Shown here: in pieces, positions 1-64,000 of the stretch | How positions within the stretch are numbered: position 1 is the first letter of the stretch | How the letters are laid out: the number at the start of each line of letters is the position of its first letter | The notes under the pieces: generated by a model | What the model saw: the letters and a program-made list of their open reading frames with translations, nothing else | What the model was told of the DNA's origin: nothing | The model's database searches: none | Program-made: the position numbers and the translations under genes | Assembly (NCBI RefSeq): GCF_000156195.1 | Contig: NZ_GG688322.1 | Span: 202,498-266,497 of the forward strand | DNA length: 64,000 bases | From: Bacteroides finegoldii DSM 17565 | Lineage (GTDB): Bacteria > Bacteroidota > Bacteroidia > Bacteroidales > Bacteroidaceae | Direction: 5' to 3'

Positions 1-49
1 ACATTATCATAATGTTATCAACGCATTTTTTTATATTCCGCCATTTACG

Positions 50-57
50 TATCTTTG
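50..57 (+). promoter_or_regulatory. lepA -7 promoter box (Bacteroides type)
   Basis: TATCTTTG matches the Bacteroides -7 consensus TAnnTTTG and lies about 35 bases before the lepA start codon. A clear -33 TTTG is not visible; only a T-rich run lies at the expected distance. Confidence 0.6.
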
Positions 58-91
58 CACACCGAAAAAGACAAAATAATAAGAATTCAGA

Positions 92-1873
92 ATGAAGAAT
101 ATTCGAAATTTCTGCATTATAGCCCACATTGATCATGGTAAGTCAACTCTGGCCGACCGTTTGTTGGAGTATACCAACACTATTCAGGTGACTTCAGGGC
201 AGATGCTTGACGACATGGACTTGGAGAAGGAGAGAGGTATCACAATCAAGAGCCATGCCATCCAGATGGAGTATAATTATAAGGGTGAGAAGTATATCCT
301 GAACTTGATTGATACTCCGGGACACGTGGACTTTTCCTATGAGGTGTCCCGTTCTATCGCAGCCTGTGAAGGTGCGTTGCTGATTGTCGATGCATCTCAA
401 GGAGTACAGGCACAGACCATTTCCAATCTGTATATGGCTATCGAGCATGATCTTGAAATTATTCCTGTAATCAATAAATGCGATATGGCAAGCGCCATGC
501 CGGAAGAGGTGGAAGATGAAATTGTCGAACTGCTGGGCTGCAAGCGTGAGGAAATAATACGTGCTTCCGGTAAGACGGGTATGGGGGTGGAAGAGATTCT
601 CGCAGCCGTAATCGAACGTATTCCCCATCCGGTAGGAGATGAGGAAGCGCCGCTGCAAGCATTGATCTTCGATTCCGTATTCAACTCTTTCCGTGGTATT
701 ATCGCCTATTTCAAGATTGAGAACGGAGTGATTCGGAAAGGGGATAAGGTGAAGTTCTTCAATACGGGTAAAGAATATGACGCTGACGAGGTCGGGGTAT
801 TGAAGATGGAGCTGGTTCCTCGCAATGAGCTTCGTACGGGAGATGTTGGGTATATTATTTCCGGTATTAAAACTTCAAAAGAGGTGAAAGTGGGAGATAC
901 CATCACTCATGTGGGCCGTCCGTGCGCGCAGGCTATCGCCGGATTTGAGGAAGTGAAGCCGATGGTATTTGCGGGAGTTTATCCGATTGAGGCGGAAGAT
1001 TTTGAAGATTTGCGCGCTTCGTTGGAAAAATTGCAGTTGAACGACGCTTCTTTGACTTTCCAGCCGGAGTCTTCATTGGCATTGGGTTTTGGTTTCCGTT
1101 GCGGTTTTCTGGGATTGCTCCACATGGAGATCGTGCAGGAACGGCTTGATCGCGAATTCGACATGAATGTGATCACTACCGTGCCCAACGTATCTTATAA
1201 TATATATGACAAACAGGGAGAGATGAAGGAGGTGCATAATCCCGGTGGTATGCCCGACCCGACATTGATCGATCATATCGAGGAACCCTATATCAAGGCT
1301 TCCATCATCACCACTACCGATTATATCGGCCCCATTATGACGCTTTGTCTGGGGAAACGCGGAGAACTTCTTAAACAGGAATATATTTCCGGCAATCGTG
1401 TGGAGATCTTTTATAATATGCCTTTGGGGGAAATTGTGATCGACTTCTATGACCGTTTGAAGAGTATTTCGAAAGGGTATGCATCGTTTGACTATCATCC
1501 CAACGGTTTCAGACCTTCCAAGCTGGTGAAACTGGATATTATGCTGAACGGCGAGCCGGTGGACGCTCTGTCTACGCTGATCCATTTCGACAATGCCTAT
1601 GATATGGGACGTCGGATGTGTGAGAAATTGAAAGAACTGATTCCCCGCCAACAGTTTGAGATTGCTATCCAGGCGGCTATTGGAGCTAAGATTATAGCGC
1701 GTGAAACCATCAAGGCAGTCCGTAAAGACGTAACAGCCAAATGTTACGGTGGCGACGTAAGCCGTAAACGAAAACTGCTTGAAAAGCAGAAGAGGGGTAA
1801 GAAACGGATGAAGCAGATTGGCAACGTGGAGGTTCCTCAGAAAGCCTTCCTTGCCGTACTGAAATTGGATTAA
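92..1873 (+). CDS. lepA: Elongation factor 4 (LepA), ribosome-associated GTPase
   Basis: Translation GTPase that acts on the elongating ribosome and is proposed to back-translocate it or help 30S biogenesis. At 593 aa it has the usual family length. The GTPase motifs are intact: AHIDHGKST near residues 11-19 (G1), RGIT near 48 (G2), DTPGH at 74-78 (G3) and NKCD at 128-131 (G4). The C-terminal LepA-specific domain is recognisable by its Lys/Arg-rich end ([18 protein letters not shown]). The ATG at 92 starts immediately at the conserved N terminus. It is a single gene with its own promoter and is followed by the broken antiporter gene. Base composition is typical of the core genome. Confidence 0.97.
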
Positions 1874-1960
1874 AACATTGCCGCAAGCAATTTTTCAGAG
1901 ATATGCGCTGAACAAATTGACTTGCGGTTAGTTTTTAATATACCAGCAACAACTATAAAT

Positions 1961-3162
1961 ATGAGAAAAGTACTGTCTTTTTCGGGCTTCCTGATGTTGG
2001 GGCTCGTCATTTCACAATTCCTGCCAATGATAGCAGGAGAGGGGTATGGAGTTGTCAAGTCCATTTCTAACGTATTGCTTTATGTATGTCTTAGTTTTAT
2101 AATGATTAACGTGGGCCGGGAATTTGTTCTTGACAAGTCCCGCTGGAAAAGTTATGCCGAAGATTATTTTATAGCGATGGCAACGGCTGCTCTCCCTTGG
2201 TTTATGATTGCTATTTATTATGTGTTCATATTACTTCCGCCCGATTACTGGAATAGCTGGGAGGCATGGAAAGAGAGAATCTGTTGCTAAGCCGTTTTGC
2301 CGCCCCTACCTCTGCGGGTATCTTATTTACAATGCTGGCTGCTATCGGATTGAAATCCAGTTGGATTTATAAGAAAATACAGGTGTTGGCTATCTTCGAT
2401 GATCTGGACACGATTATCCTGATGATTCCTCTTCAGATTATGATGATCGGTTTGCGCTGGCAGTTGATTATTGTAGTGGTGATTGTGTTTCTATTGCTGT
2501 CTATCGGCTGGCAGCGATTGAATAAATATGATTGGCGGCAGGATTGGAAGGCTATCCTCTTTTATTCTGTTATTATATTTCTGGCTACTCAGATACTTTA
2601 TCTTGGCAGCAAGGAACTATACGGAGAAGCGGGAAGCATTCATATCGAAGTGCTTTTACCGGCATTTGTTCTGGGAATGATCATGAAGCATAAAGAGCAT
2701 GATACACCGGTTGAACGGTCGGTTGCTACGGGAATCTCCTTTCTGTTTATGTTCCTGGTGGGGATGAGTATGCCTCATTTTATCGGAGTGAACTTTGCGG
2801 AGACTCATGCCGGTACACATTCGGTGACCGGTTCGCAGGAAATGATGTCGTGGGGAATGATTCTATTCCATGTCGTGATTGTTTCTTTACTGTCAAATCT
2901 AGGAAAACTTTGTCCGATGTTCTTCTATCGCGACCGGAAGTTGAGTGAGCGCTTGGCTCTTTCGATCGGTATGTTTACCCGTGGCGAAGTGGGAGCGGGG
3001 ATTATTTTCATAGCATTAGGATATAATCTGGGAGGTCCGGCATTGGTGATTTCAGTATTGACTTTGGTCTTGAACCTTATTTTGACAGGAATCTTTGTGC
3101 TTTGGGTGAAAAAACTGGCGCTGCGTTCCGTTACGACAAAGGGCACAACGATTCGTTCTTGA
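1961..3162 (+). pseudogene. Cation/proton antiporter gene, broken by a dinucleotide insertion
   Basis: Two overlapping reading frames together encode one polytopic membrane protein of about 400 aa resembling a Na+/H+ (CPA-type) antiporter. The first frame runs from ATG 1961 (MRKVLSFSGF) to a stop at 2290. The second is open from about 2266 to 3162 and continues the same protein (NLLLSRFAAPTSAGILF). At 2273-2278 the sequence reads GAGAGA; with one GA fewer the frames join as ...EAWKENLLLSRF..., so this is a 2-nt insertion in a short (AG)n tract. About ten hydrophobic segments are visible across the joined protein. The 122-aa and 298-aa pieces are unlikely to work separately. Sequencing error, true inactivation or slippage cannot be told apart here. 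Confidence 0.8.
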
Positions 3163-3214
3163 CAAACATATTCTGATGATTATATCCGTAATGCAACTCT
3201 GATAGCCTGTGAGA

Positions 3215-4447
3215 CTATTCTTCCTCTTCTTCTATTCCGTCAATAGGTAGAATTTTCCGGCTTTCTTCATGGGGTAACTGTTCCACTTGCCGTAGTTTGC
3301 GTTCAATGGCACGTGTCCGTTTCCCCATCACTTCTTCCAGTTGGTCGCCGGCACTTTGGAGGTTCTTTTGTACCTTTTCAAGCAGTCCTCCGAACTTGCC
3401 GAATTCTGTCTTGACAGCTCCCAATACAGTCCACACTTCTCCGGTACGCTTTTGGATCGCCAGGGTGCGGAAGCCCATTTGCAGACTGTTGAGGATAGCG
3501 CCTAATGTCGTCGGTCCGGTCACTACAATTTTATATTCTTTTTGGAGTGTCTCTACGAGGCTGGTACGGCGGATAACTTCAGCGTAGATACTTTCGAATG
3601 GCAAAAACATGATGGCAAAGTCCGTAGTGAAAGGTGGGTCCACATATTTGTCATGAATATCTTTTGCCATCTTCTTGATCGTATTTTCCAGTTGCTTGCC
3701 GGATGACTCCATCAGTGCGGTATCTCCGGCCTCGAATGCATCATAATACTGTTCGTAAATATCTTTGGGGAATTTAGCGTCAATCGGGAGGTAAACAGTG
3801 CTGTTGGCGTCATCTTTTCCCGGAAGTTTAATGGCAAACTCGACGAATTCTGTTCCGCTCTTTTTTGTTTTGACATTGGCATCGTACTGTTCCGGACTCA
3901 TCATCTGTTCCAATAAAGCACCCAGTTGGACTTCTCCGAATGTGCCCCGCATTTTCACATTACTCAATACCTTTTTCAGTCCGCCGACATCTTGGGCGAG
4001 AGATTTCATTTCTCCCAGCCCTTTCTGCACATTTTCCAGTTGCGAACGGACTATCTCGAAGGATTGCCCAATTCGTTCGTTCAGTGTTTTTTGCAGTTTC
4101 TCCTCCACCATCAGACGCATATCATCCAAACGTTTCTCGGTGGATTTTATTAACGTTTCCTGCTGGCGGGCCATCATGTCGAACTTTTGCCGTTGCAGTT
4201 CTCCGGTAGTCATCATGTTTTTGTGCAGAACGTCTTGAAGTTGCTGCATATTCTGGTTGAGCGTCTGCGTCATTTCCATGCGGAGTTCCCGGATACTGCG
4301 GTTCAGTTCCTCCCGGTTCTCTTGCATTTGTTGGCGCAGGGCTATTTGTAATTGTTCCGCTTGCGTTTGATTGTTGCCTTTCGTCAGAGCCAATACCAGC
4401 AGGACTGTCACTAATATGGCAATCGCAATGAGTAGAATCAGTTCCAT
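3215..4447 (-). CDS. rmuC: DNA recombination protein RmuC
   Basis: RmuC-family protein, linked in Escherichia coli to limiting DNA inversions, with a predicted PD-(D/E)XK-like nuclease core. About 410 aa. It has an N-terminal transmembrane helix (residues 3-24, LILLIAIAILVTVLLVLAL), a long coiled coil rich in Gln/Glu (about 30-150), then the conserved RmuC domain with motifs such as LPIDAKFPKD and FAIMFLPFESIYAEV. I chose the ATG at 4447 over the TTG at 4450. It overlaps the map stop as TGATG, so the two genes are translationally coupled in a leftward operon. A run of Glu ends the protein. Confidence 0.93.
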   Translation of the reverse strand: MELILLIAIAILVTVLLVLALTKGNNQTQAEQLQIALRQQMQENREELNRSIRELRMEMTQTLNQNMQQLQDVLHKNMMTTGELQRQKFDMMARQQETLIKSTEKRLDDMRLMVEEKLQKTLNERIGQSFEIVRSQLENVQKGLGEMKSLAQDVGGLKKVLSNVKMRGTFGEVQLGALLEQMMSPEQYDANVKTKKSGTEFVEFAIKLPGKDDANSTVYLPIDAKFPKDIYEQYYDAFEAGDTALMESSGKQLENTIKKMAKDIHDKYVDPPFTTDFAIMFLPFESIYAEVIRRTSLVETLQKEYKIVVTGPTTLGAILNSLQMGFRTLAIQKRTGEVWTVLGAVKTEFGKFGGLLEKVQKNLQSAGDQLEEVMGKRTRAIERKLRQVEQLPHEESRKILPIDGIEEEEE

Positions 4448-5301
4448 CAATATGTAAGAATTTCGTTTCCGGTTTCAGTAATCAGAATCATGTTTTCCCA
4501 TTGGGCGGAAGGCAGTCCGTCGTCCGTGCAGACTGTCCATCCGTCGGCTTCGTCTACGAATACTTCGTAAGTTCCCATGTTGATCATCGGTTCGATGGTA
4601 AAAGTCATTCCCGGCACGATCATCATGCCAGTGCTTCGCCGTCCGAAATGTTCTACATCCGGCTCTTCATGGAACTTCATCCCTACGCCATGTCCGCAAA
4701 GATCACGTACCACACTGAATCCGTTCTTCTCGGCATGCGCTTGGATAGCTGCGCCTACATCTCCCAATTGCTTCCAGGGTTGTGCGGCTGCAATACCTAT
4801 TTCCATACATTCTTTGGTCACTTGAACCAATTTGCGCATTTCAGGGCTGACCTCTCCAATCATAAACATCCGGGATGCATCGGAGAAATATCCTTTGTAA
4901 ATGGTAGAAACGTCTACGTTGATAATATCACCGCTTCTGAGAATCTCGTGCTTGTTGGGTATCCCATGACACACTACATCATTGATACTTGTGCAGACGC
5001 TTTTGGGAAATCCTTCATAGTTGAGCGGTGCGGGAATAGCTCCGTGGGCGGTTGTGAAATCATACACCATCACATCGATCTCTTCTGTGGACATCCCTTC
5101 ACGGATATTCTCCGAAATATAGTCCAGCAACGCTGTATTGATTTTTGCGCTTTCACGAATCCCTTCCAGTTGCTCGGGGGTACGGAGTACCTTACGTGGC
5201 GGAAGTTTGTATCCTTGTTTTCTGTATTTCTGTATTTTCTCTTCTACTGCAGCCGGATAATTGGAGGGAGTAAACCGGAATCCCTTGATAAAGTTCTTCA
5301 T
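4447..5301 (-). CDS. map: Type I methionine aminopeptidase
   Basis: Cytosolic metalloenzyme that removes the initiator methionine from nascent proteins. 284 aa: a roughly 38-aa N-terminal extension (KYRKQGYKLPPRKVLRTPEQ) followed by the pita-bread peptidase fold. Metal-ligand motifs are visible: the Asp in INVDVS, the Asp in FSDASR, the His in CGHGVGMKFHEEP, the Glu in FTIEPM and the Glu in QWENMILIT. A start at 5301 gives the complete extension. It lies first in a two-gene leftward operon with rmuC, with a good -7 box about 27 bases upstream. Confidence 0.95.
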   Translation of the reverse strand: MKNFIKGFRFTPSNYPAAVEEKIQKYRKQGYKLPPRKVLRTPEQLEGIRESAKINTALLDYISENIREGMSTEEIDVMVYDFTTAHGAIPAPLNYEGFPKSVCTSINDVVCHGIPNKHEILRSGDIINVDVSTIYKGYFSDASRMFMIGEVSPEMRKLVQVTKECMEIGIAAAQPWKQLGDVGAAIQAHAEKNGFSVVRDLCGHGVGMKFHEEPDVEHFGRRSTGMMIVPGMTFTIEPMINMGTYEVFVDEADGWTVCTDDGLPSAQWENMILITETGNEILTY

Positions 5302-5327
5302 TATTATATGATATTTAAAATCGACAG

Positions 5328-5335
5328 CAAAGGTA
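5328..5335 (-). promoter_or_regulatory. -7 promoter box for map-rmuC
   Basis: On the minus strand this reads TACCTTTG, a perfect TAnnTTTG match, 26 bases upstream of the map start codon. No clear -33 TTTG is visible at the expected spacing. Confidence 0.6.
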
Positions 5336-5411
5336 CGAGATTTAATGGAAGATGTAGCTTTTGGGCTTTTAAAACTTTTCAGGCTCGGTGGTGAGAGTCG
5401 ATTTTATTGAA

Positions 5412-5443
5412 TTTGTATTATACGAATGTAATAATTATATTTG
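5412..5443 (+). promoter_or_regulatory. Bacteroides promoter of the ATPase remnant
   Basis: A TTTG at 5412-5415 and TATATTTG at 5436-5443 are separated by 20 bases, matching the full Bacteroides consensus (TTTG-N19-21-TAnnTTTG). It lies 21 bases before the start of the truncated reading frame at 5465, so a promoter survives although the gene is degraded. Confidence 0.6.
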
Positions 5444-5464
5444 TGTTCATTAAATACATGAATA

Positions 5465-5862
5465 ATGGAAAACCCTTTTATCTTTGCCGGTAGCGAACGC
5501 CATCTTGTTACGGAGATGTTTCTTTCTTCAGCCAGACCTTTTTATAATAGTACGTCGATAATGGAGTTACATCCTATTTCGACAGAAGAATATATACCTT
5601 TTGTCTGCAAATGGTTCAGGGCGTATGAACGGGATATCCATGAGAAGGATGTATTGAGGATATACGGACTGTTTGGCGGGAACCTTATTATATGCAGAAG
5701 ACTTTTCATGAAGCTTTTATAAATACTTCAGTTGGCGGTGTATGTACAATAGATATATTGAGACAAACAATTGATGAGATTTTGGAAGAAGCCGGTGATG
5801 GTTATCGCCAGATATTTCAAAGATTAAAAGAAAGTGATATTCTTTTCCTGCCACTTGATTGA
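5465..5862 (+). pseudogene. Remnant of an AAA-type ATP-binding protein
   Basis: An 85-aa frame (5465-5722) and a second frame open to the stop at 5860-5862 look like one protein split by a one-base shift near 5680. The first piece ends ...RIYGLFGGN and the second resumes as PYYMQKTFHEAFINT, then ILRQTIDEILEE...FQRLKESDILFLPLD. The pattern IYGLFGG..YYMQKTF resembles the middle of the AAA ATPases common in Bacteroides (PF01637-like). The Walker A half and the C-terminal nuclease-like half are missing, so this is a deletion scar. Family assignment is from memory of motif order and is moderate. Confidence 0.55.
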
Positions 5863-5908
5863 CATTTTATTCCAAAAATTACTTAAAATATTGGTTGCTT
5901 TTTGTATT

Positions 5909-5974
5909 TTCATCGTTGCCTAACGGCGAATTTTGCATTGGACAACGATGAATTCACTGTTGGGCAACGGTGAA
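5909..5974. repeat. Compound palindromic repeat
   Basis: Two inverted repeats share one motif. TTCATCGTTG (5909-5918) pairs perfectly with CAACGATGAA (5943-5952). TTCACTGTTG (5953-5962) pairs with CAACGGTGAA (5965-5974) with one mismatch and a 2-base loop. The motif TTC-N3-GTTG/CAAC-N3-GAA therefore occurs repeatedly in 66 bases. It sits between two convergent units (the ATPase remnant and the 488-aa gene) and could serve as a bidirectional terminator or a dispersed REP-like element. Confidence 0.55.
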
Positions 5975-6013
5975 AAAGGAAATAAAAGTCTGAAATGTGA
6001 TATCATTTTGCTA

Positions 6014-7480
6014 TTACAATATAATTCTGTCTACAACTTCAACTTTATTTTCTATCAATGCCTTTTCATCAGTTACTTCCAAGAATAAAGAGAGAGGAGA
6101 GAAGCCTATATATTTTCGGTTCTGTATCGTCAATATTCCAACAAAGTCATTGAGCATGATTTTCTTTAACCCTTCGTTGTTCTCTTTAGAGATGCGATAG
6201 TAATGTTGGTTGTTATTCTCATTCTCTTCTTCTTCAGAATTGTCCATTTGTATATAGATGAATTTTTCAGTGATGGCGATTGGGGCAGAAAGAAAAGTAT
6301 ATTCATTCTCTTCTGGATTATCTTTGGCATTGATTGATTTATACTCTTTTATCCGATTGGTTATTTGTTCCTCTTTTTTACTGTCTGTCAGTCTCGAAAG
6401 AGTCTTGAATCCCAGAAATGGTTCTCCGGCAAGTATTTCGCACAATTCAATTTTGTTAGGAAAGGTTTCGTTATCTAGCTTGCATTTATACCATGCTTGT
6501 TTGTCCATTTGTATTATCTTCTTTTCTATGATAAACTCCAAAATCGAGGAACTTTTGGCTGCATATAAAGTTAGATAATTCAGATTATTGAAGAATGAAA
6601 CTTCAAATTTATTGTATTCCACTTCCTTCCGGTCTATTTTAATTTTGTAGCGATAGAGGAAATAATCGAATGTCGCCATCTGCTCGAATTGCCAAAAGGT
6701 AGTAGTGTCAGAGGAAGTATCCGTGTCATACCAATAACATTCATCGATGTTTGGTACTTTTTTGTCCGAAACTGCATTTGAATCGTATGCATCTCCGGGA
6801 TTTGTAAGCGCACAAAAACATCCAAGAATCCGTTTGGTCATATCTATTAAAAATATCCGGTTTTTGTGTGTACACTGATTGAATGTATGCTTCATGATTT
6901 CCAGTACGGGAAGCTCCGTCAAATTTGGTGAATCTTTTACGAATCCTTCAAAGAAATGATAAACTCGTGCGAAGTCTGCATTAATATCCTTTACGTCTCC
7001 TTGTTTGGAATTATAGGGTGGAAGTATCTTTAATATAAGTAACAATAAGAATGGGACATCTACTTCGTTATTCTTATTGACGATATGAATCAGTTTATCA
7101 AGGTCTTTGTTCTTGCAATCCGGTTCCTGCAGGCCATCAGTGTAATAATAGCGGAGGAATGAATATAATAATTTGGGTTCCTGTAAGTCTATTCTTTTTT
7201 TCTTGATTTTATTTAGATAGATATCGGAAGCCTTTTGGTATTCTTCCAATTCTTTATCTATTTCAAAGGTTGAATAAGTATCACTGAATATTTGGCTACT
7301 CAATTCTCTGTATAAGCATCGTGCTGTGAAAGGTTTTATTTTGAGTATGCTGTTGTTGGTAGTCAGATTATATTCAATGTATTCACCAAACTCTTTTTTG
7401 GTGTTCCGAAATAATCTCAGTAAGCAGAGATCATTTAGGCGGTTGCGCAGTTGTATATTTTCTTTATCTTCATTTCTCAT
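6014..7480 (-). CDS. Hypothetical 488-aa protein, divergent from the NTPase operon
   Basis: I do not recognise the family. The product is soluble, acidic to neutral, rich in Lys/Asn/Glu, with no signal peptide and no convincing membrane segment. A low-complexity Glu/Asn stretch (NSEEEENENNNQ) lies near residue 425. The last 120 residues have a beta-strand-like pattern (FLSAPIAITEKFIYIQM, FVGILTIQNRKYIGFSPL) that could be a ligand- or DNA-binding module. The gene is transcribed away from the FtsZ/Hsp70/HerA operon across a shared intergenic region. That region holds the palindrome at 7494-7509, only 14 bases before this start codon. Position suggests a regulator or a partner of the operon; this is inference only. 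Confidence 0.7.
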   Translation of the reverse strand: MRNEDKENIQLRNRLNDLCLLRLFRNTKKEFGEYIEYNLTTNNSILKIKPFTARCLYRELSSQIFSDTYSTFEIDKELEEYQKASDIYLNKIKKKRIDLQEPKLLYSFLRYYYTDGLQEPDCKNKDLDKLIHIVNKNNEVDVPFLLLLILKILPPYNSKQGDVKDINADFARVYHFFEGFVKDSPNLTELPVLEIMKHTFNQCTHKNRIFLIDMTKRILGCFCALTNPGDAYDSNAVSDKKVPNIDECYWYDTDTSSDTTTFWQFEQMATFDYFLYRYKIKIDRKEVEYNKFEVSFFNNLNYLTLYAAKSSSILEFIIEKKIIQMDKQAWYKCKLDNETFPNKIELCEILAGEPFLGFKTLSRLTDSKKEEQITNRIKEYKSINAKDNPEENEYTFLSAPIAITEKFIYIQMDNSEEEENENNNQHYYRISKENNEGLKKIMLNDFVGILTIQNRKYIGFSPLSLFLEVTDEKALIENKVEVVDRIIL

Positions 7481-7493
7481 ATCTGCTAATATT

Positions 7494-7588
7494 TAGTATG
7501 TATATACTAATTATACCCTTATTTCCCATTTGGGAGACAAAAATATACTTTTATTGAAAGCGTTGCAAGCAAATATTAGCTTTCTTTG
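7494..7588 (+). promoter_or_regulatory. Operator and promoter block, copy 1 (shared with 21793-21887)
   Basis: Palindrome TAGTAT-N4-ATACTA at 7494-7509, then ATTATAC, then CAAATATT starting 76 bases after the palindrome start, and TTTCTTTG at 7581-7588, 87 bases after it. The same three elements occur at exactly the same spacing upstream of the first RavA-like gene, while the DNA between them has diverged. This is the signature of a conserved regulatory region. The last element is a one-mismatch version of the TAnnTTTG -7 box and points towards the FtsZ-like gene. Confidence 0.65.
7538..7545 (-). promoter_or_regulatory. -7 promoter box for the 488-aa gene
   Basis: On the minus strand it reads TATTTTTG, matching TAnnTTTG, 57 bases before the start codon at 7480. 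Transcription from here would cross the palindrome 7494-7509, so a protein bound there could block it. Confidence 0.45.
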
Positions 7589-7655
7589 CTGTCAAAGGAG
7601 AAAAATAAATGTAAAAAACAGTTCGTCCTATATTAGGATTATCAATTATAATCTA

Positions 7656-7663
7656 TATATTTG
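7656..7663 (+). promoter_or_regulatory. Second rightward -7 box before the FtsZ-like gene
   Basis: TATATTTG is a perfect TAnnTTTG match. A transcript starting near 7671 would carry the whole hairpin at 7727-7851 in a leader of about 277 bases. No clear -33 TTTG is seen. Confidence 0.45.
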
Positions 7664-7726
7664 CCGTGCATTGTTTACGGTGCGAATGACATATTAGATT
7701 GTAAAAAGACGTTTGTTTTCTTTAGG

Positions 7727-7851
7727 GTCCTATAAATACCGCCAATTTTTATACGAAACCCCGAACAAAGAACGACAGACGTCCGTGTTCCATATATGGG
7801 CACGGACTGTTGTTTTATTCGGGGTAGGTTACTTGGCGGTGCCTTTAGGAC
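7727..7851 (+). promoter_or_regulatory. 125-base nested hairpin in the operon leader
   Basis: Successive arms pair in nested order. GTCCTA (7727-7732) pairs with TAGGAC (7846-7851). ACCGCCAA (7738-7745) pairs with TTGGCGGT (7833-7840). ACCCCGAA (7758-7765) pairs with TTCGGGGT (7818-7825). ACGACA (about 7772-7777) pairs with TGTTGT (7808-7813) with one G-U. GTCCGTG (7781-7787) pairs with CACGGAC (7801-7807). Five collinear stems in 125 bases are very unlikely by chance. It could be a cis-regulatory RNA, a small RNA, or a mobile palindrome; I recognise no known riboswitch in it. Confidence 0.65.
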
Positions 7852-7947
7852 GATAAAATGATGGTACCGTGCTTTTTCTTTTCCATTTAAGATTAGATTG
7901 CATAGTATCGGATGAATCGGGAAAAGTAAAGGGAAAAGTAACATATT

Positions 7948-8832
7948 ATGGAAAATGAAAAACAACACATACGAAAAACACTCTTAGTTGCCATAACCAG
8001 TGGGGCTACTAATCTGATGTCAATGACCATCTATCCTCATTTTAAGGACCGGTTTACTTATCTTGCCATTGAAAAGCAGGAAGGTTCAGTTTCATTTCTT
8101 TCTCATAATGATTTTACTTTTGATAGTTTAGTATTCACAACTTTTGGCGATTTTCCGGACATCGAAAAACGTTTATTGAGTTACATGGATAGGTTTGAAG
8201 AAATCATTCTTCTTTCTTGTCTTGGAAGACCTGTTAATGCCGAGTTGACAATCAGACTAGCTCATTTCTTTAGTTTTCAAAAGAAGAAGGTTATTTTAGT
8301 TGCTACGCTTCCTTTTGCTTTTGAAGGGAAGGAGCGGATTACTGAATCACTTTCGGTTATAAAGAAAATGAGAACCTTTCCCATTATATTACGGCTTAGT
8401 ATAGGAGAGAGGTTCTTGGAAGGGCGCGATTTGGATTCACTTCCCTTTGGAGAAATTCTAGAAAAAGTGGGTGAGGATATAATTACTCTTCTTGAAGGTA
8501 TCTGTGGTAATACGAATGAATCGGATTCTCAATCTTTAGATGAACAGATAGAATATATAGAGGCATATCGGGATGTGGCGGTTTCTAAAGCGCAGTCAAT
8601 CCGAAAATATGTAGAAGAACTTGCGTATGGAAATACGATTTTTCCAACAGATACTAAGATTTCCAGTGTAGATATTTTGACAGATGATGGTGAAAATCAA
8701 AGTAAACCGTTGGAAGAATATTGTGACGTTTATGAAATTGGATGGGGGTATTATAATGAAAAGCGATATAATCAGGCTGTACATCAGCTTATGCCATTAG
8801 CTAAAAACAAAGACAAGGTGGCACATTTCTAG
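7948..8832 (+). CDS. FtsZ/tubulin-like GTPase-fold protein (5' part of a frameshifted gene)
   Basis: The first 200 residues follow the FtsZ/tubulin pattern: LLVAITSGATNLMSMTIYP at the first nucleotide loop, then EEIILLSCLGRPVNAELTIR where FtsZ has the GGGTGTG loop, then KVILVATLPFAFEGKERI, which closely matches the FtsZ strand VTxPFxFEGxxR. The phosphate-binding loop glycines are largely replaced, so GTP binding may be weak or lost. Residues 200-230 look helical. The C terminus (YEIGWGYYNEKRYNQAVHQL) begins a Sel1/TPR repeat that is cut off by a stop at 8832. The next frame continues the protein, so a one-base indel near 8815-8822 splits an original product of about 470 aa. It is first in the accessory operon. 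Confidence 0.7.
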   Translation: MENEKQHIRKTLLVAITSGATNLMSMTIYPHFKDRFTYLAIEKQEGSVSFLSHNDFTFDSLVFTTFGDFPDIEKRLLSYMDRFEEIILLSCLGRPVNAELTIRLAHFFSFQKKKVILVATLPFAFEGKERITESLSVIKKMRTFPIILRLSIGERFLEGRDLDSLPFGEILEKVGEDIITLLEGICGNTNESDSQSLDEQIEYIEAYRDVAVSKAQSIRKYVEELAYGNTIFPTDTKISSVDILTDDGENQSKPLEEYCDVYEIGWGYYNEKRYNQAVHQLMPLAKNKDKVAHF

Positions 8833-8843
8833 TAGGACTCTCT

Positions 8844-9371
8844 TTGTTAAAATTGGGGGACGAACATTCTGCGCAGGTCTGGTTTCGGCGTGCTGCTAAT
8901 CAAGGAGAAAAGGCAGCCAAATTTTATGTTGGTTATTTATATGCTTTTGGTGAACATATAACTCATCAATATGACAAGGCGTTGAATTATCTCCAAGATG
9001 CGGCAGAAGATGGTGATGCAGATGCTCAGTTCCTAACAGCTTGGTTATATGAAGGTGGCTTAGGAATCAGTAAGGATATGAAAAAGGCACGAAAATGGTA
9101 TCAGCAAGCTGCAAAACAGAAACATCCGTTTACGGTTCAGAGGCTAGACACATTCATAGAACCTATATCTTGGGAACTGATAATTTCCTTTTTGGCTGTA
9201 GACCTATTATTGCTATTATCTTTTTTCACAGGTTGGGATCTTGTTTCCTTTATAATTTTGAATATCTGTGTGGTGACTCTTTTTTGTAGTTGGGTGTCAA
9301 GGCGGAAGAAATGCAATAGAAAGAGATGGAATAAAAATATGAGATTGTTGATTTGGAATAAAACAGTATAA
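8844..9371 (+). CDS. Sel1-repeat and membrane tail (3' part of the frameshifted FtsZ-like gene)
   Basis: The frame is open upstream of the TTG at 8844 and reads GTFLVGLSLLKLGDEHSAQ, which directly continues the interrupted repeat of the previous frame. It contains about three Sel1/TPR-like units (SAQVWFRRAANQGEKAAKFY, DADAQFLTAWLYEGGLGISK), then two hydrophobic segments (WELIISFLAVDLLLLLSFFTGW; LVSFIILNICVVTLFCSWV) and a very basic C-terminal tail (SRRKKCNRKRWNKN). The joined protein would be a tubulin-like domain tethered to the membrane through Sel1 repeats. Whether this fragment is translated on its own is doubtful. Its stop overlaps the next start as TAATG. Confidence 0.65.
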   Translation: MLKLGDEHSAQVWFRRAANQGEKAAKFYVGYLYAFGEHITHQYDKALNYLQDAAEDGDADAQFLTAWLYEGGLGISKDMKKARKWYQQAAKQKHPFTVQRLDTFIEPISWELIISFLAVDLLLLLSFFTGWDLVSFIILNICVVTLFCSWVSRRKKCNRKRWNKNMRLLIWNKTV

Positions 9372-9898
9372 TGTATTGTGGATTGGTAAAATATATAAAT
9401 AACGAAGAACACTACGCTTTACTGATGGAGCAAATCGACAAAGTAAAGCATACTCTTTGGATCGGCACCGCTGATTTGAAGGATCTTTATGTGAAGCCCT
9501 CTTCAACAGTTGTTCCATTACTTCAACTTTTGGAAACGAAAGTGAAGCAGAAAGTGGCGATACGTCTGATTCATGCGAAAGAACCCGGTACGAATTTCCG
9601 TGCTGATTTTGATAAATATCCTCTTCTTTGGGCGGGGATGGAGCGTGTCCTTTGTCCTCGTGTACATTTTAAACTTCTTATTTTTGATATGTGCTCTGTT
9701 TATATTGGCTCAGCCAACATGACAGGTGCGGCTTTCGGTATGAAAGGTGAAAGAAATCGGAATTTTGAAGCCGGTATCTTCACGGAGATACCGGAAGTGG
9801 TGACAAATGCGGTGAAACAATTTGATGAAGTCTGGATGGGGAAGTATTGTAAAGGATGTGGGAGGAAGAGGTTTTGTGGAGATAGAATATTAATTTAA
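9371..9898 (+). CDS. Single-domain phospholipase D-like (HKD) protein
   Basis: 175 aa with one PLD catalytic motif: HFKLLIFD (H-x-K-x4-D) followed by SVYIGSANMTGAAF, the GSxN signature, around residues 98-120. Single-HKD proteins of this size, such as the Nuc nuclease, work as dimers; the family includes nucleases and phospholipases. A Cys cluster near the end (YCKGCGRKRFC) could bind zinc. No signal peptide, so probably cytosolic. The ATG overlaps the upstream stop, which indicates translational coupling with the FtsZ-like gene. The substrate cannot be told from sequence. Confidence 0.85.
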   Translation: MYCGLVKYINNEEHYALLMEQIDKVKHTLWIGTADLKDLYVKPSSTVVPLLQLLETKVKQKVAIRLIHAKEPGTNFRADFDKYPLLWAGMERVLCPRVHFKLLIFDMCSVYIGSANMTGAAFGMKGERNRNFEAGIFTEIPEVVTNAVKQFDEVWMGKYCKGCGRKRFCGDRILI

Positions 9899-9910
9899 TA
9901 TACTGAAATT

Positions 9911-10105
9911 ATGGAAGATAAAAATTTATTGGAAAAGGGAGGAGATTTCCTTTTGGAGAATAGTGGTAGGGCATTACTGTTAGGTAAGGACCCTATATCT
10001 GTTGGTTTGGGAGTTGCGACAGCTACTACTCAAGTTATAGTAGGTGGAGCATTGAAAGGAACTGGTAAATTAGTGAAAATGTTTATGGATAAGAAAAAGA
10101 AGTAA
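9911..10105 (+). CDS. Small protein with a Gly/Ala-rich hydrophobic segment
   Basis: 64 aa, family unknown. It has an acidic N terminus (MEDKNLLEKGGDFL), a Gly/Ala/Val-rich middle (SVGLGVATATTQVIVGGAL) and a Lys-rich C terminus (KMFMDKKKK). The pattern suggests membrane association. It is in the same direction as, and 12 bases after, the PLD-like gene, and starts after an A-rich spacer. Confidence 0.6.
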   Translation: MEDKNLLEKGGDFLLENSGRALLLGKDPISVGLGVATATTQVIVGGALKGTGKLVKMFMDKKKK

Positions 10106-10161
10106 CAGAAGGAACATAGAATTTTCTATGTGGAAATGGAAATAACTAATATTATAAAATT

Positions 10162-10569
10162 ATGTTTGGATTAGAGTTTGTTGCGGGGCGGTTTGTAAAA
10201 GCAACATTAAAATCTGCTGCCAATCAAGTGTTATCAGACAAGATTGCTCGTACAGTCAAAAGGCATGCTTGGTGTGCTTCCTTAGTGATGATATTACCTA
10301 CATTTGGCTTAGATTCATTTCTTTTCATTGGTGTGCTATGGCATATGTATAGCAAAATTTGTGATTTGGTGAATATCCCATTTTGGGAACATTTTGTATC
10401 AACATGTTTGATTGCTATTCTTGTCAACTTTGCATTTGCATTTGTTGCAAGTATGGTTTTGAGTTTTATACCATTGGGAGATTCGCTACTTGCGTTTGTT
10501 CAAATCATGTTGTCAGGTATCGCTTATATGAAAGCGTTGACAATGAAGTATGACTTAAAAGCAGAATAG
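10162..10569 (+). CDS. Small integral membrane protein
   Basis: 135 aa with three to four hydrophobic helices (ASLVMILPTFGLDSFLFIGV; FVSTCLIAILVNFAFAFVAS; SFIPLGDSLLAFVQIMLSG). The basic N terminus (RFVKATLKSAANQVLSDKIARTVKRH) is amphipathic. The arrangement faintly resembles the DUF697 membrane module that accompanies some GTPases, but I cannot support that firmly. It sits between two very small proteins in the accessory operon. Confidence 0.65.
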   Translation: MFGLEFVAGRFVKATLKSAANQVLSDKIARTVKRHAWCASLVMILPTFGLDSFLFIGVLWHMYSKICDLVNIPFWEHFVSTCLIAILVNFAFAFVASMVLSFIPLGDSLLAFVQIMLSGIAYMKALTMKYDLKAE

Positions 10570-10628
10570 AAGATATAATTTTGCAAAATAGGAGTGTAAG
10601 AATACATATTTTTTAACTAAAGGTTATT

Positions 10629-10724
10629 ATGAGTATATCATTAATTAAGAAATCTATAACTACGGTTGGTAAAGTATCGCTCGGACTTTTAGGGTTATTG
10701 TTCTCTAAAATTTCCAAAAAGTAA
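10629..10724 (+). CDS. 31-aa cationic amphipathic peptide
   Basis: Reads MSISLIKKSITTVGKVSLGL then LGLLFSKISKK. It has hydrophobic residues with regularly spaced Lys and ends before a TAA at 10722-10724. An A/G-rich ribosome-binding-like stretch (aactaaaggtt) precedes the ATG. It lies in line with the other genes, in a 230-base gap otherwise empty of genes. Composition is like membrane-active or toxin peptides. Translation is unproven. Confidence 0.4.
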   Translation: MSISLIKKSITTVGKVSLGLLGLLFSKISKK

Positions 10725-10800
10725 AATAGTGGGGTGTGGGAATGAATAGAAACCATACAAATCGGTAAATCAATAATTGATTCATATAATAAATAAAAAA

Positions 10801-11604
10801 ATGGAAGTAGATTATACATTATCCTCTATGTTTGAATCAAACAAAAAGGAGTTGGAGAATAAACTTAAAGATTTGGTTTTGCCCAAAGATGCAAGTAAGG
10901 TTCAAAGAATAGTTATGGGTGCATTGAATACCATGTTTGAGAATGATGGTGAGTATCGACAAGGCTTAACTCAATCAGAAGATTATATTCTGATTGCAGC
11001 TATAGAACTACTTAATGCGCAACAAAACATAGTACGCGAAATTGTAGCAGGAATGGAAGGAGGAACTTATGTCTCTTTGAACAAAGCCAATAATCAATGT
11101 AGACAAAAGGAGAAGAACTCCTATCTGTGGATGGGAACTGTTACAGGAGCAGTTGTGGGTACAATGTCCGGCATCTTCTTAGATACTTGGAAGGCTGTTT
11201 TCTGTGCCATTGCAGGTTCTGCCGTTGTGATATATGGTGTTACTTCTTTGCATAAAACGAAATCAACGGAAAAAGAGAGCGTATCTTGTCCCATAGATAC
11301 TCAGGTATTTGTGAATATTGTGAAAACGGTGTGTGAAAAGATTGATGGTTTGATAGAAACATATCGTGTGCAAGTAACTCGGGTAAAAAATATGTACAAA
11401 CAAAGAGAAAAGCCCTCTTTGCAAAGAGATTATCCTTTGTTGCTTCAAGCTATTCAAGCATTGGTGGCTATAGAGCAGAACACCGGTGAGCCGGATAAGA
11501 GAATGAAAAAAGTAGAGAAAAAGATCGCCGATCTTTCTGAAACATTGGAAAATTATGGTTTGTCCGTTGTAGACGGAAAAATCACAGAAATTGTAACATT
11601 ATGA
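10801..11604 (+). CDS. Helical membrane protein coupled to the Hsp70-like gene
   Basis: 267 aa from the ATG at 10801, chosen over the upstream ATT/ATA-rich frame because A-rich DNA precedes it. About 105 residues of helical cytosolic sequence precede two adjacent membrane helices (YLWMGTVTGAVVGTMSGIFL and AVFCAIAGSAVVIYGV, about 110-150). A second helical and partly coiled-coil part follows, ending ENYGLSVVDGK. The last four bases overlap the Hsp70-like start (ATGA), a sign of stoichiometric co-translation. A partner or nucleotide-exchange role for the neighbouring Hsp70-like ATPase is possible, but homology to GrpE is not demonstrable by eye. Confidence 0.75.
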   Translation: MEVDYTLSSMFESNKKELENKLKDLVLPKDASKVQRIVMGALNTMFENDGEYRQGLTQSEDYILIAAIELLNAQQNIVREIVAGMEGGTYVSLNKANNQCRQKEKNSYLWMGTVTGAVVGTMSGIFLDTWKAVFCAIAGSAVVIYGVTSLHKTKSTEKESVSCPIDTQVFVNIVKTVCEKIDGLIETYRVQVTRVKNMYKQREKPSLQRDYPLLLQAIQALVAIEQNTGEPDKRMKKVEKKIADLSETLENYGLSVVDGKITEIVTL

Positions 11605-12350
11605 GTAAAATACCATTGGTAAAGCCCGATAAAAGTCGGCATGAATACGTAGTCGGAATAGATTTTGGACACGGAGAGACATCAGCAGCCTATTGTAAAT
11701 TGGAATGGGATAAGGATGCCGGACAGAGAGAATCTGCCGTTTCTGACATAGAATTTGCAGGTAGTCTGAGAGTGCTTCCATCGGCGATTAGTATCACTCT
11801 GGATGGAAGAGAACATATCGGAAGTGACGCTTTCCGATTGGATTCAATGACCTCCAATACTAAAACGAGAGTCTGTTTTAAACAATGCCCTGAAGATATT
11901 AAGGGTGAACCGGAGCAGCTGATGATTGCCTATATGCGCGCGGTATATGCAAAGATTCTTGAAAAAACAGATAAGTTGAAAAAAGGTAACCATATTGTAT
12001 ATATTGCTCGACCGTCGGGATGGAAGGATGACGAAGTGAAAGATTTGTATAAAAGGATGGCAATAGCAGCCGACATACCATTGGGAGGTTTGACTTCAGA
12101 ATCACGTGCTGCCATTTTTTATGCAATGAACAAAGATGAATTCCGCAAGAATATATCGAGAGGAGGGATTGTTTTTGATTTAGGTTCAAGTACATTAGAC
12201 TTCACCTATTTGACTTTGGATGACCCTTCCAGCATAATAGATGATGGAGAACCCTGTGGGGCATCTCTGATTGAACAGACGATTTTTGAGCAATTGTTGC
12301 TAAAGGATGATAGGTTCTCGGATTTTCTAAAAAAAATATCCTGCATGTAA
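11601..12350 (+). CDS. Hsp70-like ATPase, N-terminal part (frameshifted gene)
   Basis: Actin/Hsp70-fold ATPase domain. Phosphate-1 motif GIDFGHGETSAA lies at about residues 19-30 (Hsp70 has GIDLGTTNS), and phosphate-2 motif GGIVFDLGSSTLDF near 193. The frame ends prematurely after an A8 run at 12329-12336 (...FLKKISCM). With seven As it would read on as FLKKYPACKDALLFKVREEK and join the next frame, giving a protein of about 639 aa. The start overlaps the preceding gene by four bases. Hsp70-like ATPases of this kind use ATP-driven opening to act on partner proteins; no substrate-binding beta domain is seen here. Confidence 0.8.
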   Translation: MSKIPLVKPDKSRHEYVVGIDFGHGETSAAYCKLEWDKDAGQRESAVSDIEFAGSLRVLPSAISITLDGREHIGSDAFRLDSMTSNTKTRVCFKQCPEDIKGEPEQLMIAYMRAVYAKILEKTDKLKKGNHIVYIARPSGWKDDEVKDLYKRMAIAADIPLGGLTSESRAAIFYAMNKDEFRKNISRGGIVFDLGSSTLDFTYLTLDDPSSIIDDGEPCGASLIEQTIFEQLLLKDDRFSDFLKKISCM

Positions 12351-12369
12351 AGATGCGCTTCTTTTTAAA

Positions 12370-13518
12370 GTGAGAGAGGAGAAGGAAGCAGTTTATAATA
12401 GAATAGATATGGATACGAGTGTCCGTGTGAAAATAGACTTGGAGCAATTATCAAGTTACTTGGAAGAAAAGGACGCTGCTAAATATGAGGATGTTGCATT
12501 GAAATTAAAGTTTTCAAGCGTAAATGCTTTCAATGATTGGTTGGAACAAACATGTCATTATAAGACACGTATCAAAGAGGCTATAAAGAATTTTCAAACT
12601 AAACATCTCCGAGGTAAAGAGGTTTATGGAGTTTATCTTGCCGGCGGAGCGACAAGAATGAACTTTTTAAAGCCGCTTGTCGCAGAGATGTTCCAGCTTT
12701 CGGATGAGCAAGTGAAAAGCGGCGGAGCTGACTCTTCGTTGGTAGTATCAAGAGGAATTGCGCTTTTAGGAACAGTCGATGCGATAGTTGATGTATTGAG
12801 GAAAGATTTGGAAAAAGAAAAGATGAAGTTGGTCGAACCTCAAAGACTGCGCGAGAGCATGGATATACTGATTGAAAATATGGCAGGTGTTATTTCGGAG
12901 ACTTCGTGGAGTGTGGTACATGAAGCTTGTTTGGATTTTAAAAGAAAAGACTTGGATAAGAAATTAGGCGTAAAAGACTTGGAAGGTGATATCCGTTCGA
13001 AATTGGAGAAGTTTTCTGAGAGCGGGGTGTTGTCTGTTATTTCCGGAGTCTTTAATCAGTTTTTTCAACGTGAGGGTGAAAATGTCAGGAAAGAGTTGAA
13101 TAAAATTATTTGTAAGTATGCCCCTGGACAAGAAATAAAGAATGTGCATAATGCGGTTTCGAATATAAGTTTGGATACACAAAACATCTCCGATATATGT
13201 ATGAAACACACATCGGGCATTATCAGTAAAATGTTGTGGGCGGCTCTTGGCATATTCTTGTTTGGAATCTTTTCGATTATATACCAGACAATCAAATATT
13301 TGATATATAGATTTAAGTCGGAGGAGAGTAGGCGCAAAGATATCTGTCATGAACTTGAAAAGAATGAGTCGAAGATAAAAGCTGGTATTAAAACGGAACT
13401 AGTTAAACAGTTTTCGCAAGATGCTTCGTTTGTCAATGTCGTGTCGAAAGAGTTGGAGACTTATCTTTCAAAGTTGATTCAAAGTAATATAGACAGAGTA
13501 AAAATTGCAATTGAATAA
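12370..13518 (+). CDS. Hsp70-like ATPase, C-terminal part with membrane anchor
   Basis: Continues the Hsp70-like protein after the A8 frameshift. The frame is open from about 12337; GTG 12370 is only the first possible start. It contains the adenosine-binding motif VYLAGGATRMNFLKPLV near residues 87-103 of this piece, then a helical region. A strong transmembrane segment follows (MLWAALGIFLFGIFSIIYQT, about 288-310), then a basic and coiled C terminus (VSKELETYLSKLIQSNIDRV). A membrane-spanning C-terminal tail instead of a peptide-binding domain is unusual for Hsp70 relatives. The stop at 13518 overlaps the region just before the HerA-like start. Confidence 0.75.
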   Translation: MREEKEAVYNRIDMDTSVRVKIDLEQLSSYLEEKDAAKYEDVALKLKFSSVNAFNDWLEQTCHYKTRIKEAIKNFQTKHLRGKEVYGVYLAGGATRMNFLKPLVAEMFQLSDEQVKSGGADSSLVVSRGIALLGTVDAIVDVLRKDLEKEKMKLVEPQRLRESMDILIENMAGVISETSWSVVHEACLDFKRKDLDKKLGVKDLEGDIRSKLEKFSESGVLSVISGVFNQFFQREGENVRKELNKIICKYAPGQEIKNVHNAVSNISLDTQNISDICMKHTSGIISKMLWAALGIFLFGIFSIIYQTIKYLIYRFKSEESRRKDICHELEKNESKIKAGIKTELVKQFSQDASFVNVVSKELETYLSKLIQSNIDRVKIAIE

Positions 13519-13531
13519 AAAACAGATCGAG

Positions 13532-16261
13532 ATGGAAAAAGGTAATGAAATAATGCCTCAAAATGAGGGAAAAAGTGAAGATCGTTTCGAACCAATAGCT
13601 AAGATATTGGCGGCTAATGCCGTTGCCAAGTCTTTGTCTTTTACGATGGAACGGAAATACTTGAATGAGATAAATAAAGAAGGTCAGATTTATGATGGAT
13701 TTAGATTGGAATCTGTTCATCGGTTTGATTCTCCATTGGCTCCATATTGGATAGAGATAGAACGTATCGGAAAGCCGCTTGATAATAATGTGGAAAATTG
13801 TTTTTCTGCTATACAAAAGATTCTTTCCACGTGTTCTTTACCAAAGAAAATCCAATTGCTTTTTCTTGTACATAGTGAAGATGGTGTTTGCCATCTTTAT
13901 ATAGGTATCCGCCCAGTTGCAGGTAAAGAGGTGAAATCATCTTTCGTGGATAGTTTAGCTGATTTCATAGAAGGCATCTGGCCGGGAGTGAAATGTGTGG
14001 TCGTTAAGGGTAGAAATCGTTTAAATTTTATATCTGACAAGATTAAAGACGAAGAAAAAGGATACGATTATATTTATTCCATAACCGGTATTCCTTCTAT
14101 GGAGAGCCAGTATAAGTCAATTTATCCGGCAACGATAGATAAATTGATTGCGGGAATGAGGAAGAAGAACTTTTCATATTTAGTCGTTGCAGATCCAGTT
14201 CTCGAACAAGAGATTGATGAAATATTGTATAAATGCAGGGATTTTAATGGACAGGCAGAGTCTTTGAAGTCGTTTAATTTTTCGGAAAGTGATTCTAAAG
14301 GAAGCAGTAGTTCTTATTCTTATGGAAAAAGTATGTCAAAATCAATTTCTCAAGAAAGTACAAATAAAGGATGGCAATTAGCAGGTGTCGGATTAATGTT
14401 AGCTTCTGCATTTTTTCCACCTGCAGGAGCTGTTACAACAGCTTTGGCTTTAGGTACTTCTTTCTTGAGAGCATCCCAAAATATAGCAGGGGTAAATTTG
14501 TTGACGGCTTTTTCTCCTCGAAAAACAAAGGGGTATTCAGAAGGAACGACAGAATCGGAAACTACAGGATTTAGCCAAAGTCAAAGTAAAACTATTAGTC
14601 AGAATTTGGTTAATAAGCATATCGAATCTGTTTCAGAACATTTGTTTTATCATTCTAAACGGTTTGAGACGGGAAAGGCTATCGGCTGTTGGAACGTAGG
14701 TGTTTATCTAATGGCAGAAAAGGAAGCGGATATTCAAAGTGGTTCGTTGCAATTAAGGTCAATATTAAGTGGCCAGGAATCTATATTTGAACCGATACGT
14801 ATCCATGATATATCTTCATTGGTTGACCGAGATAAGAACAATACGTTGGCATTAATGGCACCACCGACGATACGTATTAAAACACCTTCTGGTGAATATT
14901 TCGAGCATCCGTTAGGTGAGCAGTTCAAGGAATTGAAAACTCTTCTTACTACCAAGGAGCTTTCTTATCTGATTAATTTTCCGTTACGTGCTGTTCCGGG
15001 AATTAGCGTAATAGACAGTTCACCTGAATTTAGTCTGAACCAGCAGGACGAAGAGAAAGAAAAGGATATTGCATTTGGAAAATTATTATATGGCGGAACT
15101 GAGACAAAGCTCAATTACCATATTCCTATAGATGTATTATCTCGCCACACTTTGCTTTCCGGAATCAATGGTAGCGGTAAGACGAATACGGTTCAAGCAA
15201 TATTGAACGGTTTGGATATGGATTGCCCGTTTTTGGTAATTGAACCGGCAAAGACGGAATACATAGATTGGGCATTGCATTATAATGAATTGCATCCAGA
15301 GCATCCTATTGATATTTATATTCCCGGCTGTAAGAAGTACAAGACAGGTTATGAACCTAAAACACTGAAGTTGAATCCTTTTGAGTTGGTTTGGTTGAAA
15401 GAAGAATTAGAACCGAATGTGCTGACGCATATCGACCGCTTGAAGTCGACTTTTGCAGCCGCGTTTCCTATGTATGATATTCTTCCTGTTCTGATGGAAG
15501 ATTTGATTTATACGGTTTATCAGAATAAGTCTACAGACTGGTTAGGAAAAGAACCTGTATTTGGGGCTACTCTACCTCCTACACTAAACAGTATGAGCGT
15601 TTGTGTGGATAAGGTTATTTCCAACCGTCAGTATGAGGAACGGATAGAACGCAATATGAAAGCGTGTCTGAATACTCGTATTGATAGCTTGAAAAGGGGA
15701 TGGAAAGGAGAAATGCTGAATACTTTGCATTCTACTCCTTGGTTAGATTTATTTGGCAAACGGTGTGTCATCAATCTTTCGTATGTGGGAGATGATATTG
15801 ACAAGTCGTTCTTCATGGCTTTGATTCTTCAATTCTTATATGAGTATCGCACGGCGCAAGCCGAAGTGGGGGAAATTGATTTCAATGACAATACGTGTCG
15901 GCATTTAACGGTTATTGAAGAAGCACATCGAGTGATGCCGAGATGTGAGAATCAAGAACTTCCCCAATATAAATCGGCAATGATGTTCAGTAATATGTTG
16001 TCGGAAATTCGGGCGTATGGCGAAGGTATGCTCTTGGTAGACCAAGTGCCGACACGTCTGATTCCGGACGCAATTAAGAACACGAACCTGAAAATAACGC
16101 ATCGTCTGGTCGCTGAAGATGATTGTAAAGCAATCGGTGAATCAATGGGGCTGAATGATGAGCAACGTAAGATAATAGCAAAATTGCTGACAGGACAATG
16201 CGTGGTTTCTAATTCATTATCTACAGATACATATTGGGTTCAAGTAAATAAGGTAAAATAG
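13532..16261 (+). CDS. HerA/FtsK-like DUF87 ATPase with long N-terminal domain
   Basis: 909 aa from ATG 13532; the TTG at 13505 overlaps the previous gene and is less likely. The C-terminal half is a HerA-type ATPase with Walker A SGINGSGKTNTVQA near residue 545, Walker B LTVIEEAHRVMP near 791, and LLVDQVPTRLIPDA as the sensor-like strand. HerA-family motors form hexamers that move DNA or act with nucleases. The N-terminal 530 residues hold a Ser-rich patch (SESDSKGSSSSYSYGKS), a hydrophobic segment (WQLAGVGLMLASAFFPPAGA) and a second Ser/Thr-rich patch. This suggests membrane contact or a linker. It ends two bases before the next gene, so the ATPase and the HNH-zincin protein are very probably a pair. 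Confidence 0.88.
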   Translation: MEKGNEIMPQNEGKSEDRFEPIAKILAANAVAKSLSFTMERKYLNEINKEGQIYDGFRLESVHRFDSPLAPYWIEIERIGKPLDNNVENCFSAIQKILSTCSLPKKIQLLFLVHSEDGVCHLYIGIRPVAGKEVKSSFVDSLADFIEGIWPGVKCVVVKGRNRLNFISDKIKDEEKGYDYIYSITGIPSMESQYKSIYPATIDKLIAGMRKKNFSYLVVADPVLEQEIDEILYKCRDFNGQAESLKSFNFSESDSKGSSSSYSYGKSMSKSISQESTNKGWQLAGVGLMLASAFFPPAGAVTTALALGTSFLRASQNIAGVNLLTAFSPRKTKGYSEGTTESETTGFSQSQSKTISQNLVNKHIESVSEHLFYHSKRFETGKAIGCWNVGVYLMAEKEADIQSGSLQLRSILSGQESIFEPIRIHDISSLVDRDKNNTLALMAPPTIRIKTPSGEYFEHPLGEQFKELKTLLTTKELSYLINFPLRAVPGISVIDSSPEFSLNQQDEEKEKDIAFGKLLYGGTETKLNYHIPIDVLSRHTLLSGINGSGKTNTVQAILNGLDMDCPFLVIEPAKTEYIDWALHYNELHPEHPIDIYIPGCKKYKTGYEPKTLKLNPFELVWLKEELEPNVLTHIDRLKSTFAAAFPMYDILPVLMEDLIYTVYQNKSTDWLGKEPVFGATLPPTLNSMSVCVDKVISNRQYEERIERNMKACLNTRIDSLKRGWKGEMLNTLHSTPWLDLFGKRCVINLSYVGDDIDKSFFMALILQFLYEYRTAQAEVGEIDFNDNTCRHLTVIEEAHRVMPRCENQELPQYKSAMMFSNMLSEIRAYGEGMLLVDQVPTRLIPDAIKNTNLKITHRLVAEDDCKAIGESMGLNDEQRKIIAKLLTGQCVVSNSLSTDTYWVQVNKVK

Positions 16262-16263
16262 TA

Positions 16264-17964
16264 ATGATGTTGTTCTGCAAGCAAAACATGGACGTTTTGA
16301 CTGTTTCAAGTGAAAACTTGAAGCAGTCTGTACTATCTCCCAATGAGATAGATTATTTGAGAGAAGTGGATGTCATGAATGATTTTGAGACGTATCAGAA
16401 TCGTTTGAATGAAATAAAAGAATTGTCTTGTGTAAATGAGAAGCAAATACTTAGTTTGTTGGATTCCCTGGAGAGAGAACAATATTTTTCTCAGGAGTAT
16501 GAAGAATTATGTAAACAAGTAAGTTTAGAGCGGGAAGATTACCAAAAGATTAAGGATTTTTCGTTGGACCATAATTTGGATATAAAGGTAAATAGCGGTT
16601 CTCTTGATTTGATAAATGAAGACAAGGTTGTAGTAGTAAGTCTGGATTCTGTTCAAAAAACAGGAGAAGTACTGATAGGGGAGCATTATTATCGTCGTAC
16701 GGAAAACTATTACACGAATGTGCAAAGAGGAGAATTTCGTTTGCCTGGGTATGAAATTAAAGATACTTATAACGTGTACGGTCCTAACAGCAGTTTGACA
16801 GGAAGTATAAAGGTGGTTGAAGTGAATGGGACAAAATACGAAATTCCCATAGTCAAGGAAGAAAGACAATATCATGGTATGTTAGTGCGTACTTATGGTA
16901 CTCCGGATTTTAAAAAATATGCGGTTGCCACTATTTCGATAAAAGAGGATGCTGTGATAAGAGACGCTTCTTCTCATAAAAAAGAAGCTACACGGATATT
17001 GGCTCAAAATTTTATCGAGGGCAAACATTTTCCGGGGACATTTACCGAACAGCAAGAATTGGCTTTGCGGGAAATAGCCAATGGTAAAGTGGCTGAAACA
17101 ATACTCGGTTTAACCCCTCATCATTCAGGCAATGCGGAAATGCAATATGTACCTACGGATTTGCATAAGGCTGTCAATCATTTAGGAGGCAGTTGGCTAA
17201 TGAATGAGAAAAATTACTTTAAAGGATTTGAATGTCATGATACGGAACAGATTCGTAGTAACTTATCTTCTTCTCAGTTGGAGTATATTAGCGAAATATT
17301 GCCATTAAAAGATGCAGATTTGTTGATTGACAGAATTGATGAATTAAATGATATGGAAGGTTTTCCTCCCAAGGCAATTGATTCGGATGAAGGGGTGGCA
17401 AAGTTATTAGAATCAATACAGCACGATATCAATCCTTTGTATTTGGAGGCACCGCAAGACGCTGTTCAGATAGAAGAAATATCAGAAACAATGAGCTGCA
17501 TGAAAGAACTGAATTATAATGAATGGAAAGAAATATCTTTTGATAAGCGGATGGAGGTATTACAGGAATTAGAAAATAATATTGCTGAGATTGCTCATCG
17601 TCCGTCTTGCGAAGTTTGTGCTAAAAAACTTGGTGATGGTCATATGGGTTATTATTCGCAAGATTCTAATAAGATTGTAATAAATAGTGACTTCATTAGT
17701 TCTAATTCCGAAAAGGCATACAATAACGTTTTAGAAACATTAGTCCATGAAGGACGTCATGCGTATCAATGTTATAATTTATATGAGAGAGAGGTGCATC
17801 CGCGTCAAGGAGAGATCTCTAATTGGCGTATGAACGAAATTGAATATGGGTATCAAGACGTGAAACATTTCGGATTTAAAATTTACGAGATGCAACCTGT
17901 AGAAGCGGATGCACGGGCTTTTTCAGAAGATGTATTTAAAAGTTATATGGATAAAAAAGCATAA
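16264..17964 (+). CDS. Two-headed effector candidate: HNH-type nuclease plus zincin metallopeptidase
   Basis: 566 aa with no signal peptide. The N-terminal 150 residues are helical or coiled. Around residues 280-315 it reads LTPHHSGNAEMQYVPTDLHK followed by AVNHLGG. This matches the HNH/Endonuclease VII-fold WHH/LHH toxin nucleases (xxHH....MQLVP..LH....H.GG). Near 495 it has LVHEGRHAYQ, an HExxH-like zinc site (H-E-G-R-H), followed about 50 residues later by PVEADARAFSEDV, a suitable third ligand. A CEVCAKKLGDGH patch near 450 could also bind metal. It directly follows the HerA-like ATPase. Fusion of a nuclease and a protease domain suggests a toxin or defence effector; activity is inferred. 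Confidence 0.78.
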   Translation: MMLFCKQNMDVLTVSSENLKQSVLSPNEIDYLREVDVMNDFETYQNRLNEIKELSCVNEKQILSLLDSLEREQYFSQEYEELCKQVSLEREDYQKIKDFSLDHNLDIKVNSGSLDLINEDKVVVVSLDSVQKTGEVLIGEHYYRRTENYYTNVQRGEFRLPGYEIKDTYNVYGPNSSLTGSIKVVEVNGTKYEIPIVKEERQYHGMLVRTYGTPDFKKYAVATISIKEDAVIRDASSHKKEATRILAQNFIEGKHFPGTFTEQQELALREIANGKVAETILGLTPHHSGNAEMQYVPTDLHKAVNHLGGSWLMNEKNYFKGFECHDTEQIRSNLSSSQLEYISEILPLKDADLLIDRIDELNDMEGFPPKAIDSDEGVAKLLESIQHDINPLYLEAPQDAVQIEEISETMSCMKELNYNEWKEISFDKRMEVLQELENNIAEIAHRPSCEVCAKKLGDGHMGYYSQDSNKIVINSDFISSNSEKAYNNVLETLVHEGRHAYQCYNLYEREVHPRQGEISNWRMNEIEYGYQDVKHFGFKIYEMQPVEADARAFSEDVFKSYMDKKA

Positions 17965-17968
17965 TGAT

Positions 17969-18247
17969 ATGGACCAAATAAAGAATATATTGATTTCAAG
18001 AGGATATACGGAGAAGCAGGCTCTTGCTGTTATTCCTGAATTACTTAAAATGGATGATAGCTTGCAACAAGGGCTTCAATGTTGGTTGGGCAATGAAGAA
18101 GAAATGGATTATACTGTCGAAGGTTTTAAGTTGTCGGAGCTGAAACAAAAATTTGATATGACTTATCCAGCTGCTTTGTTGACGATAGATTGGTTAATCA
18201 AGGAGCCTGAAAGAGCTATGAGAAGTATTAATCGTGGAATTAAATAA
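17969..18247 (+). CDS. Small acidic helical protein, possible immunity/regulatory partner
   Basis: 92 aa from the ATG at 17969, four bases after the nuclease-protease gene. Sequence such as ISRGYTEKQALAVIPELLKM is helical and faintly UBA-like; no signal peptide or membrane helix. The family is unknown. Tight placement immediately after a putative effector is typical of immunity or adaptor proteins, but nothing in the sequence proves it. Confidence 0.65.
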   Translation: MDQIKNILISRGYTEKQALAVIPELLKMDDSLQQGLQCWLGNEEEMDYTVEGFKLSELKQKFDMTYPAALLTIDWLIKEPERAMRSINRGIK

Positions 18248-18257
18248 TAAAGATAAT

Positions 18258-18482
18258 ATGTCACAATTTCAATTAATGGCAAAAGTGAATATACAACTTA
18301 GTGGAGGAATGAAGATTGATAAAGGACAAACTTTTTTTGTAAATCTTCCTTTTGGACGTTTGCCATTTGATTCTATTAATAGTAAAGAAGCTGTAATTAA
18401 ACAATTGGAACTTAGAAATTTCAATATAAAAGGGCATGAGAATATATTAGGTACTAACTATTTTGAAGTTAAAAAATTTTAG
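18258..18482 (+). CDS. Hypothetical 74-aa protein
   Basis: I chose ATG 18258 (MSQFQLMAKVNIQLSGG) over the GTG at 18234, which would overlap the previous gene. The small basic protein has a beta-rich pattern (AKVNIQLSGGMKIDKGQTFF, ILGTNYFEVKKF). It resembles short single-domain proteins seen around Bacteroidetes mobile DNA, but I cannot name the family. It lies in the same operon, three bases before the DUF1232 gene. Confidence 0.6.
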   Translation: MSQFQLMAKVNIQLSGGMKIDKGQTFFVNLPFGRLPFDSINSKEAVIKQLELRNFNIKGHENILGTNYFEVKKF

Positions 18483-18485
18483 TTT

Positions 18486-18878
18486 ATGTCTTTCGTCTCT
18501 AGCTTTTTACAATCAGATTGGACAGTCAAAGCAACAAAGTATGCTTATAATCCGAGGAGATTGAAAGCGTTAGTCTTTCAGTTAGGATTATTTTTGTCGA
18601 GAAAAGGTTTAGCTAATCTTCGAAAGCAGATTAGGCTGATGTATTGTTATTTGCGAGATATTGCAACGGGAAAATATAAGGATTATGATGTTGGTTGTTT
18701 GATTTATATCATAGCAGCCACCCTTTATTTACTTTCTCCTATAGATTTAATTCCTGATTTTCTACCAATGGGGTTTGTGGATGATACGGCAATAATTATT
18801 TGGGCTTTAAATGTTACATCTAAAGAGTTGGATCAGTACATGGAGTGGAATCCCGATTGTGAGAAAGGAAATAAATAG
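18486..18878 (+). CDS. DUF1232 (YkvA-like) membrane protein
   Basis: 130 aa. The DUF1232 core is clear: LIYIIAATLYLLSPIDLIPD followed by FLPMGFVDDTAIIIWAL, with the SPIDLIPD and DD motifs at about residues 83-105. The family is a small membrane-associated helical domain of unknown function. The upstream 75 residues are basic and helical. It is the last gene of the compact run before the Sel1 repeat gene. Confidence 0.85.
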   Translation: MSFVSSFLQSDWTVKATKYAYNPRRLKALVFQLGLFLSRKGLANLRKQIRLMYCYLRDIATGKYKDYDVGCLIYIIAATLYLLSPIDLIPDFLPMGFVDDTAIIIWALNVTSKELDQYMEWNPDCEKGNK

Positions 18879-18946
18879 TTATTGCTTTCTTCTAATTCAG
18901 CTTCATTGGCTATTGTATTTAAATATGAACTATAAGTGTAAGAATT

Positions 18947-20608
18947 ATGAGTAAAGAAATAGATGAATATAAAAAAAAGGCTGAGCAAGGTGATGCGGAA
19001 GCTCAGTGTAGTTTGGGTGATTGCTATCGTTTAGGTCTGGGCGTGGAGCAGGATTATTCCGCAGCCTTCAAATGGTATCAGTTATCTGCCGAACAAGGAT
19101 ATTCGGACGCTCAATTTTGTTTGGGAACTTTATATGAAGAAGGTCTCGACGTAGAGCAAAATTTAGAATTAGCTGTCGATTGGTATCGTAAGTCTGCCGA
19201 GCAAGGTAATGCAGAAGCTCAATATCTCTTGGGTGATTGCTATCGTGTAGGTCTAGGCGTGGAGCAGAATTATTCCGCAGCCTTCAAATGGTATCAGTTA
19301 TCAGCTGAACAGGGAGATCTGGACGCTCAATATTATTTAGGACTTTTATATGGAGAAGGTGCTGGAGTAGAGCAGAATTTAGAATTAGCAGTCGATTGGT
19401 GTCGTAAGTCTGCCGAACAAGGTAATGCAGAAGCTCAGTGTAGTTTAGGTGATTGTTATCGCTCAGGTCAAGGCGTGGATCAGGATTATTCCGCAGCCTT
19501 TAAATGGTATCAGTTATCTGCTGAGCAGGGATATTCGGACGCTCAATATTGTTTAGGACTTTTATATGGAGAAGGTGCTGGAGTAGAGCGAAACTCAGAA
19601 TTGGCTGTCGATTGGTATCGTAAGTCTGCTGAACAAGGAAATGCAGATGCTCAATGTCTTTTAGGAGCTTGTTATGGTCTAGGTGATGGAGTGGAGCAAG
19701 ATGATTTTATGGCTTTCAGATGGTATCAGTTATCTGCCGAACAGGGAAATTCTGTCGCTCAATGTTGTTTGGGTGATTACTATCGTTTAGGTGATGGTGT
19801 GGATCAGGATTATTCCGCAGCCTTCAAATGGTATCAGTTATCAGCTGAACAGGGAGATCTGGACGCTCAATATTATTTAGGGCTTTTATATGGAGAAGGT
19901 GCTGGAGTAGAGCAGAATTTAGAATTAGCAGTCGATTGGTGTCGTAAGTCTGCCGAACAAGGTAATGCAGATGCTCAATGCGCTTTGGGGGATTATTATC
20001 GTTTAGGCCAAGGTGTGGAGCAGGATTATTCTGAATCTATCAAATGGTATCAGTTATCAGCCGAACAGGGAAATTCTATCGCTCAATATTGTTTAGGTTT
20101 TTTGTATAGAGAGGGTGTCGGAGTAGAGCAAAATTTAGAATTGGCAGTCGATTGGTATCGTAAATCTGCTGATCAGGGTAATGCAGACGCTCAATGTTGC
20201 TTGGGTGATTGCTATCGTTTAGGTCAAGGTGTGGAGCAGAATTATTCTGAATCTTTCAAATGGTATCAGTTATCAGCCAGACAAGGGAACTCGGTCGCTC
20301 AACTTTATTTAGGAGTTTTATATGATGAAGGTGTCGGAGTAGAGCAAAATTTAGAATTAGCAGTCGATTGGTATCGTAGGTCTGCTGATCAGGGTAATGC
20401 CGGAGCTCAATGTTGTTTGGGTGATTGCTATCGTTTAGGTCAAGGTGTGGAGCAGGATTATTCCGTAGCCTTCAAATGGTATCGGTTATCTGCCGAGCAG
20501 GATTATTCGGACGCTCAGCTCCGTCTAGGAGTTTTGTATGCAGAAGGTCTCGGAGTAGAGCAAAATCTAGAATTGGCAGCAGATTGGTATCGTAAGTCTG
20601 CCGAATAA
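18947..20608 (+). CDS. Sel1-repeat protein, main part (interrupted by TAA)
   Basis: 553 aa made almost wholly of 36-residue Sel1/TPR-like units, 15 up to the stop. Two types alternate: A (LGDCYRLGxGVEQDYSAAFK ending WYQLSAEQG) and B (LGLLYxEGxGVEQNLELAVD ending WYRKSAEQG). Units 7 and 8 are both type A, so the alternation slips once. No signal peptide, so a cytosolic scaffold is likely; Sel1 arrays bind partner proteins. The frame ends at TAA 20606-20608 where every other unit has CAA (Gln), and repeats continue in frame afterwards. It is a nonsense mutation rather than a natural end. Confidence 0.8.
   Translation: MSKEIDEYKKKAEQGDAEAQCSLGDCYRLGLGVEQDYSAAFKWYQLSAEQGYSDAQFCLGTLYEEGLDVEQNLELAVDWYRKSAEQGNAEAQYLLGDCYRVGLGVEQNYSAAFKWYQLSAEQGDLDAQYYLGLLYGEGAGVEQNLELAVDWCRKSAEQGNAEAQCSLGDCYRSGQGVDQDYSAAFKWYQLSAEQGYSDAQYCLGLLYGEGAGVERNSELAVDWYRKSAEQGNADAQCLLGACYGLGDGVEQDDFMAFRWYQLSAEQGNSVAQCCLGDYYRLGDGVDQDYSAAFKWYQLSAEQGDLDAQYYLGLLYGEGAGVEQNLELAVDWCRKSAEQGNADAQCALGDYYRLGQGVEQDYSESIKWYQLSAEQGNSIAQYCLGFLYREGVGVEQNLELAVDWYRKSADQGNADAQCCLGDCYRLGQGVEQNYSESFKWYQLSARQGNSVAQLYLGVLYDEGVGVEQNLELAVDWYRRSADQGNAGAQCCLGDCYRLGQGVEQDYSVAFKWYRLSAEQDYSDAQLRLGVLYAEGLGVEQNLELAADWYRKSAE
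19271..19431 (+). repeat. Near-identical 161-base direct repeat, copy 1
   Basis: This block and 19811-19971 differ at one base as far as I can see and lie exactly 540 bases (five 36-aa units) apart, whereas other units in the array have diverged. That indicates a recent internal duplication or gene conversion within the Sel1 gene. Confidence 0.75.
19811..19971 (+). repeat. Near-identical 161-base direct repeat, copy 2
   Basis: Partner of 19271-19431. The repeat offset of five units explains the two consecutive type-A units just before this copy. Confidence 0.75.
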
Positions 20609-20632
20609 GGTCATGAAGAAGCTCAATGTTGT

Positions 20633-20860
20633 TTGGGTGATTGCTATCGTTTAGGTGATGGTGTGGAGCAGGATTATTCCGCTGCTTTCAAATGGTATCA
20701 GTTATCTGCTGAACAAGGTGATCCGGAAGCTCAATTTAATTTGGGATCTATGTGTGAAAAAGGTCTTGGAGTGGAGCGGAATCTAGAATTGGCAATAGAT
20801 TGGTATCGTAAGTCTGCCGAACAAAATTTTGAGGAAGCTGTTGAGGCTTTGAAAAAATAG
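20633..20860 (+). CDS. Sel1-repeat protein, end fragment after the premature stop
   Basis: Continues in the same frame as the main Sel1 gene after TAA 20606-20608. It adds the last two units (LGDCYRLGDGVEQDYSAAFK; LGSMCEKGLGVERNLELAID) and a short tail EAVEALKK. Without the stop the gene would run 18947-20860 and encode 637 aa with 17 units. The fragment may not be translated; the start shown (an internal TTG) is only the first possible one. Confidence 0.5.
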   Translation: MGDCYRLGDGVEQDYSAAFKWYQLSAEQGDPEAQFNLGSMCEKGLGVERNLELAIDWYRKSAEQNFEEAVEALKK

Positions 20861-21009
20861 ATGAATAATTAGGTATATCTGAAGAACGTGCTGTGTACGG
20901 AAATAGAAACTTATGAGATGCTAATTGAAAGCTCGAAAGTGAGAGGTGTAGGAGCTTCCTTTTAACTCAGTTTTCGTTAGCGTCTTTTTAATTGGATTTG
21001 GATTAACTG

Positions 21010-21393
21010 ATGATACGCTTTGATGCAATGACGATTGAGGATGAAGAAAAGAGTGAAGATGAGAGGATGAAAAAGAAAGCTTTAAAATTGGCAATAGATT
21101 GGTATCGTAAGTCTGCCGAGCAAGATAATGAGGAAACTGTTGGGGCTTTGAATATTGAAGAATTGTTTTCCATCCATTCTTTGCATTACGAGGTGTTGGA
21201 AGGCGACAAGGCGGGTATTTCATCAATCAGGGTGAACGATCAATACCGAATCAAATTTACCGTATTCAACCAAGAAGCCGAAACGGTTGTCTATATTTGT
21301 AATATATTGGAATCTTCTGTCCGTATGCTTTGCCGAAAATATATAGACGAAGTAAGCGATTCTTCTACACAAGCTAAGCATTTTATACAGTGA
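21010..21393 (+). CDS. Chimeric ORF: Sel1 unit joined to RelE/HigB toxin C-terminal half
   Basis: 127 aa. The first 45 residues contain part of a Sel1 unit nearly identical to the end of the upstream array (LAIDWYRKSAEQ). From about residue 48 the sequence switches to a RelE/HigB-type toxin pattern (LHYEVLEGDKAGISSIRVND, QYRIKFTVF, TVVYICNIL). The toxin N terminus and any antitoxin gene are missing. It is most likely a recombination scar that happens to keep an open frame, though it could be expressed. The stretch 20861-21009 before it holds no gene. Confidence 0.5.
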   Translation: MIRFDAMTIEDEEKSEDERMKKKALKLAIDWYRKSAEQDNEETVGALNIEELFSIHSLHYEVLEGDKAGISSIRVNDQYRIKFTVFNQEAETVVYICNILESSVRMLCRKYIDEVSDSSTQAKHFIQ

Positions 21394-21446
21394 TATTAAT
21401 GAAGTTATCTAATAGAATTAATCAGTTGCAGTTGAACAACTCATGT

Positions 21447-21484
21447 AATGCACAAGAGCAATCAATCGATTACACTTGTGCATT
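21447..21484. terminator. Possible terminator hairpin after the accessory operon
   Basis: AATGCACAAG (21447-21456) pairs perfectly with CTTGTGCATT (21475-21484) around an 18-base loop. It lies 54 bases after the chimeric ORF. No strong T run follows, so termination is only likely. Confidence 0.4.
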
Positions 21485-21792
21485 GTCGTAGTTATTCGAC
21501 AGTAGCAGATGAGTCATAAAGAAATAGATTGAAATGGAGATAATGGTCTGATGAACAGTGTGTTATCGGAAAAGTGCAATTTTATTTCCGAAAAGAGTAA
21601 AAACGACCGTATGTTTTTTGTAAACTTATTTAAAATCAGGGAATTTTTATTCGTTAATTAGTTGATTATAAGCGGTGTGACATTTTTTCCCCCCGTATAA
21701 AACTTAAAATAGATACAATTTTGTTGCACGGAAAAAGTATATTCGAAGTAGGTTAGCTAGTGGTTTGGATAGAATGATGAAGATTAATAATC

Positions 21793-21887
21793 TAGTATAA
21801 ATATACTAATTGTACTCTATTCATTGAAGTTAGGGATAGCTTTTTATTTTATTTGAGATTGTCTGAAACAAATATTGTTTTTCTTTG
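21793..21887 (+). promoter_or_regulatory. Operator and promoter block, copy 2, before RavA-ViaA pair 1
   Basis: TAGTAT-N4-ATACTA at 21793-21808, CAAATATT at 21869-21876 and TTTCTTTG at 21880-21887. Offsets from the palindrome start are 76 and 87 bases, the same as at 7494-7588. The -7-like box lies 30 bases before the chosen start codon. Confidence 0.65.
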
Positions 21888-21916
21888 CATCACAAGAAAA
21901 AGGGTTATTGAGAAAA

Positions 21917-23485
21917 ATGGAAAAATCGGAGGTGATGAAACCGGTGCGGCTACAAGTATCGGCTTTATTAAAATATATAAGTGAAGGACTTTTTGAAAAA
22001 GAACATATAATGTCTTTGGCCTTACTGAGTACTTTGGCGGGTGAAAGTATATTTTTGTTGGGACCGCCGGGAACGGCAAAGAGTATGATAGCTCGCCGAC
22101 TGAAAATGATATTCAGACAGGGTAGTTCGTTTGAGTATTTAATGTCACGTTTCAGTACGCCCGATGAAATATTCGGTCCTGTTTCTATTTCTAAATTGAA
22201 AGAACAAGACATTTATGAACGAATTGTAGATGACTATCTGCCTACTTCCACAATTGTTTTTCTTGACGAAATATGGAAAGCGGGGCCTTCTATACAGAAC
22301 TCGTTACTCACTGTACTCAATGAAAAGATTTACAAAAATGGACGTAAAGAGATCGCTTTACCTTTGAAAGGGTTGATTGCTGCATCCAACGAATTACCGG
22401 TAGAAGGGGAAGGGTTGGAGGCTTTATGGGATCGCTTTTTGGTACGTGTTGTTTCCAACTGTATCTCTAACGAACGTTCTTTTTATAAAATGTTGCGGCA
22501 AGGAACTAAAACTACGATACGGCAACCAATTCCTAAAGTAATGCTTATTACGGATGAGTGTTACAAGCAATGGCAGGATGAGATGGAACAAATTGAGATA
22601 TCGGATGAGATATTGAAACTGATAACCCGTGTACGGATGGGGCTGAGGAAATATGTACAGAATACAGATGAGGCGGATGGAGAAAAGTTTTATATATCCG
22701 ATCGTCGCTGGAAAAAGATTGTGCATCTCATGCAGGCATCAGCATTTTTGAATGGAAGAAGGGAAATTGTAGAGTCGGATGTATTACTTTTGTTTTATTG
22801 CCTTTGGAATACAACGGAGGCTATTCCTGTGATATTGGATGTGGTATCGGCATCATTATTTACTGATTATATAGAGAGGATAGAAGAGATAAAGAAGCAA
22901 TTGGAAAGGATACAGAAGGAATCTGTACGGGGAGAAATACCGGAAGATAATATGAAACCGAAAATTTTCAATTATTTCTATTATAAGGTAGAACGTTACA
23001 AAACAACTCCCTGTTACGTGTTTTCTACAGATTACCGGCATCTTGACCGGACGAAAGACAGAGATGGAATCTGTTACTCGGATGCACAATCGCGTACTCA
23101 TTTTATTCGTCTTATTGACATGGATGTACCTTTTTCCTCTTCCGGGCAAAGGCATAATATCTGTCGGATAAAAGTCAGGAGAGGAAGAGGTACGCTGATT
23201 GTTGACGGTAAGGAATATCCGTTGTGTTGTTCCGAAGAAAGGAATGACCCGGAAGAAATGCGAGAAGAATCTCCCTCCAATGGTAGGAAGCAGATGTTGG
23301 ATGTGTGGATGAGAGAATGTGAGGAGCTCAAGGTACGTCTGGCTGAAAAAATGGCAGATGCGCAATGGACTGAAAATTTATTTATCTCTGTTAATGATAG
23401 GCAATATATAAAAAAATATGCCGTGCAATGTGAGAAGCGAATAGAATCACTGCTTATAACTATTTGCAATCAGCAGATATTATGA
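21917..23485 (+). CDS. RavA-like MoxR AAA+ ATPase, copy 1
   Basis: 522 aa from ATG 21917; a start at 21875 would place the -7 box inside the gene. MoxR-family AAA+ ATPases act as chaperone-like motors together with von Willebrand A partners. Walker A LLGPPGTAKSM lies near residue 49 and Walker B TIVFLDEIWKAGPS near 115. The RavA signature FEYLMSRFSTPDEIFGPVSI is almost as in E. coli RavA, and the sensor/lid region has AASNELPVEGEGLEALWDRF. The C-terminal 200 residues are variable and may hold the partner-binding part. The stop overlaps the ViaA-like start as ATGA. Codon and base use is more AT-rich than in copy 2. Confidence 0.92.
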   Translation: MEKSEVMKPVRLQVSALLKYISEGLFEKEHIMSLALLSTLAGESIFLLGPPGTAKSMIARRLKMIFRQGSSFEYLMSRFSTPDEIFGPVSISKLKEQDIYERIVDDYLPTSTIVFLDEIWKAGPSIQNSLLTVLNEKIYKNGRKEIALPLKGLIAASNELPVEGEGLEALWDRFLVRVVSNCISNERSFYKMLRQGTKTTIRQPIPKVMLITDECYKQWQDEMEQIEISDEILKLITRVRMGLRKYVQNTDEADGEKFYISDRRWKKIVHLMQASAFLNGRREIVESDVLLLFYCLWNTTEAIPVILDVVSASLFTDYIERIEEIKKQLERIQKESVRGEIPEDNMKPKIFNYFYYKVERYKTTPCYVFSTDYRHLDRTKDRDGICYSDAQSRTHFIRLIDMDVPFSSSGQRHNICRIKVRRGRGTLIVDGKEYPLCCSEERNDPEEMREESPSNGRKQMLDVWMRECEELKVRLAEKMADAQWTENLFISVNDRQYIKKYAVQCEKRIESLLITICNQQIL

Positions 23486-24846
23486 AGAATGATATTGAAT
23501 CGCAACTGTCGGTATACGCGTCTGCTTTTGATGAATTCGTGGATACAGGTAAATATCCTGTGCATGACGAAGAAGATGTATTGATGGCGTATTTGGTTAC
23601 TGTATTTGAGGATTGTTTGGGAACACAGTGGTGGAGTGATGAGATATTGCGTGATTTATTAAAGAATTCAGTATTGGAGTTTTTCTCAATACTTCTCTCT
23701 TGTTTTCAGCAGATAGAACAGAGAAGGGAAATAGAACGGCAATATATGTATGCAATATTGAATGCTCAGGACATAGAGAGGAAGGAAGGGTTATGGGGGA
23801 AGGTTTCGGATTATCTGAAGGGACAGTATTCTCAGTATGAATTGAATGTAGACGGATATAACAGCTTGCTGAAATTAGATGAGTTTGACAAGGATATTTT
23901 GTTTCAAAAGATTTGTGATGAATGGAGTTTGGCATATAGGGAGAAAATATTGGAAGAAAAACAAAGATATTTGAATAGCAGTAAGATACAATTTGAAAAT
24001 TCTGTAGGGAGATCGAATATGAAAGATTATCGTATGGTGAGTCGGTATCGTACGATAAGTGTAAAATATAAGGAGTTGAAAGAGATAGTGAGTTGCATGG
24101 GGAGGGAAAAAGAACAGGCTGAGGAGTTGGATACGCTAATTAAGCAATACATACCGGAAACTCTTTCTGCATCTGTAGCACACTCGGACATACATGGGGT
24201 GGAGGAAGGGAATGACTTGCAGGCATTAATGCCGACAGAAGTCGCACTGTTGGCGGAGTTTGCTACAGAAGATTTGTTTTTTATGAAATATGCTATGAGG
24301 CAATTGCAGTTGTTTTCCAATCGTTCGGATAGTGTGCGGAAGAAGCAGGAAAGTCAAACAAAACGGAGAGAGCCTCGCCAAATAAAAGGACCGATGATTG
24401 TAGCGATTGACACGAGCGGCTCGATGAGTGGAAAGGCAGAAAGTATTGCTAAAGCTTTGCTTCTGGAAATCACTCAAATGGCGAAAAAACAACACAGGAA
24501 ATGCTTTTTGCTGTCTTTCTCAGTACGGGCTCAAGCGTTGGATACGGCACATTCGGGAAATTGGAAAAAGGTAAGGGAATTCATGGTTTCACATTTCTCT
24601 GGTGGTACGGATGGGGAAGAAATGTTGAAAACAGCTCTTCATACGTTGACTCAGGAGAATTATTTGATGGCGGATGTACTGATAATAAGTGATTTTGAGT
24701 TTGACTTCTGTTGTAAGCCTACTGAAAGCAGGATTCGTAAAGAACAGGAAAGAGGGGTTCGTTTCTATGGATTACAGATAGGAAACGGGGTTAATGTATA
24801 TGAAGAATTGTTGGATAAGGTATGGAGATTGGATCTTTGGCATTAG
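23482..24846 (+). CDS. ViaA-like von Willebrand A protein, copy 1
   Basis: 454 aa from ATG 23482, which overlaps the RavA-like stop by four bases. Helical N-terminal 290 residues are followed by a VWA domain with an intact MIDAS (VAIDTSGSMSGKAE near residue 309, then FSGGTDGEEM and VLIISDFEFD). The end WRLDLWH is like E. coli ViaA. The RavA-ViaA pair in E. coli associates with membranes and respiratory complexes; in other settings MoxR-VWA pairs act with variable third partners. No membrane segment is visible. Confidence 0.9.
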   Translation: MKNDIESQLSVYASAFDEFVDTGKYPVHDEEDVLMAYLVTVFEDCLGTQWWSDEILRDLLKNSVLEFFSILLSCFQQIEQRREIERQYMYAILNAQDIERKEGLWGKVSDYLKGQYSQYELNVDGYNSLLKLDEFDKDILFQKICDEWSLAYREKILEEKQRYLNSSKIQFENSVGRSNMKDYRMVSRYRTISVKYKELKEIVSCMGREKEQAEELDTLIKQYIPETLSASVAHSDIHGVEEGNDLQALMPTEVALLAEFATEDLFFMKYAMRQLQLFSNRSDSVRKKQESQTKRREPRQIKGPMIVAIDTSGSMSGKAESIAKALLLEITQMAKKQHRKCFLLSFSVRAQALDTAHSGNWKKVREFMVSHFSGGTDGEEMLKTALHTLTQENYLMADVLIISDFEFDFCCKPTESRIRKEQERGVRFYGLQIGNGVNVYEELLDKVWRLDLWH

Positions 24847-24877
24847 TTGGGTATACTTATTTTATCTGCAATCTGTT

Positions 24878-24885
24878 TTTCTTTG
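24878..24885 (+). promoter_or_regulatory. Possible -7 box before RavA-ViaA pair 2
   Basis: TTTCTTTG inside a CTGTTTTTCTTTGG context, closely similar to the sequence before pair 1 (ATTGTTTTTCTTTGC) and at a similar distance from the gene. The palindrome of copies 1 and 2 is absent here. Confidence 0.4.
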
Positions 24886-24931
24886 GCGAATAAGTACTAC
24901 TTTTGGAGTTTGATTGGAAAATAGAATCGGA

Positions 24932-26500
24932 ATGAAAGATAAAAGGATGGAAATAAAGGAACGCATCAGTCTTTTGCTGGAAGAGATGAATCGGGGTGTA
25001 TATGAGAAGGAAGTGGAAGTAGGGTTGTCTTTGCTTGCCGCTTTGGCGGGAGAGAGTATCTTACTGTTGGGCCCTCCCGGAGTAGCCAAATCTATGGTGG
25101 CTCGGCGGTTGAAGAAAGCTTTTGTAAATACCCGGGCGTTTGAATATCTGATGTCACGGTTCAGTACTCCTGATGAGATCTTTGGTCCGGTAAGCATTAG
25201 CCGTCTGAAAGAATCGGATACGTACGAACGCGTGGTTGACGGTTATCTGCCGACAGCGGATGTTGTATTTCTGGATGAGATATGGAAAGCGGGACCGGCG
25301 ATACAGAATACACTGCTAACGGTTATTAATGAGAAACTTTTTAGAAATGGAAATACGGAAATCAAGTTGCCGTTGAAACTGCTCGTTGCCGCCAGTAATG
25401 AGCTTCCTGCTCAGGGAGAAGGGCTCGATGCTTTGTGGGATCGTTTTCTGATTCGCGTCATCAGTACTTGTGTGAAGCGGGAAGAGACATTTTATCAGAT
25501 GTTGCTGGATGAAGAAGTGGAAGAAGACGATGAAGTCGGGAAATGGCAGATAACGGATGAAGAATATCGCTTGTGGCAGGAAGAAATAGTCCGGGTGACA
25601 GTACCTATGACAATTCTGGCGTGTATAACGGAGATTCGTCAGGGATTGGGAAAAGTGGAAGTACAAGGTTCGGAAGTTCATCGTAATGTCTATGTGAGCG
25701 ACCGCCGTTGGAAGAATATAGTACGGCTTCTGAAGGCTTCGGCTTTTGTACATGGGCGTACGGAAGTCACTTTGTCGGATTTGTTGCCTGTTTATCATTG
25801 CTTGTGGAGTGAGCCGGATGAGCGTACGGACATACGTCAGATAGTAATCCGTAGTTTGTTTGCCTCTTATGTTAAGGAAATTTCATCGATTAGCCGGGCT
25901 TTAAAATCGGATTTGAAAGTGAGTCGTGTGCGTGAAGCGTTGGAGAAGGCACGAAAACAAGGCGACCGCAGGGATGATGACCTGTTGATTGTCGATCATT
26001 TCTATTACCAGGTTGAAAATCATGGTACGGGAAATACTTATATCTTCATTGTGGATTATCGGAATCTGAAGGAATATAATCCGAAAAATGCACCGGCGAC
26101 AGGGATGATGTATGCCGATCCTCAGAATCCGAAGCAGACGATTATACGTGTCTTTTCGGGTACTGCCAAGCTGGGAGAGCAAGGAGCTGAAAGGGTGACG
26201 CTGTATCGGGATGACAGGAATCTGTATATTAACGGGGTACGTTTCCCGATGCGTCGGCTGCAAAGAGGAGAGCAACAGCAACTCTGGCTGGGGAATGTAA
26301 CACTTACCGACCGTGATTATGAGCAGGAGTTGGAAACGGTGAATGCTGCCGTCGAAAAACTGTTTAGAGAATTGCAGGGAAATATGTTTATATCCGAAGA
26401 GGATAAAACAGAGGTGGGGAAGTATGTGGCTCTGGTGCGTAAGGAGATAGCTTGGGCACGTGTGGATGTACGTAAATTGCGGTACGGCGATGAATCCTAA
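24932..26500 (+). CDS. RavA-like MoxR AAA+ ATPase, copy 2
   Basis: 522 aa from ATG 24932, the same length as copy 1. Walker A LLGPPGVAKSM near residue 46, signature FEYLMSRFSTPDEIFGPVSI, Walker B DVVFLDEIWKAGPA and AASNELPAQGEGLDALWDRF are all intact. Likeness to copy 1 is strong in the AAA core and weaker in the last 200 residues, which suggests different partners. GC content is visibly higher than in copy 1, closer to core genes. It overlaps the downstream VWA gene by 11 bases. Confidence 0.92.
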   Translation: MKDKRMEIKERISLLLEEMNRGVYEKEVEVGLSLLAALAGESILLLGPPGVAKSMVARRLKKAFVNTRAFEYLMSRFSTPDEIFGPVSISRLKESDTYERVVDGYLPTADVVFLDEIWKAGPAIQNTLLTVINEKLFRNGNTEIKLPLKLLVAASNELPAQGEGLDALWDRFLIRVISTCVKREETFYQMLLDEEVEEDDEVGKWQITDEEYRLWQEEIVRVTVPMTILACITEIRQGLGKVEVQGSEVHRNVYVSDRRWKNIVRLLKASAFVHGRTEVTLSDLLPVYHCLWSEPDERTDIRQIVIRSLFASYVKEISSISRALKSDLKVSRVREALEKARKQGDRRDDDLLIVDHFYYQVENHGTGNTYIFIVDYRNLKEYNPKNAPATGMMYADPQNPKQTIIRVFSGTAKLGEQGAERVTLYRDDRNLYINGVRFPMRRLQRGEQQQLWLGNVTLTDRDYEQELETVNAAVEKLFRELQGNMFISEEDKTEVGKYVALVRKEIAWARVDVRKLRYGDES

Positions 26501-27935
26501 ATATGACGCTTCCTTTTATATCCGGGTGCTGGATCAATATGTGGCAACCGGTGAGTGCAGTGATACGGATGATGAACCTTTGTATGCGTATTTGTTGTCT
26601 ATCATGAATGATCCGATGATAAAGATACAAGTGCTGACTGATGAAGTGTGTGCCCGTATTTTTTATGACATGATGAGCCAGTTCATTCATTTGAATCTGG
26701 AAAAGGAAAAGTATAACCTGCAAAAAAGCCAATCGGAGCAGAATGGAATGAAGCAAACGCTGGAATGGTCGATAGCCAGGCGGAAAGACGGATGGCAGGC
26801 TTTGCTTCAGCAAGTATCGGATAAATACGAGACAATGGGTTTTGGTAGTTCCTTTTATAAAAGCCAGTTCGGGAATGAGGAGGAAAAGTATGGCGATGAT
26901 GAACTTTGGGAACGGATGGTGGAAGATTGGGAGGAGGCTTTCAAACGTAATCTGCAGGAACAGAAAAAGAAGGAGATAGACCGGAGGAAAGAGAGTCTGG
27001 AAAATAGGTTGCACGCCAATCTCAAGAATATTCCTGAATATCTTAGACGGCATGAGGTGGAAAAAGATGAATTCTTTCAGGCATGGGGACTGATGAGCGG
27101 GATGTGGAATACGGTTGACTTTGAGCGGATCCGTAAAGTGGTGCGTATGCAGAAGGAATATCCGGAGATCATTAAAATAGCAAACTTGATGGGGCGTACT
27201 GCCGATGATGAGGGAAGGGAACGACTGCACGTGGGACAAGAGGATGTGTATCGGTTGGAACATTCCTCTAAAAATGATATTCAAGGAGTTACTGTCGGTA
27301 ATGACTTGAATGCTTTATTGCCTACGGAGATGGTGCATTGTGCTGATGATGATTTGGAGAGTTTGTTTATTTATAAATATGTCACCCGAAAGCTCCAGAC
27401 GTTCCGCTATAAGTCCGAGATTATGCAGCCTGCCCGTTCGTTGGAAACCAAACCGGCTGTTCATAAAGGGCCGATGATTGTTTGTCTGGATACTTCCGGA
27501 AGCATGGTAGGCATTCCGGAGAAAATAGCTTATTCTTTGTTGGTGAAACTATTGGAAATAGCCGACAGGCAACGCCGTCCTTGTTTCCTGATCGCTTTTT
27601 CTGTTTCGATATGTCCGATTGATGTCCGCAAGGAACGGGCCCGTTTGCTTGATTTCTTTTCTACCACCTCTTGCGGGGACACGGATGCCACCCGGATGCT
27701 GAAAGCTACTTTCGACTTACTTCAATCGAAGAAAGAGTATATGAATGCGGATGTTTTATGGATTACTGATTTTAAAATACCGCTTCCCTCACCGAAGTTG
27801 ACTGACCGGATATTGGAATATAGAAAGGCGGATACACATTTTTATGGCTTGCAGCTTGGCATTGCTGAGAATGAATGGATTCCTTTCTTCGATCGAGTTT
27901 ACAGAGCCGATTATCCGGTTGCCCGTTGTTATTAA
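26490..27935 (+). CDS. ViaA-like von Willebrand A protein, copy 2
   Basis: 481 aa from ATG 26490, about the length of E. coli ViaA (483). Helical N terminus (about 1-320) with a coiled stretch (EQKKKEIDRRKESLENRL), then a VWA domain: MIVCLDTSGSMVGIPEKIA near residue 333 (MIDAS DTSGS), TSCGDTDATRM and DVLWITDFKIPLP. It overlaps the paired ATPase gene by 11 bases and converges with the radical SAM gene with a 4-base overlap. It ends WYxR-like as ...RADYPVARCY. Confidence 0.9.
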   Translation: MNPKYDASFYIRVLDQYVATGECSDTDDEPLYAYLLSIMNDPMIKIQVLTDEVCARIFYDMMSQFIHLNLEKEKYNLQKSQSEQNGMKQTLEWSIARRKDGWQALLQQVSDKYETMGFGSSFYKSQFGNEEEKYGDDELWERMVEDWEEAFKRNLQEQKKKEIDRRKESLENRLHANLKNIPEYLRRHEVEKDEFFQAWGLMSGMWNTVDFERIRKVVRMQKEYPEIIKIANLMGRTADDEGRERLHVGQEDVYRLEHSSKNDIQGVTVGNDLNALLPTEMVHCADDDLESLFIYKYVTRKLQTFRYKSEIMQPARSLETKPAVHKGPMIVCLDTSGSMVGIPEKIAYSLLVKLLEIADRQRRPCFLIAFSVSICPIDVRKERARLLDFFSTTSCGDTDATRMLKATFDLLQSKKEYMNADVLWITDFKIPLPSPKLTDRILEYRKADTHFYGLQLGIAENEWIPFFDRVYRADYPVARCY

Positions 27936-29566
27936 TTTTTTGCCTTAAATACGGGTTGTATCTTCTGAATCTCCGATTCGAATCCAAACCAATAGCCATG
28001 TTCTGCTTCATCAGTGGGGAGGAAATATAGCCGTAAATTCTCACGATAAGTTCCGTATACTATTTCCCATTTCTCGGGTGGGACTTGGCGTTTGGTCCTT
28101 ACTTTTTCCGCCGGAGCTTTCTTTAATGACATACCGGCCTCTATCCATGCGATACTGACTTGCGTCAGATAACCGGGATAATGCTTTTTACAGAAATCAT
28201 ATAAGATTAATCCTCTTCTTTCCAAACTTAGAGGGGTGTCTATGACGTCTGTCCGAACCAAATGATCAAGTAGCTCATGTAGGAAATGAGGATTCTCCAG
28301 AATTAATGTCCGTGTGATCGTCCGCCAGGTGGGAGTATTATAGAATCCATCCAAAAGACGGGACAGATAGTGGGCTGTTTGTAATTCTTCTACTGAGATT
28401 TCACGGGTTTGCAATACTTCGTATGGGGGAAGCGGAGAATATTGAATACCCAATTCTTCTGCTCTTCTTCGCATTTCTGTGCCCGGAAGTAACTTTAATG
28501 ATTCCAGTTGTATTTCCCCTGCACCATATTCTGCAAGTGTACGGACATCTTCAAATATTTCTGTCAGATGATAGAGGGGGAGACCTGCTATCAGATCGGC
28601 ATGGGTTTCCATGTTCTTTAATGAACAGAGGTATTTCAATCCTTCGAGGGCATCGGATAGTTTTCCGATACGGTGGCTTTGTTCCAAAACAGGTTCCCGC
28701 AAACTTTGAATGCCGGCTTCCAAATGCAATAAACCATCGGGTAAAGCAGCCAGTTCATTCTTTAACTCTTCGGAAAGGAGTGCCGGGTGAATTTCCAGGT
28801 GGAAACGGATATCCGGATATTCGCGGAAAAGATTCAAGAGGTCTTTGGCTCTTTTGTTGTTATAATTAAACGTACGGTCGAGTACACGCACATTTTTAAT
28901 ACCATGCTGATGAATATTATCCAAACGTTCGCGAATGGCTTCCAATGGGATGGTACGGACAGGCTTTTCGCCACCACTGACACAGAATGCGCAGGTATTG
29001 AAGCAACCTCGTGTCGTTTCCAGTTGGACAAAGGGTTTGCTCCAATTAAAGAAACGGCTTCTCTCCGGAGAAACCAATGCGGAAAAGTTCATGACGCGGG
29101 CAATACCATTGTCTTGATATTCTTCCGATTCGTCAAGATAACAGAGTCCTGTGATTGATTTCCATTCTTTTCTTGATCGATTCCACACCTTTAACCATAA
29201 TGGAAATACTTCTTCTCCCTCTCCCCGAAACACTCCGTTGACAAATTTGTTCTTGAATAGAAAGTCTTTGTTGTCTCCTAAAAATTCGGGACCCCCGAGT
29301 ATGATACAGCATTGTGGAAGCAGTGCTTTGGAGCGTGAGACAATGTGTAACAGTTGCTCATGATTAAATAGCCAATTGGTAGCTGCAATAATATCCGGTT
29401 GGTGTTGATAGATCTGTTTGACGATGTTACCGGTGTTTTCATTAATTGTTGCGGAGACCATACACCATTCGACTGTGGTGTCATCTGCTATTTGCGCGTG
29501 CAAGGCAGGCAATGCCAAAGATGAATGGGCGTATGAACTATTTAAATCAAGCCAAAGAAGTTTCAT
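27932..29566 (-). CDS. B12-binding-domain radical SAM protein
   Basis: 544 aa. The N-terminal 140 residues form a cobalamin-binding-like Rossmann domain (PDIIAATNWLFNHEQLLHIV, CIILGGPEFLG). It is followed by a radical SAM core with the CxxxCxxC cluster motif RGCFNTCAFC near residues 186-193, then a helical C-terminal domain like DUF4080. Such proteins use a 4Fe-4S cluster and S-adenosylmethionine for radical chemistry; the substrate is unknown. It stands alone with its own leftward promoter. Confidence 0.9.
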   Translation of the reverse strand: MKLLWLDLNSSYAHSSLALPALHAQIADDTTVEWCMVSATINENTGNIVKQIYQHQPDIIAATNWLFNHEQLLHIVSRSKALLPQCCIILGGPEFLGDNKDFLFKNKFVNGVFRGEGEEVFPLWLKVWNRSRKEWKSITGLCYLDESEEYQDNGIARVMNFSALVSPERSRFFNWSKPFVQLETTRGCFNTCAFCVSGGEKPVRTIPLEAIRERLDNIHQHGIKNVRVLDRTFNYNNKRAKDLLNLFREYPDIRFHLEIHPALLSEELKNELAALPDGLLHLEAGIQSLREPVLEQSHRIGKLSDALEGLKYLCSLKNMETHADLIAGLPLYHLTEIFEDVRTLAEYGAGEIQLESLKLLPGTEMRRRAEELGIQYSPLPPYEVLQTREISVEELQTAHYLSRLLDGFYNTPTWRTITRTLILENPHFLHELLDHLVRTDVIDTPLSLERRGLILYDFCKKHYPGYLTQVSIAWIEAGMSLKKAPAEKVRTKRQVPPEKWEIVYGTYRENLRLYFLPTDEAEHGYWFGFESEIQKIQPVFKAKN

Positions 29567-29588
29567 GTGAGAATTTTAAATTATTTGG

Positions 29589-29596
29589 CAAAGGTA
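29589..29596 (-). promoter_or_regulatory. -7 promoter box for the radical SAM gene
   Basis: Minus strand reads TACCTTTG, a perfect TAnnTTTG match and the same octamer as before map, 22 bases upstream of the start codon. Confidence 0.55.
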
Positions 29597-29676
29597 CGAA
29601 AAACTTATGGCTTGTGGTGTATAGTAAAATAAAAATGCTAATTTTGTATTTGTAAACGAAATAAACTAGAAAAGAT

Positions 29677-30084
29677 ATGAAACAGATTAAGAAATATGCG
29701 GGGCTTCTACTTATGCTGACTTTATTGGTCGGCTTTACTTCGTGTGAAGATGATGAAGACTTGGAAGAGCGAATGTTTGGCCGGGTATGGGTAGGTGACG
29801 TTGGTATGAATGCTGTTAACGGTCGAATTTTATATCGTGAGTTTACTTTTGATCCAGACGGTTTTGGTGAAGAGTATCAATTTTTTCGTAATGGAGAGTT
29901 ATACGACCATTTCCGCTTTCAGTGGTATTGGGAAGATCGCTATAGCAATAACTTAGTACTGGATTATGGTAGAAATGGAACCTCTTATATGGACAATGTG
30001 GATATCTATCGGGGGGTGATGACCGGAATCTTTTATTTGACTGGAGACTCGGAGGGATTTCCATTTGCGCTGGAAATGCAATGA
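29677..30084 (+). CDS. Small secreted lipoprotein
   Basis: 135 aa with a lipoprotein signal peptide: KK near the start, a hydrophobic stretch (YAGLLLMLTLLVGFTSC) and the lipidated Cys at about residue 23 followed by EDDEDLE. An acidic sequence after the Cys is common in Bacteroidetes surface-exported lipoproteins. The remainder is a small beta-rich domain with many aromatic residues (FRFQWYWEDRYSNN). Function unknown. It is a single gene between the radical SAM gene and the first palindromic repeat. Confidence 0.85.
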   Translation: MKQIKKYAGLLLMLTLLVGFTSCEDDEDLEERMFGRVWVGDVGMNAVNGRILYREFTFDPDGFGEEYQFFRNGELYDHFRFQWYWEDRYSNNLVLDYGRNGTSYMDNVDIYRGVMTGIFYLTGDSEGFPFALEMQ

Positions 30085-30120
30085 GATATAAATTAAATAC
30101 CTAAAATAAAGCAGTTATAC

Positions 30121-30213
30121 TCACCACAGATTATATGGATTGACACAGATTAAAAATTAAATGGTGTATTTTTAATAGCAATAATCTGTGCGAATCTGTG
30201 TAATCTGTGGTGA
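30121..30213. repeat. Palindromic repeat, copy 1 (left of the RluA-type gene)
   Basis: Arms begin TCACCACAGATTA and end TAATCTGTGGTGA (perfect 13-base inverted ends), with further matches of ACAGATTA/TAATCTGT inside. The same design occurs at 31167-31246. It lies between two genes and could act as a terminator for both. Confidence 0.75.
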
Positions 30214-30221
30214 AAACTTTC

Positions 30222-31142
30222 TTACTTTTTCAGAAACAACTTCTTGAAGTCTGCCGGATAAGGAGTCTCAAACTCCATCAAATCTCCTGTTATGGGATGA
30301 TAGAAGCACAGCTTGAAAGCGTGAAGTGCCATTCGACCGATAGGGTTAGGAGTATTTTCACCACCATATCTTCCGTCTCCGATAATCGGATGCCCCAGAT
30401 CCTGCATATGTACACGGATTTGATTCTTACGGCCTGTCTCTAAGTCCAATTCTATCAAAGAATACCCATTGGCACGCTTGATAGTGCGATAGTGAGTGAT
30501 GGATAACGCACCGCCATCATCTTGTTGACTTGAACTGACATAGAGAGTTCTGTCTGTAAGAAACGATTCTACAGTTCCATAATCCTTTTCCATACTTCCC
30601 TCTACTACAGCTACATATCGGCGATCGGTCACTATATCATGCCAATTGTCGCGTAGTGTACGTTGCGTCTTTTCATCTTTAGCGAACATCATTAAGCCGG
30701 AAGTATCCCTATCCAGACGATGAACGATATACACGCGGAACTGGCGTCCGGAACGTTGTACATACTCATTCAGTATTGTATATGCGGTACGTTCTTTCTG
30801 ACGTTCTGTATTGACGGATAGAAGTCCTTGCATCTTCTCGACCACAATAATGTAAGCGTCCTCATATACAATTTTCAGCAGTCTGTTATTAAACTCTTTC
30901 TTTCCTTTTTCTTTGCTGATCTGCACCTTCATACCCGGCTGTAACGGGAAGTTGAACTGCGTAGTGATTACATTATCAACGAATACGACCCTTTTACTGA
31001 GTAATGATTTCAGTTTGGTACGACTTGCATCCGGCATTTTGGCAGCTAGAAACTCCATAAGTTCCATCGGTTCCTTGACTGCATAGTTGGTATATTGAGC
31101 ACGTGCCTTTTCAGCGGGAGTTCTTCTCGGTCTTTTTTCCAT
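30222..31142 (-). CDS. RluA-family pseudouridine synthase
   Basis: 306 aa RNA-modifying enzyme that isomerises uridine to pseudouridine, probably in 23S rRNA or tRNA. An N-terminal S4-like RNA-binding part (MPDASRTKLKSLLSKRVVFV) is followed by the catalytic domain with VHRLDRDTSGLMMFAK near residues 142-157 (catalytic Asp in RLDRDTSG) and LETGRKNQIRVHMQDLGHPI. The target site cannot be told, so no gene letter is given. The gene is flanked on both sides by copies of one palindromic repeat. Confidence 0.93.
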   Translation of the reverse strand: MEKRPRRTPAEKARAQYTNYAVKEPMELMEFLAAKMPDASRTKLKSLLSKRVVFVDNVITTQFNFPLQPGMKVQISKEKGKKEFNNRLLKIVYEDAYIIVVEKMQGLLSVNTERQKERTAYTILNEYVQRSGRQFRVYIVHRLDRDTSGLMMFAKDEKTQRTLRDNWHDIVTDRRYVAVVEGSMEKDYGTVESFLTDRTLYVSSSQQDDGGALSITHYRTIKRANGYSLIELDLETGRKNQIRVHMQDLGHPIIGDGRYGGENTPNPIGRMALHAFKLCFYHPITGDLMEFETPYPADFKKLFLKK

Positions 31143-31166
31143 ATCTTTTTTCTTTTGATTTAATAC

Positions 31167-31246
31167 TCACCACAGATTACACGGATTAACACGGATTATA
31201 AAATCCAACAATAAAAAATCTGTGTTAATCCGTGTAATCTGTGGTG
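31167..31246. repeat. Palindromic repeat, copy 2 (right of the RluA-type gene)
   Basis: Perfect ends TCACCACAGATTACACGGAT and its reverse complement, with a second inner repeat of AACACGGATTA. It is better conserved than copy 1 (30121-30213). It lies between the start of the RluA-type gene and the end of rlmD. Confidence 0.8.
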
Positions 31247-31257
31247 AACCGAATTCT

Positions 31258-32676
31258 TTATCGGAGTTCCAATAACACTACATTTTCCACATGATGAGTA
31301 TGAGGGAACATATCTACCGGTTGAACGGCTTTCACCTTATATTTCTTATCGAGCAGTTGCAAATCGCGTGCTTGAGTAGCAGGATTACAACTTACGTAAA
31401 CAATCCGTTTGGGTTCGGCAAACAGGATAACGTCGATCACATCCTGATGCATACCGGCACGGGGAGGATCTGTAATAATCACATCCGGACGTCCGTGCTG
31501 ATTGATGAAGTCCTGAGTCAGCATGTCTTTCATATCACCTGCATAGAATAATGCGTTCTTGATATCATTGATTTCTGCATTGACTTTTGCATCCTCGATG
31601 GCTTCCGGCACATATTCGATACCTATTACTTGACGTGCCTGGCGTGATACGAAATTCGCAATTGTTCCTGTTCCCGTATAAAGGTCATATACCAGCTCAT
31701 TTCCGGTCAGACCGGCAAATTCACGGGCCACCTTATATAGGTTGTACGCTTGTTCCGAATTTGTCTGATAGAAAGATTTCGGACCTACTTTGAAGCGCAA
31801 TCCTTCCATTTCTTCAAAGATGTGGTCCTTGCCTTTGAATACGTGTACATCCAGATCATTGATAGTGTCGTTGCATTTATTATTAATAATGTATAGCAAG
31901 GAGGTGATCTCCGGGAATGAGTCGGCGACAAACTGCAATAACTGCTTGAACAACTCCATCTCATGCTCTTCCGTAATTTTACAAATCACAATTACCATCA
32001 GCTCACCGGTTGAAGACGTGCGGACAATCATGTTACGCAACATACCTTCCTGTGTGCGCAGATTGATAAAGGAATAATCATGTTCGTATGCATAGTCGCG
32101 TATCGCATTACGGATGCGGTTGGAAATATCATCTTGCAACCAGCATTTCTCAATGGCCAGCACTTTATCGAATGCTCCCGGAATGTGGAAACCTACTGCA
32201 TTCATCTGGTCATACTTCACGTCTTGACGGACTTCCTCACTAGTCAGCCAGCGTTTGTTTGAGAATGTAAATTCCAATTTATTCCGATAGAATTCGGTCT
32301 TTGCCGAACCAAGAATAGGAGAAATCTCGGGAAGCTCGATCTTTCCGATACGTTTCAGGTTATCTTCTACTTGTTTCTGTTTATATCTGATTTGTTCCGA
32401 ATAGGGGAGCACTTGCCATTTGCAACCGCCGCATACACCGTAATGTTGGCAGAAAGGAACAGCGCGGTTGGGCGACAGTTCATGAAACTTCACCGCTTCT
32501 GCTTCGGCATATTTGTTCTTTTTACGCTTGATCTGAAGGTCTACTACATCGCCCGGTACTACGTATGGTACAAAAATTACCAGGTCATTTACTTTTGCGA
32601 TGGCTTTCCCTTCGGCAGCCACATCCATGATTGTTACCTTCTCCAATAGGGGAAGCTCTTTTTTCTTTCTTGCCAC
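31258..32676 (-). CDS. rlmD: 23S rRNA (uracil-5-)-methyltransferase
   Basis: 472 aa. An N-terminal TRAM RNA-binding domain (about 10-65) is followed by a 4Fe-4S cysteine motif CQHYGVCGGCKW (about 77-88). The SAM-dependent methyltransferase core contains YDLYTGTGTIANF, ITDPPRAGM, and the catalytic Cys in VYVSCNPATQARDL. It methylates U1939-type positions in 23S rRNA by family knowledge. The RlmD/RumA group fits best because of the iron-sulphur motif. It has its own promoter. Confidence 0.92.
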   Translation of the reverse strand: MARKKKELPLLEKVTIMDVAAEGKAIAKVNDLVIFVPYVVPGDVVDLQIKRKKNKYAEAEAVKFHELSPNRAVPFCQHYGVCGGCKWQVLPYSEQIRYKQKQVEDNLKRIGKIELPEISPILGSAKTEFYRNKLEFTFSNKRWLTSEEVRQDVKYDQMNAVGFHIPGAFDKVLAIEKCWLQDDISNRIRNAIRDYAYEHDYSFINLRTQEGMLRNMIVRTSSTGELMVIVICKITEEHEMELFKQLLQFVADSFPEITSLLYIINNKCNDTINDLDVHVFKGKDHIFEEMEGLRFKVGPKSFYQTNSEQAYNLYKVAREFAGLTGNELVYDLYTGTGTIANFVSRQARQVIGIEYVPEAIEDAKVNAEINDIKNALFYAGDMKDMLTQDFINQHGRPDVIITDPPRAGMHQDVIDVILFAEPKRIVYVSCNPATQARDLQLLDKKYKVKAVQPVDMFPHTHHVENVVLLELR

Positions 32677-32703
32677 TTTTACACCAATCTAATAATTACT
32701 TTG

Positions 32704-32711
32704 CAAAAGTA
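32704..32711 (-). promoter_or_regulatory. -7 promoter box for rlmD
   Basis: Minus strand reads TACTTTTG, matching TAnnTTTG, 27 bases upstream of the rlmD start codon. Confidence 0.5.
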
Positions 32712-32826
32712 GGTATTTTTTTTGGAAATCTTCTGTGTCTACGGAAATATTCCAGATTGTAATGTCGAAATTGCATTTTGATAGAAAGTTTTTTCGCAAA
32801 AAGTTTTCTGGTTTGCGAAATATCCT

Positions 32827-32834
32827 TAGATTTG
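32827..32834 (+). promoter_or_regulatory. -7 promoter box for ppdK
   Basis: TAGATTTG matches TAnnTTTG, 41 bases before the ppdK start codon. A TTTG at 32812-32815 is too close to act as the -33 element. Confidence 0.5.
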
Positions 32835-32875
32835 CGAACAGAAAAAAGTCATAATGTAACTTTAAACACAATATT

Positions 32876-35596
32876 ATGGATAAAAAAAGAGTTTATACCT
32901 TTGGAAATGGTCAGGCAGAAGGGAAGGCTGACATGAGAAACTTGTTAGGTGGTAAAGGCGCCAACCTTGCCGAAATGAATCTTATCGGTGTCCCTGTTCC
33001 TCCGGGATTTACAATCACCACAGATGTTTGTACAGAATATTACGAATTAGGAAAAGATAAAGTCGTATCTCTTTTGAAAAGTGAAGTAGAAAGAGCAATC
33101 GCCAATATAGAAACTTTGATGAAATCAAAATTCGGTGACGTTGAGAATCCGTTGTTGGTTTCTGTTCGTTCCGGTGCGCGTGCTTCCATGCCGGGCATGA
33201 TGGATACGATTCTGAATCTGGGACTGAATGACGAAGTAGTGGAAGGATTGATCCGCAAAACAGGAAATGCGCGTTTTGCATGGGATTCTTACCGTCGTTT
33301 TGTACAGATGTACGGTGACGTGGTATTGGGCATGAAGCCGGTGAATAAGGAAGATGTGGACCCGTTTGAAGAAATCATCGAAGAAGTGAAACATCAGAAA
33401 GGTGTGAAACTGGATAATGAGCTGGAAGTGGAAGACTTGAAGGAATTGGTAAAACGATTCAAGGCCGCCGTAAAAGGACAGACCGGACAGGATTTCCCGA
33501 AATCAGCTTACGAACAGCTTTGGGGAGCTATCTGTGCCGTATTCAACTCATGGATGAATGAACGTGCTATTCTTTATCGTAAGATGGAAGGAATTCCTGA
33601 CGAATGGGGAACGGCAGTCAGTGTACAGGCTATGGTATTCGGTAATATGGGTGAAACTTCGGCAACAGGTGTTTGTTTCTCCCGTGACGCTGCCACAGGC
33701 GAAGACCTTTTCAATGGTGAGTACCTGATTAACGCGCAGGGCGAGGATGTGGTAGCCGGTATCCGTACTCCGCAACAGATTACTAAGATAGGTTCTCAGC
33801 GTTGGGCTCAACTGGCAGGAGTCAGTGAAGAGGAACGCGCTGCCAAATATCCTTCTATGGAAGAAGCCATGCCCGAAATCTATAAAGAACTGGATGCGCT
33901 TCAAACCAAACTGGAAAATCACTATAAGGATATGCAGGATATGGAGTTCACCGTACAAGAAGGTAAACTTTGGTTCCTCCAGACACGTAACGGAAAGCGT
34001 ACGGGTGCTGCTATGGTGAAGATTGCTATGGATTTGCTCCGTCAAGGCATGATTGACGAAAAGACTGCCTTGATGCGTGTGGAACCGAATAAGTTGGATG
34101 AGTTGCTTCACCCTGTATTCGATAAGGACGCTTTGAAGAAAGCTAAAATTCTGACTCGCGGTCTTCCTGCTTCTCCGGGTGCTGCTGCCGGTCAGATTGT
34201 ATTCTTTGCTGATGATGCAGCCGAATGGCGTGCTGCCGGTAAGCGTGTAGTGATGGTTCGTATCGAGACTTCTCCTGAGGACCTGGCCGGTATGGCAGTT
34301 GCCGAAGGTATTCTTACAGCTCGCGGTGGTATGACTTCTCATGCTGCTGTGGTTGCACGTGGTATGGGCAAATGCTGTGTGTCGGGTGCAGGTGCTTTGA
34401 ATATCGATTATAAAGCTCGTACTGTAGAAATTGACGGTGTGGTATTGAAAGAAGGAGATTATATCTCATTGAACGGAAGTACAGGTATAGTATATAATGG
34501 TAAGGTGGAAACGAAGGCTGCCGAACTCTCCGGTGACTTCGCCGAACTGATGGCGCTTGCCGATAAATATACTCGTCTTCAGGTACGTACCAATGCGGAT
34601 ACGCCTCATGATGCGACGGTAGCCCGTAATTTCGGTGCGGTAGGTATTGGTCTTTGCCGTACGGAACATATGTTCTTTGAGGGTGAGAAGATTAAGGCTA
34701 TGCGTGAAATGATTCTGGCTGAAAATGCAGAAGGCCGTCGTAAAGCATTGGCTAAGATTCTTCCATATCAACAAGCCGACTTTAAAGGTATCTTTAAGGC
34801 AATGGCGGGTTGTCCTGTGACTGTACGTCTGCTCGATCCTCCTTTGCATGAGTTCGTTCCTCACGATCTGAAAGGACAGCGGGAAATGGCAGATACTATG
34901 GGAGTGAGCCTGCAATATATCCAACAGCGTGTGGAATCATTGTGTGAACACAATCCGATGTTGGGACACCGTGGCTGTCGTTTGGGAAATACATATCCGG
35001 AGATTACACAGATGCAGACACGCGCTATCTTGGGTGCTGCTTTGGAATTGAAGAAAGAAGGAGTGGAGACTCATCCGGAAATTATGGTTCCGTTGACCGG
35101 TATTCTGTATGAATTCAAAGAACAGGAAAAGGTGATCCGTGCCGAAGCTAAGAAATTGTTTGAGGAAATGGGAGACAGCATTGATTTCAAAGTTGGTACT
35201 ATGATCGAAATACCTCGTGCAGCCTTGACTGCCGACCGTATTGCTTCTTCTGCGGAATTCTTCTCATTCGGTACAAATGACTTGACGCAGATGACTTTCG
35301 GTTACTCTCGTGATGATATTGCTTCTTTCCTCCCTGTATATTTGGAAAAGAAGATTTTGAAAGTAGACCCGTTCCAGGTTCTCGACCAGAATGGGGTAGG
35401 ACAGTTGGTTCGTATGGCAACGGAAAAAGGCCGTGCCATCCGTCCGGATTTGAAATGCGGTATTTGTGGTGAACATGGTGGTGAACCTTCTTCTGTGAAG
35501 TTCTGCCACAGAGTAGGATTGAACTACGTAAGTTGTTCGCCGTTCCGAGTGCCTATTGCAAGATTGGCAGCGGCGCAGGCTGCAATAGAGGACTAA
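32876..35596 (+). CDS. ppdK: Pyruvate, phosphate dikinase
   Basis: 906 aa cytosolic enzyme that interconverts pyruvate + ATP + Pi with phosphoenolpyruvate + AMP + PPi. It has an N-terminal ATP-grasp domain (GGKGANLAEMNLIGVPVPPG near 23), and the central swivelling domain with the phosphorylated His in GGMTSHAAVVARGMGKCC near residue 489. The C-terminal PEP-binding barrel ends with LKCGICGEHGGEPSSV, the conserved catalytic Cys region. The length is normal. It is a single gene; a strong hairpin follows, and the conjugative element starts right after it. Confidence 0.97.
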   Translation: MDKKRVYTFGNGQAEGKADMRNLLGGKGANLAEMNLIGVPVPPGFTITTDVCTEYYELGKDKVVSLLKSEVERAIANIETLMKSKFGDVENPLLVSVRSGARASMPGMMDTILNLGLNDEVVEGLIRKTGNARFAWDSYRRFVQMYGDVVLGMKPVNKEDVDPFEEIIEEVKHQKGVKLDNELEVEDLKELVKRFKAAVKGQTGQDFPKSAYEQLWGAICAVFNSWMNERAILYRKMEGIPDEWGTAVSVQAMVFGNMGETSATGVCFSRDAATGEDLFNGEYLINAQGEDVVAGIRTPQQITKIGSQRWAQLAGVSEEERAAKYPSMEEAMPEIYKELDALQTKLENHYKDMQDMEFTVQEGKLWFLQTRNGKRTGAAMVKIAMDLLRQGMIDEKTALMRVEPNKLDELLHPVFDKDALKKAKILTRGLPASPGAAAGQIVFFADDAAEWRAAGKRVVMVRIETSPEDLAGMAVAEGILTARGGMTSHAAVVARGMGKCCVSGAGALNIDYKARTVEIDGVVLKEGDYISLNGSTGIVYNGKVETKAAELSGDFAELMALADKYTRLQVRTNADTPHDATVARNFGAVGIGLCRTEHMFFEGEKIKAMREMILAENAEGRRKALAKILPYQQADFKGIFKAMAGCPVTVRLLDPPLHEFVPHDLKGQREMADTMGVSLQYIQQRVESLCEHNPMLGHRGCRLGNTYPEITQMQTRAILGAALELKKEGVETHPEIMVPLTGILYEFKEQEKVIRAEAKKLFEEMGDSIDFKVGTMIEIPRAALTADRIASSAEFFSFGTNDLTQMTFGYSRDDIASFLPVYLEKKILKVDPFQVLDQNGVGQLVRMATEKGRAIRPDLKCGICGEHGGEPSSVKFCHRVGLNYVSCSPFRVPIARLAAAQAAIED

Positions 35597-35621
35597 AGTC
35601 CGATACATATAAATATTAATA

Positions 35622-35662
35622 TCAGGCTGTAATTCACTGCATTAGCGGTAATTACAGCCTGA
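35622..35662 (+). terminator. Terminator hairpin after ppdK
   Basis: TCAGGCTGTAATT (35622-35634) and AATTACAGCCTGA (35650-35662) form a perfect 13-bp stem with a 15-base loop, 26 bases after the ppdK stop. Confidence 0.65.
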
Positions 35663-35729
35663 GTTGCGTTTGGACGGTTCGTTCACTTGACCGCAAAAAA
35701 TGAGCGAAATGAACGTATTTGATTACTCT

Positions 35730-35770
35730 CTGCTTACACTAAAATAGCCCCTGCTTACACCTGCTTACAC
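35730..35770 (+). repeat. Three direct repeats CTGCTTACAC before the integrase
   Basis: CTGCTTACAC occurs at 35730-35739, 35751-35760 and 35761-35770; the last two are adjacent. The integrase gene starts 31 bases later. Repeats of this kind beside a tyrosine recombinase gene are typical of arm-type binding sites or an attachment-site region (attL). Confidence 0.6.
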
Positions 35771-35801
35771 CAATAATTTCACTGTAATAAACTGATAGGA
35801 T

Positions 35802-37295
35802 ATGACAACACTAAAAGCAATGGTAAGAAAGCCGAGAACAGATGGCTTCTACTCTGTGTACATCAGAATTGTGCACAATCGAAAACCGGGGTACATCAAA
35901 ACGAATAAAATCGTTGATGCGGAACATATCACAAGTAATGGCGAACTGACAGATCCGGTCGTCAATGAGTATTGTGCTATGCTAATTAGACAATACACGG
36001 ATCGGTTAAACCGAACAGACGTGTCTCTTTGGGGTATAAAAGAAGTTTTAGAGTATTTGTTAAAGGCAGACGAGGAAGTTTGTTTTAGCGAATATGCGAA
36101 ATCATTTATTGGGAAAATGGAGTCCCAAGGTCGTCAGCGTACAGCAAAGAACTATCAACTCTCGGTTAATCATTTGGAACGCTATCTGGGAACGAACAAA
36201 ATTATGTTTAACCATCTTACATCATCTGTATTGAGAAAATGGATAGAGCATCTATCTCAAACGAATCGTGCAAAGGAAATGTACCCCACTTGTATCCGTC
36301 AAATCTTCAAGAAGGCTATCATCGAGTTGAATGACGAGGAACGTGGTGTCATACGCATCAAATTCAATCCTTGGTTAAAGATTCAAATTCCGAAGTCTGA
36401 CACCACGTTGAAACGTGCCATAAGCGCAGAAGCCTGCCGGGAGTTCTTCAACCGTCCTTTGCCTCAAACCAAGATGATTTCCTCCTTACCCGAACTTGGC
36501 AGGGATGTTGCACTTCTCTCACTCTGTATCGGTGGCATCAATACGGTAGACCTGTATAGTCTGAAAAAGAAAGACTACAATAACGGCGTAATAGGTTACA
36601 AGAGGGCGAAGACCAGGCACAGCAGAAGGGATGAAGCCTATATGGAGATGCGGATAGAACCGTTTATCCAATCAACCTTTGACAAGTATCTTTCGGACGA
36701 AGAAGACGAATACCTGTTTAACTTCCATAAGCGATACTGTGATTTCGACAGTTTCAATGCGAACGTGAACCACGGTATCCGCAAAATTTGCAGGGATATG
36801 GGCATGGAAAAAGAAGACTGCTATTGTTTCTATACATTCCGGCATACGTGGGCTACCATCGCCCAAAATGACTGCGACGCCAATCTTTTTGAAGTGGCAT
36901 TCGGCATGAACCACAGCCATGGGCTGAACGTGACAAGAGGCTATGTAAAGCTCGACTTCACTCCTGCATGGAACCTTAACGCCAAGGTCATAGATTTCAT
37001 CTTTTTCAGCGATGCGCAGAGCAAGCAGGGAAAGGCACTTGATTTTGAGGCACCGGCGGACAAACTGTTCCGCATTACAAAAAAGAAGATGATTTACGGA
37101 CGGGCGTATTTCAAGGGTAAGGTTGTTGGAGAATTTACCGACATAGGTTTCAGCAACGTAGAAGAAGTAATATCAAGACTTGTCAAGCAACTGCCCAAAG
37201 ACATCCCTATCGGTTGTACCGTCCAGTTCCGTATTACAAATTGCGATTCGGGAAGAGAGGTGGTATATGAGAGAAGCAAAGGTAAAGGCTTTTAA
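35802..37295 (+). CDS. Tyrosine recombinase/integrase of the conjugative element
   Basis: 497 aa. N-terminal arm-binding and SAM-like core-binding domains (about 1-220) precede the catalytic domain with FRHTWATIAQN (Arg and His of box II) near residue 348 and the nucleophile Tyr in TRGYVKLDF near 385. The first catalytic Arg position appears to be replaced (LCIGGINTVDLYSL where most have GxRxxDL), as in IntDOT-like integrases of Bacteroides. An extra domain of about 100 residues follows the Tyr. It would integrate and excise the element whose end lies beside ppdK. Three direct repeats lie just upstream. Confidence 0.9.
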   Translation: MTTLKAMVRKPRTDGFYSVYIRIVHNRKPGYIKTNKIVDAEHITSNGELTDPVVNEYCAMLIRQYTDRLNRTDVSLWGIKEVLEYLLKADEEVCFSEYAKSFIGKMESQGRQRTAKNYQLSVNHLERYLGTNKIMFNHLTSSVLRKWIEHLSQTNRAKEMYPTCIRQIFKKAIIELNDEERGVIRIKFNPWLKIQIPKSDTTLKRAISAEACREFFNRPLPQTKMISSLPELGRDVALLSLCIGGINTVDLYSLKKKDYNNGVIGYKRAKTRHSRRDEAYMEMRIEPFIQSTFDKYLSDEEDEYLFNFHKRYCDFDSFNANVNHGIRKICRDMGMEKEDCYCFYTFRHTWATIAQNDCDANLFEVAFGMNHSHGLNVTRGYVKLDFTPAWNLNAKVIDFIFFSDAQSKQGKALDFEAPADKLFRITKKKMIYGRAYFKGKVVGEFTDIGFSNVEEVISRLVKQLPKDIPIGCTVQFRITNCDSGREVVYERSKGKGF

Positions 37296-37383
37296 TCGGA
37301 ACAAAAATAACCTTTCAACGTAGAGGGAAAAACTTAGTCCATGCTCCATAGAGGCCGTATCAGTCATTGTGTTGGTACGGCTT

Positions 37384-37608
37384 TTATCGTTGCTGCCCGT
37401 CAGTATAATTCCCGGCAGATGTCCTCCTACTTCCCACAATGAAAACGAAAGCCAGCAGCAGCCCCTTTCCTAAAAGAACAAATGACTTCCTGACCAGCCA
37501 TAGAGCCAGTCGAAACACCGCCCTGACCAGCCCAATGGCCAGCTTCAAAAGCAGCGCAACGATTGCGATGAGCGGCAGCAGATATATAAGAAGCAATAAC
37601 TCGAACAT
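37384..37608 (-). CDS. Small hydrophobic membrane protein
   Basis: 74 aa from ATG 37608; the frame also allows a TTG nine bases upstream. Mostly Leu/Ile/Val/Ala (LLLIYLLPLIAIVALLLKLA) with regularly spaced Arg/Lys between two long hydrophobic stretches. It is convergent with the integrase gene. Small membrane proteins occur at this place in related elements, but I cannot name a family. Confidence 0.5.
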   Translation of the reverse strand: MFELLLLIYLLPLIAIVALLLKLAIGLVRAVFRLALWLVRKSFVLLGKGLLLAFVFIVGSRRTSAGNYTDGQQR

Positions 37609-38162
37609 GGTATGCAATTTTATTGTCAGAAGGCGTAACCTTATATAGGCATTCCTTATGTAAATATACTAATAATCTGTGAATTAGAGAAATAAAATCA
37701 TCACTATTTTAAGCGGTTTCTCAACATTTTTCACGTAACATTTTCACCCAGCAAATTCTCGGAATGTGTTACCGACATTCCCGGCTTTCTATATCCCAAA
37801 ACTTCTTTTCCCTCTTATTCCCCATACATTGAATATCAGTATTTGTGCATCTTGAATACTGGAACATTCGGGTTGTTATAACCGCCAGTCCAAGAGAACG
37901 CAGACTTCCAAAAGTCTGATTTCAGGTTCTTGTATGGTAATGTACCGTTTACCGTTGTACTTTGATGCCATGGAAACATGGATTTTGATACAACCGCATT
38001 CCTGCACCGTCAGACTGCAATCACGAGATTTCGGATTATCAAGAATCCAAAACAATGCAAATTTGCAAATTATGGTAGGGACAACTGAGCAAACCAACGT
38101 TCCTACGTCCGTGCTCCAAAAGGCATATAGAAATACAGTAGCGTGTTACATCTGACCTGTAA

Positions 38163-38224
38163 ACCAACCGACTAAGTATCCTAAGCACATCGGACTTTCG
38201 GGACTTCGGTTGGTACAAACCGCC
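38163..38224. repeat. Inverted repeat in the putative oriT region
   Basis: ACCAACCGA (38163-38171) and TCGGTTGGT (38216-38224) are perfect 9-base inverted arms 44 bases apart. Confidence 0.5.
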
Positions 38225-38422
38225 TTATCAAAGAATTGTGTTGCCCATTTCTTTGCAATACGTTTCCCTACGATAATTTTGGTGCAAAAAGTGTCCGGGA
38301 GCATATCGGACTGCGTTGCAGGTTTTGTCAAGCAAGTTGTACCTTTGTCATTACAAAACTCCGTTTCGTCCTGCCAAAGGTGACTTGCCGACTGCTGCCG
38401 CATCGGGGCGATTGCATCGCTG

Positions 38423-38452
38423 TTTCGCCTTGCGAAATGTTTTCGGGAAAAC
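38423..38452. other. Twin hairpins just before mobA, oriT candidate
   Basis: TTTCGC-CTT-GCGAAA (38423-38437) is followed at once by GTTTTC-GG-GAAAAC (38439-38452). Two small perfect hairpins side by side, 22 bases before the mobA start, are a plausible relaxosome or nic-site context, but no known nic sequence was recognised. Confidence 0.35.
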
Positions 38453-38474
38453 CCATAAACAAGTTTATCAAAGT

Positions 38475-38861
38475 ATGACGAGACAGAGAACCAAAGTATT
38501 CCAGTTGCGGCTCACCCCGGAGGAAGCCGCCCTGTTCAAAGAGAAATCAGAACCATACGGCTCCATAAGCCACTATATACGCTGTGCCGTGGTGGAGTAT
38601 TCCAACGTCCATGTGAAGCAAAGGCTCGAACTCATTAAGGAACTCGGTGCGTTCTACCGAAAGTTCCAAAACGAATTGTCCTGGGCAGGCGGCAACCTGA
38701 ACCAGTCGGTCAAGCGTGCCAACGAGCTTTCGGTGGCAGGACTGCTGCCACCAAGCTATGTCCGTGAAGTCCTGCTTCCTACCATCCTCGAAACACAGCG
38801 CACTTTGAACGGGATAAAAAGGGAACTGGATGCCGTCACTCAAAAGGCCGTCAAACTCTGA
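38475..38861 (+). CDS. mobA: MobA-like relaxosome accessory protein
   Basis: 128 aa from ATG 38475 (MTRQRTKVFQLRLTPEEAAL); the longer frame upstream runs through the oriT-like hairpins and is not used. The N-terminal ribbon-helix-helix-like part (FQLRLTPEEAALFKEKSEPY) is typical of mobilisation proteins that bind oriT and help the relaxase. The C-terminal half is helical (ELGAFYRKFQNELSWAGGNL). It lies 86 bases before the relaxase gene. Confidence 0.8.
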   Translation: MTRQRTKVFQLRLTPEEAALFKEKSEPYGSISHYIRCAVVEYSNVHVKQRLELIKELGAFYRKFQNELSWAGGNLNQSVKRANELSVAGLLPPSYVREVLLPTILETQRTLNGIKRELDAVTQKAVKL

Positions 38862-38947
38862 AAGCCTTAAACCCAGATACAATCATACCTCAGTTTCAGG
38901 AAATCATTTACCCCGTTATTTCAATCACCCGATAAACAGCACGCAAG

Positions 38948-40507
38948 ATGATAGCCACCATATTACCCGGAAGTACGAACTTCCATGCAGTCGGTTACAA
39001 CGAACGGAAAGTGTCGAAAGGTGTCGCCCGGCTGCTCGAAATCCAGAATTTCGGAGCACTCGGCACGTTCGGTAAGCCTACCTCAGAAGAACTGGTCAGA
39101 TACCTTCAAGAATACAGCTCCCGGAACAGCCGGATTCAGAAAGCGCAGTTCCATGTGGCCATATCCTGCAAAGGCCATGAGCAGTCGGAATCCGAGTTGC
39201 TTGAGTTCGCACACCAATATCTTAAGGAAATGGGATATGGCGAAGCCGGGCAACCGCTGCTGGTCTATTCACACCATGACACGGACAACACCCACCTGCA
39301 TATCGTCACCTCGCGAATTGCGCCGGACGGAAAGAAGATTGCCCATGATCATGAGCGCAGGCGTTCGCAGGAAGTCATTGACCGTATCCTTGGAACGAAC
39401 CGGAAACAGAAAACCGGAAAGGACATAAATGATGCCAAACAGTACACCTTTTCTTCATTCGCCCAGTTCAAGTCCGTCATGACCTCCATGGGATATGAAA
39501 CCTATCAAAAGGACGGTATTGTATTCATCAAGCATGGAGGAAAAGTGCAGCAGAAACTTCCGCTCTCAGAGATAGAAGCCTTGTACAGGAACGGCTACCG
39601 TGACAGGGCACGCTGCCGCCAGTTAAGGAACATCCTCAAAAAGTACCGGGACGTGAGCACGAACAAGGAAGAGCTGCAAAAGGAACTGAAAGCCAAGTTC
39701 GGTATCGACCTCGTATTTTTCGGCAAGAAGGACAAGCCTTATGGCTACATGCTGGTTGACCATGCGAACAAGACGGTAATCAACGGCGCAAGGGTGCTGG
39801 CCATGGACGAGCTGCTGGACTTCGCCACCCCCGAAGAGCGTCTTGACCGCATCGAGGACTTCATAGACCGCCTGCTCACACTCAACCCCAAGATTACCCA
39901 AGGCGAGATTTACGATAAAATTCGTAAACAGCGTGCCTATATAAAGAAAGGTGTCATCTATTTTGACGGTCAGACACGTCCGTTGAAACCGTTCATGGCG
40001 GAAGCCATCGACCGGAACAACCGCATCGCATGGGTGGAGAAGTTCAGCCCCGTCTCCGAAGCGGAAAGAGATCTGCTCTGTCAAATCTTCAAGGTCAACC
40101 GTCCGGATTTGGTTGCCCTCTCATCGGAGAAGCCGACATCCCGTATGGATGCCGTCCTACGTTTGCAGGAAATCTTCAATGAGGAGGCGGACACGTCCGT
40201 CAGGAGCCGTCTCTATGCGGAGGGTTTCATCATTCGGGAGAATGGCGGATCAACCTACGCCATCAATTTCAAACGTCACATCCTTATCAACCTGACGGAG
40301 GAAGGCTTCGACCTCGACCGTCTGAAACGAAAATCTTCCAAAAAACAGACGAACAAAGTTCCAGTCCGGAATGCCGCTCGGCCGCATTCACATCATGTCA
40401 AGTTGCGTGATGCAGGAGGCGGCAGTCAAAGCGAGAAGCGTGAGTGGGAAGTCGGACACAAGGGTAACTACGATGAGATTGATGATGGACGATCACTGAA
40501 AAGGTGA
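38948..40507 (+). CDS. mobB: MobB-type relaxase
   Basis: 519 aa. Relaxase/mobilisation nuclease domain in the first 200 residues: FHVAISCKGHE, then the three-histidine metal motif VYSHHDTDNTHLHIVTSR near residues 112-130 (HxxxxxxHxH pattern). It nicks oriT, stays on the DNA end and starts transfer. The later part is helical and Lys-rich, with a basic C terminus. It belongs to the MOBP/MobB-like relaxases of Bacteroides elements. The catalytic Tyr cannot be placed with certainty. A hairpin terminator follows. Confidence 0.88.
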   Translation: MIATILPGSTNFHAVGYNERKVSKGVARLLEIQNFGALGTFGKPTSEELVRYLQEYSSRNSRIQKAQFHVAISCKGHEQSESELLEFAHQYLKEMGYGEAGQPLLVYSHHDTDNTHLHIVTSRIAPDGKKIAHDHERRRSQEVIDRILGTNRKQKTGKDINDAKQYTFSSFAQFKSVMTSMGYETYQKDGIVFIKHGGKVQQKLPLSEIEALYRNGYRDRARCRQLRNILKKYRDVSTNKEELQKELKAKFGIDLVFFGKKDKPYGYMLVDHANKTVINGARVLAMDELLDFATPEERLDRIEDFIDRLLTLNPKITQGEIYDKIRKQRAYIKKGVIYFDGQTRPLKPFMAEAIDRNNRIAWVEKFSPVSEAERDLLCQIFKVNRPDLVALSSEKPTSRMDAVLRLQEIFNEEADTSVRSRLYAEGFIIRENGGSTYAINFKRHILINLTEEGFDLDRLKRKSSKKQTNKVPVRNAARPHSHHVKLRDAGGGSQSEKREWEVGHKGNYDEIDDGRSLKR

Positions 40508-40535
40508 CTTCACATAATCACGGCACACAGGACAG

Positions 40536-40584
40536 AAAGGTTACGGCATTAAAGTTCCCCTGCGGACTTTCTGCCGTAACCTTT
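40536..40584. terminator. Strong hairpin terminator after mobB
   Basis: AAAGGTTACGGCA (40536-40548) pairs perfectly with TGCCGTAACCTTT (40572-40584); inside, AAAGT and ACTTT also pair. A T-rich tail follows the right arm. It separates mobAB from the tra operon. Confidence 0.7.
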
Positions 40585-40695
40585 TCGGTTTCAGTCAACC
40601 CTGATAGCCAAGTATCCCATTTGTCATATATTCAGGTTTGGCTGACTCAAAGCACATAAGTGTTGCACATTTCGTTTTTCCGGTGCTTCGGACGG

Positions 40696-40703
40696 TAATT
40701 TTG
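40696..40703 (+). promoter_or_regulatory. -7 promoter box before the tra operon
   Basis: TAATTTTG matches TAnnTTTG, 26 bases before the ParA-type start codon. No clear -33 element. Confidence 0.4.
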
Positions 40704-40728
40704 AGCCGTAATCAATTATCGCACGGAC

Positions 40729-41517
40729 ATGATACAGACACCGGTCATAGTGACATTTGCCAACCAAAAAGGCGGCGTCGGCAAGACGACGCTCTGCGTA
40801 ACCTTCGCCAATTATCTGGTGACGAAGGGCGTGCGTGTGGCCGTCATCGACTGCGACTTCCAGCACTCCATCGTCAAGTGCCGCAAGGCGGACATCCGCA
40901 AATACGGCGAGGAGCATACGCCCTACGATGTGCTGTCATACGAGGCCAACGACAAGAAGGCCATGACCGACCTGATGGAAAAGCTGCACAACGACCCCAG
41001 CATAGACGTGGTGCTCATGGATTCCCCCGGAAGCTTGAAAGCGAACGGTCTGATCCCCATGTTCGTCAATTCGGACATCATCATCGTACCGTTCCATTAC
41101 GATCTGGTGACAGTGCCCTCCACAGCCAGTTTCCTCATGTTCATAGACCGCCTGCGCAAAGCCGTCGGCGGACGGATGAAGGCGAGGCTCTTCATCGTCC
41201 CCAACCTGCATGACGGCAGGGTCGGCAAACGCTCCGAGCTGGTCATCTGGGACAACGCGAGGGAGACGTTCTCCAACTACGGGCACGTGACCGCAAGGAT
41301 ACCCAAGCGTGCCGACATGGAGCGTTTCAGCACCATGGCCGCCCTCGACATGCAGGGCGGCATCGTCGCGCCGGTCTTTGAGCGAATCTATACCGACATC
41401 TTCGATACGGCCATGCCCATCCGTGAAGTTGTCCTACCCAGCATACAGCAGACGGAGAAGAATGACAAGGAGAAATCCGAAGCGAGACCGACAACAGAGA
41501 ATGAAAATGAACAGTAA
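40729..41517 (+). CDS. traA: ParA-type ATPase TraA of the conjugative element
   Basis: 262 aa MinD/ParA-family P-loop ATPase. Deviant Walker A FANQKGGVGKTTL near residues 10-22, then VAVIDCDFQHS (A') and VVLMDSPGSLKANG (Walker B region). Members at the head of Bacteroides tra operons are called TraA, with a role in element maintenance or positioning of the transfer apparatus. It is the first gene after a terminator and a promoter box. Its 3' end overlaps the next gene by 17 bases. Confidence 0.88.
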   Translation: MIQTPVIVTFANQKGGVGKTTLCVTFANYLVTKGVRVAVIDCDFQHSIVKCRKADIRKYGEEHTPYDVLSYEANDKKAMTDLMEKLHNDPSIDVVLMDSPGSLKANGLIPMFVNSDIIIVPFHYDLVTVPSTASFLMFIDRLRKAVGGRMKARLFIVPNLHDGRVGKRSELVIWDNARETFSNYGHVTARIPKRADMERFSTMAALDMQGGIVAPVFERIYTDIFDTAMPIREVVLPSIQQTEKNDKEKSEARPTTENENEQ

Positions 41518-41944
41518 CATCAACAACCATAGCGCAATGACAAAAGACATTCCGGAAATAGATGACCTGACCAAAGGCATCAACGACCCCGACATCATGC
41601 TTTCCAACAGCCATCAGGAAACATCCGATGCACAGGATAGTCTGGAAGCGGCCAAGGAACAGTCCGAGCTATCCGTTTCCCTTTCGGGCAATATCGAAAA
41701 TTGCTGGCAGGACTTCCTGTCCTATCTTGACACCGCCGACCAAAGGGATGACAAGAACGAGCGTCTGGTCTGCAAACTGGACCGCGACCTTGCCGATTCG
41801 CTGGACGACTGCGACATTCAGGGCCGCTGCCGTTCCGACCTCGTGAACGCCATCGTCCGTGCCTTCTTCGGGGCGTTCCTGCCACAGCTTGCCCGGTACC
41901 GCCGGGAGAAGAAATCACTTTTCACGAATTACAAGGAAGCATGA
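41501..41944 (+). CDS. DUF3408-like protein (TraB position)
   Basis: 147 aa from ATG 41501, with an alternative at 41507; the longer frame back to 41309 lies inside traA and is a shadow. An acidic, probably disordered N-terminal half is followed by a DUF3408-like C-terminal half (RLVCKLDRDLADSLDDCDIQ, NAIVRAFFGAFLPQLARYRR), which is a ribbon-helix-helix-type DNA-binding module in related proteins. Its place after the ParA gene fits a ParB-like partner. It overlaps the next gene by four bases. Confidence 0.75.
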   Translation: MKMNSNINNHSAMTKDIPEIDDLTKGINDPDIMLSNSHQETSDAQDSLEAAKEQSELSVSLSGNIENCWQDFLSYLDTADQRDDKNERLVCKLDRDLADSLDDCDIQGRCRSDLVNAIVRAFFGAFLPQLARYRREKKSLFTNYKEA

Positions 41945-42537
41945 CCATGGGAAAGAACAGATGGGACGAACGGAAGACTGCCCTGCTCGCCGAGACCTAC
42001 CCGGTGGAGACCACGGCCTATACTGCCGGAGTGGTCGGCATGAGCGAGACGGCAGTCAAGAACAAGGCTCGCAAGATGGGCATTGTCAAAGTGGCCAAGT
42101 CCGGCTGGCTGGAACGTGCCGAGCATATCAAAAGCCACTTTCATGAAAAGTCATTCTCCGAAATGGGCAGGGAACTGGGCATAAGCAAGATGAGCGTCAG
42201 CCGCATAGCCGCCAAATTAGGGCTGAGACGCACCAAGGAACAGGTTTACAAAGTGTCTTCCCGAATCCGATGCGAAATGATACGGCGCGAGCGGCGGCGC
42301 GTGATATTCGGGCTTGACCCGGTGACACGGATCAAGGTGGTGTCGAACAGGGCGAGGGTACGCCTGCGCTCACGGCTGAAAGGCATCGGCTATATCGTAA
42401 GCGAAGAGCGTAACATCCTCTACTATACCGTCAGTCTGGTGCGCAAGGAACATCTGGAACACCGTGGCACCAAGTTGGGACTCCGATTCCTGCCCTTTCC
42501 CCAAGACACGACAACATTATTCACAGCCATAATTTGA
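41941..42537 (+). CDS. HTH DNA-binding protein of the tra operon
   Basis: 198 aa starting with ATGACCATGG, with a 4-base overlap with the previous gene. Two helix-turn-helix-like segments are seen: YTAGVVGMSETAVKNKARKM near residues 28-47 and MGRELGISKMSVSRIAAKLG near 72-91. The C-terminal half is very basic (RRERRRVIFGL, RLRSRLKGIGY). Probably a regulator of the tra operon or a DNA-organising protein; exact family not recognised. Confidence 0.75.
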   Translation: MTMGKNRWDERKTALLAETYPVETTAYTAGVVGMSETAVKNKARKMGIVKVAKSGWLERAEHIKSHFHEKSFSEMGRELGISKMSVSRIAAKLGLRRTKEQVYKVSSRIRCEMIRRERRRVIFGLDPVTRIKVVSNRARVRLRSRLKGIGYIVSEERNILYYTVSLVRKEHLEHRGTKLGLRFLPFPQDTTTLFTAII

Positions 42538-42545
42538 ACACCCCC

Positions 42546-42974
42546 ATGCAGTACGGACAAATCGTATTCCTCCTTTTCATTGTTCTCCTGCTCTATTATG
42601 CAGTGCTGATAGTCCTTGACATACAGAAGACCAAGGCGGCACAGGCGGCGGAGCAGGACGGCCAGACCGAGGAGGAGATAGACATATCGGATGAAGCGCA
42701 GACCTTCAAGCCCGTGAAGATTAGCCGGGATGAACCAGTCAAGAAGCAAGAGGCTTCCGAAAAAGAAGAAGCGTCAAGAAAAGACGAAGCGGAAGAACCC
42801 GATGCACAAGAGCCACTTGATACCGAAAAACCGTTCCACCGCCCCGGCTACCGGGAAGCCATCATGACTGACGGCATCCTTGTCGAGGACATCATCCACG
42901 AGATAAACCGGCTGGCGGAGACCGGCACCAGTGACCTCGGCACGGTCATCTTCAACTGCGAGAACGCAATGTAA
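42546..42974 (+). CDS. Membrane-anchored acidic tra-operon protein (TraD-like position)
   Basis: 142 aa from ATG 42546; a TTG at 42534 would overlap the previous stop. One N-terminal transmembrane helix (IVFLLFIVLLLYYAVLIVLD) is followed by a long acidic and Glu/Lys-rich, likely disordered region. A short conserved-looking end follows (YREAIMTDGILVEDIIHEIN). Family not recognised; position suggests a TraC/TraD-type component. Confidence 0.65.
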   Translation: MQYGQIVFLLFIVLLLYYAVLIVLDIQKTKAAQAAEQDGQTEEEIDISDEAQTFKPVKISRDEPVKKQEASEKEEASRKDEAEEPDAQEPLDTEKPFHRPGYREAIMTDGILVEDIIHEINRLAETGTSDLGTVIFNCENAM

Positions 42975-43000
42975 TAGCTATATGGCTTTAAGAAGCCACC

Positions 43001-43031
43001 GTTCCTTTGGCGACACCTGTTCCTTTGGCGA
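43001..43031 (+). repeat. Short tandem repeat before traE
   Basis: GTTCCTTTGGCGA occurs at 43001-43013 and 43019-43031 (period 18). It lies in the 83-base gap before traE and could be a regulatory site or a decoy -7 region. Confidence 0.4.
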
Positions 43032-43057
43032 TAGAACCCATAAACATTTTCTGAAAA

Positions 43058-43414
43058 ATGCAACAGTTAAAGAAGAAATTGCAACGTGCGGCAGACCGTT
43101 TCATGGCATCGAAGTTCGCACAGAAAGGCGTGCTGGCACTCGTCTGCCTCACGGTATCGGTCGGCGAGGCCATGGCCGCCAGCAAGGGTGCGGCAGGCTT
43201 TACCAAGGCCACGCAGGAGGTCAGCTCCTACCAGACACCCGTATCCAACCTCATGAAGGCCATTGCCGCGGTCATCGTGCTTGTCGGCGCGTTCAACGTC
43301 TATTTCAAGATGCAGAACGGTGACCAGGACGTGAAGAAGACCATCATGCTGACCATCGGCGGATGTATCGCGTTCATCGCGCTGTCAGAAGCCCTGCCCT
43401 TGTTCTTCAAGTAA
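43058..43414 (+). CDS. traE: Conjugal transfer protein TraE (DUF4134)
   Basis: 118 aa. An N-terminal hydrophobic signal-like segment (VLALVCLTVSVGEAMA) is followed by two membrane helices (AIAAVIVLVGAFNVYF; IMLTIGGCIAFIALSEALPL). This is the VirB2-like pilin-size TraE family of Bacteroides conjugative transposons, probably the main subunit of the transfer channel or pilus. It is followed directly by traF. Confidence 0.9.
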   Translation: MQQLKKKLQRAADRFMASKFAQKGVLALVCLTVSVGEAMAASKGAAGFTKATQEVSSYQTPVSNLMKAIAAVIVLVGAFNVYFKMQNGDQDVKKTIMLTIGGCIAFIALSEALPLFFK

Positions 43415-43431
43415 TAACCGCAAACACTTGC

Positions 43432-43722
43432 ATGACGATGAATCAGGAGGGTTATCCCGTTTTCAAGGGCTTGCAAAAGCCGCTGGAGTTCATGGGCATC
43501 CGTGGCCGCTTCCTCACACTGGCGGCAGCGGCGGTCGGCGTGTCGTTCGTCGGCTTTATCGTGTTCTCCATTATTTTGGGAAAACTCGCCGGGTTCATCG
43601 CCATGCTGGTGATGGCTGTAGCTGGATTGGTTGTCATTTATGTCAAGCAGCGTGGCGGCCTGCACAACAAGCGGCGTTCCAAAGGCATATTCATCTACAG
43701 GCACCTGATGCGTAACCCATAA
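43432..43722 (+). CDS. traF: Conjugal transfer protein TraF (DUF4133)
   Basis: 96 aa from ATG 43432 (MTMNQEGYPVFKGLQKPLEF); the frame upstream is a shadow of traE. Two membrane helices (LTLAAAAVGVSFVGFIVFSI; LVMAVAGLVVIYV) and a basic C terminus. This VirB3-like inner-membrane component normally sits before the VirB4-type ATPase, as here. Confidence 0.9.
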   Translation: MTMNQEGYPVFKGLQKPLEFMGIRGRFLTLAAAAVGVSFVGFIVFSIILGKLAGFIAMLVMAVAGLVVIYVKQRGGLHNKRRSKGIFIYRHLMRNP

Positions 43723-43733
43723 AAACAAAAAGC

Positions 43734-46568
43734 ATGGCACAAAAACGGAAAAGAGCGTTTGACGGACTTTATGCGCAGCTGGAGGAGACGGACGGCAATG
43801 TCGTCCTCTTCTCGGCCAAGGGCGAGCCGTCGGTCATATTCGAGATGACCAACCCCGTGCAGCAGCTGTGTACGGACGCGGAGCAGTACCTGCGTTTTCA
43901 GGACGTGCTTTCGGGCGTGGTGCAGACGCTTGGGGAGGGCTATGCCTTGCAGAAGCAGGACATCCTCTGCAAGCAAAGCTACCGCCACGAGGTGCCCGAA
44001 AATGCGGAGTTCCTTACGAAAAGCTATTTCAGGTACTTCGAGGGAAGGGAATTCACCGAGATACGCACCTTCCTTATCATAACGCAGGAGGCACGGCGCG
44101 GCCAGTTCGTGCAGTACGACCCGAAGAGGTGGCTGGACTTCCATTCCAAAGTGGCCAAAGTGGATGACATCCTGAAGGAGAAGGGCATAAAGCACCGCAA
44201 ACTCAGCAAGGCGGAGGTCAATGAGTACTGCCACCGCTTCATGGCGTTCCGTTTCCGTCACGGCCCTTTCTCCATGACCAATTTCAAGGCATCGGACGAG
44301 TACCTGAAAACCGGTGGCCGGGTCATCCGTTCTTACCCGTTAGTGGATATAGACGAGATTAACCTGCCGTCCGTCATCAAGCCCTATACGCAAATGAGCA
44401 TCAACGGCTACGGCATCGCCACCGACCTGCTGTCCTTTTTGACCCAAATTCCTTTTTCGGACTGTGTGGTGTTCAACCAAGTGGTGCAGATTCCCGAACA
44501 ACGGAAACTACTACGGAAGCTGCAGGCCAAGGCGAAACGCCACGGCTCCATGCCTGACCCGAGCAACAAGATTGCCAAGGCGGACATCGAGGAGGTGCTG
44601 AACCGGCTGGCAATAGACAGCACGCAGCTGGTCTATTGCAACTTCAACATACTGGTGAGCTGCCCGGCTGACAAGGTGACACCCGTCACCTCCTATCTGG
44701 AAACCAAGCTGTACGAGTGCGGCATCATGCCCTCACGGACTGCCTACAACCAGCTGGAGCTGTTCACGGACAGCTTCCCCGGCAACGCCTACGCCTTCAA
44801 TCCGGACTATGACCTGTTTCTCACACTCTCTGACGCTGCTCTGTGCTTCTTCTTCAAAGAACACCTGAAAGGATCGGAGGAGACACCGCTGACCACCTAT
44901 TACACCGACCGTCAGGGACTACCGGTCTGCATCGACATCACCGGCAAGGAAGGCAAGGTCAAGATGACCGACAACGCCAACTTCTTCTGCATCGGGCCGA
45001 GCGGAAGCGGCAAGAGCTTCCACATGAACAGTGTCGTCCGCCAGCTGCTGGAGCAGCAGACCGATGTGGTCATGGTCGATACGGGAGATTCCTACGAGGG
45101 TATCTGCGGCTACTACAAGGGCACATACATCTCTTACTCCAAAGAGAAGCCCATCTCCATGAACCCGTTCAAGGTGACAAAGGAAGAGTATGACCAAAAT
45201 TTCGGGGAGAAGAAAAACTTCCTCAAATCGTTGATATTCCTGATATACAAGGGCAATGAGTTTCCGACCAAGATTGAGGACATGCTCATTAACCAGACCA
45301 TCGTGGAATACTACGAAGCCTACTTCCATCCCTTTACCAAGTTCACAGAGAAAGAGCGCGAAGGACTGAGGCAGAAACTGCTGGTCGCCTCCAAGATGGA
45401 AGAGGACTATGACAAGTTTTCCCACAGCATGGAGGACATTGACGCCCAAATTCAGGATGCGGAAACCGACAAGCAATCGGAAAGCAAGGCACTGATGCTT
45501 CCGACAGAAGCCCGGCGGCTCAAACTGCTCCGACAGTGCCGTTCCCTCTTGGCACTTGCCCGGGACGAGGCGGCCAGCAAAGGGGAAAAGGAACGCGCCC
45601 TGCTGATTATCGAGAATTACAAGAAGGAACTGTACAACAACTCCATACTTATCAAGATAGACAAGCAGATTGACCATATCGAGGAGCAGAAGCGCAGGCT
45701 GAAAGTAACGGAATTGTCCTTCAACTCCTACTATGAGTTCGCACTGGAGCGCATTCCGCAAATCGTTTCGCAGGAGAAGATCCAGTTCAACATCCGGGAC
45801 TTCGCCGCCATCCTGAAACAGTTCTACCGGGGCGGCGAGCTGGAAGTGACGCTGAACTCCGACCTTGACGTGAACCTCTTCGACGAGCGTTTCATTGTCT
45901 TTGAAATTGACAAGATAAAAGATGACCCCGTGCTTTTCCCCATCGTGGTGCTGATCATCATGGACGTGTTCCTGCAAAAGATGCGCATCAAGAAAGGGCG
46001 CAAAGCCCTGATAATCGAAGAGGCATGGAAAGCCATCGCCTCACCCACCATGGCGGAATACATAAAATATTTGTACAAAACGGTCAGGAAATTCCACGGC
46101 ATCGCCGGGGTGGTCACACAGGAACTGAACGACGTGATTGACTCGCCCATCGTCAAGGAGGCCATCATCAACAACTCCGACGTGAAGATACTGCTGGACC
46201 AGACAAAGTTCAAGGACAGGTATGAGCAGATAGCCGCCATCTTGGGTCTCACGCCCATCCAGCGGCAGCAGATATTCACCATCAACGCCCTGAACAACCG
46301 CGAGGGGCGCAGCTACTTCAAAGAGGTGTGGATATGCCGTGGGCAAAACTCGGACGTGTATGGTGTGGAGGAAGCCCCGGAATGTTACTGGGCATACACG
46401 ACCGAACGGAGCGAAAAGGAAGCCCTGAAGGTATACCTCGCCCATTACGGCACGATGCAGGAGGCGATAACCCGTATCGAAGCCGACCGCAAACGTGCAG
46501 GAAGTCCGAAATATCTGGAATTTGCAAGGAAAGTAAATGAACATCAAAAGGTAATGTCACAATGGTAA
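43734..46568 (+). CDS. traG: Conjugation ATPase TraG (VirB4 type)
   Basis: 944 aa. Walker A IGPSGSGKSFHMN near residue 421 and Walker B KALIIEEAWKAIASP near 760, with the VirB4-type VVTQELNDV and the final QQIFTINA region. It powers assembly of the type IV secretion channel at the inner membrane. A coiled, charged insertion lies between about 560 and 670. It overlaps the next gene by seven bases. Confidence 0.95.
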   Translation: MAQKRKRAFDGLYAQLEETDGNVVLFSAKGEPSVIFEMTNPVQQLCTDAEQYLRFQDVLSGVVQTLGEGYALQKQDILCKQSYRHEVPENAEFLTKSYFRYFEGREFTEIRTFLIITQEARRGQFVQYDPKRWLDFHSKVAKVDDILKEKGIKHRKLSKAEVNEYCHRFMAFRFRHGPFSMTNFKASDEYLKTGGRVIRSYPLVDIDEINLPSVIKPYTQMSINGYGIATDLLSFLTQIPFSDCVVFNQVVQIPEQRKLLRKLQAKAKRHGSMPDPSNKIAKADIEEVLNRLAIDSTQLVYCNFNILVSCPADKVTPVTSYLETKLYECGIMPSRTAYNQLELFTDSFPGNAYAFNPDYDLFLTLSDAALCFFFKEHLKGSEETPLTTYYTDRQGLPVCIDITGKEGKVKMTDNANFFCIGPSGSGKSFHMNSVVRQLLEQQTDVVMVDTGDSYEGICGYYKGTYISYSKEKPISMNPFKVTKEEYDQNFGEKKNFLKSLIFLIYKGNEFPTKIEDMLINQTIVEYYEAYFHPFTKFTEKEREGLRQKLLVASKMEEDYDKFSHSMEDIDAQIQDAETDKQSESKALMLPTEARRLKLLRQCRSLLALARDEAASKGEKERALLIIENYKKELYNNSILIKIDKQIDHIEEQKRRLKVTELSFNSYYEFALERIPQIVSQEKIQFNIRDFAAILKQFYRGGELEVTLNSDLDVNLFDERFIVFEIDKIKDDPVLFPIVVLIIMDVFLQKMRIKKGRKALIIEEAWKAIASPTMAEYIKYLYKTVRKFHGIAGVVTQELNDVIDSPIVKEAIINNSDVKILLDQTKFKDRYEQIAAILGLTPIQRQQIFTINALNNREGRSYFKEVWICRGQNSDVYGVEEAPECYWAYTTERSEKEALKVYLAHYGTMQEAITRIEADRKRAGSPKYLEFARKVNEHQKVMSQW

Positions 46569-47302
46569 AGTTACGATACATACTGGTAATGGTTTTAATG
46601 GCAACCGCATCAACCCCGGTGTTTGCCGGATGGAAGGTTGTCATTGACAAGAACTGCATCAAGGTGGTGGCTGCCAATACCGCCTCACAGAAACTGATAG
46701 AAGACCAGCATAACCAGCGTCTGGATTCCATCGCCTCCAAGAAGCAGAAGGTGGAACTCTATTCGGTGAGCATGGCCACCATCAAGGAACTCTACAAGCT
46801 CACGATGGAGAACATTTCGGGTTTCGGGACGGAGAGCCTGTACTACAAGGAAATCGGCACGTGCGCCTTTGACATACTCAAAGACGTGCCGGAACTGATA
46901 AACACGGTGAATAAGGCCAAGTTCAAGAACAAGCTCGCCTGCCTGACGGAGCTGGGCGGCCTCGTGATGGAGACACAGCAACTGGTAGGTAACTTCGTGA
47001 ACATCGTGAACAACGCCAAGGTGCAAAATCCCCTCAAAGGACAAGGCACGGCGGAAAAGAAGAGCGACGGCTACAACCTGCTTGACCGTTATGAACGGCT
47101 GTCACTGGCCAACCGAATCTATACCGACCTGATGGAAATACGCTACAAGGTGGAGGGCATGATGCTGATGGCGCAGTTCGCGACAGCTAACGACCTATTC
47201 TTCGCCATAGACCCGGAAGGCTGGGCCAACGTAGTGACCATGAAAAACCAAGTCGGCGGCCTGATTCAGGACTGGAACGGACTGGTAGCGGCAAATTATT
47301 AA
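46562..47302 (+). CDS. Periplasmic tra-operon protein (TraI position)
   Basis: 246 aa with a clear signal peptide (YILVMVLMATASTPVFA, cleavage near residue 22), then an all-helical body with coiled-coil tendency. Position after the VirB4-type ATPase and the helical secreted build suggest a VirB5-like or TraI-type channel component. I cannot assign the family with certainty. Confidence 0.75.
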   Translation: MVKLRYILVMVLMATASTPVFAGWKVVIDKNCIKVVAANTASQKLIEDQHNQRLDSIASKKQKVELYSVSMATIKELYKLTMENISGFGTESLYYKEIGTCAFDILKDVPELINTVNKAKFKNKLACLTELGGLVMETQQLVGNFVNIVNNAKVQNPLKGQGTAEKKSDGYNLLDRYERLSLANRIYTDLMEIRYKVEGMMLMAQFATANDLFFAIDPEGWANVVTMKNQVGGLIQDWNGLVAANY

Positions 47303-47320
47303 CCCTTTGATGATACAGCT

Positions 47321-48025
47321 ATGAAACATTGGAAGATAAGAATGGTACTCTTTACCCTTGTGCTGGCTTTGGCTTTTTTGCAGCCGGTGAAGGTCTCCGC
47401 CTATGTCCTGCCGAAGGACTTGCCGACCATCGAGGCATTGATTGCCCTGCACAAAGCCGTGAAGAAGGACGAAGACCAGGCCTTGCAGCGTGTGGCAACC
47501 AGTTTTGGCGAACAGTCGCTGCTCACCAAAGGGGCAGTCAAGTTCAACGATGTCCGCACCACGCTCGACACCAAGCTGAGTAACGCCCATTCCTATCTGG
47601 TGCTGGCCGGTGCCATATCCTCCACTGCCAACTCGCTGTACCAACTGGTCAGGGACTACAAGGACTTTACATCCAATACGTTCAGCCACGTATCCAAGAA
47701 ACCATTCGTGGCATGGTACTATGCGGATGCCAACGTAGCCATTTCCCGTGAAGTCAAACACTGCTACAAACTATATGCTTCCGTGGCCGCCTCCGGCATC
47801 AACCTGATGAAAGCCTCCATGGACGAGAAGCTGAATCTGGTGATGACGCTCAAAACCACCATCGACAAGGCGAGGTACATCATCGACAACGCGAACCTGT
47901 ACTGTTTTCTCATAACCGATTGCGGCTGGAAGCCGGACTACATCTGGGAAATCCTGAACTCCAGCGTCAAGGACGAGATAGCGGACAAAGTCATCAACAA
48001 ATGGAAACAAGGATATGCAAGTTAG
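47321..48025 (+). CDS. Second periplasmic helical tra-operon protein
   Basis: 234 aa with an N-terminal signal peptide (MVLFTLVLALAFLQPVKVSA) and a helical body similar in style to the preceding gene (KLSNAHSYLVLAGAISSTAN, VAASGINLMKASMDEKLNL). The two may be distant paralogues or a complex. It overlaps the next gene by 11 bases. Confidence 0.7.
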   Translation: MKHWKIRMVLFTLVLALAFLQPVKVSAYVLPKDLPTIEALIALHKAVKKDEDQALQRVATSFGEQSLLTKGAVKFNDVRTTLDTKLSNAHSYLVLAGAISSTANSLYQLVRDYKDFTSNTFSHVSKKPFVAWYYADANVAISREVKHCYKLYASVAASGINLMKASMDEKLNLVMTLKTTIDKARYIIDNANLYCFLITDCGWKPDYIWEILNSSVKDEIADKVINKWKQGYAS

Positions 48026-48692
48026 ACAAATCATTATCGGAATAATGCTTATAGGACTTCCTCTTGCAGGCTATGCCCAAAGGCCGTCCCGTGACAACGA
48101 GAAGGCGAAACAATGGCAGTCAATGGAGAACGGCCCTTGGGACTTTGCACCTGACTGGTACTATTACTTCCTCCATAATAAATATTCCGGTGCGGAAATG
48201 TACTGGAAGTGGGCCGGTTTCAAGTCGGGCTTCCGGGTACGTTTCAAAGAACCGAAGTCCAGTGTAAAGCGCATCATGCCGGTACGTGTGACCTCGGAAG
48301 AGACCCAACGCCAGAAAGTGAAAAAGGTGGAAGAGGAACGGACGCACATAGAGGAACTTTACAAGGAAGAGTTGCTGAGGGAGGCGGACCGCAACGTGGA
48401 TCTGACCTACGCCTCTTACAAGGACGAGTTCAACCGTATGCAGGGCTGCATCACGGACGGACTGCTCTATTGCATGAAGAAAAGCGACGGCAAACTCAAA
48501 CATCAGGTGGACGAGCTGAGCCGTCAGAACGAGATCCTTTGTGCGGACATCGCCTATATCCACAAGACGGGAGTCGGCTACGGGCTGGAGAACGCCAAGC
48601 GGCAGCAGGCATACGAGGAAGTCAAGGCGAAGATGGAGGAACTGGTGGACCGTACCGCCCGTCTGTGCGCGGTGGCAGCTACGCATTATTAG
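48015..48692 (+). CDS. Secreted tra-operon protein, possible DUF5045 type
   Basis: 225 aa with a signal peptide (IIIGIMLIGLPLAGYA), an aromatic-rich start of the mature part (WDFAPDWYYYFLHNKYSGAE) and a coiled Glu/Lys-rich C-terminal half. The GPWDFAPDWYYYF segment reminds me of the DUF5045 proteins in Bacteroides elements; this is from memory only. Confidence 0.7.
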   Translation: MQVRQIIIGIMLIGLPLAGYAQRPSRDNEKAKQWQSMENGPWDFAPDWYYYFLHNKYSGAEMYWKWAGFKSGFRVRFKEPKSSVKRIMPVRVTSEETQRQKVKKVEEERTHIEELYKEELLREADRNVDLTYASYKDEFNRMQGCITDGLLYCMKKSDGKLKHQVDELSRQNEILCADIAYIHKTGVGYGLENAKRQQAYEEVKAKMEELVDRTARLCAVAATHY

Positions 48693-48716
48693 GACACTTA
48701 CAAACAAAGACAGAAT

Positions 48717-49844
48717 ATGAATCTATTATGTACACTTCTGACTATAGGCCTGCCGGCCATCGACGAGAGCCTTGATAAGCTGCTGGTCGCCATGGAAACA
48801 TTTCCCAACGTGGCGGTGCTGGGCGATGCGGTCGGGATGGCACGGGTGATCGGGCTGTGCCTCGCGCTCTGTGTCGGCTCTTACGAGTGCTGGATGATGA
48901 TGCTCGGACGGCGCGGCATGGACGTGATGAAGCTGTTCCGTATCGTGGGAATCTCCATCTGCATCTCCTCCTCTTCGTGGATATGCTCGGCCCTGCAGGT
49001 GCCCGGCAAGGGACTGGAATCCGCTACTAAAGCGATGGCGCAGGCAAAGAACAAGGAAGTGGCCGCTTTCGAGCTGAAAGTGGCGCAGAAGCAGGGCGAG
49101 TACCTTGACCGGCTCAGGACGGTGCAGGATTCCATCGCCACCGCCCAGCAGGTGGCCGCCATCGGCCAGGACGCGGCATGGTGGGACAAGCTCATCTACA
49201 ACGTGCAGAACCTCGGCACCACCATCAACAACTACGCCCAGCGTGCGGCGGTGGCGGCAGAGACGAAAATGAGCGAGTGGATAAACGACGTCATACGCTT
49301 CGTGGGCGAGCTGATCTTCCAGATGTCCTATTACGGCATCCTCGTGGCGCAGCGCATCTTCATGGCCATCATGGTGATATTCTGCCCCATCATGTTCGCC
49401 CTCTCCCTCGCCCCGCCGTGGAACTCGGCATGGAGCCAGTGGATGTCGAAATACCTCTCCCTCTCGCTTTGGGGTTTCGTGACCTACATGTGCCTCTATT
49501 ATATCGACTTTATCCTCCTATACAACCTGCAGCAGGACTTGGTGGCCTACAACCACCTCCTGCACGGCTCCGTCAACTCATGGTCGCAAATCGGCGCACT
49601 CGGCTTGCAGGGCATCGGATCCAACTGCATGTACGCCATGGGTATGCTCGTGGGGGCGTACATCATCCGTTTTGTTCCCGAAGTGGCCTCATGGCTGATT
49701 CCCGGCGGCGTAAGCTCCGGAGCAGGTTCTGTGGCAGGTTCGGCGGCAATGGGCATCACGAGCACGGCAGGATCGGCGGCGGGAGGTGCCGTAGGCGCGG
49801 CGGTGGGCGGCGCAGGTTCTGTGGGCAAGTCCCTCAAATCATAG
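48717..49844 (+). CDS. traJ: Conjugal transfer protein TraJ (VirB6-like)
   Basis: 375 aa polytopic inner-membrane protein with about six hydrophobic segments, including YYGILVAQRIFMAIMVIFCP, FVTYMCLYYIDFILLYNL and MYAMGMLVGAYIIRF. The Gly/Ala/Ser-rich tail (GSAAGGAVGAAVGGAGSVG) is typical. TraJ-type proteins form part of the inner-membrane channel of the type IV system. Confidence 0.88.
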   Translation: MNLLCTLLTIGLPAIDESLDKLLVAMETFPNVAVLGDAVGMARVIGLCLALCVGSYECWMMMLGRRGMDVMKLFRIVGISICISSSSWICSALQVPGKGLESATKAMAQAKNKEVAAFELKVAQKQGEYLDRLRTVQDSIATAQQVAAIGQDAAWWDKLIYNVQNLGTTINNYAQRAAVAAETKMSEWINDVIRFVGELIFQMSYYGILVAQRIFMAIMVIFCPIMFALSLAPPWNSAWSQWMSKYLSLSLWGFVTYMCLYYIDFILLYNLQQDLVAYNHLLHGSVNSWSQIGALGLQGIGSNCMYAMGMLVGAYIIRFVPEVASWLIPGGVSSGAGSVAGSAAMGITSTAGSAAGGAVGAAVGGAGSVGKSLKS

Positions 49845-49872
49845 GTAGTAACAACATCAAACAAGAAAGAAT

Positions 49873-50469
49873 ATGCTCATAGAATCATTGGCACAGAAAA
49901 CAAGGCTCGCCATGATGACGGTAGTGGCAACCATCGCCGGTTGCGCCGTCATCTGCGGCTTCACCGTCTGGTGCTGCATCTCGCTGGTCAACAAGGAGAG
50001 GCAGCAGATATACGTCCTTGACGGCGACATCCCGTTCCTTGCGGAACGCGCCCAGTTAGAGGCCAACTTCACCATGGAGGCAAAAGCACACATCCAGCTC
50101 TTCCATCAGTACTTCTTCAACCTGCCGCCCGACAACGACTATATCAAGTGGACGCTCGGCAAGGCGATGTACATGGCGGACGGTACGGCACTCAAACAGA
50201 AACAGGCGTTGGACGAGAACGGCTTCTATTCGGACATCATATCCTCGTCGGCGGTCTGCACCATCATGTGCGACTCCATCCTGCTGGACGAGCATGAACG
50301 GAAGTTCACCTATTACGGCACGCAGCTTATCAAGCGGCGCACCAAGGACTTGAAGCGTTCGATGGTCACGACCGGCTACATCGAGAACGTGCCGAGGACA
50401 AGGAACAATCCGCACGGGCTGATGATCACGAACTGGAGGACGATAGAGAACAAGGATTTGGATTATTGA
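49873..50469 (+). CDS. traK: Conjugal transfer protein TraK (VirB8-like)
   Basis: 198 aa with one transmembrane helix near the N terminus (MMTVVATIAGCAVICGFTVW) and a periplasmic domain (AERAQLEANFTMEAKAHIQL, FFNLPPDNDYIKWTLGKAMY). Length and motifs fit TraK, which links inner-membrane parts of the channel. Confidence 0.9.
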   Translation: MLIESLAQKTRLAMMTVVATIAGCAVICGFTVWCCISLVNKERQQIYVLDGDIPFLAERAQLEANFTMEAKAHIQLFHQYFFNLPPDNDYIKWTLGKAMYMADGTALKQKQALDENGFYSDIISSSAVCTIMCDSILLDEHERKFTYYGTQLIKRRTKDLKRSMVTTGYIENVPRTRNNPHGLMITNWRTIENKDLDY

Positions 50470-50494
50470 CGTGTAACACCTTATCAAAGAAAAT

Positions 50495-50986
50495 ATGAAA
50501 TCACTCAGAAAAATAGGGCGTGCCCACCGCTTGAAGACGCATGACCAGATAAAGGCATGGTTGCAGCCCAAGCTGGGCAGCATTGGCACGAAATACCGGC
50601 TGGCCGCAAGAATCAGGCTGGCAAACGCTTGGGCAAGGAAACATCCCAAGCGCACCTGTGCCTGTGTGGTGGGCACTTTGTCCTTCCTGTTGGCAGTCAC
50701 CGTCACGTTGGACGGTATGCGTCCGAACGATGGGCAGGAACCAGACATCAGTGCCATCGCCAGCATGGAACCGCTTTTCAGCGGTTTCCGTACCATACAG
50801 GCGAACAAGGGCGTACAGCGGCAGACGTTGCTGGAACTGGCCGCCGAAGGGCAGGCACTCCGCGAGGAACTGGACTCCATGATAGCCCTGCCCCACAAGA
50901 GCCGTGCGGATTCCGTCCGCATCGTCCGGCAGTACGGGAAACTGGAAAGCATTGTCAAATCACTCAAAAACAACGATAACCCATGA
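50495..50986 (+). CDS. traL: Conjugal transfer protein TraL (DUF3989-like)
   Basis: 163 aa, longer than many TraL because of a basic N-terminal part of about 55 residues, then one membrane helix (CACVVGTLSFLLAVTVTL) and a helical periplasmic tail. Its position between traK and traM and the four-base overlap with traM support the call. Confidence 0.75.
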   Translation: MKSLRKIGRAHRLKTHDQIKAWLQPKLGSIGTKYRLAARIRLANAWARKHPKRTCACVVGTLSFLLAVTVTLDGMRPNDGQEPDISAIASMEPLFSGFRTIQANKGVQRQTLLELAAEGQALREELDSMIALPHKSRADSVRIVRQYGKLESIVKSLKNNDNP

Positions 50987-52164
50987 TGAAAATCAACTTC
51001 AAACAACCCAAGTACATCTTTCCGCTGGTGGTCTTCGTGCCGCTTTGCGCGTTAGTGTACTTCGTGATGCAGACTTTTGGGGGAGGCGGTGACACGCGGC
51101 AGACAGTGGCCACCGACCGCATCAACATGGAACTGCCGGAGGCCAATGCGGAGGAAGCCGGCGACAAGATGACCGAGATGTCCCGGCGTTTCGGTGACGA
51201 GGACGCTTTTACCGCCGTCGGTGCCATCGGCGAGGAGGAAAAGGACAAGGAGGAGCTGGAACACGGCTACAGCGAGGAGGAGCTGAACAGGCTCGACGCC
51301 GCCGAAGCGGAGCGTATCCGCCAGCAGCAGGAAATGGAGGAACTGGAGCGTTCCCTTGCCGAATCAAGGAAGCACATCAATTCATACGCCTACGGTAGCA
51401 GTTCTTCGGGCAATGTCTCACAGGACGATTTCGCCCGTGACCTTGAAGAAATCCAGCGGCGAAGTTACCAACGGCAGAAAGCCATCGAGAGCGGATTGGG
51501 TTTCGGCAATCCCGAAGCGGAAGAAGCGGCCCGAAAACAACGGGCGGATTCCATCGCCAAGGTACGCATGGAGGAAAAAGAACGCAACCGGCCGAACCTT
51601 GTCGTCAAATCATCCGATGCCGGTGCCGGAAAGTTCCATACGGTATCGGCACCCGATGAAGCGGCGGAAGCCAACCTGATACGGGCGATGATTGACCAGA
51701 CCACCAAGGCGCGCGAGGGCACCCGGCTACGCTTCAAGCTGCTGGATGACGTGACGGTCAGCGGCACGAAACTGCGGAAGGGCACCTATCTGTACGGGAC
51801 GGTGACAGGCTTCGGAGGGCAGCGTGTCCGCGCGGCGGTCACCAGCATCCTTGTGGGTGGCAAGTTCATCAAAGTGAAACTCTCGGTCTTTGACAACGAC
51901 GGCATGGAAGGCTTCTACGTCCCCGAATCGGCTTTCAGGGATTTCGTGAAGGACGCTGGTGCCAGCACCGTGCAGCAGAATATCAACTTGGAGTCGGAGG
52001 ACGGCTACGGCTCGGGCATTTCAGGCGAGGCCATCGCCCTGCAAGCCCTACAAAATATGTACAACTCCGCCACGTCCGCCATCTCTTCCAATATCCGGAA
52101 GAACAAGGCGAAAATCAAATACAACACCATCGTCTATCTAATCAACTCGGATGACGCGAGATAG
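50983..52164 (+). CDS. traM: Conjugal transfer protein TraM (VirB10-like)
   Basis: 393 aa. One membrane helix near the start (YIFPLVVFVPLCALVYFVMQ), a long acidic and Glu/Arg-rich linker (about 50-200), then a conserved C-terminal domain (RLRFKLLDDVTVSGTKLRKG, YLYGTVTGFGGQRVRAAVTS). Such proteins span from inner membrane to the outer core of the channel. Confidence 0.9.
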   Translation: MMKINFKQPKYIFPLVVFVPLCALVYFVMQTFGGGGDTRQTVATDRINMELPEANAEEAGDKMTEMSRRFGDEDAFTAVGAIGEEEKDKEELEHGYSEEELNRLDAAEAERIRQQQEMEELERSLAESRKHINSYAYGSSSSGNVSQDDFARDLEEIQRRSYQRQKAIESGLGFGNPEAEEAARKQRADSIAKVRMEEKERNRPNLVVKSSDAGAGKFHTVSAPDEAAEANLIRAMIDQTTKAREGTRLRFKLLDDVTVSGTKLRKGTYLYGTVTGFGGQRVRAAVTSILVGGKFIKVKLSVFDNDGMEGFYVPESAFRDFVKDAGASTVQQNINLESEDGYGSGISGEAIALQALQNMYNSATSAISSNIRKNKAKIKYNTIVYLINSDDAR

Positions 52165-52199
52165 GCAACATAATCCGTAAAATAATAAATATACGCACT

Positions 52200-53087
52200 A
52201 TGAAATCAAAAATGCTTTTATGCTTCCTTTCCCTCTTTATGGCGGCTGCCGGCGCATCGGCCAACGAAAGGATTTATGTCAACCGGGAAGTGACCACGCA
52301 CATCGTCATGCCGGAGAACATCAAGATGGTGGATATTTCCACCACGAAGATTGCCGGCAACCAGTGTACCGACAACATTGTCCGTATAAAACCGTCCTGT
52401 GGAAGCGACTCCATACCGGAGGCAGGCTACAGGGACAACGAGCTACTGGGCACGCTGACGCTTATCGGTGAGCGGCACATCGCACAGTACGACATCCTCT
52501 ATACGCAGTCGCCCCAAATGGCCGCTTCCATCTTCGAGGTGCCTTACAGCCATACGCAGTCCTACATCAACCCGGAGGTCACCATGCCGATGGCGGAAAT
52601 GGCGCGGTATGCGTGGGCGGTCTATGGCAGCGGACGGAAATACAACCAGATTGTGTCAAGAGCGCACGGCATGAAGGCCGTCGTCAACAACATTTACGCC
52701 GTTGGGGACTACTTCTTCATCGACTACTCCCTGCAGAACAAAACGAAGATCGCATACGATATTGAGGAACTGAGGGTGAAGCTGACCGACAAGAAGGAGA
52801 CCAAGGCGACCAACTCGCAGACCATCGAGCTGTCTCCCGTATTCTCCCTGAACCATGTCAGAAAGTTCAAGAAGAGCTACCGCAACGTGCTGGTGCTACC
52901 CAAGCTGACGTTCCCGGACGAGAAGGTCTTGCGGCTGGAGATTTCTGAGAACCAGATCAGCGGACGTGTCATCACGCTGACCATCGAATACGAGGACATC
53001 CTACATGCCGACGGCTTTGATTCGGACATCCTGAAAAACGCGGCCTACTATCCCTATTATTACATCACTTATCCCTCACAGCCATGA
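52200..53087 (+). CDS. traN: Conjugal transfer protein TraN (DUF4138, VirB9-like)
   Basis: 295 aa with a signal peptide (MLLCFLSLFMAAAGASA) and a beta-rich body (VTTHIVMPENIKMVDISTTK; FIDYSLQNKTKIAYDIEELR). TraN forms the periplasmic/outer core with TraM and TraO. It overlaps traO by four bases. Confidence 0.9.
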   Translation: MKSKMLLCFLSLFMAAAGASANERIYVNREVTTHIVMPENIKMVDISTTKIAGNQCTDNIVRIKPSCGSDSIPEAGYRDNELLGTLTLIGERHIAQYDILYTQSPQMAASIFEVPYSHTQSYINPEVTMPMAEMARYAWAVYGSGRKYNQIVSRAHGMKAVVNNIYAVGDYFFIDYSLQNKTKIAYDIEELRVKLTDKKETKATNSQTIELSPVFSLNHVRKFKKSYRNVLVLPKLTFPDEKVLRLEISENQISGRVITLTIEYEDILHADGFDSDILKNAAYYPYYYITYPSQP

Positions 53088-53548
53088 AAAAATTGATATT
53101 CGCTTTATTGTGTGCGGTGGTAACGATTGGTGCGTCCGCACAGGACGGCAAACTGACGGTCAATGCCGGCTTCCTGTTCCCCTCCACGCTCAACGCGACT
53201 GTCGGTTATGAGCATCCGTTGGCCTACGGCAATGCCTTGGAGGTATTCGGTGAGGTCGGCAACCACTGGCGGAAGCCAGATTTTTGGAAAGGTTACTATT
53301 GGGACGGCGGCATCGTGTACAAGCACCGCCTTGCCCGTTACAAGAACGGAATGTTGCGCTTTCGCTTCGGGCCGCAGTTCGGGGCGGTGGAAAGGAAGTT
53401 CTTCCTCGGACTGGAGGGAGGCTTTGAATACAGTTATGTGTTCCGTAACGGATGGGAGTTCTCCCTTACCCAAAAGAACAATGTGAACTTCATACACGGA
53501 GACACGTTCCGAAACGGTATGCTGCTCGGATTCAAGATACCGTTTTAA
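53084..53548 (+). CDS. traO: Conjugal transfer protein TraO
   Basis: 154 aa with a signal peptide (LIFALLCAVVTIGASAQ) and a small beta-barrel-like pattern (TVNAGFLFPSTLNATVGYEH; EFSLTQKNNVNFIHGDTF). Outer-membrane-associated TraO family. ATGA overlap with traN. Confidence 0.88.
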   Translation: MKKLIFALLCAVVTIGASAQDGKLTVNAGFLFPSTLNATVGYEHPLAYGNALEVFGEVGNHWRKPDFWKGYYWDGGIVYKHRLARYKNGMLRFRFGPQFGAVERKFFLGLEGGFEYSYVFRNGWEFSLTQKNNVNFIHGDTFRNGMLLGFKIPF

Positions 53549-53572
53549 CCATCAACAGAAAGGAACACGGAT

Positions 53573-55882
53573 ATGGCATTTGAGGAAACACGGGAACAGC
53601 AGCAGATGTACAACTACTTCCGCAGCTGCATTTACATCTTTCTCATCATAGAGATTGTCATGAACCTGCCGGTGACGGCGGACAACCGCATCACGCAGTT
53701 CCTCCTCGACCTGCTGGGACGTTTCAAGATTTTCAACTCGGTATCGGGCTGTAAGGTGACGGAGCTGGTCTGCATCTGTGTGGTCTGCATCGGCACGAAG
53801 GCTAAGAAGGCCTTGAAGTTCAACGTGAGGACGATGGTCGTCTATCCCGTACTGGCAGGACTGACTTTTGTAGGGTTGTGCTTCGTCTTCCACGGGATGG
53901 ATTTCGGCATCAGTTGGATGGGTTTCCCTGCGAACCGCATCCTCTATGCCGTCTGTTCGGTGGTGGGGACAATGCTGGTGCATCAGGGGCTGGACGGCAT
54001 CGCCAAGTATTACAACTACAAGGTGGGTGAAGACCGCTTCAACTTCGAGAACGAATCCTTCCAACAGTCGGAGGCTTTGGTCAGCAACGACTATTCGGTG
54101 AACATTCCGATGATATACTACTGGAAGCGGAAGATGCACAGGGGCTGGATCAATATCATCAATCCCTTCCGTGGGACGATTGTATTGGGGACGCCGGGTT
54201 CGGGTAAGTCCTTCGGCATCATCGACCCGTTCATCCGGCAGCACGCCGCCAAGGGTTTTGCCATGATGTGCTACGATTTCAAGTTCCCGACACTGGCCAA
54301 GACGCTGTTCTACCAGTTCTGCAAGAACCGCAAGGCAGGGAAACTGCCTGATAATTGCGGATTCCGTATCGTCAACTTTACTGATGTGGAGTATTCCAAC
54401 CGCATCAACCCGATACAGCGGAAGTACATTCCCGACTTGGCGGCGGCTTCGGAAACGGCCGCTACTTTGCTGGCATCCCTGAATAAGGGCGGCGGCGAGA
54501 AGAAAGGCGGATCGGAAGCGTTCTTCACCAACTCAGCGGAGAACTTTCTGGCGGCCATCATCTATTTCTTCGTGAACTTCCACCCGGTCGGGTTCAGGAA
54601 CGGGAAGCGGCTGAAACGGTTTGTCTCACTGGAGGGAAAGAAACTGGAACTGGTGATACGGAACTGGGATGATTTCAATGCCGTCAACGAGGAAGGGAAC
54701 GTGGTGCTGGACTTCGTGGATGAAAACGGGAATGATGTTTCTACCGATGAAGACCGTATGTTTGTGGAGCTGAACGGTTTTTCCTATAAAGACCGGACAG
54801 GGAAACGGATTGTCATTGACCGCTGCTGGTATGAGGACGAGGAGGGCAACGAGGTGGAGCCTGACACCGTTACGGGCGAGTATTCGGACATGCCACATGT
54901 GCTGTCGTTCCTTGGCAGACCCTACGACCAGGTTTTCAACATTCTGATGCAGGATGACAAGATAGCTTCTCTGATGGCGCCGTTCAAGAGTGCCTACGAG
55001 AATAAAGCGAACGACCAGCTGGAAGGCATGGTGGGCACGCTCCGCGTGAATGCCGCCCGGCTGGTGTCACCGGAAGCCTACTGGGTGTTTACCGGGGATG
55101 ATTTTGACTTGAAGATTTCAGACAGGGAGCATCCGAGCTACCTCGTGATTGCCAACGACCCGGAAAAGGAGCAGGTCATCGGTTCGCTGAACGCCCTCGT
55201 GCTCAACCGCCTGATAACACGGGTCAACTCCAAAGGAAACATCCCGGTGAGCATCATCGTGGACGAGCTGCCCACCCTGTACTTCCACAAGATAGACCGT
55301 CTTATCGGTACGGCACGCTCCAACAAGGTGGCCGTGACGCTGGGCTTTCAGGAACTTCCACAGCTGGAGGCGGACTATGGCAAGGTGGGGATGCAGAAGA
55401 TAATCACCACTTGCGGCAATATCTTCATGGGTGCGGCACGCAACAAGGAGACCTTGGAATGGGCGCAGAATGACGTTTTCGGCAAGGCGAAGCAGACCTC
55501 ACGCTCCATCTCCATCAACGACCAGAAGGTCTCCACCACCATATCGGAGAAGATGGACTACCTCGTCCCGGCGGCGAAGATTGCGGACATGGCTACCGGC
55601 TGGCTGGCAGGCCAGGCGGCACGCGACTTCACGGCCACGGACGAAAGGATGCTCAACCGTTTCGACATAGAGCAGTCGGAAGAGTTCAAGACCACGAAGT
55701 ATTTCTGCAAGACGCACTTCGACATGAAGAAGATAAAGGAGGAGGAAGACCACTACGTTCCGCTTCCTAAAATCTACGAGTTCAAGAATGACCGGGAGAA
55801 AGAAATCATGCTGAACCGCAATTTCAAACGGGTCAACCAGGAGGTCGAGGATATGGTCAGGGAACTGTTGGGCATGGGATGA
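53573..55882 (+). CDS. mobC: Type IV coupling protein (VirD4/MobC type)
   Basis: 769 aa. N-terminal membrane segments (IYIFLIIEIVMNLPV; FVGLCFVFHGMDFGI; AVCSVVGTMLVHQGL) are followed by the ATPase domain: Walker A VLGTPGSGKSFGII near residue 206, Walker B VSIIVDELPTLYFHK near 562, and LGFQELPQLEADYGK. It docks the relaxase-DNA complex to the channel. In Bacteroides elements this gene is often called MobC or TraG-like. It lies at the end of the tra gene row, next to traX. Confidence 0.92.
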   Translation: MAFEETREQQQMYNYFRSCIYIFLIIEIVMNLPVTADNRITQFLLDLLGRFKIFNSVSGCKVTELVCICVVCIGTKAKKALKFNVRTMVVYPVLAGLTFVGLCFVFHGMDFGISWMGFPANRILYAVCSVVGTMLVHQGLDGIAKYYNYKVGEDRFNFENESFQQSEALVSNDYSVNIPMIYYWKRKMHRGWINIINPFRGTIVLGTPGSGKSFGIIDPFIRQHAAKGFAMMCYDFKFPTLAKTLFYQFCKNRKAGKLPDNCGFRIVNFTDVEYSNRINPIQRKYIPDLAAASETAATLLASLNKGGGEKKGGSEAFFTNSAENFLAAIIYFFVNFHPVGFRNGKRLKRFVSLEGKKLELVIRNWDDFNAVNEEGNVVLDFVDENGNDVSTDEDRMFVELNGFSYKDRTGKRIVIDRCWYEDEEGNEVEPDTVTGEYSDMPHVLSFLGRPYDQVFNILMQDDKIASLMAPFKSAYENKANDQLEGMVGTLRVNAARLVSPEAYWVFTGDDFDLKISDREHPSYLVIANDPEKEQVIGSLNALVLNRLITRVNSKGNIPVSIIVDELPTLYFHKIDRLIGTARSNKVAVTLGFQELPQLEADYGKVGMQKIITTCGNIFMGAARNKETLEWAQNDVFGKAKQTSRSISINDQKVSTTISEKMDYLVPAAKIADMATGWLAGQAARDFTATDERMLNRFDIEQSEEFKTTKYFCKTHFDMKKIKEEEDHYVPLPKIYEFKNDREKEIMLNRNFKRVNQEVEDMVRELLGMG

Positions 55883-55888
55883 TAGCTT

Positions 55889-56596
55889 ATGGATGTGTCA
55901 GGTACATTACATGGATTCTCTGCCCTGCCGAAACTGAGTGGCAGCGCATTGAAGGTCATTGCTGTTCTTTCAATGGTGGTTGACCACTCGGCTTATTACC
56001 TGCTGGAAGATGGCACATTGCTTTATGAAACGATGCGTTGCATCGGACGTATCGCTTTTCCGGTGTTCGCTTTCTTGATTGCGGAGGGCTTCCGGCACAC
56101 CCGAAACCGAAGAAGATATTTTTTGCAGCTCCTGCTTTTCGCCGTAATCAGTGAAGTGCCGTGGTATCTGCTGGATGGAGCGGACGGTACGCATAACGTG
56201 ATGTTCACTTTGGCTTTGGGAATAACAGCTTTAGCCGCTTTTGAGAAACTACATGAGTACCGCGTATTTTGCTGTTGTGTAATCCTAATGATAGCGTGGC
56301 TGGCCGCATGGTTAGGTGTGGATTACGAATGGAGAGGCATATTGATGATAGTCATCTTTTACTTGTTGGGATGTAGTTACAAGTATGCTTCTCCCTTTGG
56401 TAGAATGACGCAGTTGTTCTGTGCTTTTCCGCTCATAATGCACTACGGGATAGCTGGGGCATTGCTTGCGTGTATGGTACTCTGCTTATATGATGGAACA
56501 AGAGGATTCATACATGGTAATACAGCAAAGTATGGGTTCTATTCTTTTTATCCGGCGCATCTTATGGTTATCTTTGGTCTCGCGAATTGGTGGTAG
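55889..56596 (+). CDS. TraX family membrane protein
   Basis: 235 aa polytopic protein with eight or so hydrophobic stretches. The TraX signature is seen: LKVIAVLSMVVDHSAYYLLE near the start, RCIGRIAFPVFAFLIAEGFR, then HNVMFTLALGITALAAFEKL. TraX acetylates F pilin in plasmid F; in Bacteroidetes elements its role is unproven. A six-base gap separates it from the coupling protein gene. Confidence 0.85.
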   Translation: MDVSGTLHGFSALPKLSGSALKVIAVLSMVVDHSAYYLLEDGTLLYETMRCIGRIAFPVFAFLIAEGFRHTRNRRRYFLQLLLFAVISEVPWYLLDGADGTHNVMFTLALGITALAAFEKLHEYRVFCCCVILMIAWLAAWLGVDYEWRGILMIVIFYLLGCSYKYASPFGRMTQLFCAFPLIMHYGIAGALLACMVLCLYDGTRGFIHGNTAKYGFYSFYPAHLMVIFGLANWW

Positions 56597-56663
56597 AGAG
56601 GTAATGTACATACAAATTAAATGTATGTTCTCTTCTACCACCAAAATTGTGAGAATCATCATA

Positions 56664-56948
56664 TCAAAGATTCTGGATAAGGTCCTCCTTTATTGATTCG
56701 CATAGTGTTTTATACAAAATCCTTTTATTTTCAGGAATATCCTCTTCTGAAATGCTGAATAATAAAAGATAAGACTCTGGAATTTTCAGCGCGTTGCATA
56801 TTTTAGCAATGGTGCTTTTAGAAGGAAACGTACCTCCGGATTCTATGCTACACAATGCATTTGCTGAAATTCCGCACAGATTAGACAATTCTTTTTGGGA
56901 AATATCTTTTCTCTTTCTAAGTAATTTTATGGCATTTCCTATATCCAT
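56664..56948 (-). CDS. XRE-family helix-turn-helix regulator
   Basis: 94 aa. The HTH is in residues 6-60: LRKRKDISQKELSNLCGISA followed by NALCSIESGGTFPSKSTIAK. It has the typical size of a small phage or toxin-antitoxin-type repressor. It lies last in a leftward, AT-rich group of three genes inserted into the GC-richer conjugation region, and may control that group. Confidence 0.85.
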   Translation of the reverse strand: MDIGNAIKLLRKRKDISQKELSNLCGISANALCSIESGGTFPSKSTIAKICNALKIPESYLLLFSISEEDIPENKRILYKTLCESIKEDLIQNL

Positions 56949-56960
56949 AATCTTTGTTGT

Positions 56961-57143
56961 TTATAAATGGCCACAGAACAGCTTTATAAGCGTAGGTGCA
57001 ATTTCGATTAGTTTGAACAATAGAGGCAAAATTTCTTCAGCTCTATTTTTGTCATATTGTTCAATAATCTGAATGACTTCTGTTTTACACTCTTCCGTGA
57101 GGTTACTGTTTTTTATTTCTTTTAAAATACCTTCTTTGTTCAT
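56961..57143 (-). CDS. 60-aa hypothetical protein of the AT-rich insert
   Basis: Charged helical N-terminal half (ILKEIKNSNLTEECKTEVIQ) and a hydrophobic end (ILPLLFKLIEIAPTLIKLFC). Family unknown. It lies between the regulator and the 247-aa gene, in the same direction, and is preceded by an A/T-rich spacer. Confidence 0.6.
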   Translation of the reverse strand: MNKEGILKEIKNSNLTEECKTEVIQIIEQYDKNRAEEILPLLFKLIEIAPTLIKLFCGHL

Positions 57144-57166
57144 AAAAAATAATTTGAATAGTAAAA

Positions 57167-57910
57167 TTAATTATAGGATGCAATTTTCTTTTTACTATTA
57201 AAATCATCGTCAGAGTCAGAAGAGAATATATGATACCTTGCGGCTACATAGATATTTCTTATAAGGAAATTTATGTGCCATCCTTGTTTAACATAGGTTG
57301 ATTTCGCTATGTAATAATAGCTTTGAATAACAGCATCTAATACTTGGTTTTCCAGTCGGAATTTTTCATTAGCAGAATAAACCTCATAAGTAGGTCTAAT
57401 TGCGAAACCTAAAGGATGGAAAGCTAATTCTTTTTTATCTACTGTTATTTTTTCAAACAAATCCGTCAATCGAGTAATATATGCGGATAGTTTGGAAGGT
57501 GTTTCATTTTTTACTTTTTCCTTAAAGACTTCTATCAAATGTTCGACATCAATGTCTGACCATTTCGAAGGCTCTCTTTGTAAATTCTTGTTTTTAAAGA
57601 GTTCAATAAACTGCTTGAAACTACTTAGTTCTTTTGGGGGAAGTTTGCTAACGTTGCGAAGAGAACTAATAAAATAACTTCGGATTTTTCGCACATAGGC
57701 TTCTGCGAAAATCTCAAGCCTTTTTTCATCTATACAAAGGCTTGACGTATCATCAATATTATCATACCCATTCGCCCTTAGCAATGAGGCTAATGCGCAC
57801 ATTGGTACATTCATAACCTTTTGGATTACATCTAAAGAGGTCATGAACGTTCCAGCCTTTTCTTCTGATAAGATTGACTTTGTGACTTGTATGTTTGAAA
57901 GTAAATCCAT
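57167..57910 (-). CDS. 247-aa hypothetical protein, first gene of the AT-rich insert
   Basis: Soluble, helical, Lys/Ser-rich, no signal peptide. The N-terminal region (TSLDVIQKVMNVPMCALASL) looks like a degenerate HTH, and a metal-peptidase-like signature is not seen. Parts such as NVPMCALASLLRANGYDNID are reminiscent of XRE-like cores. Strongly AT-rich compared with the neighbouring tra genes, a sign of separate acquisition. A good promoter lies right in front, leaving almost no untranslated leader. Function unknown; cargo such as phage or plasmid exclusion is one possibility. Confidence 0.7.
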   Translation of the reverse strand: MDLLSNIQVTKSILSEEKAGTFMTSLDVIQKVMNVPMCALASLLRANGYDNIDDTSSLCIDEKRLEIFAEAYVRKIRSYFISSLRNVSKLPPKELSSFKQFIELFKNKNLQREPSKWSDIDVEHLIEVFKEKVKNETPSKLSAYITRLTDLFEKITVDKKELAFHPLGFAIRPTYEVYSANEKFRLENQVLDAVIQSYYYIAKSTYVKQGWHINFLIRNIYVAARYHIFSSDSDDDFNSKKKIASYN

Positions 57911-57917
57911 TTGCCTG

Positions 57918-57948
57918 CAAATATACGATAAAAGTTTTATATTACAAA
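57918..57948 (-). promoter_or_regulatory. Complete Bacteroides promoter for the AT-rich insert
   Basis: On the minus strand TTTG (57948-57945), a 19-base spacer, and TATATTTG (57925-57918). Transcription would start about two to five bases before the start codon at 57910, so the message is nearly leaderless. Confidence 0.65.
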
Positions 57949-58045
57949 TGAAATTCGTAAAAAATACAACTATAACTTGTATTTGACTTATATCACATTC
58001 TTAAGTACTGCAAAATCAATTGAAAAAGATATTATTCTGAAAATG

Positions 58046-58684
58046 CTATAATGTTTTCAGTACCCGTATTACTTCACGAATATAATTGGGGTCTTCCGCA
58101 TAGCCAATATCCCTTAACCACACGAGGTAGTTGCCACCTTTATACCGGTACTGTACCTTCGTATAATAAGCACGTACACTTTCCGTCCAATGCCCAAACT
58201 CGAAGTATTGTCCTGTCAGTGGATTGGTCAAGCCAAAAAGATTGTTCCGGTTGCGACAGACTTTTGAACGGAACCACCCCGTTTCTAAAATGGCCTGTGC
58301 CAATACTATTTTCGGATGGCGGATGCCGTTGTTTACTATTTCTTTATAGAGATTAGGAATTGTCAGTTCGGGAAGTCCTGCATCCGGTGTCGCCGGATTT
58401 ACTTTTTCCGACTTTCCCGTTGTCACTTTCAGGGACATCCTTTTGTCACCTTTTCGGGCTTTGGGAGCATTGACAGCTTGGCCGTCCTTTGGAACAGTCA
58501 CCGTGTCTTTCCCTATAGTTTCAGTGCAGTTAACTGATGTTTCTCCCTTATTATCAGCACTTATGGTACTATTCATAACCGGAGGCAGCTGGACTTCCGT
58601 CTCTTTGGTAATCGTGTAGAACTGTGCGGATGCCGCTATAGGCAGCAGCATCGCGGTGAACATTGTCAGAATAGTGTTGCGCAT
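58046..58684 (-). CDS. Secreted glucosaminidase-type muramidase of the element
   Basis: 212 aa with a signal peptide (ILTMFTAMLLPIAASAQ), a Ser/Thr/Lys-rich linker (about 25-105), and a glucosaminidase domain: HPKIVLAQAILETGWFRSKV followed by NNLFGLTNPLTGQY, with the catalytic Glu in ILETG near residue 138. It would locally cut peptidoglycan so the transfer channel can cross the wall. It reads leftwards, against the neighbouring DNA-processing genes, and is GC-typical for the element. Confidence 0.88.
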   Translation of the reverse strand: MRNTILTMFTAMLLPIAASAQFYTITKETEVQLPPVMNSTISADNKGETSVNCTETIGKDTVTVPKDGQAVNAPKARKGDKRMSLKVTTGKSEKVNPATPDAGLPELTIPNLYKEIVNNGIRHPKIVLAQAILETGWFRSKVCRNRNNLFGLTNPLTGQYFEFGHWTESVRAYYTKVQYRYKGGNYLVWLRDIGYAEDPNYIREVIRVLKTL

Positions 58685-58766
58685 TTCTTTTTCAGGGGGT
58701 TACAGCAAATAATTTTGTGGCATCCAACGGCCACGGCCGCAAAATTAACAGCTCAACAACAGTCAA

Positions 58767-59552
58767 ATGGAATTACACAACAGAAATCAATCCGAACAGC
58801 TGCCATACGAGAAACTGGCACTGTTGGGCATCGACCGTGAAAAGGCCGACAATCTGCCCCAAGAGGTAAAGGAAAGGCTGGTATCCGGAGAGGTCACACC
58901 GCTGATGCAGGTGTCGATAAGTGCCCGAAACGGTGACGTGATCACGTTGCCGCTCAAACTACAGATGACCGCCGACAAGGACGGCAATCCCGCCCTCTTA
59001 GCCTACCCGGTACGGGCGGAACTCGAAACGGAACGGAACAAGGTACTCCGACTGACACCCCAGGAAGCCGAACGGCTGGCCAAAGGCGAGGTACTTCAAA
59101 AAGCCGTGGAGGTGAACGGCGAGAAAACACAGCAGTACCTACAGCTCGACCCGGAAACGAAATCGGTCATCCACCGCAGGGTGACGGACATCGAAATGGA
59201 ACGGAAACTCAAAGACATGGAGAAGGTAAACGACATCGAACTGGGCACGCAGCAGAAGCAGCAGGTACGGGACGGCAAGCCCGTGGAGCTGAACGTGGGC
59301 GGCGAGAAGGTCTCCGTGGGCATCGATCTCAAAGAGCCACAGGGGTTCAAGCTCATCAAGGGCGACATGAAGGAATGGGAAAGGCAGCAGAAGCTCCGCT
59401 ACGACGACCTGCACCCCGAATACCTCGGCCTCGTGATGACCGACAAGAACCGCTGGGAGTACCAGCAGGTGGTGGACGCACAATCCAAGGAGCGTGCCCT
59501 GACGCTCAAACCATTGCGTGAAGAGAATATCGGTAACGGTCTTAAACGCTGA
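58767..59552 (+). CDS. DUF4099/DUF3945-like element protein
   Basis: 261 aa, charged and soluble. The N-terminal 80 residues ([20 protein letters not shown]) are DUF4099-like. The later segment [20 protein letters not shown] is like DUF3945 proteins of Bacteroides elements, which often sit beside topoisomerase or primase genes. Function unknown. It starts a rightward set of five or more DNA-metabolism-like genes. Confidence 0.75.
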
Positions 59553-59557
59553 CAGCT

Positions 59558-60832
59558 ATGGCAAAGAAGAAAGAGACGGATGAAAACACCGGACTCGTCA
59601 GGCAGTTCGATGACATGAAGAAGAAGCATCCCGACGCGATGCTCCTTTTCAGGACGGGCGACTTCTATGAGATATACCGGCAGGACGCGGTGAAGGCCGC
59701 CGCCATACTTGCTATAACCCTCACCGACAGGATTATTCCCGGCGAGAAGGAACCCATGAAGATGACCATGTTCCCATACAACAAGCTCGACACCTACCTG
59801 CCCAAACTCATACGCGCAGGGACGAGGGTCGCCATTTGCGACAAGGTGGAAGACCCCAAGCTGACGAAGATGGCGAAGGAGGGCGTGAAAAAGGAACAAA
59901 CCCAATCAAATCATTCAGATATGGCAAAGAAGAAAAAGGAACAGGCCGCGCAGGAAGAGCCTGTCCGGACAGTGAAGAACGCAGCCGGGGAGAAACCTGC
60001 CAAGGAAGAGAAAACCGGGACCGCCGTGAAGACCAAGGACGGTGAAGAAGCCAAAGAGAAACAGGAGCGTAAGCCGCGCGAGCCGCAGATGGTGACAGCC
60101 AACGGAGAGAAAGTGACCCACGGCCATGCCTACCAGAGCAAGACCAACCCGGAGGAATGGTACTTCACCGCCAAGATGGACGGGCAGCAGCTGAAACCGC
60201 AGCGGATGGATGCCGCCGACCTCGCCGCCTACCAGAAGAAGGAGCTGACGGTACCGCAGCTGATGGAGCGTTATTACCCGACCAAGCTGATGCCGAAAGT
60301 GCCGGAAGAGGCGTTCAGGATGCCCAAGTCGATTGCCGGGCCGGAAGGCAGCATCACCGTGGAGAAGTTCAACGTGTACAAGGAGAAGGACGAGCAGCGT
60401 CCCGACTTCGGCAAATACAAGTTCTACGCGCAGGTCGGCGAGGCCAAGATGTCCGCCGTCGCTTCCCGTCAGGACCTGAACGCCTACTTTGACCGGGTGG
60501 TGACACCTGAAAAGCTGGTGGAGCGGAACTTCGGCGAACGCCTGCACCTGAAATCAGCCTACGAGAAATACCGTCTTCCCGAAGGCGTTGACCAGAATGG
60601 CGTCCGTGTGGCCAAAGACCGTGCCGACAACAAGTGGAAGGTATCGGTGGACATGGGTGAGAAAGGGCGCACCACCAGGCAGGAAATCTCCTTCGACGAC
60701 GGCTATTCCCTCTTCAAGGCGAAGACCGCCACACGGGAGCAGATAGCCGCCAAGTACCTGAACACGGAAATCACCGGGCTGCTCGCAGCGAATACCGCCA
60801 AGGTGGAGAAATCCGCCTCCATGAAAATGTAA
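59558..60832 (+). CDS. MutS domain I-containing element protein
   Basis: 424 aa. Residues about 15-105 match the N-terminal mismatch-recognition domain of MutS ([20 protein letters not shown], then [12 protein letters not shown]). There is no MutS ATPase part. A Lys/Glu/Ala-rich linker follows, then a second part of 270 residues with motifs [20 protein letters not shown] and [20 protein letters not shown]. The linker contains an internal ATG (59922) giving [11 protein letters not shown], strikingly like the true start [11 protein letters not shown], so the gene may be an old fusion or have a second start. Confidence 0.75.
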
Positions 60833-60866
60833 ACCAATTCGTCAAACCATAAACAAGAACAATATT

Positions 60867-61094
60867 ATGTCAGCAATGAAACATGAGGAGCTTGTGCAGC
60901 TCCTTCAGGAAGGCAAGATTGGGCACCTCCGTTTTGTCATGGAGGGTGACAACGCACGGGAGTATCTGGAATGGTGCCGCTCGCACGGCACAGACCCGTC
61001 CGACGAGTCGGCGGAGTTTTATGTCGAACAGACGGACATCGAGCAGATGGACCGCCAGATGATGGATGACGAGGACTATGGCATCTGGAACTGA
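60867..61094 (+). CDS. 75-aa hypothetical acidic protein
   Basis: Acidic small protein (HEELVQLLQEGKIGHLRFVM; EQTDIEQMDRQMMDDEDYGI), no membrane helix. Its last 29 bases overlap the start of the ArdC-like gene, which implies coupled translation. Family not recognised; such small genes usually travel with ArdC-like genes in these elements. Confidence 0.65.
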   Translation: MSAMKHEELVQLLQEGKIGHLRFVMEGDNAREYLEWCRSHGTDPSDESAEFYVEQTDIEQMDRQMMDDEDYGIWN

Positions 61095-62415
61095 TACCAC
61101 GTCCGTATCCGGCAACGCAGGACAGGCGGCACTCGACCGATTTGCCGGGATGATGATCGAGCGGATGCGGCAGATGAAAGACACCGGCTGGAAGCAGGGA
61201 TGGATCGGCGGCGCGTCAGGCTTTGCCGGACTGCCCCAGAACGTCAGCGGACGGAACTACTCCGGCTCCAACTCGTTCTTCCTCCAGTTGCAGACGGCGG
61301 CCATGGGCTACCGCCTGCCGGTCTATCTGACCTTCAAGCAGGCGCACAACCTCAAAGCCCACGTACTGAAAGGCGAAAAGGCCTTTCCCGTGGTCTATTG
61401 GGACATGATGGTGAAGGACAAGTACGGCAAACGCATCAGCTCGGAAGAATACCGTGCGTTGGGCAAGGAGGAAAAGAAAGGAATGGAGGTGATACCCTTC
61501 ATCAAGGCCTTCCCCGTGTACAACGTGCAGCAGACCAATCTGGCTGAGATTCAACCGGAACGGATGCAGAAACTACAGGACAAGTTCAAGGTGCCCGAAC
61601 TCCGTGACACTGCCGGGATGTACGCCCATTCCGCCCTCGATCGCATGGTGGAGACACAAGCCTGGCTCTGCCCGATACAGGTGGACAAGCGTGTGGACGG
61701 GGCCTATTACTCTCCCTCCAAAGACCACATTGTGCTGCCCATGAAGGCGCAGTTCAACATCGGCGGCACGCCGGAGGACACCTACCGTGGCGGCATGGAG
61801 TTCTATTCCACCATGCTGCACGAGATGACGCACTCGACCATGACGGCGGAACGTCTCAACCGGGACATGGGCGGCAAGTTCGGCGACCCGAAGTATGCGA
61901 AGGAGGAACTGGTGGCGGAGCTGACCGCAGCGATGATCAGCCACTCGATGGGCTTTGACTCCAAAGTAACCGACAACTCGGCAGCGTATCTGGATTCATG
62001 GATAGGCGTGCTGAAACAGGAACCGAAGTTCATCGTCTCCGTCATGGCGGACGTGAACAAGGCTTCCGACCTGATTCTTGACCACGTTGACAAGCAGCGG
62101 CTGGCACTCGGCGAACAGCCGTACCTTGCCAAGAACGACCCTCTTGTACCGTTAGGCCCGGACGAGGAAGTACCCTTCAAGAACGCGGCCATCGTAAAGA
62201 CCCGTTCGGGCGGCTACGCCATCCGCGCCTCCTACGATGGTGTGGAGTTGGGGTTGAAAAACGTCTCCAAGGAGACGGCCAAGACCTATTTCCAGCTCAC
62301 GGACATGAAGGACAAGGCGGCGTTCCTGCACATGACGGCACGCAAGACCTACGGACCGGAACTGGCGGTGATGCAGCGGACACAGAAAACGGGTACCGGA
62401 ATCAGCATGATGTAA
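61066..62415 (+). CDS. ArdC-like antirestriction protein with zincin domain
   Basis: 449 aa (alternative start at 61078). The N-terminal ArdC ssDNA-binding domain covers about 20-170 (VSGRNYSGSNSFFLQLQTAA; LPVYLTFKQAHNLKAHVLKG). A metallopeptidase domain follows with STMLHEMTHSTMT (HExxH) near residue 250 and ELVAELTAAMI with the likely third ligand. ArdC proteins protect incoming single-stranded DNA from restriction during transfer; the protease part may act on host proteins. Confidence 0.85.
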   Translation: MTRTMASGTDTTSVSGNAGQAALDRFAGMMIERMRQMKDTGWKQGWIGGASGFAGLPQNVSGRNYSGSNSFFLQLQTAAMGYRLPVYLTFKQAHNLKAHVLKGEKAFPVVYWDMMVKDKYGKRISSEEYRALGKEEKKGMEVIPFIKAFPVYNVQQTNLAEIQPERMQKLQDKFKVPELRDTAGMYAHSALDRMVETQAWLCPIQVDKRVDGAYYSPSKDHIVLPMKAQFNIGGTPEDTYRGGMEFYSTMLHEMTHSTMTAERLNRDMGGKFGDPKYAKEELVAELTAAMISHSMGFDSKVTDNSAAYLDSWIGVLKQEPKFIVSVMADVNKASDLILDHVDKQRLALGEQPYLAKNDPLVPLGPDEEVPFKNAAIVKTRSGGYAIRASYDGVELGLKNVSKETAKTYFQLTDMKDKAAFLHMTARKTYGPELAVMQRTQKTGTGISMM

Positions 62416-62427
62416 AACGACCGGCTT

Positions 62428-63612
62428 ATGGCAGACTACAAGGTAAACTTCAAGGACTTGAAAGCACGGGTGGGTGTCGATGACATCGCCTACGCGCTGG
62501 GCTACCGGCTTGACCGCAAGGCCGGTGTCGGACGCTACATAGAGCTGGTGCTCGGGGAGAACGGCAACCGGCGTGACACCATCATTGTCAGCCATCCCAA
62601 CGACAAGGCGGCACAGACCTTTTTCCGCCGGGACGGTTCAAAGGGTGATGTGGTCACGCTGATACGGGAAAACCTGAGCGCTTTCACTGTATCGGGCAAG
62701 GACGAGTGGCAGAAGATTGCCAAGGTCATGGCACGGTTTGCCAACATGCCCGAACCCGAATACCGGGAAGACCGCGAATATGTGAAGTCGGTCAAAGCCA
62801 CCGCGTTTTTCGATGCCTCACGGTACGAAGTAAAACCGATAGACACGGAAAGGATTCCACGGCTTTTCTCCGAACGGGGGCTTTCAGACGGAACGGTCAA
62901 GGCACTTGCCCCGTTCCTTTCCCTGATACGTGACCGACAGAACGGGAAGTTTGACGGTTACAACATCGGCTTTCCTTACACCAACGGCCACAGCAACGTG
63001 CCGCAAGGCTACGAGATACGTGGATATGGCGGTTACAAGTCAAAGGCGGCAGGTACGGACTCCTCTTCATCGGCGTGGGTGGCCGACCTGTCCGGCGGCA
63101 ATCCTTATATCGTAAAAAGCGTGTTCTTCTGCGAGTCCGCATTTGACGCGATGGCTTTCTATCAGGTGAACCGGGCACAATTAGGAACGGACATTGCCCT
63201 TGTGTCGCTTGGAGGAACCTTCTCGGACAGACAGATAACCGGTGTGATGGAACGGTTTCCCGATGCGCGTGCATACGACTGCTTCGACAATGACCTTGCC
63301 GGACGCATCTACGGGCTGCGCATGATGGCGTTGCTGGAAGGCATCCCGATGAAAATCAATAAGAGAGACAATATCCTGTCAGTGGAAGCCAAAGGAAAGA
63401 CTTTTGAGCTGAACCCTGAACGTCCGTTGACCGTACAGGTCAACGAGCACCTTTCCATCCGTCACAAGATGGGGCAATGGCTGCCGCCCAAGGCGTTCAA
63501 GGACTGGAATGACTGTCTGCTGAACAAGCCGATGGCACCGGTTATCTCTCCACATAAGGAGGAACGTGAGGAAAACTTGGCCGGGCGCAGAAGTGCCGGT
63601 CTTAAAATCTAA
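62428..63612 (+). CDS. Toprim-domain protein (primase-like)
   Basis: 394 aa. The N-terminal part resembles DUF3991 (LGYRLDRKAGVGRYIELVLG; DKAAQTFFRRDGSKGDVVTL), followed by a Toprim fold: FFCESAFDAMAFYQVNRAQL (Glu) near residue 230 and ARAYDCFDNDLAGRIYGL (DxD). Comparable proteins in Bacteroides elements are called TraP-like and may act as DNA primases on incoming single strands. It lies immediately after the ArdC-like gene. Confidence 0.82.
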   Translation: MADYKVNFKDLKARVGVDDIAYALGYRLDRKAGVGRYIELVLGENGNRRDTIIVSHPNDKAAQTFFRRDGSKGDVVTLIRENLSAFTVSGKDEWQKIAKVMARFANMPEPEYREDREYVKSVKATAFFDASRYEVKPIDTERIPRLFSERGLSDGTVKALAPFLSLIRDRQNGKFDGYNIGFPYTNGHSNVPQGYEIRGYGGYKSKAAGTDSSSSAWVADLSGGNPYIVKSVFFCESAFDAMAFYQVNRAQLGTDIALVSLGGTFSDRQITGVMERFPDARAYDCFDNDLAGRIYGLRMMALLEGIPMKINKRDNILSVEAKGKTFELNPERPLTVQVNEHLSIRHKMGQWLPPKAFKDWNDCLLNKPMAPVISPHKEEREENLAGRRSAGLKI

Positions 63613-63617
63613 GGAAT

Positions 63618-64000
63618 ATGGAATCAATCTTCATCAAAAAGCGACTGGCGGCTTTTGCCGTCCTGTTGGGATTGGGCGCAGGGGGCGTTCCCGTCTTCGC
63701 CCAACAGACTGACCCGGCCCTGACCGCAGCGGTTGTGGCACAGACAGCGGAACTGAAAAGCATCCACAAGAAGCGGAGGAAACTCCAGGAGCGTATCATA
63801 GCCGCAGAAGCCGCCGTAACGGTGGCCCTCGACCGTGTCCACAGCGTCGAGGACAAAATGCTGGAATACCTGTCGAACGCGCAGGGAGCGATGCAGAACC
63901 TGTACCAAATCAAACGGGCAGGGGAACTGGTGACAACGGAAATCCCCAAGAACTGCAGCCTGCTGACAAAATCGGTCGGCGGAAACCTCAAAGGGACGGC
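63618..64000 (+). CDS. Secreted element protein, partial (runs off the window)
   Basis: 127 codons visible from ATG 63618. A signal peptide (RLAAFAVLLGLGAGGVPVFA, cleavage before QQTDP) is followed by a helical coiled-coil segment (TAELKSIHKKRRKLQERIIA; EDKMLEYLSNAQGAMQNLYQ). It is probably periplasmic and part of the conjugative element; the 3' end lies beyond position 64000. Confidence 0.7.
   Translation, partial: MESIFIKKRLAAFAVLLGLGAGGVPVFAQQTDPALTAAVVAQTAELKSIHKKRRKLQERIIAAEAAVTVALDRVHSVEDKMLEYLSNAQGAMQNLYQIKRAGELVTTEIPKNCSLLTKSVGGNLKGT

Follow-up and report, generated by a model that had tools for sequence, protein, structure and literature searches.

Can an FtsZ-like domain that has lost its phosphate loop, and that runs on into Sel1 repeats and membrane helices, still be a GTPase that forms filaments, or is it a scaffold or sensor? 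The question is raised by a gene of Bacteroides finegoldii DSM 17565 that lies in a 64,000-nucleotide stretch of contig NZ_GG688322.1, the whole of which we refer to as the window (Table 1). A first-pass annotation, made from the letters and their open reading frames (ORFs), had proposed that the protein could be a pseudo-GTPase scaffold or sensor rather than a filament former. We examined its sequence, its predicted fold, its relatives and its gene neighbourhood.

Table 1. Features of the half-FtsZ gene, the gene run behind it and the MoxR-vWA genes (positions of the window)
Positions	Strand	Feature	Basis
7948..8832	+	First ORF, 294 aa: half-FtsZ domain (aa ~8-196), helical linker, start of repeats
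7993..8013	+	Degenerate T1 loop ITSGATN (FtsZ: GVGGGGxN)	alignment
8215..8250	+	Degenerate T4 phosphate loop SCLGRPVNAELT (FtsZ: AGMGGGTGTGAA; four relatives: G-x-x-T-G-[ST])	alignment
8299..8340	+	VATLPFAFEGKERI, covering strand S5 and the beginning of H5; retains the T, P, F, E and G that are invariant in FtsZ
8832..8844	+	Frame change splitting the half-FtsZ gene; lesion or sequencing error
8844..9371	+	Second ORF, 175 aa: Sel1 repeats (~8910-9125), hydrophobic helices (~9171-9233 and ~9237-9296), basic tail
9371..9898	+	PLD-superfamily nuclease-like protein; start overlaps the preceding stop	PLDc_2 4.4e-13
9911..10105	+	64-aa protein	no family
10162..10569	+	135-aa protein, three hydrophobic segments	no family
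10777..11604	+	275-aa protein, one hydrophobic segment; the 275 aa-Hsp70-HerA order that recurs elsewhere begins with it
11601..12350	+	N-terminal part of an Hsp70-like protein; a frame change splits its gene
12370..13518	+	C-terminal part of the Hsp70-like protein, with a hydrophobic segment	Pfam HSP70 0.003, below cut-off
13505..16261	+	HerA/FtsK-type ATPase, 918 aa	DUF87 9.1e-5, just below cut-off; PADLOC HerA 7.8e-12
16264..17964	+	Effector-like protein of 566 aa; resembles Colicin-DNase/WHH in one region and DUF6782 at the C-terminus, which has HEGRH	Pfam matches all below cut-off
21875-23485		bpMoxR protein	bpMoxR 7.2e-54
23464-24846		vWA protein	VWA_CoxE 9.2e-07
24914-26500		bpMoxR protein	bpMoxR 9.7e-53
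26460-27935		vWA-type protein	VWA_2 0.012, below cut-off

A split gene and its FtsZ-like head

The two ORFs occupy different frames, and the gene is thus split at about 8832-8844. By eye, the first ORF stops and the second starts within a helical repeat; we therefore took the two as parts of one gene, and the two halves were searched separately, unjoined. The second ORF matched Pfam Sel1 in two stretches (E 9.1e-17) and holds two hydrophobic 19-mers with Kyte-Doolittle means of 2.31 and 2.40, which bears out the Sel1 repeats and the two membrane helices of the first-pass annotation. That annotation had also read one segment as a clear FtsZ-type strand and another as a replacement of the glycine-rich phosphate loop. 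Both readings held in the alignment: in the strand, the FtsZ motif T-x-P-F-x-F-E-G still has its T, P, F, E and G, and the replacing segment aligns with the T4 loop of FtsZ.

Taken alone, the FtsZ likeness of the first ORF is borderline at the sequence level. In Pfam, no tubulin family matched the ORF at E<=1, and a phmmer search of the PDB returned a single match at E<=10, the FtsZ of T. maritima (E 0.77). With the window protein as query, 301 genomes of its family yielded a 176-aa relative (P0003, in genome G051; E 4.1e-4). P0003 clears the Pfam Tubulin cut-off (2.6e-13), and so does a second relative, L105 (4.9e-12). When P0003 was itself the query, a match at E<=0.01 was found in 391 of 395 genomes of the phylum; 28 of the 30 loci fetched with this query fit the FtsZ start motif and became our FtsZ reference set, and the other two were dropped. 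A match in G166 (33%, residues 184-252) was set aside as chance: it falls inside a 679-aa frame that looks by eye like a membrane transporter.

A profile of four relatives, built without the window protein, was searched against the 4.89-Mb genome in which the window lies. At E<=10 it found only FtsZ (8.7e-25) and the window gene (3.0e-8). This profile scored the window protein at 35.7 bits and gave none of 2,000 shuffles more than 9.3. Together, the scores and the presence of only two genome matches place the likeness to FtsZ beyond chance. When 1,674 ORFs were ranked by an FtsZ profile that included P0003 and by one that did not, the window protein came directly behind the FtsZs and half-FtsZs both times (E 0.0036 and 0.039, the next ORF having 1.2 and 1.5). 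At the level of sequence, homology of the window protein to FtsZ is found through the half-FtsZ profile.

The structure prediction that the first-pass annotation had called for was carried out for the first ORF alone and gave a tubulin-like fold. AlphaFold2 without an alignment produced a poor model of the whole ORF (pLDDT 44), with residues 150-294, which lead into the Sel1 repeats, below pLDDT 50 and a long helix at 197-224 predicted with low confidence. Forty of the 44 PDB matches of this single-sequence model at E<=0.001 were FtsZ or TubZ; the remaining four were two chains each of 2hun and 6vlo. A model from three rows (the window domain and two relatives) reached pLDDT 67 and pTM 0.69, with 43 of 200 residues below pLDDT 50, and its confidence is moderate. 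Foldseek gave 85 matches to it at E<=0.001, and the 50 listed were all FtsZ or TubZ. VIA, a re-examination of Foldseek's own matches, likewise gave FtsZ or CetZ for all 50 rows listed (Z 14.3-16.2, rmsd 3.1-5.8, 170-192 residues). Most of the listed VIA alignments stop near FtsZ residue 207, which we take to lie past helix H7 and immediately ahead of the T7 loop. On these models, the first ORF carries a tubulin-fold N-domain, a half-FtsZ domain that corresponds to the front half of FtsZ, from strand S1 to helix H7. The tubulin-like fold by itself is, as modelled, nearly certain.

A small family with graded motif loss

At least five half-FtsZ domains were found in Bacteroidales: that of the window, P0003 of G051 (a Bacteroidaceae record), those of G025 and G007, which belong to the window's family, and L105, from a Candidatus Avimuribaculum contig of the same order. 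The gene counts are lower bounds, with short frames (212-319 aa) of G748, G837 and G750 standing outside them. Short frames in L110 and L117 were rejected, being ordinary FtsZ ended by a contig edge. In a tree, the five domains fall on one side of a branch (99/100); the branches are very long, and the grouping need not mean a single origin.

A scan of genome contigs with the window protein alone gave no half-FtsZ match. The same scan with the three-row profile gave two loci, the G051 gene again (identical, under its public name) and the new L105. No half-FtsZ was confirmed in viral contigs scanned with the window protein and the half-FtsZ profile, and plasmid and phage collections gave no match at E<=0.01. 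PADLOC had no match for the window protein (P0001) or P0003 at E<=0.01, nor for the half-FtsZ fusion of G007 at E<=0.001. We found no published half-FtsZ family, and no FtsZ-like protein with Sel1, GmrSD or SspH, in a literature search whose coverage left out most subscription journals. The family is apparently small and undescribed.

How much of FtsZ is left differs widely between its members. Of 64 columns invariant in the 28 Bacteroidota FtsZs, the relatives retain 30, 25, 27 and 20, and the window protein retains 10. The residues of T1, T4, T6 and H7 contact the nucleotide in FtsZ. All four relatives keep the T1 Gly (column 8), the T4 pattern G-x-x-T-G-[ST], the T6 Asn and the H7 Asp. In the window protein the T1 Gly is Thr, T4 reads GRPVNAE, and Gly replaces both the T6 Asn and the H7 Asp, a replacement seen in this protein only. 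As the relatives keep the T-G-[ST] core, the Asn and the Asp, their sequences suggest that all four may still bind GTP. With these contacts gone, normal GTP binding would not be expected of the window protein.

Other losses are common to the family. FtsZ columns 48-57, the lead-in to T3, are gaps in all five half-FtsZs, with P0003 still carrying GAG there. The T7 motif N-x-D-x-x-D was absent from the first ORF and the four relatives and was found in 26 of the 28 FtsZ frames; without the T7 loop, hydrolysis of the FtsZ type would not be expected. The four relatives terminate at or just past H7, and no C-terminal FtsZ domain was recognised in the window protein. Compared with FtsZ (PF00091), the window protein has the same predicted S1-H7 fold and the T-x-P-F-x-F-E segment but lacks the T7 motif, the T3 lead-in, a recognised C-terminal domain and the nucleotide contacts, and it adds Sel1 repeats and membrane helices.

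Divergent FtsZ relatives have been described before. In the available part of Makarova and Koonin (2010; PMC2875224), FtsZl1 and FtsZl2 have new C-terminal parts and a GTP-binding loop; in FtsZl1 the loop reads GGGTG(S/T)G, most members also have a coiled coil with a helical C-domain, and most FtsZl1 operons hold a vWA gene. Bacteroides caccae appears there in a figure legend, with the family unspecified. Like FtsZl1 operons as presented in that part, the window has vWA-type genes, two of them, 14-19 kb downstream. Unlike FtsZl1 as characterised in the same pages, the window protein has lost the loop, and a Sel1 and membrane part follows. Set against FtsZl1 and FtsZl2, two short relatives scanned alone match PF00091.

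The gene neighbourhood

In the window, the half-FtsZ gene heads a co-directional run in which neighbours overlap or are separated by gaps of at most 207 bases. Several of the neighbour labels in Table 1 rest on sub-threshold Pfam matches and are to be read as sequence-based suggestions. The Hsp70 label, also assigned by sequence, is thin: a homologue in L070 clears Pfam HSP70 (1.7e-8), and those in L056, L057, L058, L060 and L063 had no Pfam HSP70 match at E<=0.1. A phmmer search of the L056 homologue against the PDB found no Hsp70; its best match (E 1e-4), of a helical stretch to a viral spike fragment, was discarded as chance.

Part of this run recurs elsewhere. A HerA match at E<=1e-10 was present in 23 of 301 family genomes, and in 16 HerA loci that were fetched the order 275 aa-Hsp70-HerA occurred in 12 and Hsp70-HerA in 14. 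A recognised half-FtsZ was found at one of the 16 (G025), about 6.4 kb downstream of HerA. The half-FtsZ gene is outside the recurring 275 aa-Hsp70-HerA core. The ORF that follows HerA in related loci matches the 566-aa protein only from residue 313 on. Of 101 family genomes, 14 had the PLD type of the window at E<=1e-30, including its own and G025, whose PLD protein is 67% identical to that of the window. With PLD genes at two of five half-FtsZ loci, the association is suggestive, and defence-type genes cluster anyway.

G+C is 0.34-0.39 at 6-24 kb versus 0.41-0.46 at 1-6 and 24-36 kb, as in acquired DNA. Farther along the window it climbs to 0.49-0.58 past 38 kb (38000-64000) and, within that part, drops to 0.36 at 56-58 kb. 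Rfam gave no match at gathering score in 5000-30000, and the window holds no tRNA. The minus strand encodes, at 6014-7480 and divergent from the half-FtsZ run, a protein of 488 aa that no Pfam family matched at E<=1. A 29-base stretch, near-palindromic by eye, occurs at 7491-7519, just upstream of this divergent gene, and again (83% alike) at 21790-21818, upstream of the first MoxR gene; it may be a shared operator. The stretch 18947-21393 holds a Sel1 array of 36-aa (108-base) units; a HigB-like ORF at 21010-21393, whose Pfam match is just below cut-off, starts with another 70-base copy of the repeat (90%).

Starting 12.5 kb downstream of the half-FtsZ gene are two bpMoxR/vWA pairs. By sequence, these tandem pairs (21875-27935) are candidates for a MoxR-vWA conflict system; PADLOC had no match for the first pair. 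MoxR-vWA systems include rare FtsZ/tubulin and FtsK domains, with Sel1 in one subsystem, and GTPase conflict systems include tubulin with Hsp70, according to the accessible portion of Kaur et al. (2020; PMC7159879). Unlike the systems as that portion describes them, the window joins half-FtsZ to Sel1 repeats and membrane helices and has a HerA-like protein as partner ATPase.

The relatives' loci have neighbours of a similar kind. At the G025 locus, half-FtsZ is accompanied by two proteins with a hydrophobic helix, an FtsK-like ORF pair and the PLD protein; a Sel1 protein is encoded upstream. The G051 and G007 loci each hold an FtsK-like protein and two of the GmrSD type; in G007, half-FtsZ is part of a fusion, sitting behind a domain of about 225 aa (L102 7266-8483). 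The same domain is a separate gene in L105 (58% identical over 211 aa), where half-FtsZ adjoins a 493-aa protein with two hydrophobic helices that is 62% identical to one in G007. The L105 half-FtsZ lies 800 bases from the contig start, and no nuclease, FtsK or other Pfam-recognised protein was found among the neighbours scanned there. Neighbours in L102, L105 and L034 are, as we take them by eye, uracil-glycosylase-like; those of L105 and L034 have no Pfam family, and the L034 protein gave no blastp match to the L102 and L105 ones at 1e-5.

Overall, four of the five half-FtsZ loci have nuclease-like or FtsK/HerA-type genes. Among the four relatives, three are near FtsK/SspH-like genes, two near GmrSD-type genes and one near a PLD gene. 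Three FtsK-like neighbours match the C-terminal part of PADLOC SspH (2.5e-48, 8.5e-28 and 1.4e-32). Four neighbours are GmrSD-type (Pfam GmrSD_N); three of them match PADLOC Orf5 and HEC-06, and two of those three also match SspE. The resemblance to Ssp/Dnd-type defence lies in FtsK-like genes at three of five loci and in neighbours that match parts of SspH or SspE. The window departs from it: a HerA-like protein is there instead, and no GmrSD match was seen.

A proposed membrane-tethered adaptor and its rivals

Judged by its motifs and architecture, the window protein probably neither polymerises nor acts as a GTPase and serves as an adaptor or sensor tethered to the membrane, with the proviso that a protein without these motifs might still bind GTP. 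The tubulin-like fold, the lost phosphate loop, the Sel1 repeats and the helices make a pseudo-GTPase rather than a filament former the likeliest reading, as the first-pass annotation had proposed. It had the fold, the lost loop, the repeats and the helices; what it overlooked was the front-half extent of the domain, the loss of the T6 Asn and H7 Asp, the family and the defence-like gene run.

We propose that the protein is an adaptor or sensor with a half-FtsZ head, tethered to the inner membrane, in an anti-phage or conflict system. Taken as a whole, we consider this statement moderately probable. The two hydrophobic helices and the basic tail suggest a hairpin that would anchor the protein in the inner membrane and leave the head and the Sel1 repeats in the cytoplasm. 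Lacking T7 and the contacts of T1, T4, T6 and H7, the S1-H7 head would not bind GTP in the normal way, and would neither hydrolyse it nor build FtsZ-type filaments. The Sel1 repeats would bind a partner, and the head would hold or sense a partner, be it a component of the system or host FtsZ, at the membrane. If the run is a single operon, the adaptor would serve the PLD nuclease-like, Hsp70-like, HerA-like and HNH/metallopeptidase-like proteins encoded behind it. We infer the defence role from the gene context.

Alternatively, the gene may be a decaying pseudogene, a former half-FtsZ-Sel1 gene that is losing its motifs and its frame. Three breaks lie within 13 kb: at 8.8 kb in half-FtsZ, at 12.4 kb in the Hsp70-like gene (12350/12370, where there is a run of eight A; copies in L056 and L063 are intact) and at 20.6 kb in the Sel1 array (in-frame stop at 20606-20608). 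The gene run may be decaying, and of the five half-FtsZs the window protein has the lowest retention of FtsZ-invariant columns. Yet the model shows an intact fold, the S5 segment has survived, and sequencing error is a live alternative, given the eight-A run and a split in another gene. This gene, antiporter-like by eye, occupies two frames at 1922-3162 and is open in all three matching relatives (12 searched), which suggests sequencing errors in the assembly or strain-level loss. Because so ordinary a gene is also split, the half-FtsZ frame change may itself be a sequencing error. We regard the pseudogene as rather unlikely.

A direct link to cell division also deserves consideration. Half-FtsZ could cap or titrate FtsZ or a phage tubulin, or it could bait or co-sense phage proteins that attack FtsZ, and so couple division arrest to immunity. 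The four relatives, which keep T4, T6 and H7 and have neither T7 nor a C-terminal domain, have the shape expected of a one-sided cap. There is also a precedent, since the CapRel defence protein uses FtsZ as a co-sensor together with Gp0.4 of phage T7, according to the available text of PMC13423816. The same text places the binding of Gp0.4 (predicted) and of SulA and MciZ (known) on the synergy-loop face of FtsZ, and this face is absent from half-FtsZ. Moreover, the T3 lead-in is deleted in all five domains and the GTP face of the window protein is eroded. On balance, such a link seems improbable to us.

That the domain is only a Rossmann-like alpha/beta domain resembling FtsZ by chance, as the lack of a significant Pfam match to the ORF alone, the PDB match to FtsZ at E 0.77 and the four non-FtsZ/TubZ matches of the first model might suggest, is scarcely credible in view of the genome profile search, the shuffles, the Foldseek and VIA results and the intermediates P0003 and L105.

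Our preferred reading is the membrane-tethered adaptor or sensor. A bolder version, which we hold to be distinctly unlikely as stated, would make half-FtsZs a modular immunity part, most of them binding GTP without being able to hydrolyse it or to polymerise, and serving at the FtsZ ring as a one-sided cap, a bait or a co-sensor. In that case the window protein would be a membrane-fixed, pseudo-GTP-binding version that reads the division status, or an attack on FtsZ, and releases the neighbouring nuclease and translocase effectors. Division-linked immunity of this kind is now testable because FtsZ has been shown to act as a co-sensor in phage defence, as reported in the accessible part of PMC13423816.

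Taken together, these results add a one-domain FtsZ relative without the catalytic-loop motif, joined to repeats and membrane helices and set amid nuclease-like and translocase genes. If its contact with FtsZ is true, it would be a division-linked immune part. The series that leads from the motif-keeping relatives to the motif-less window protein also bears on when a tubulin-fold protein ceases to be a GTPase.
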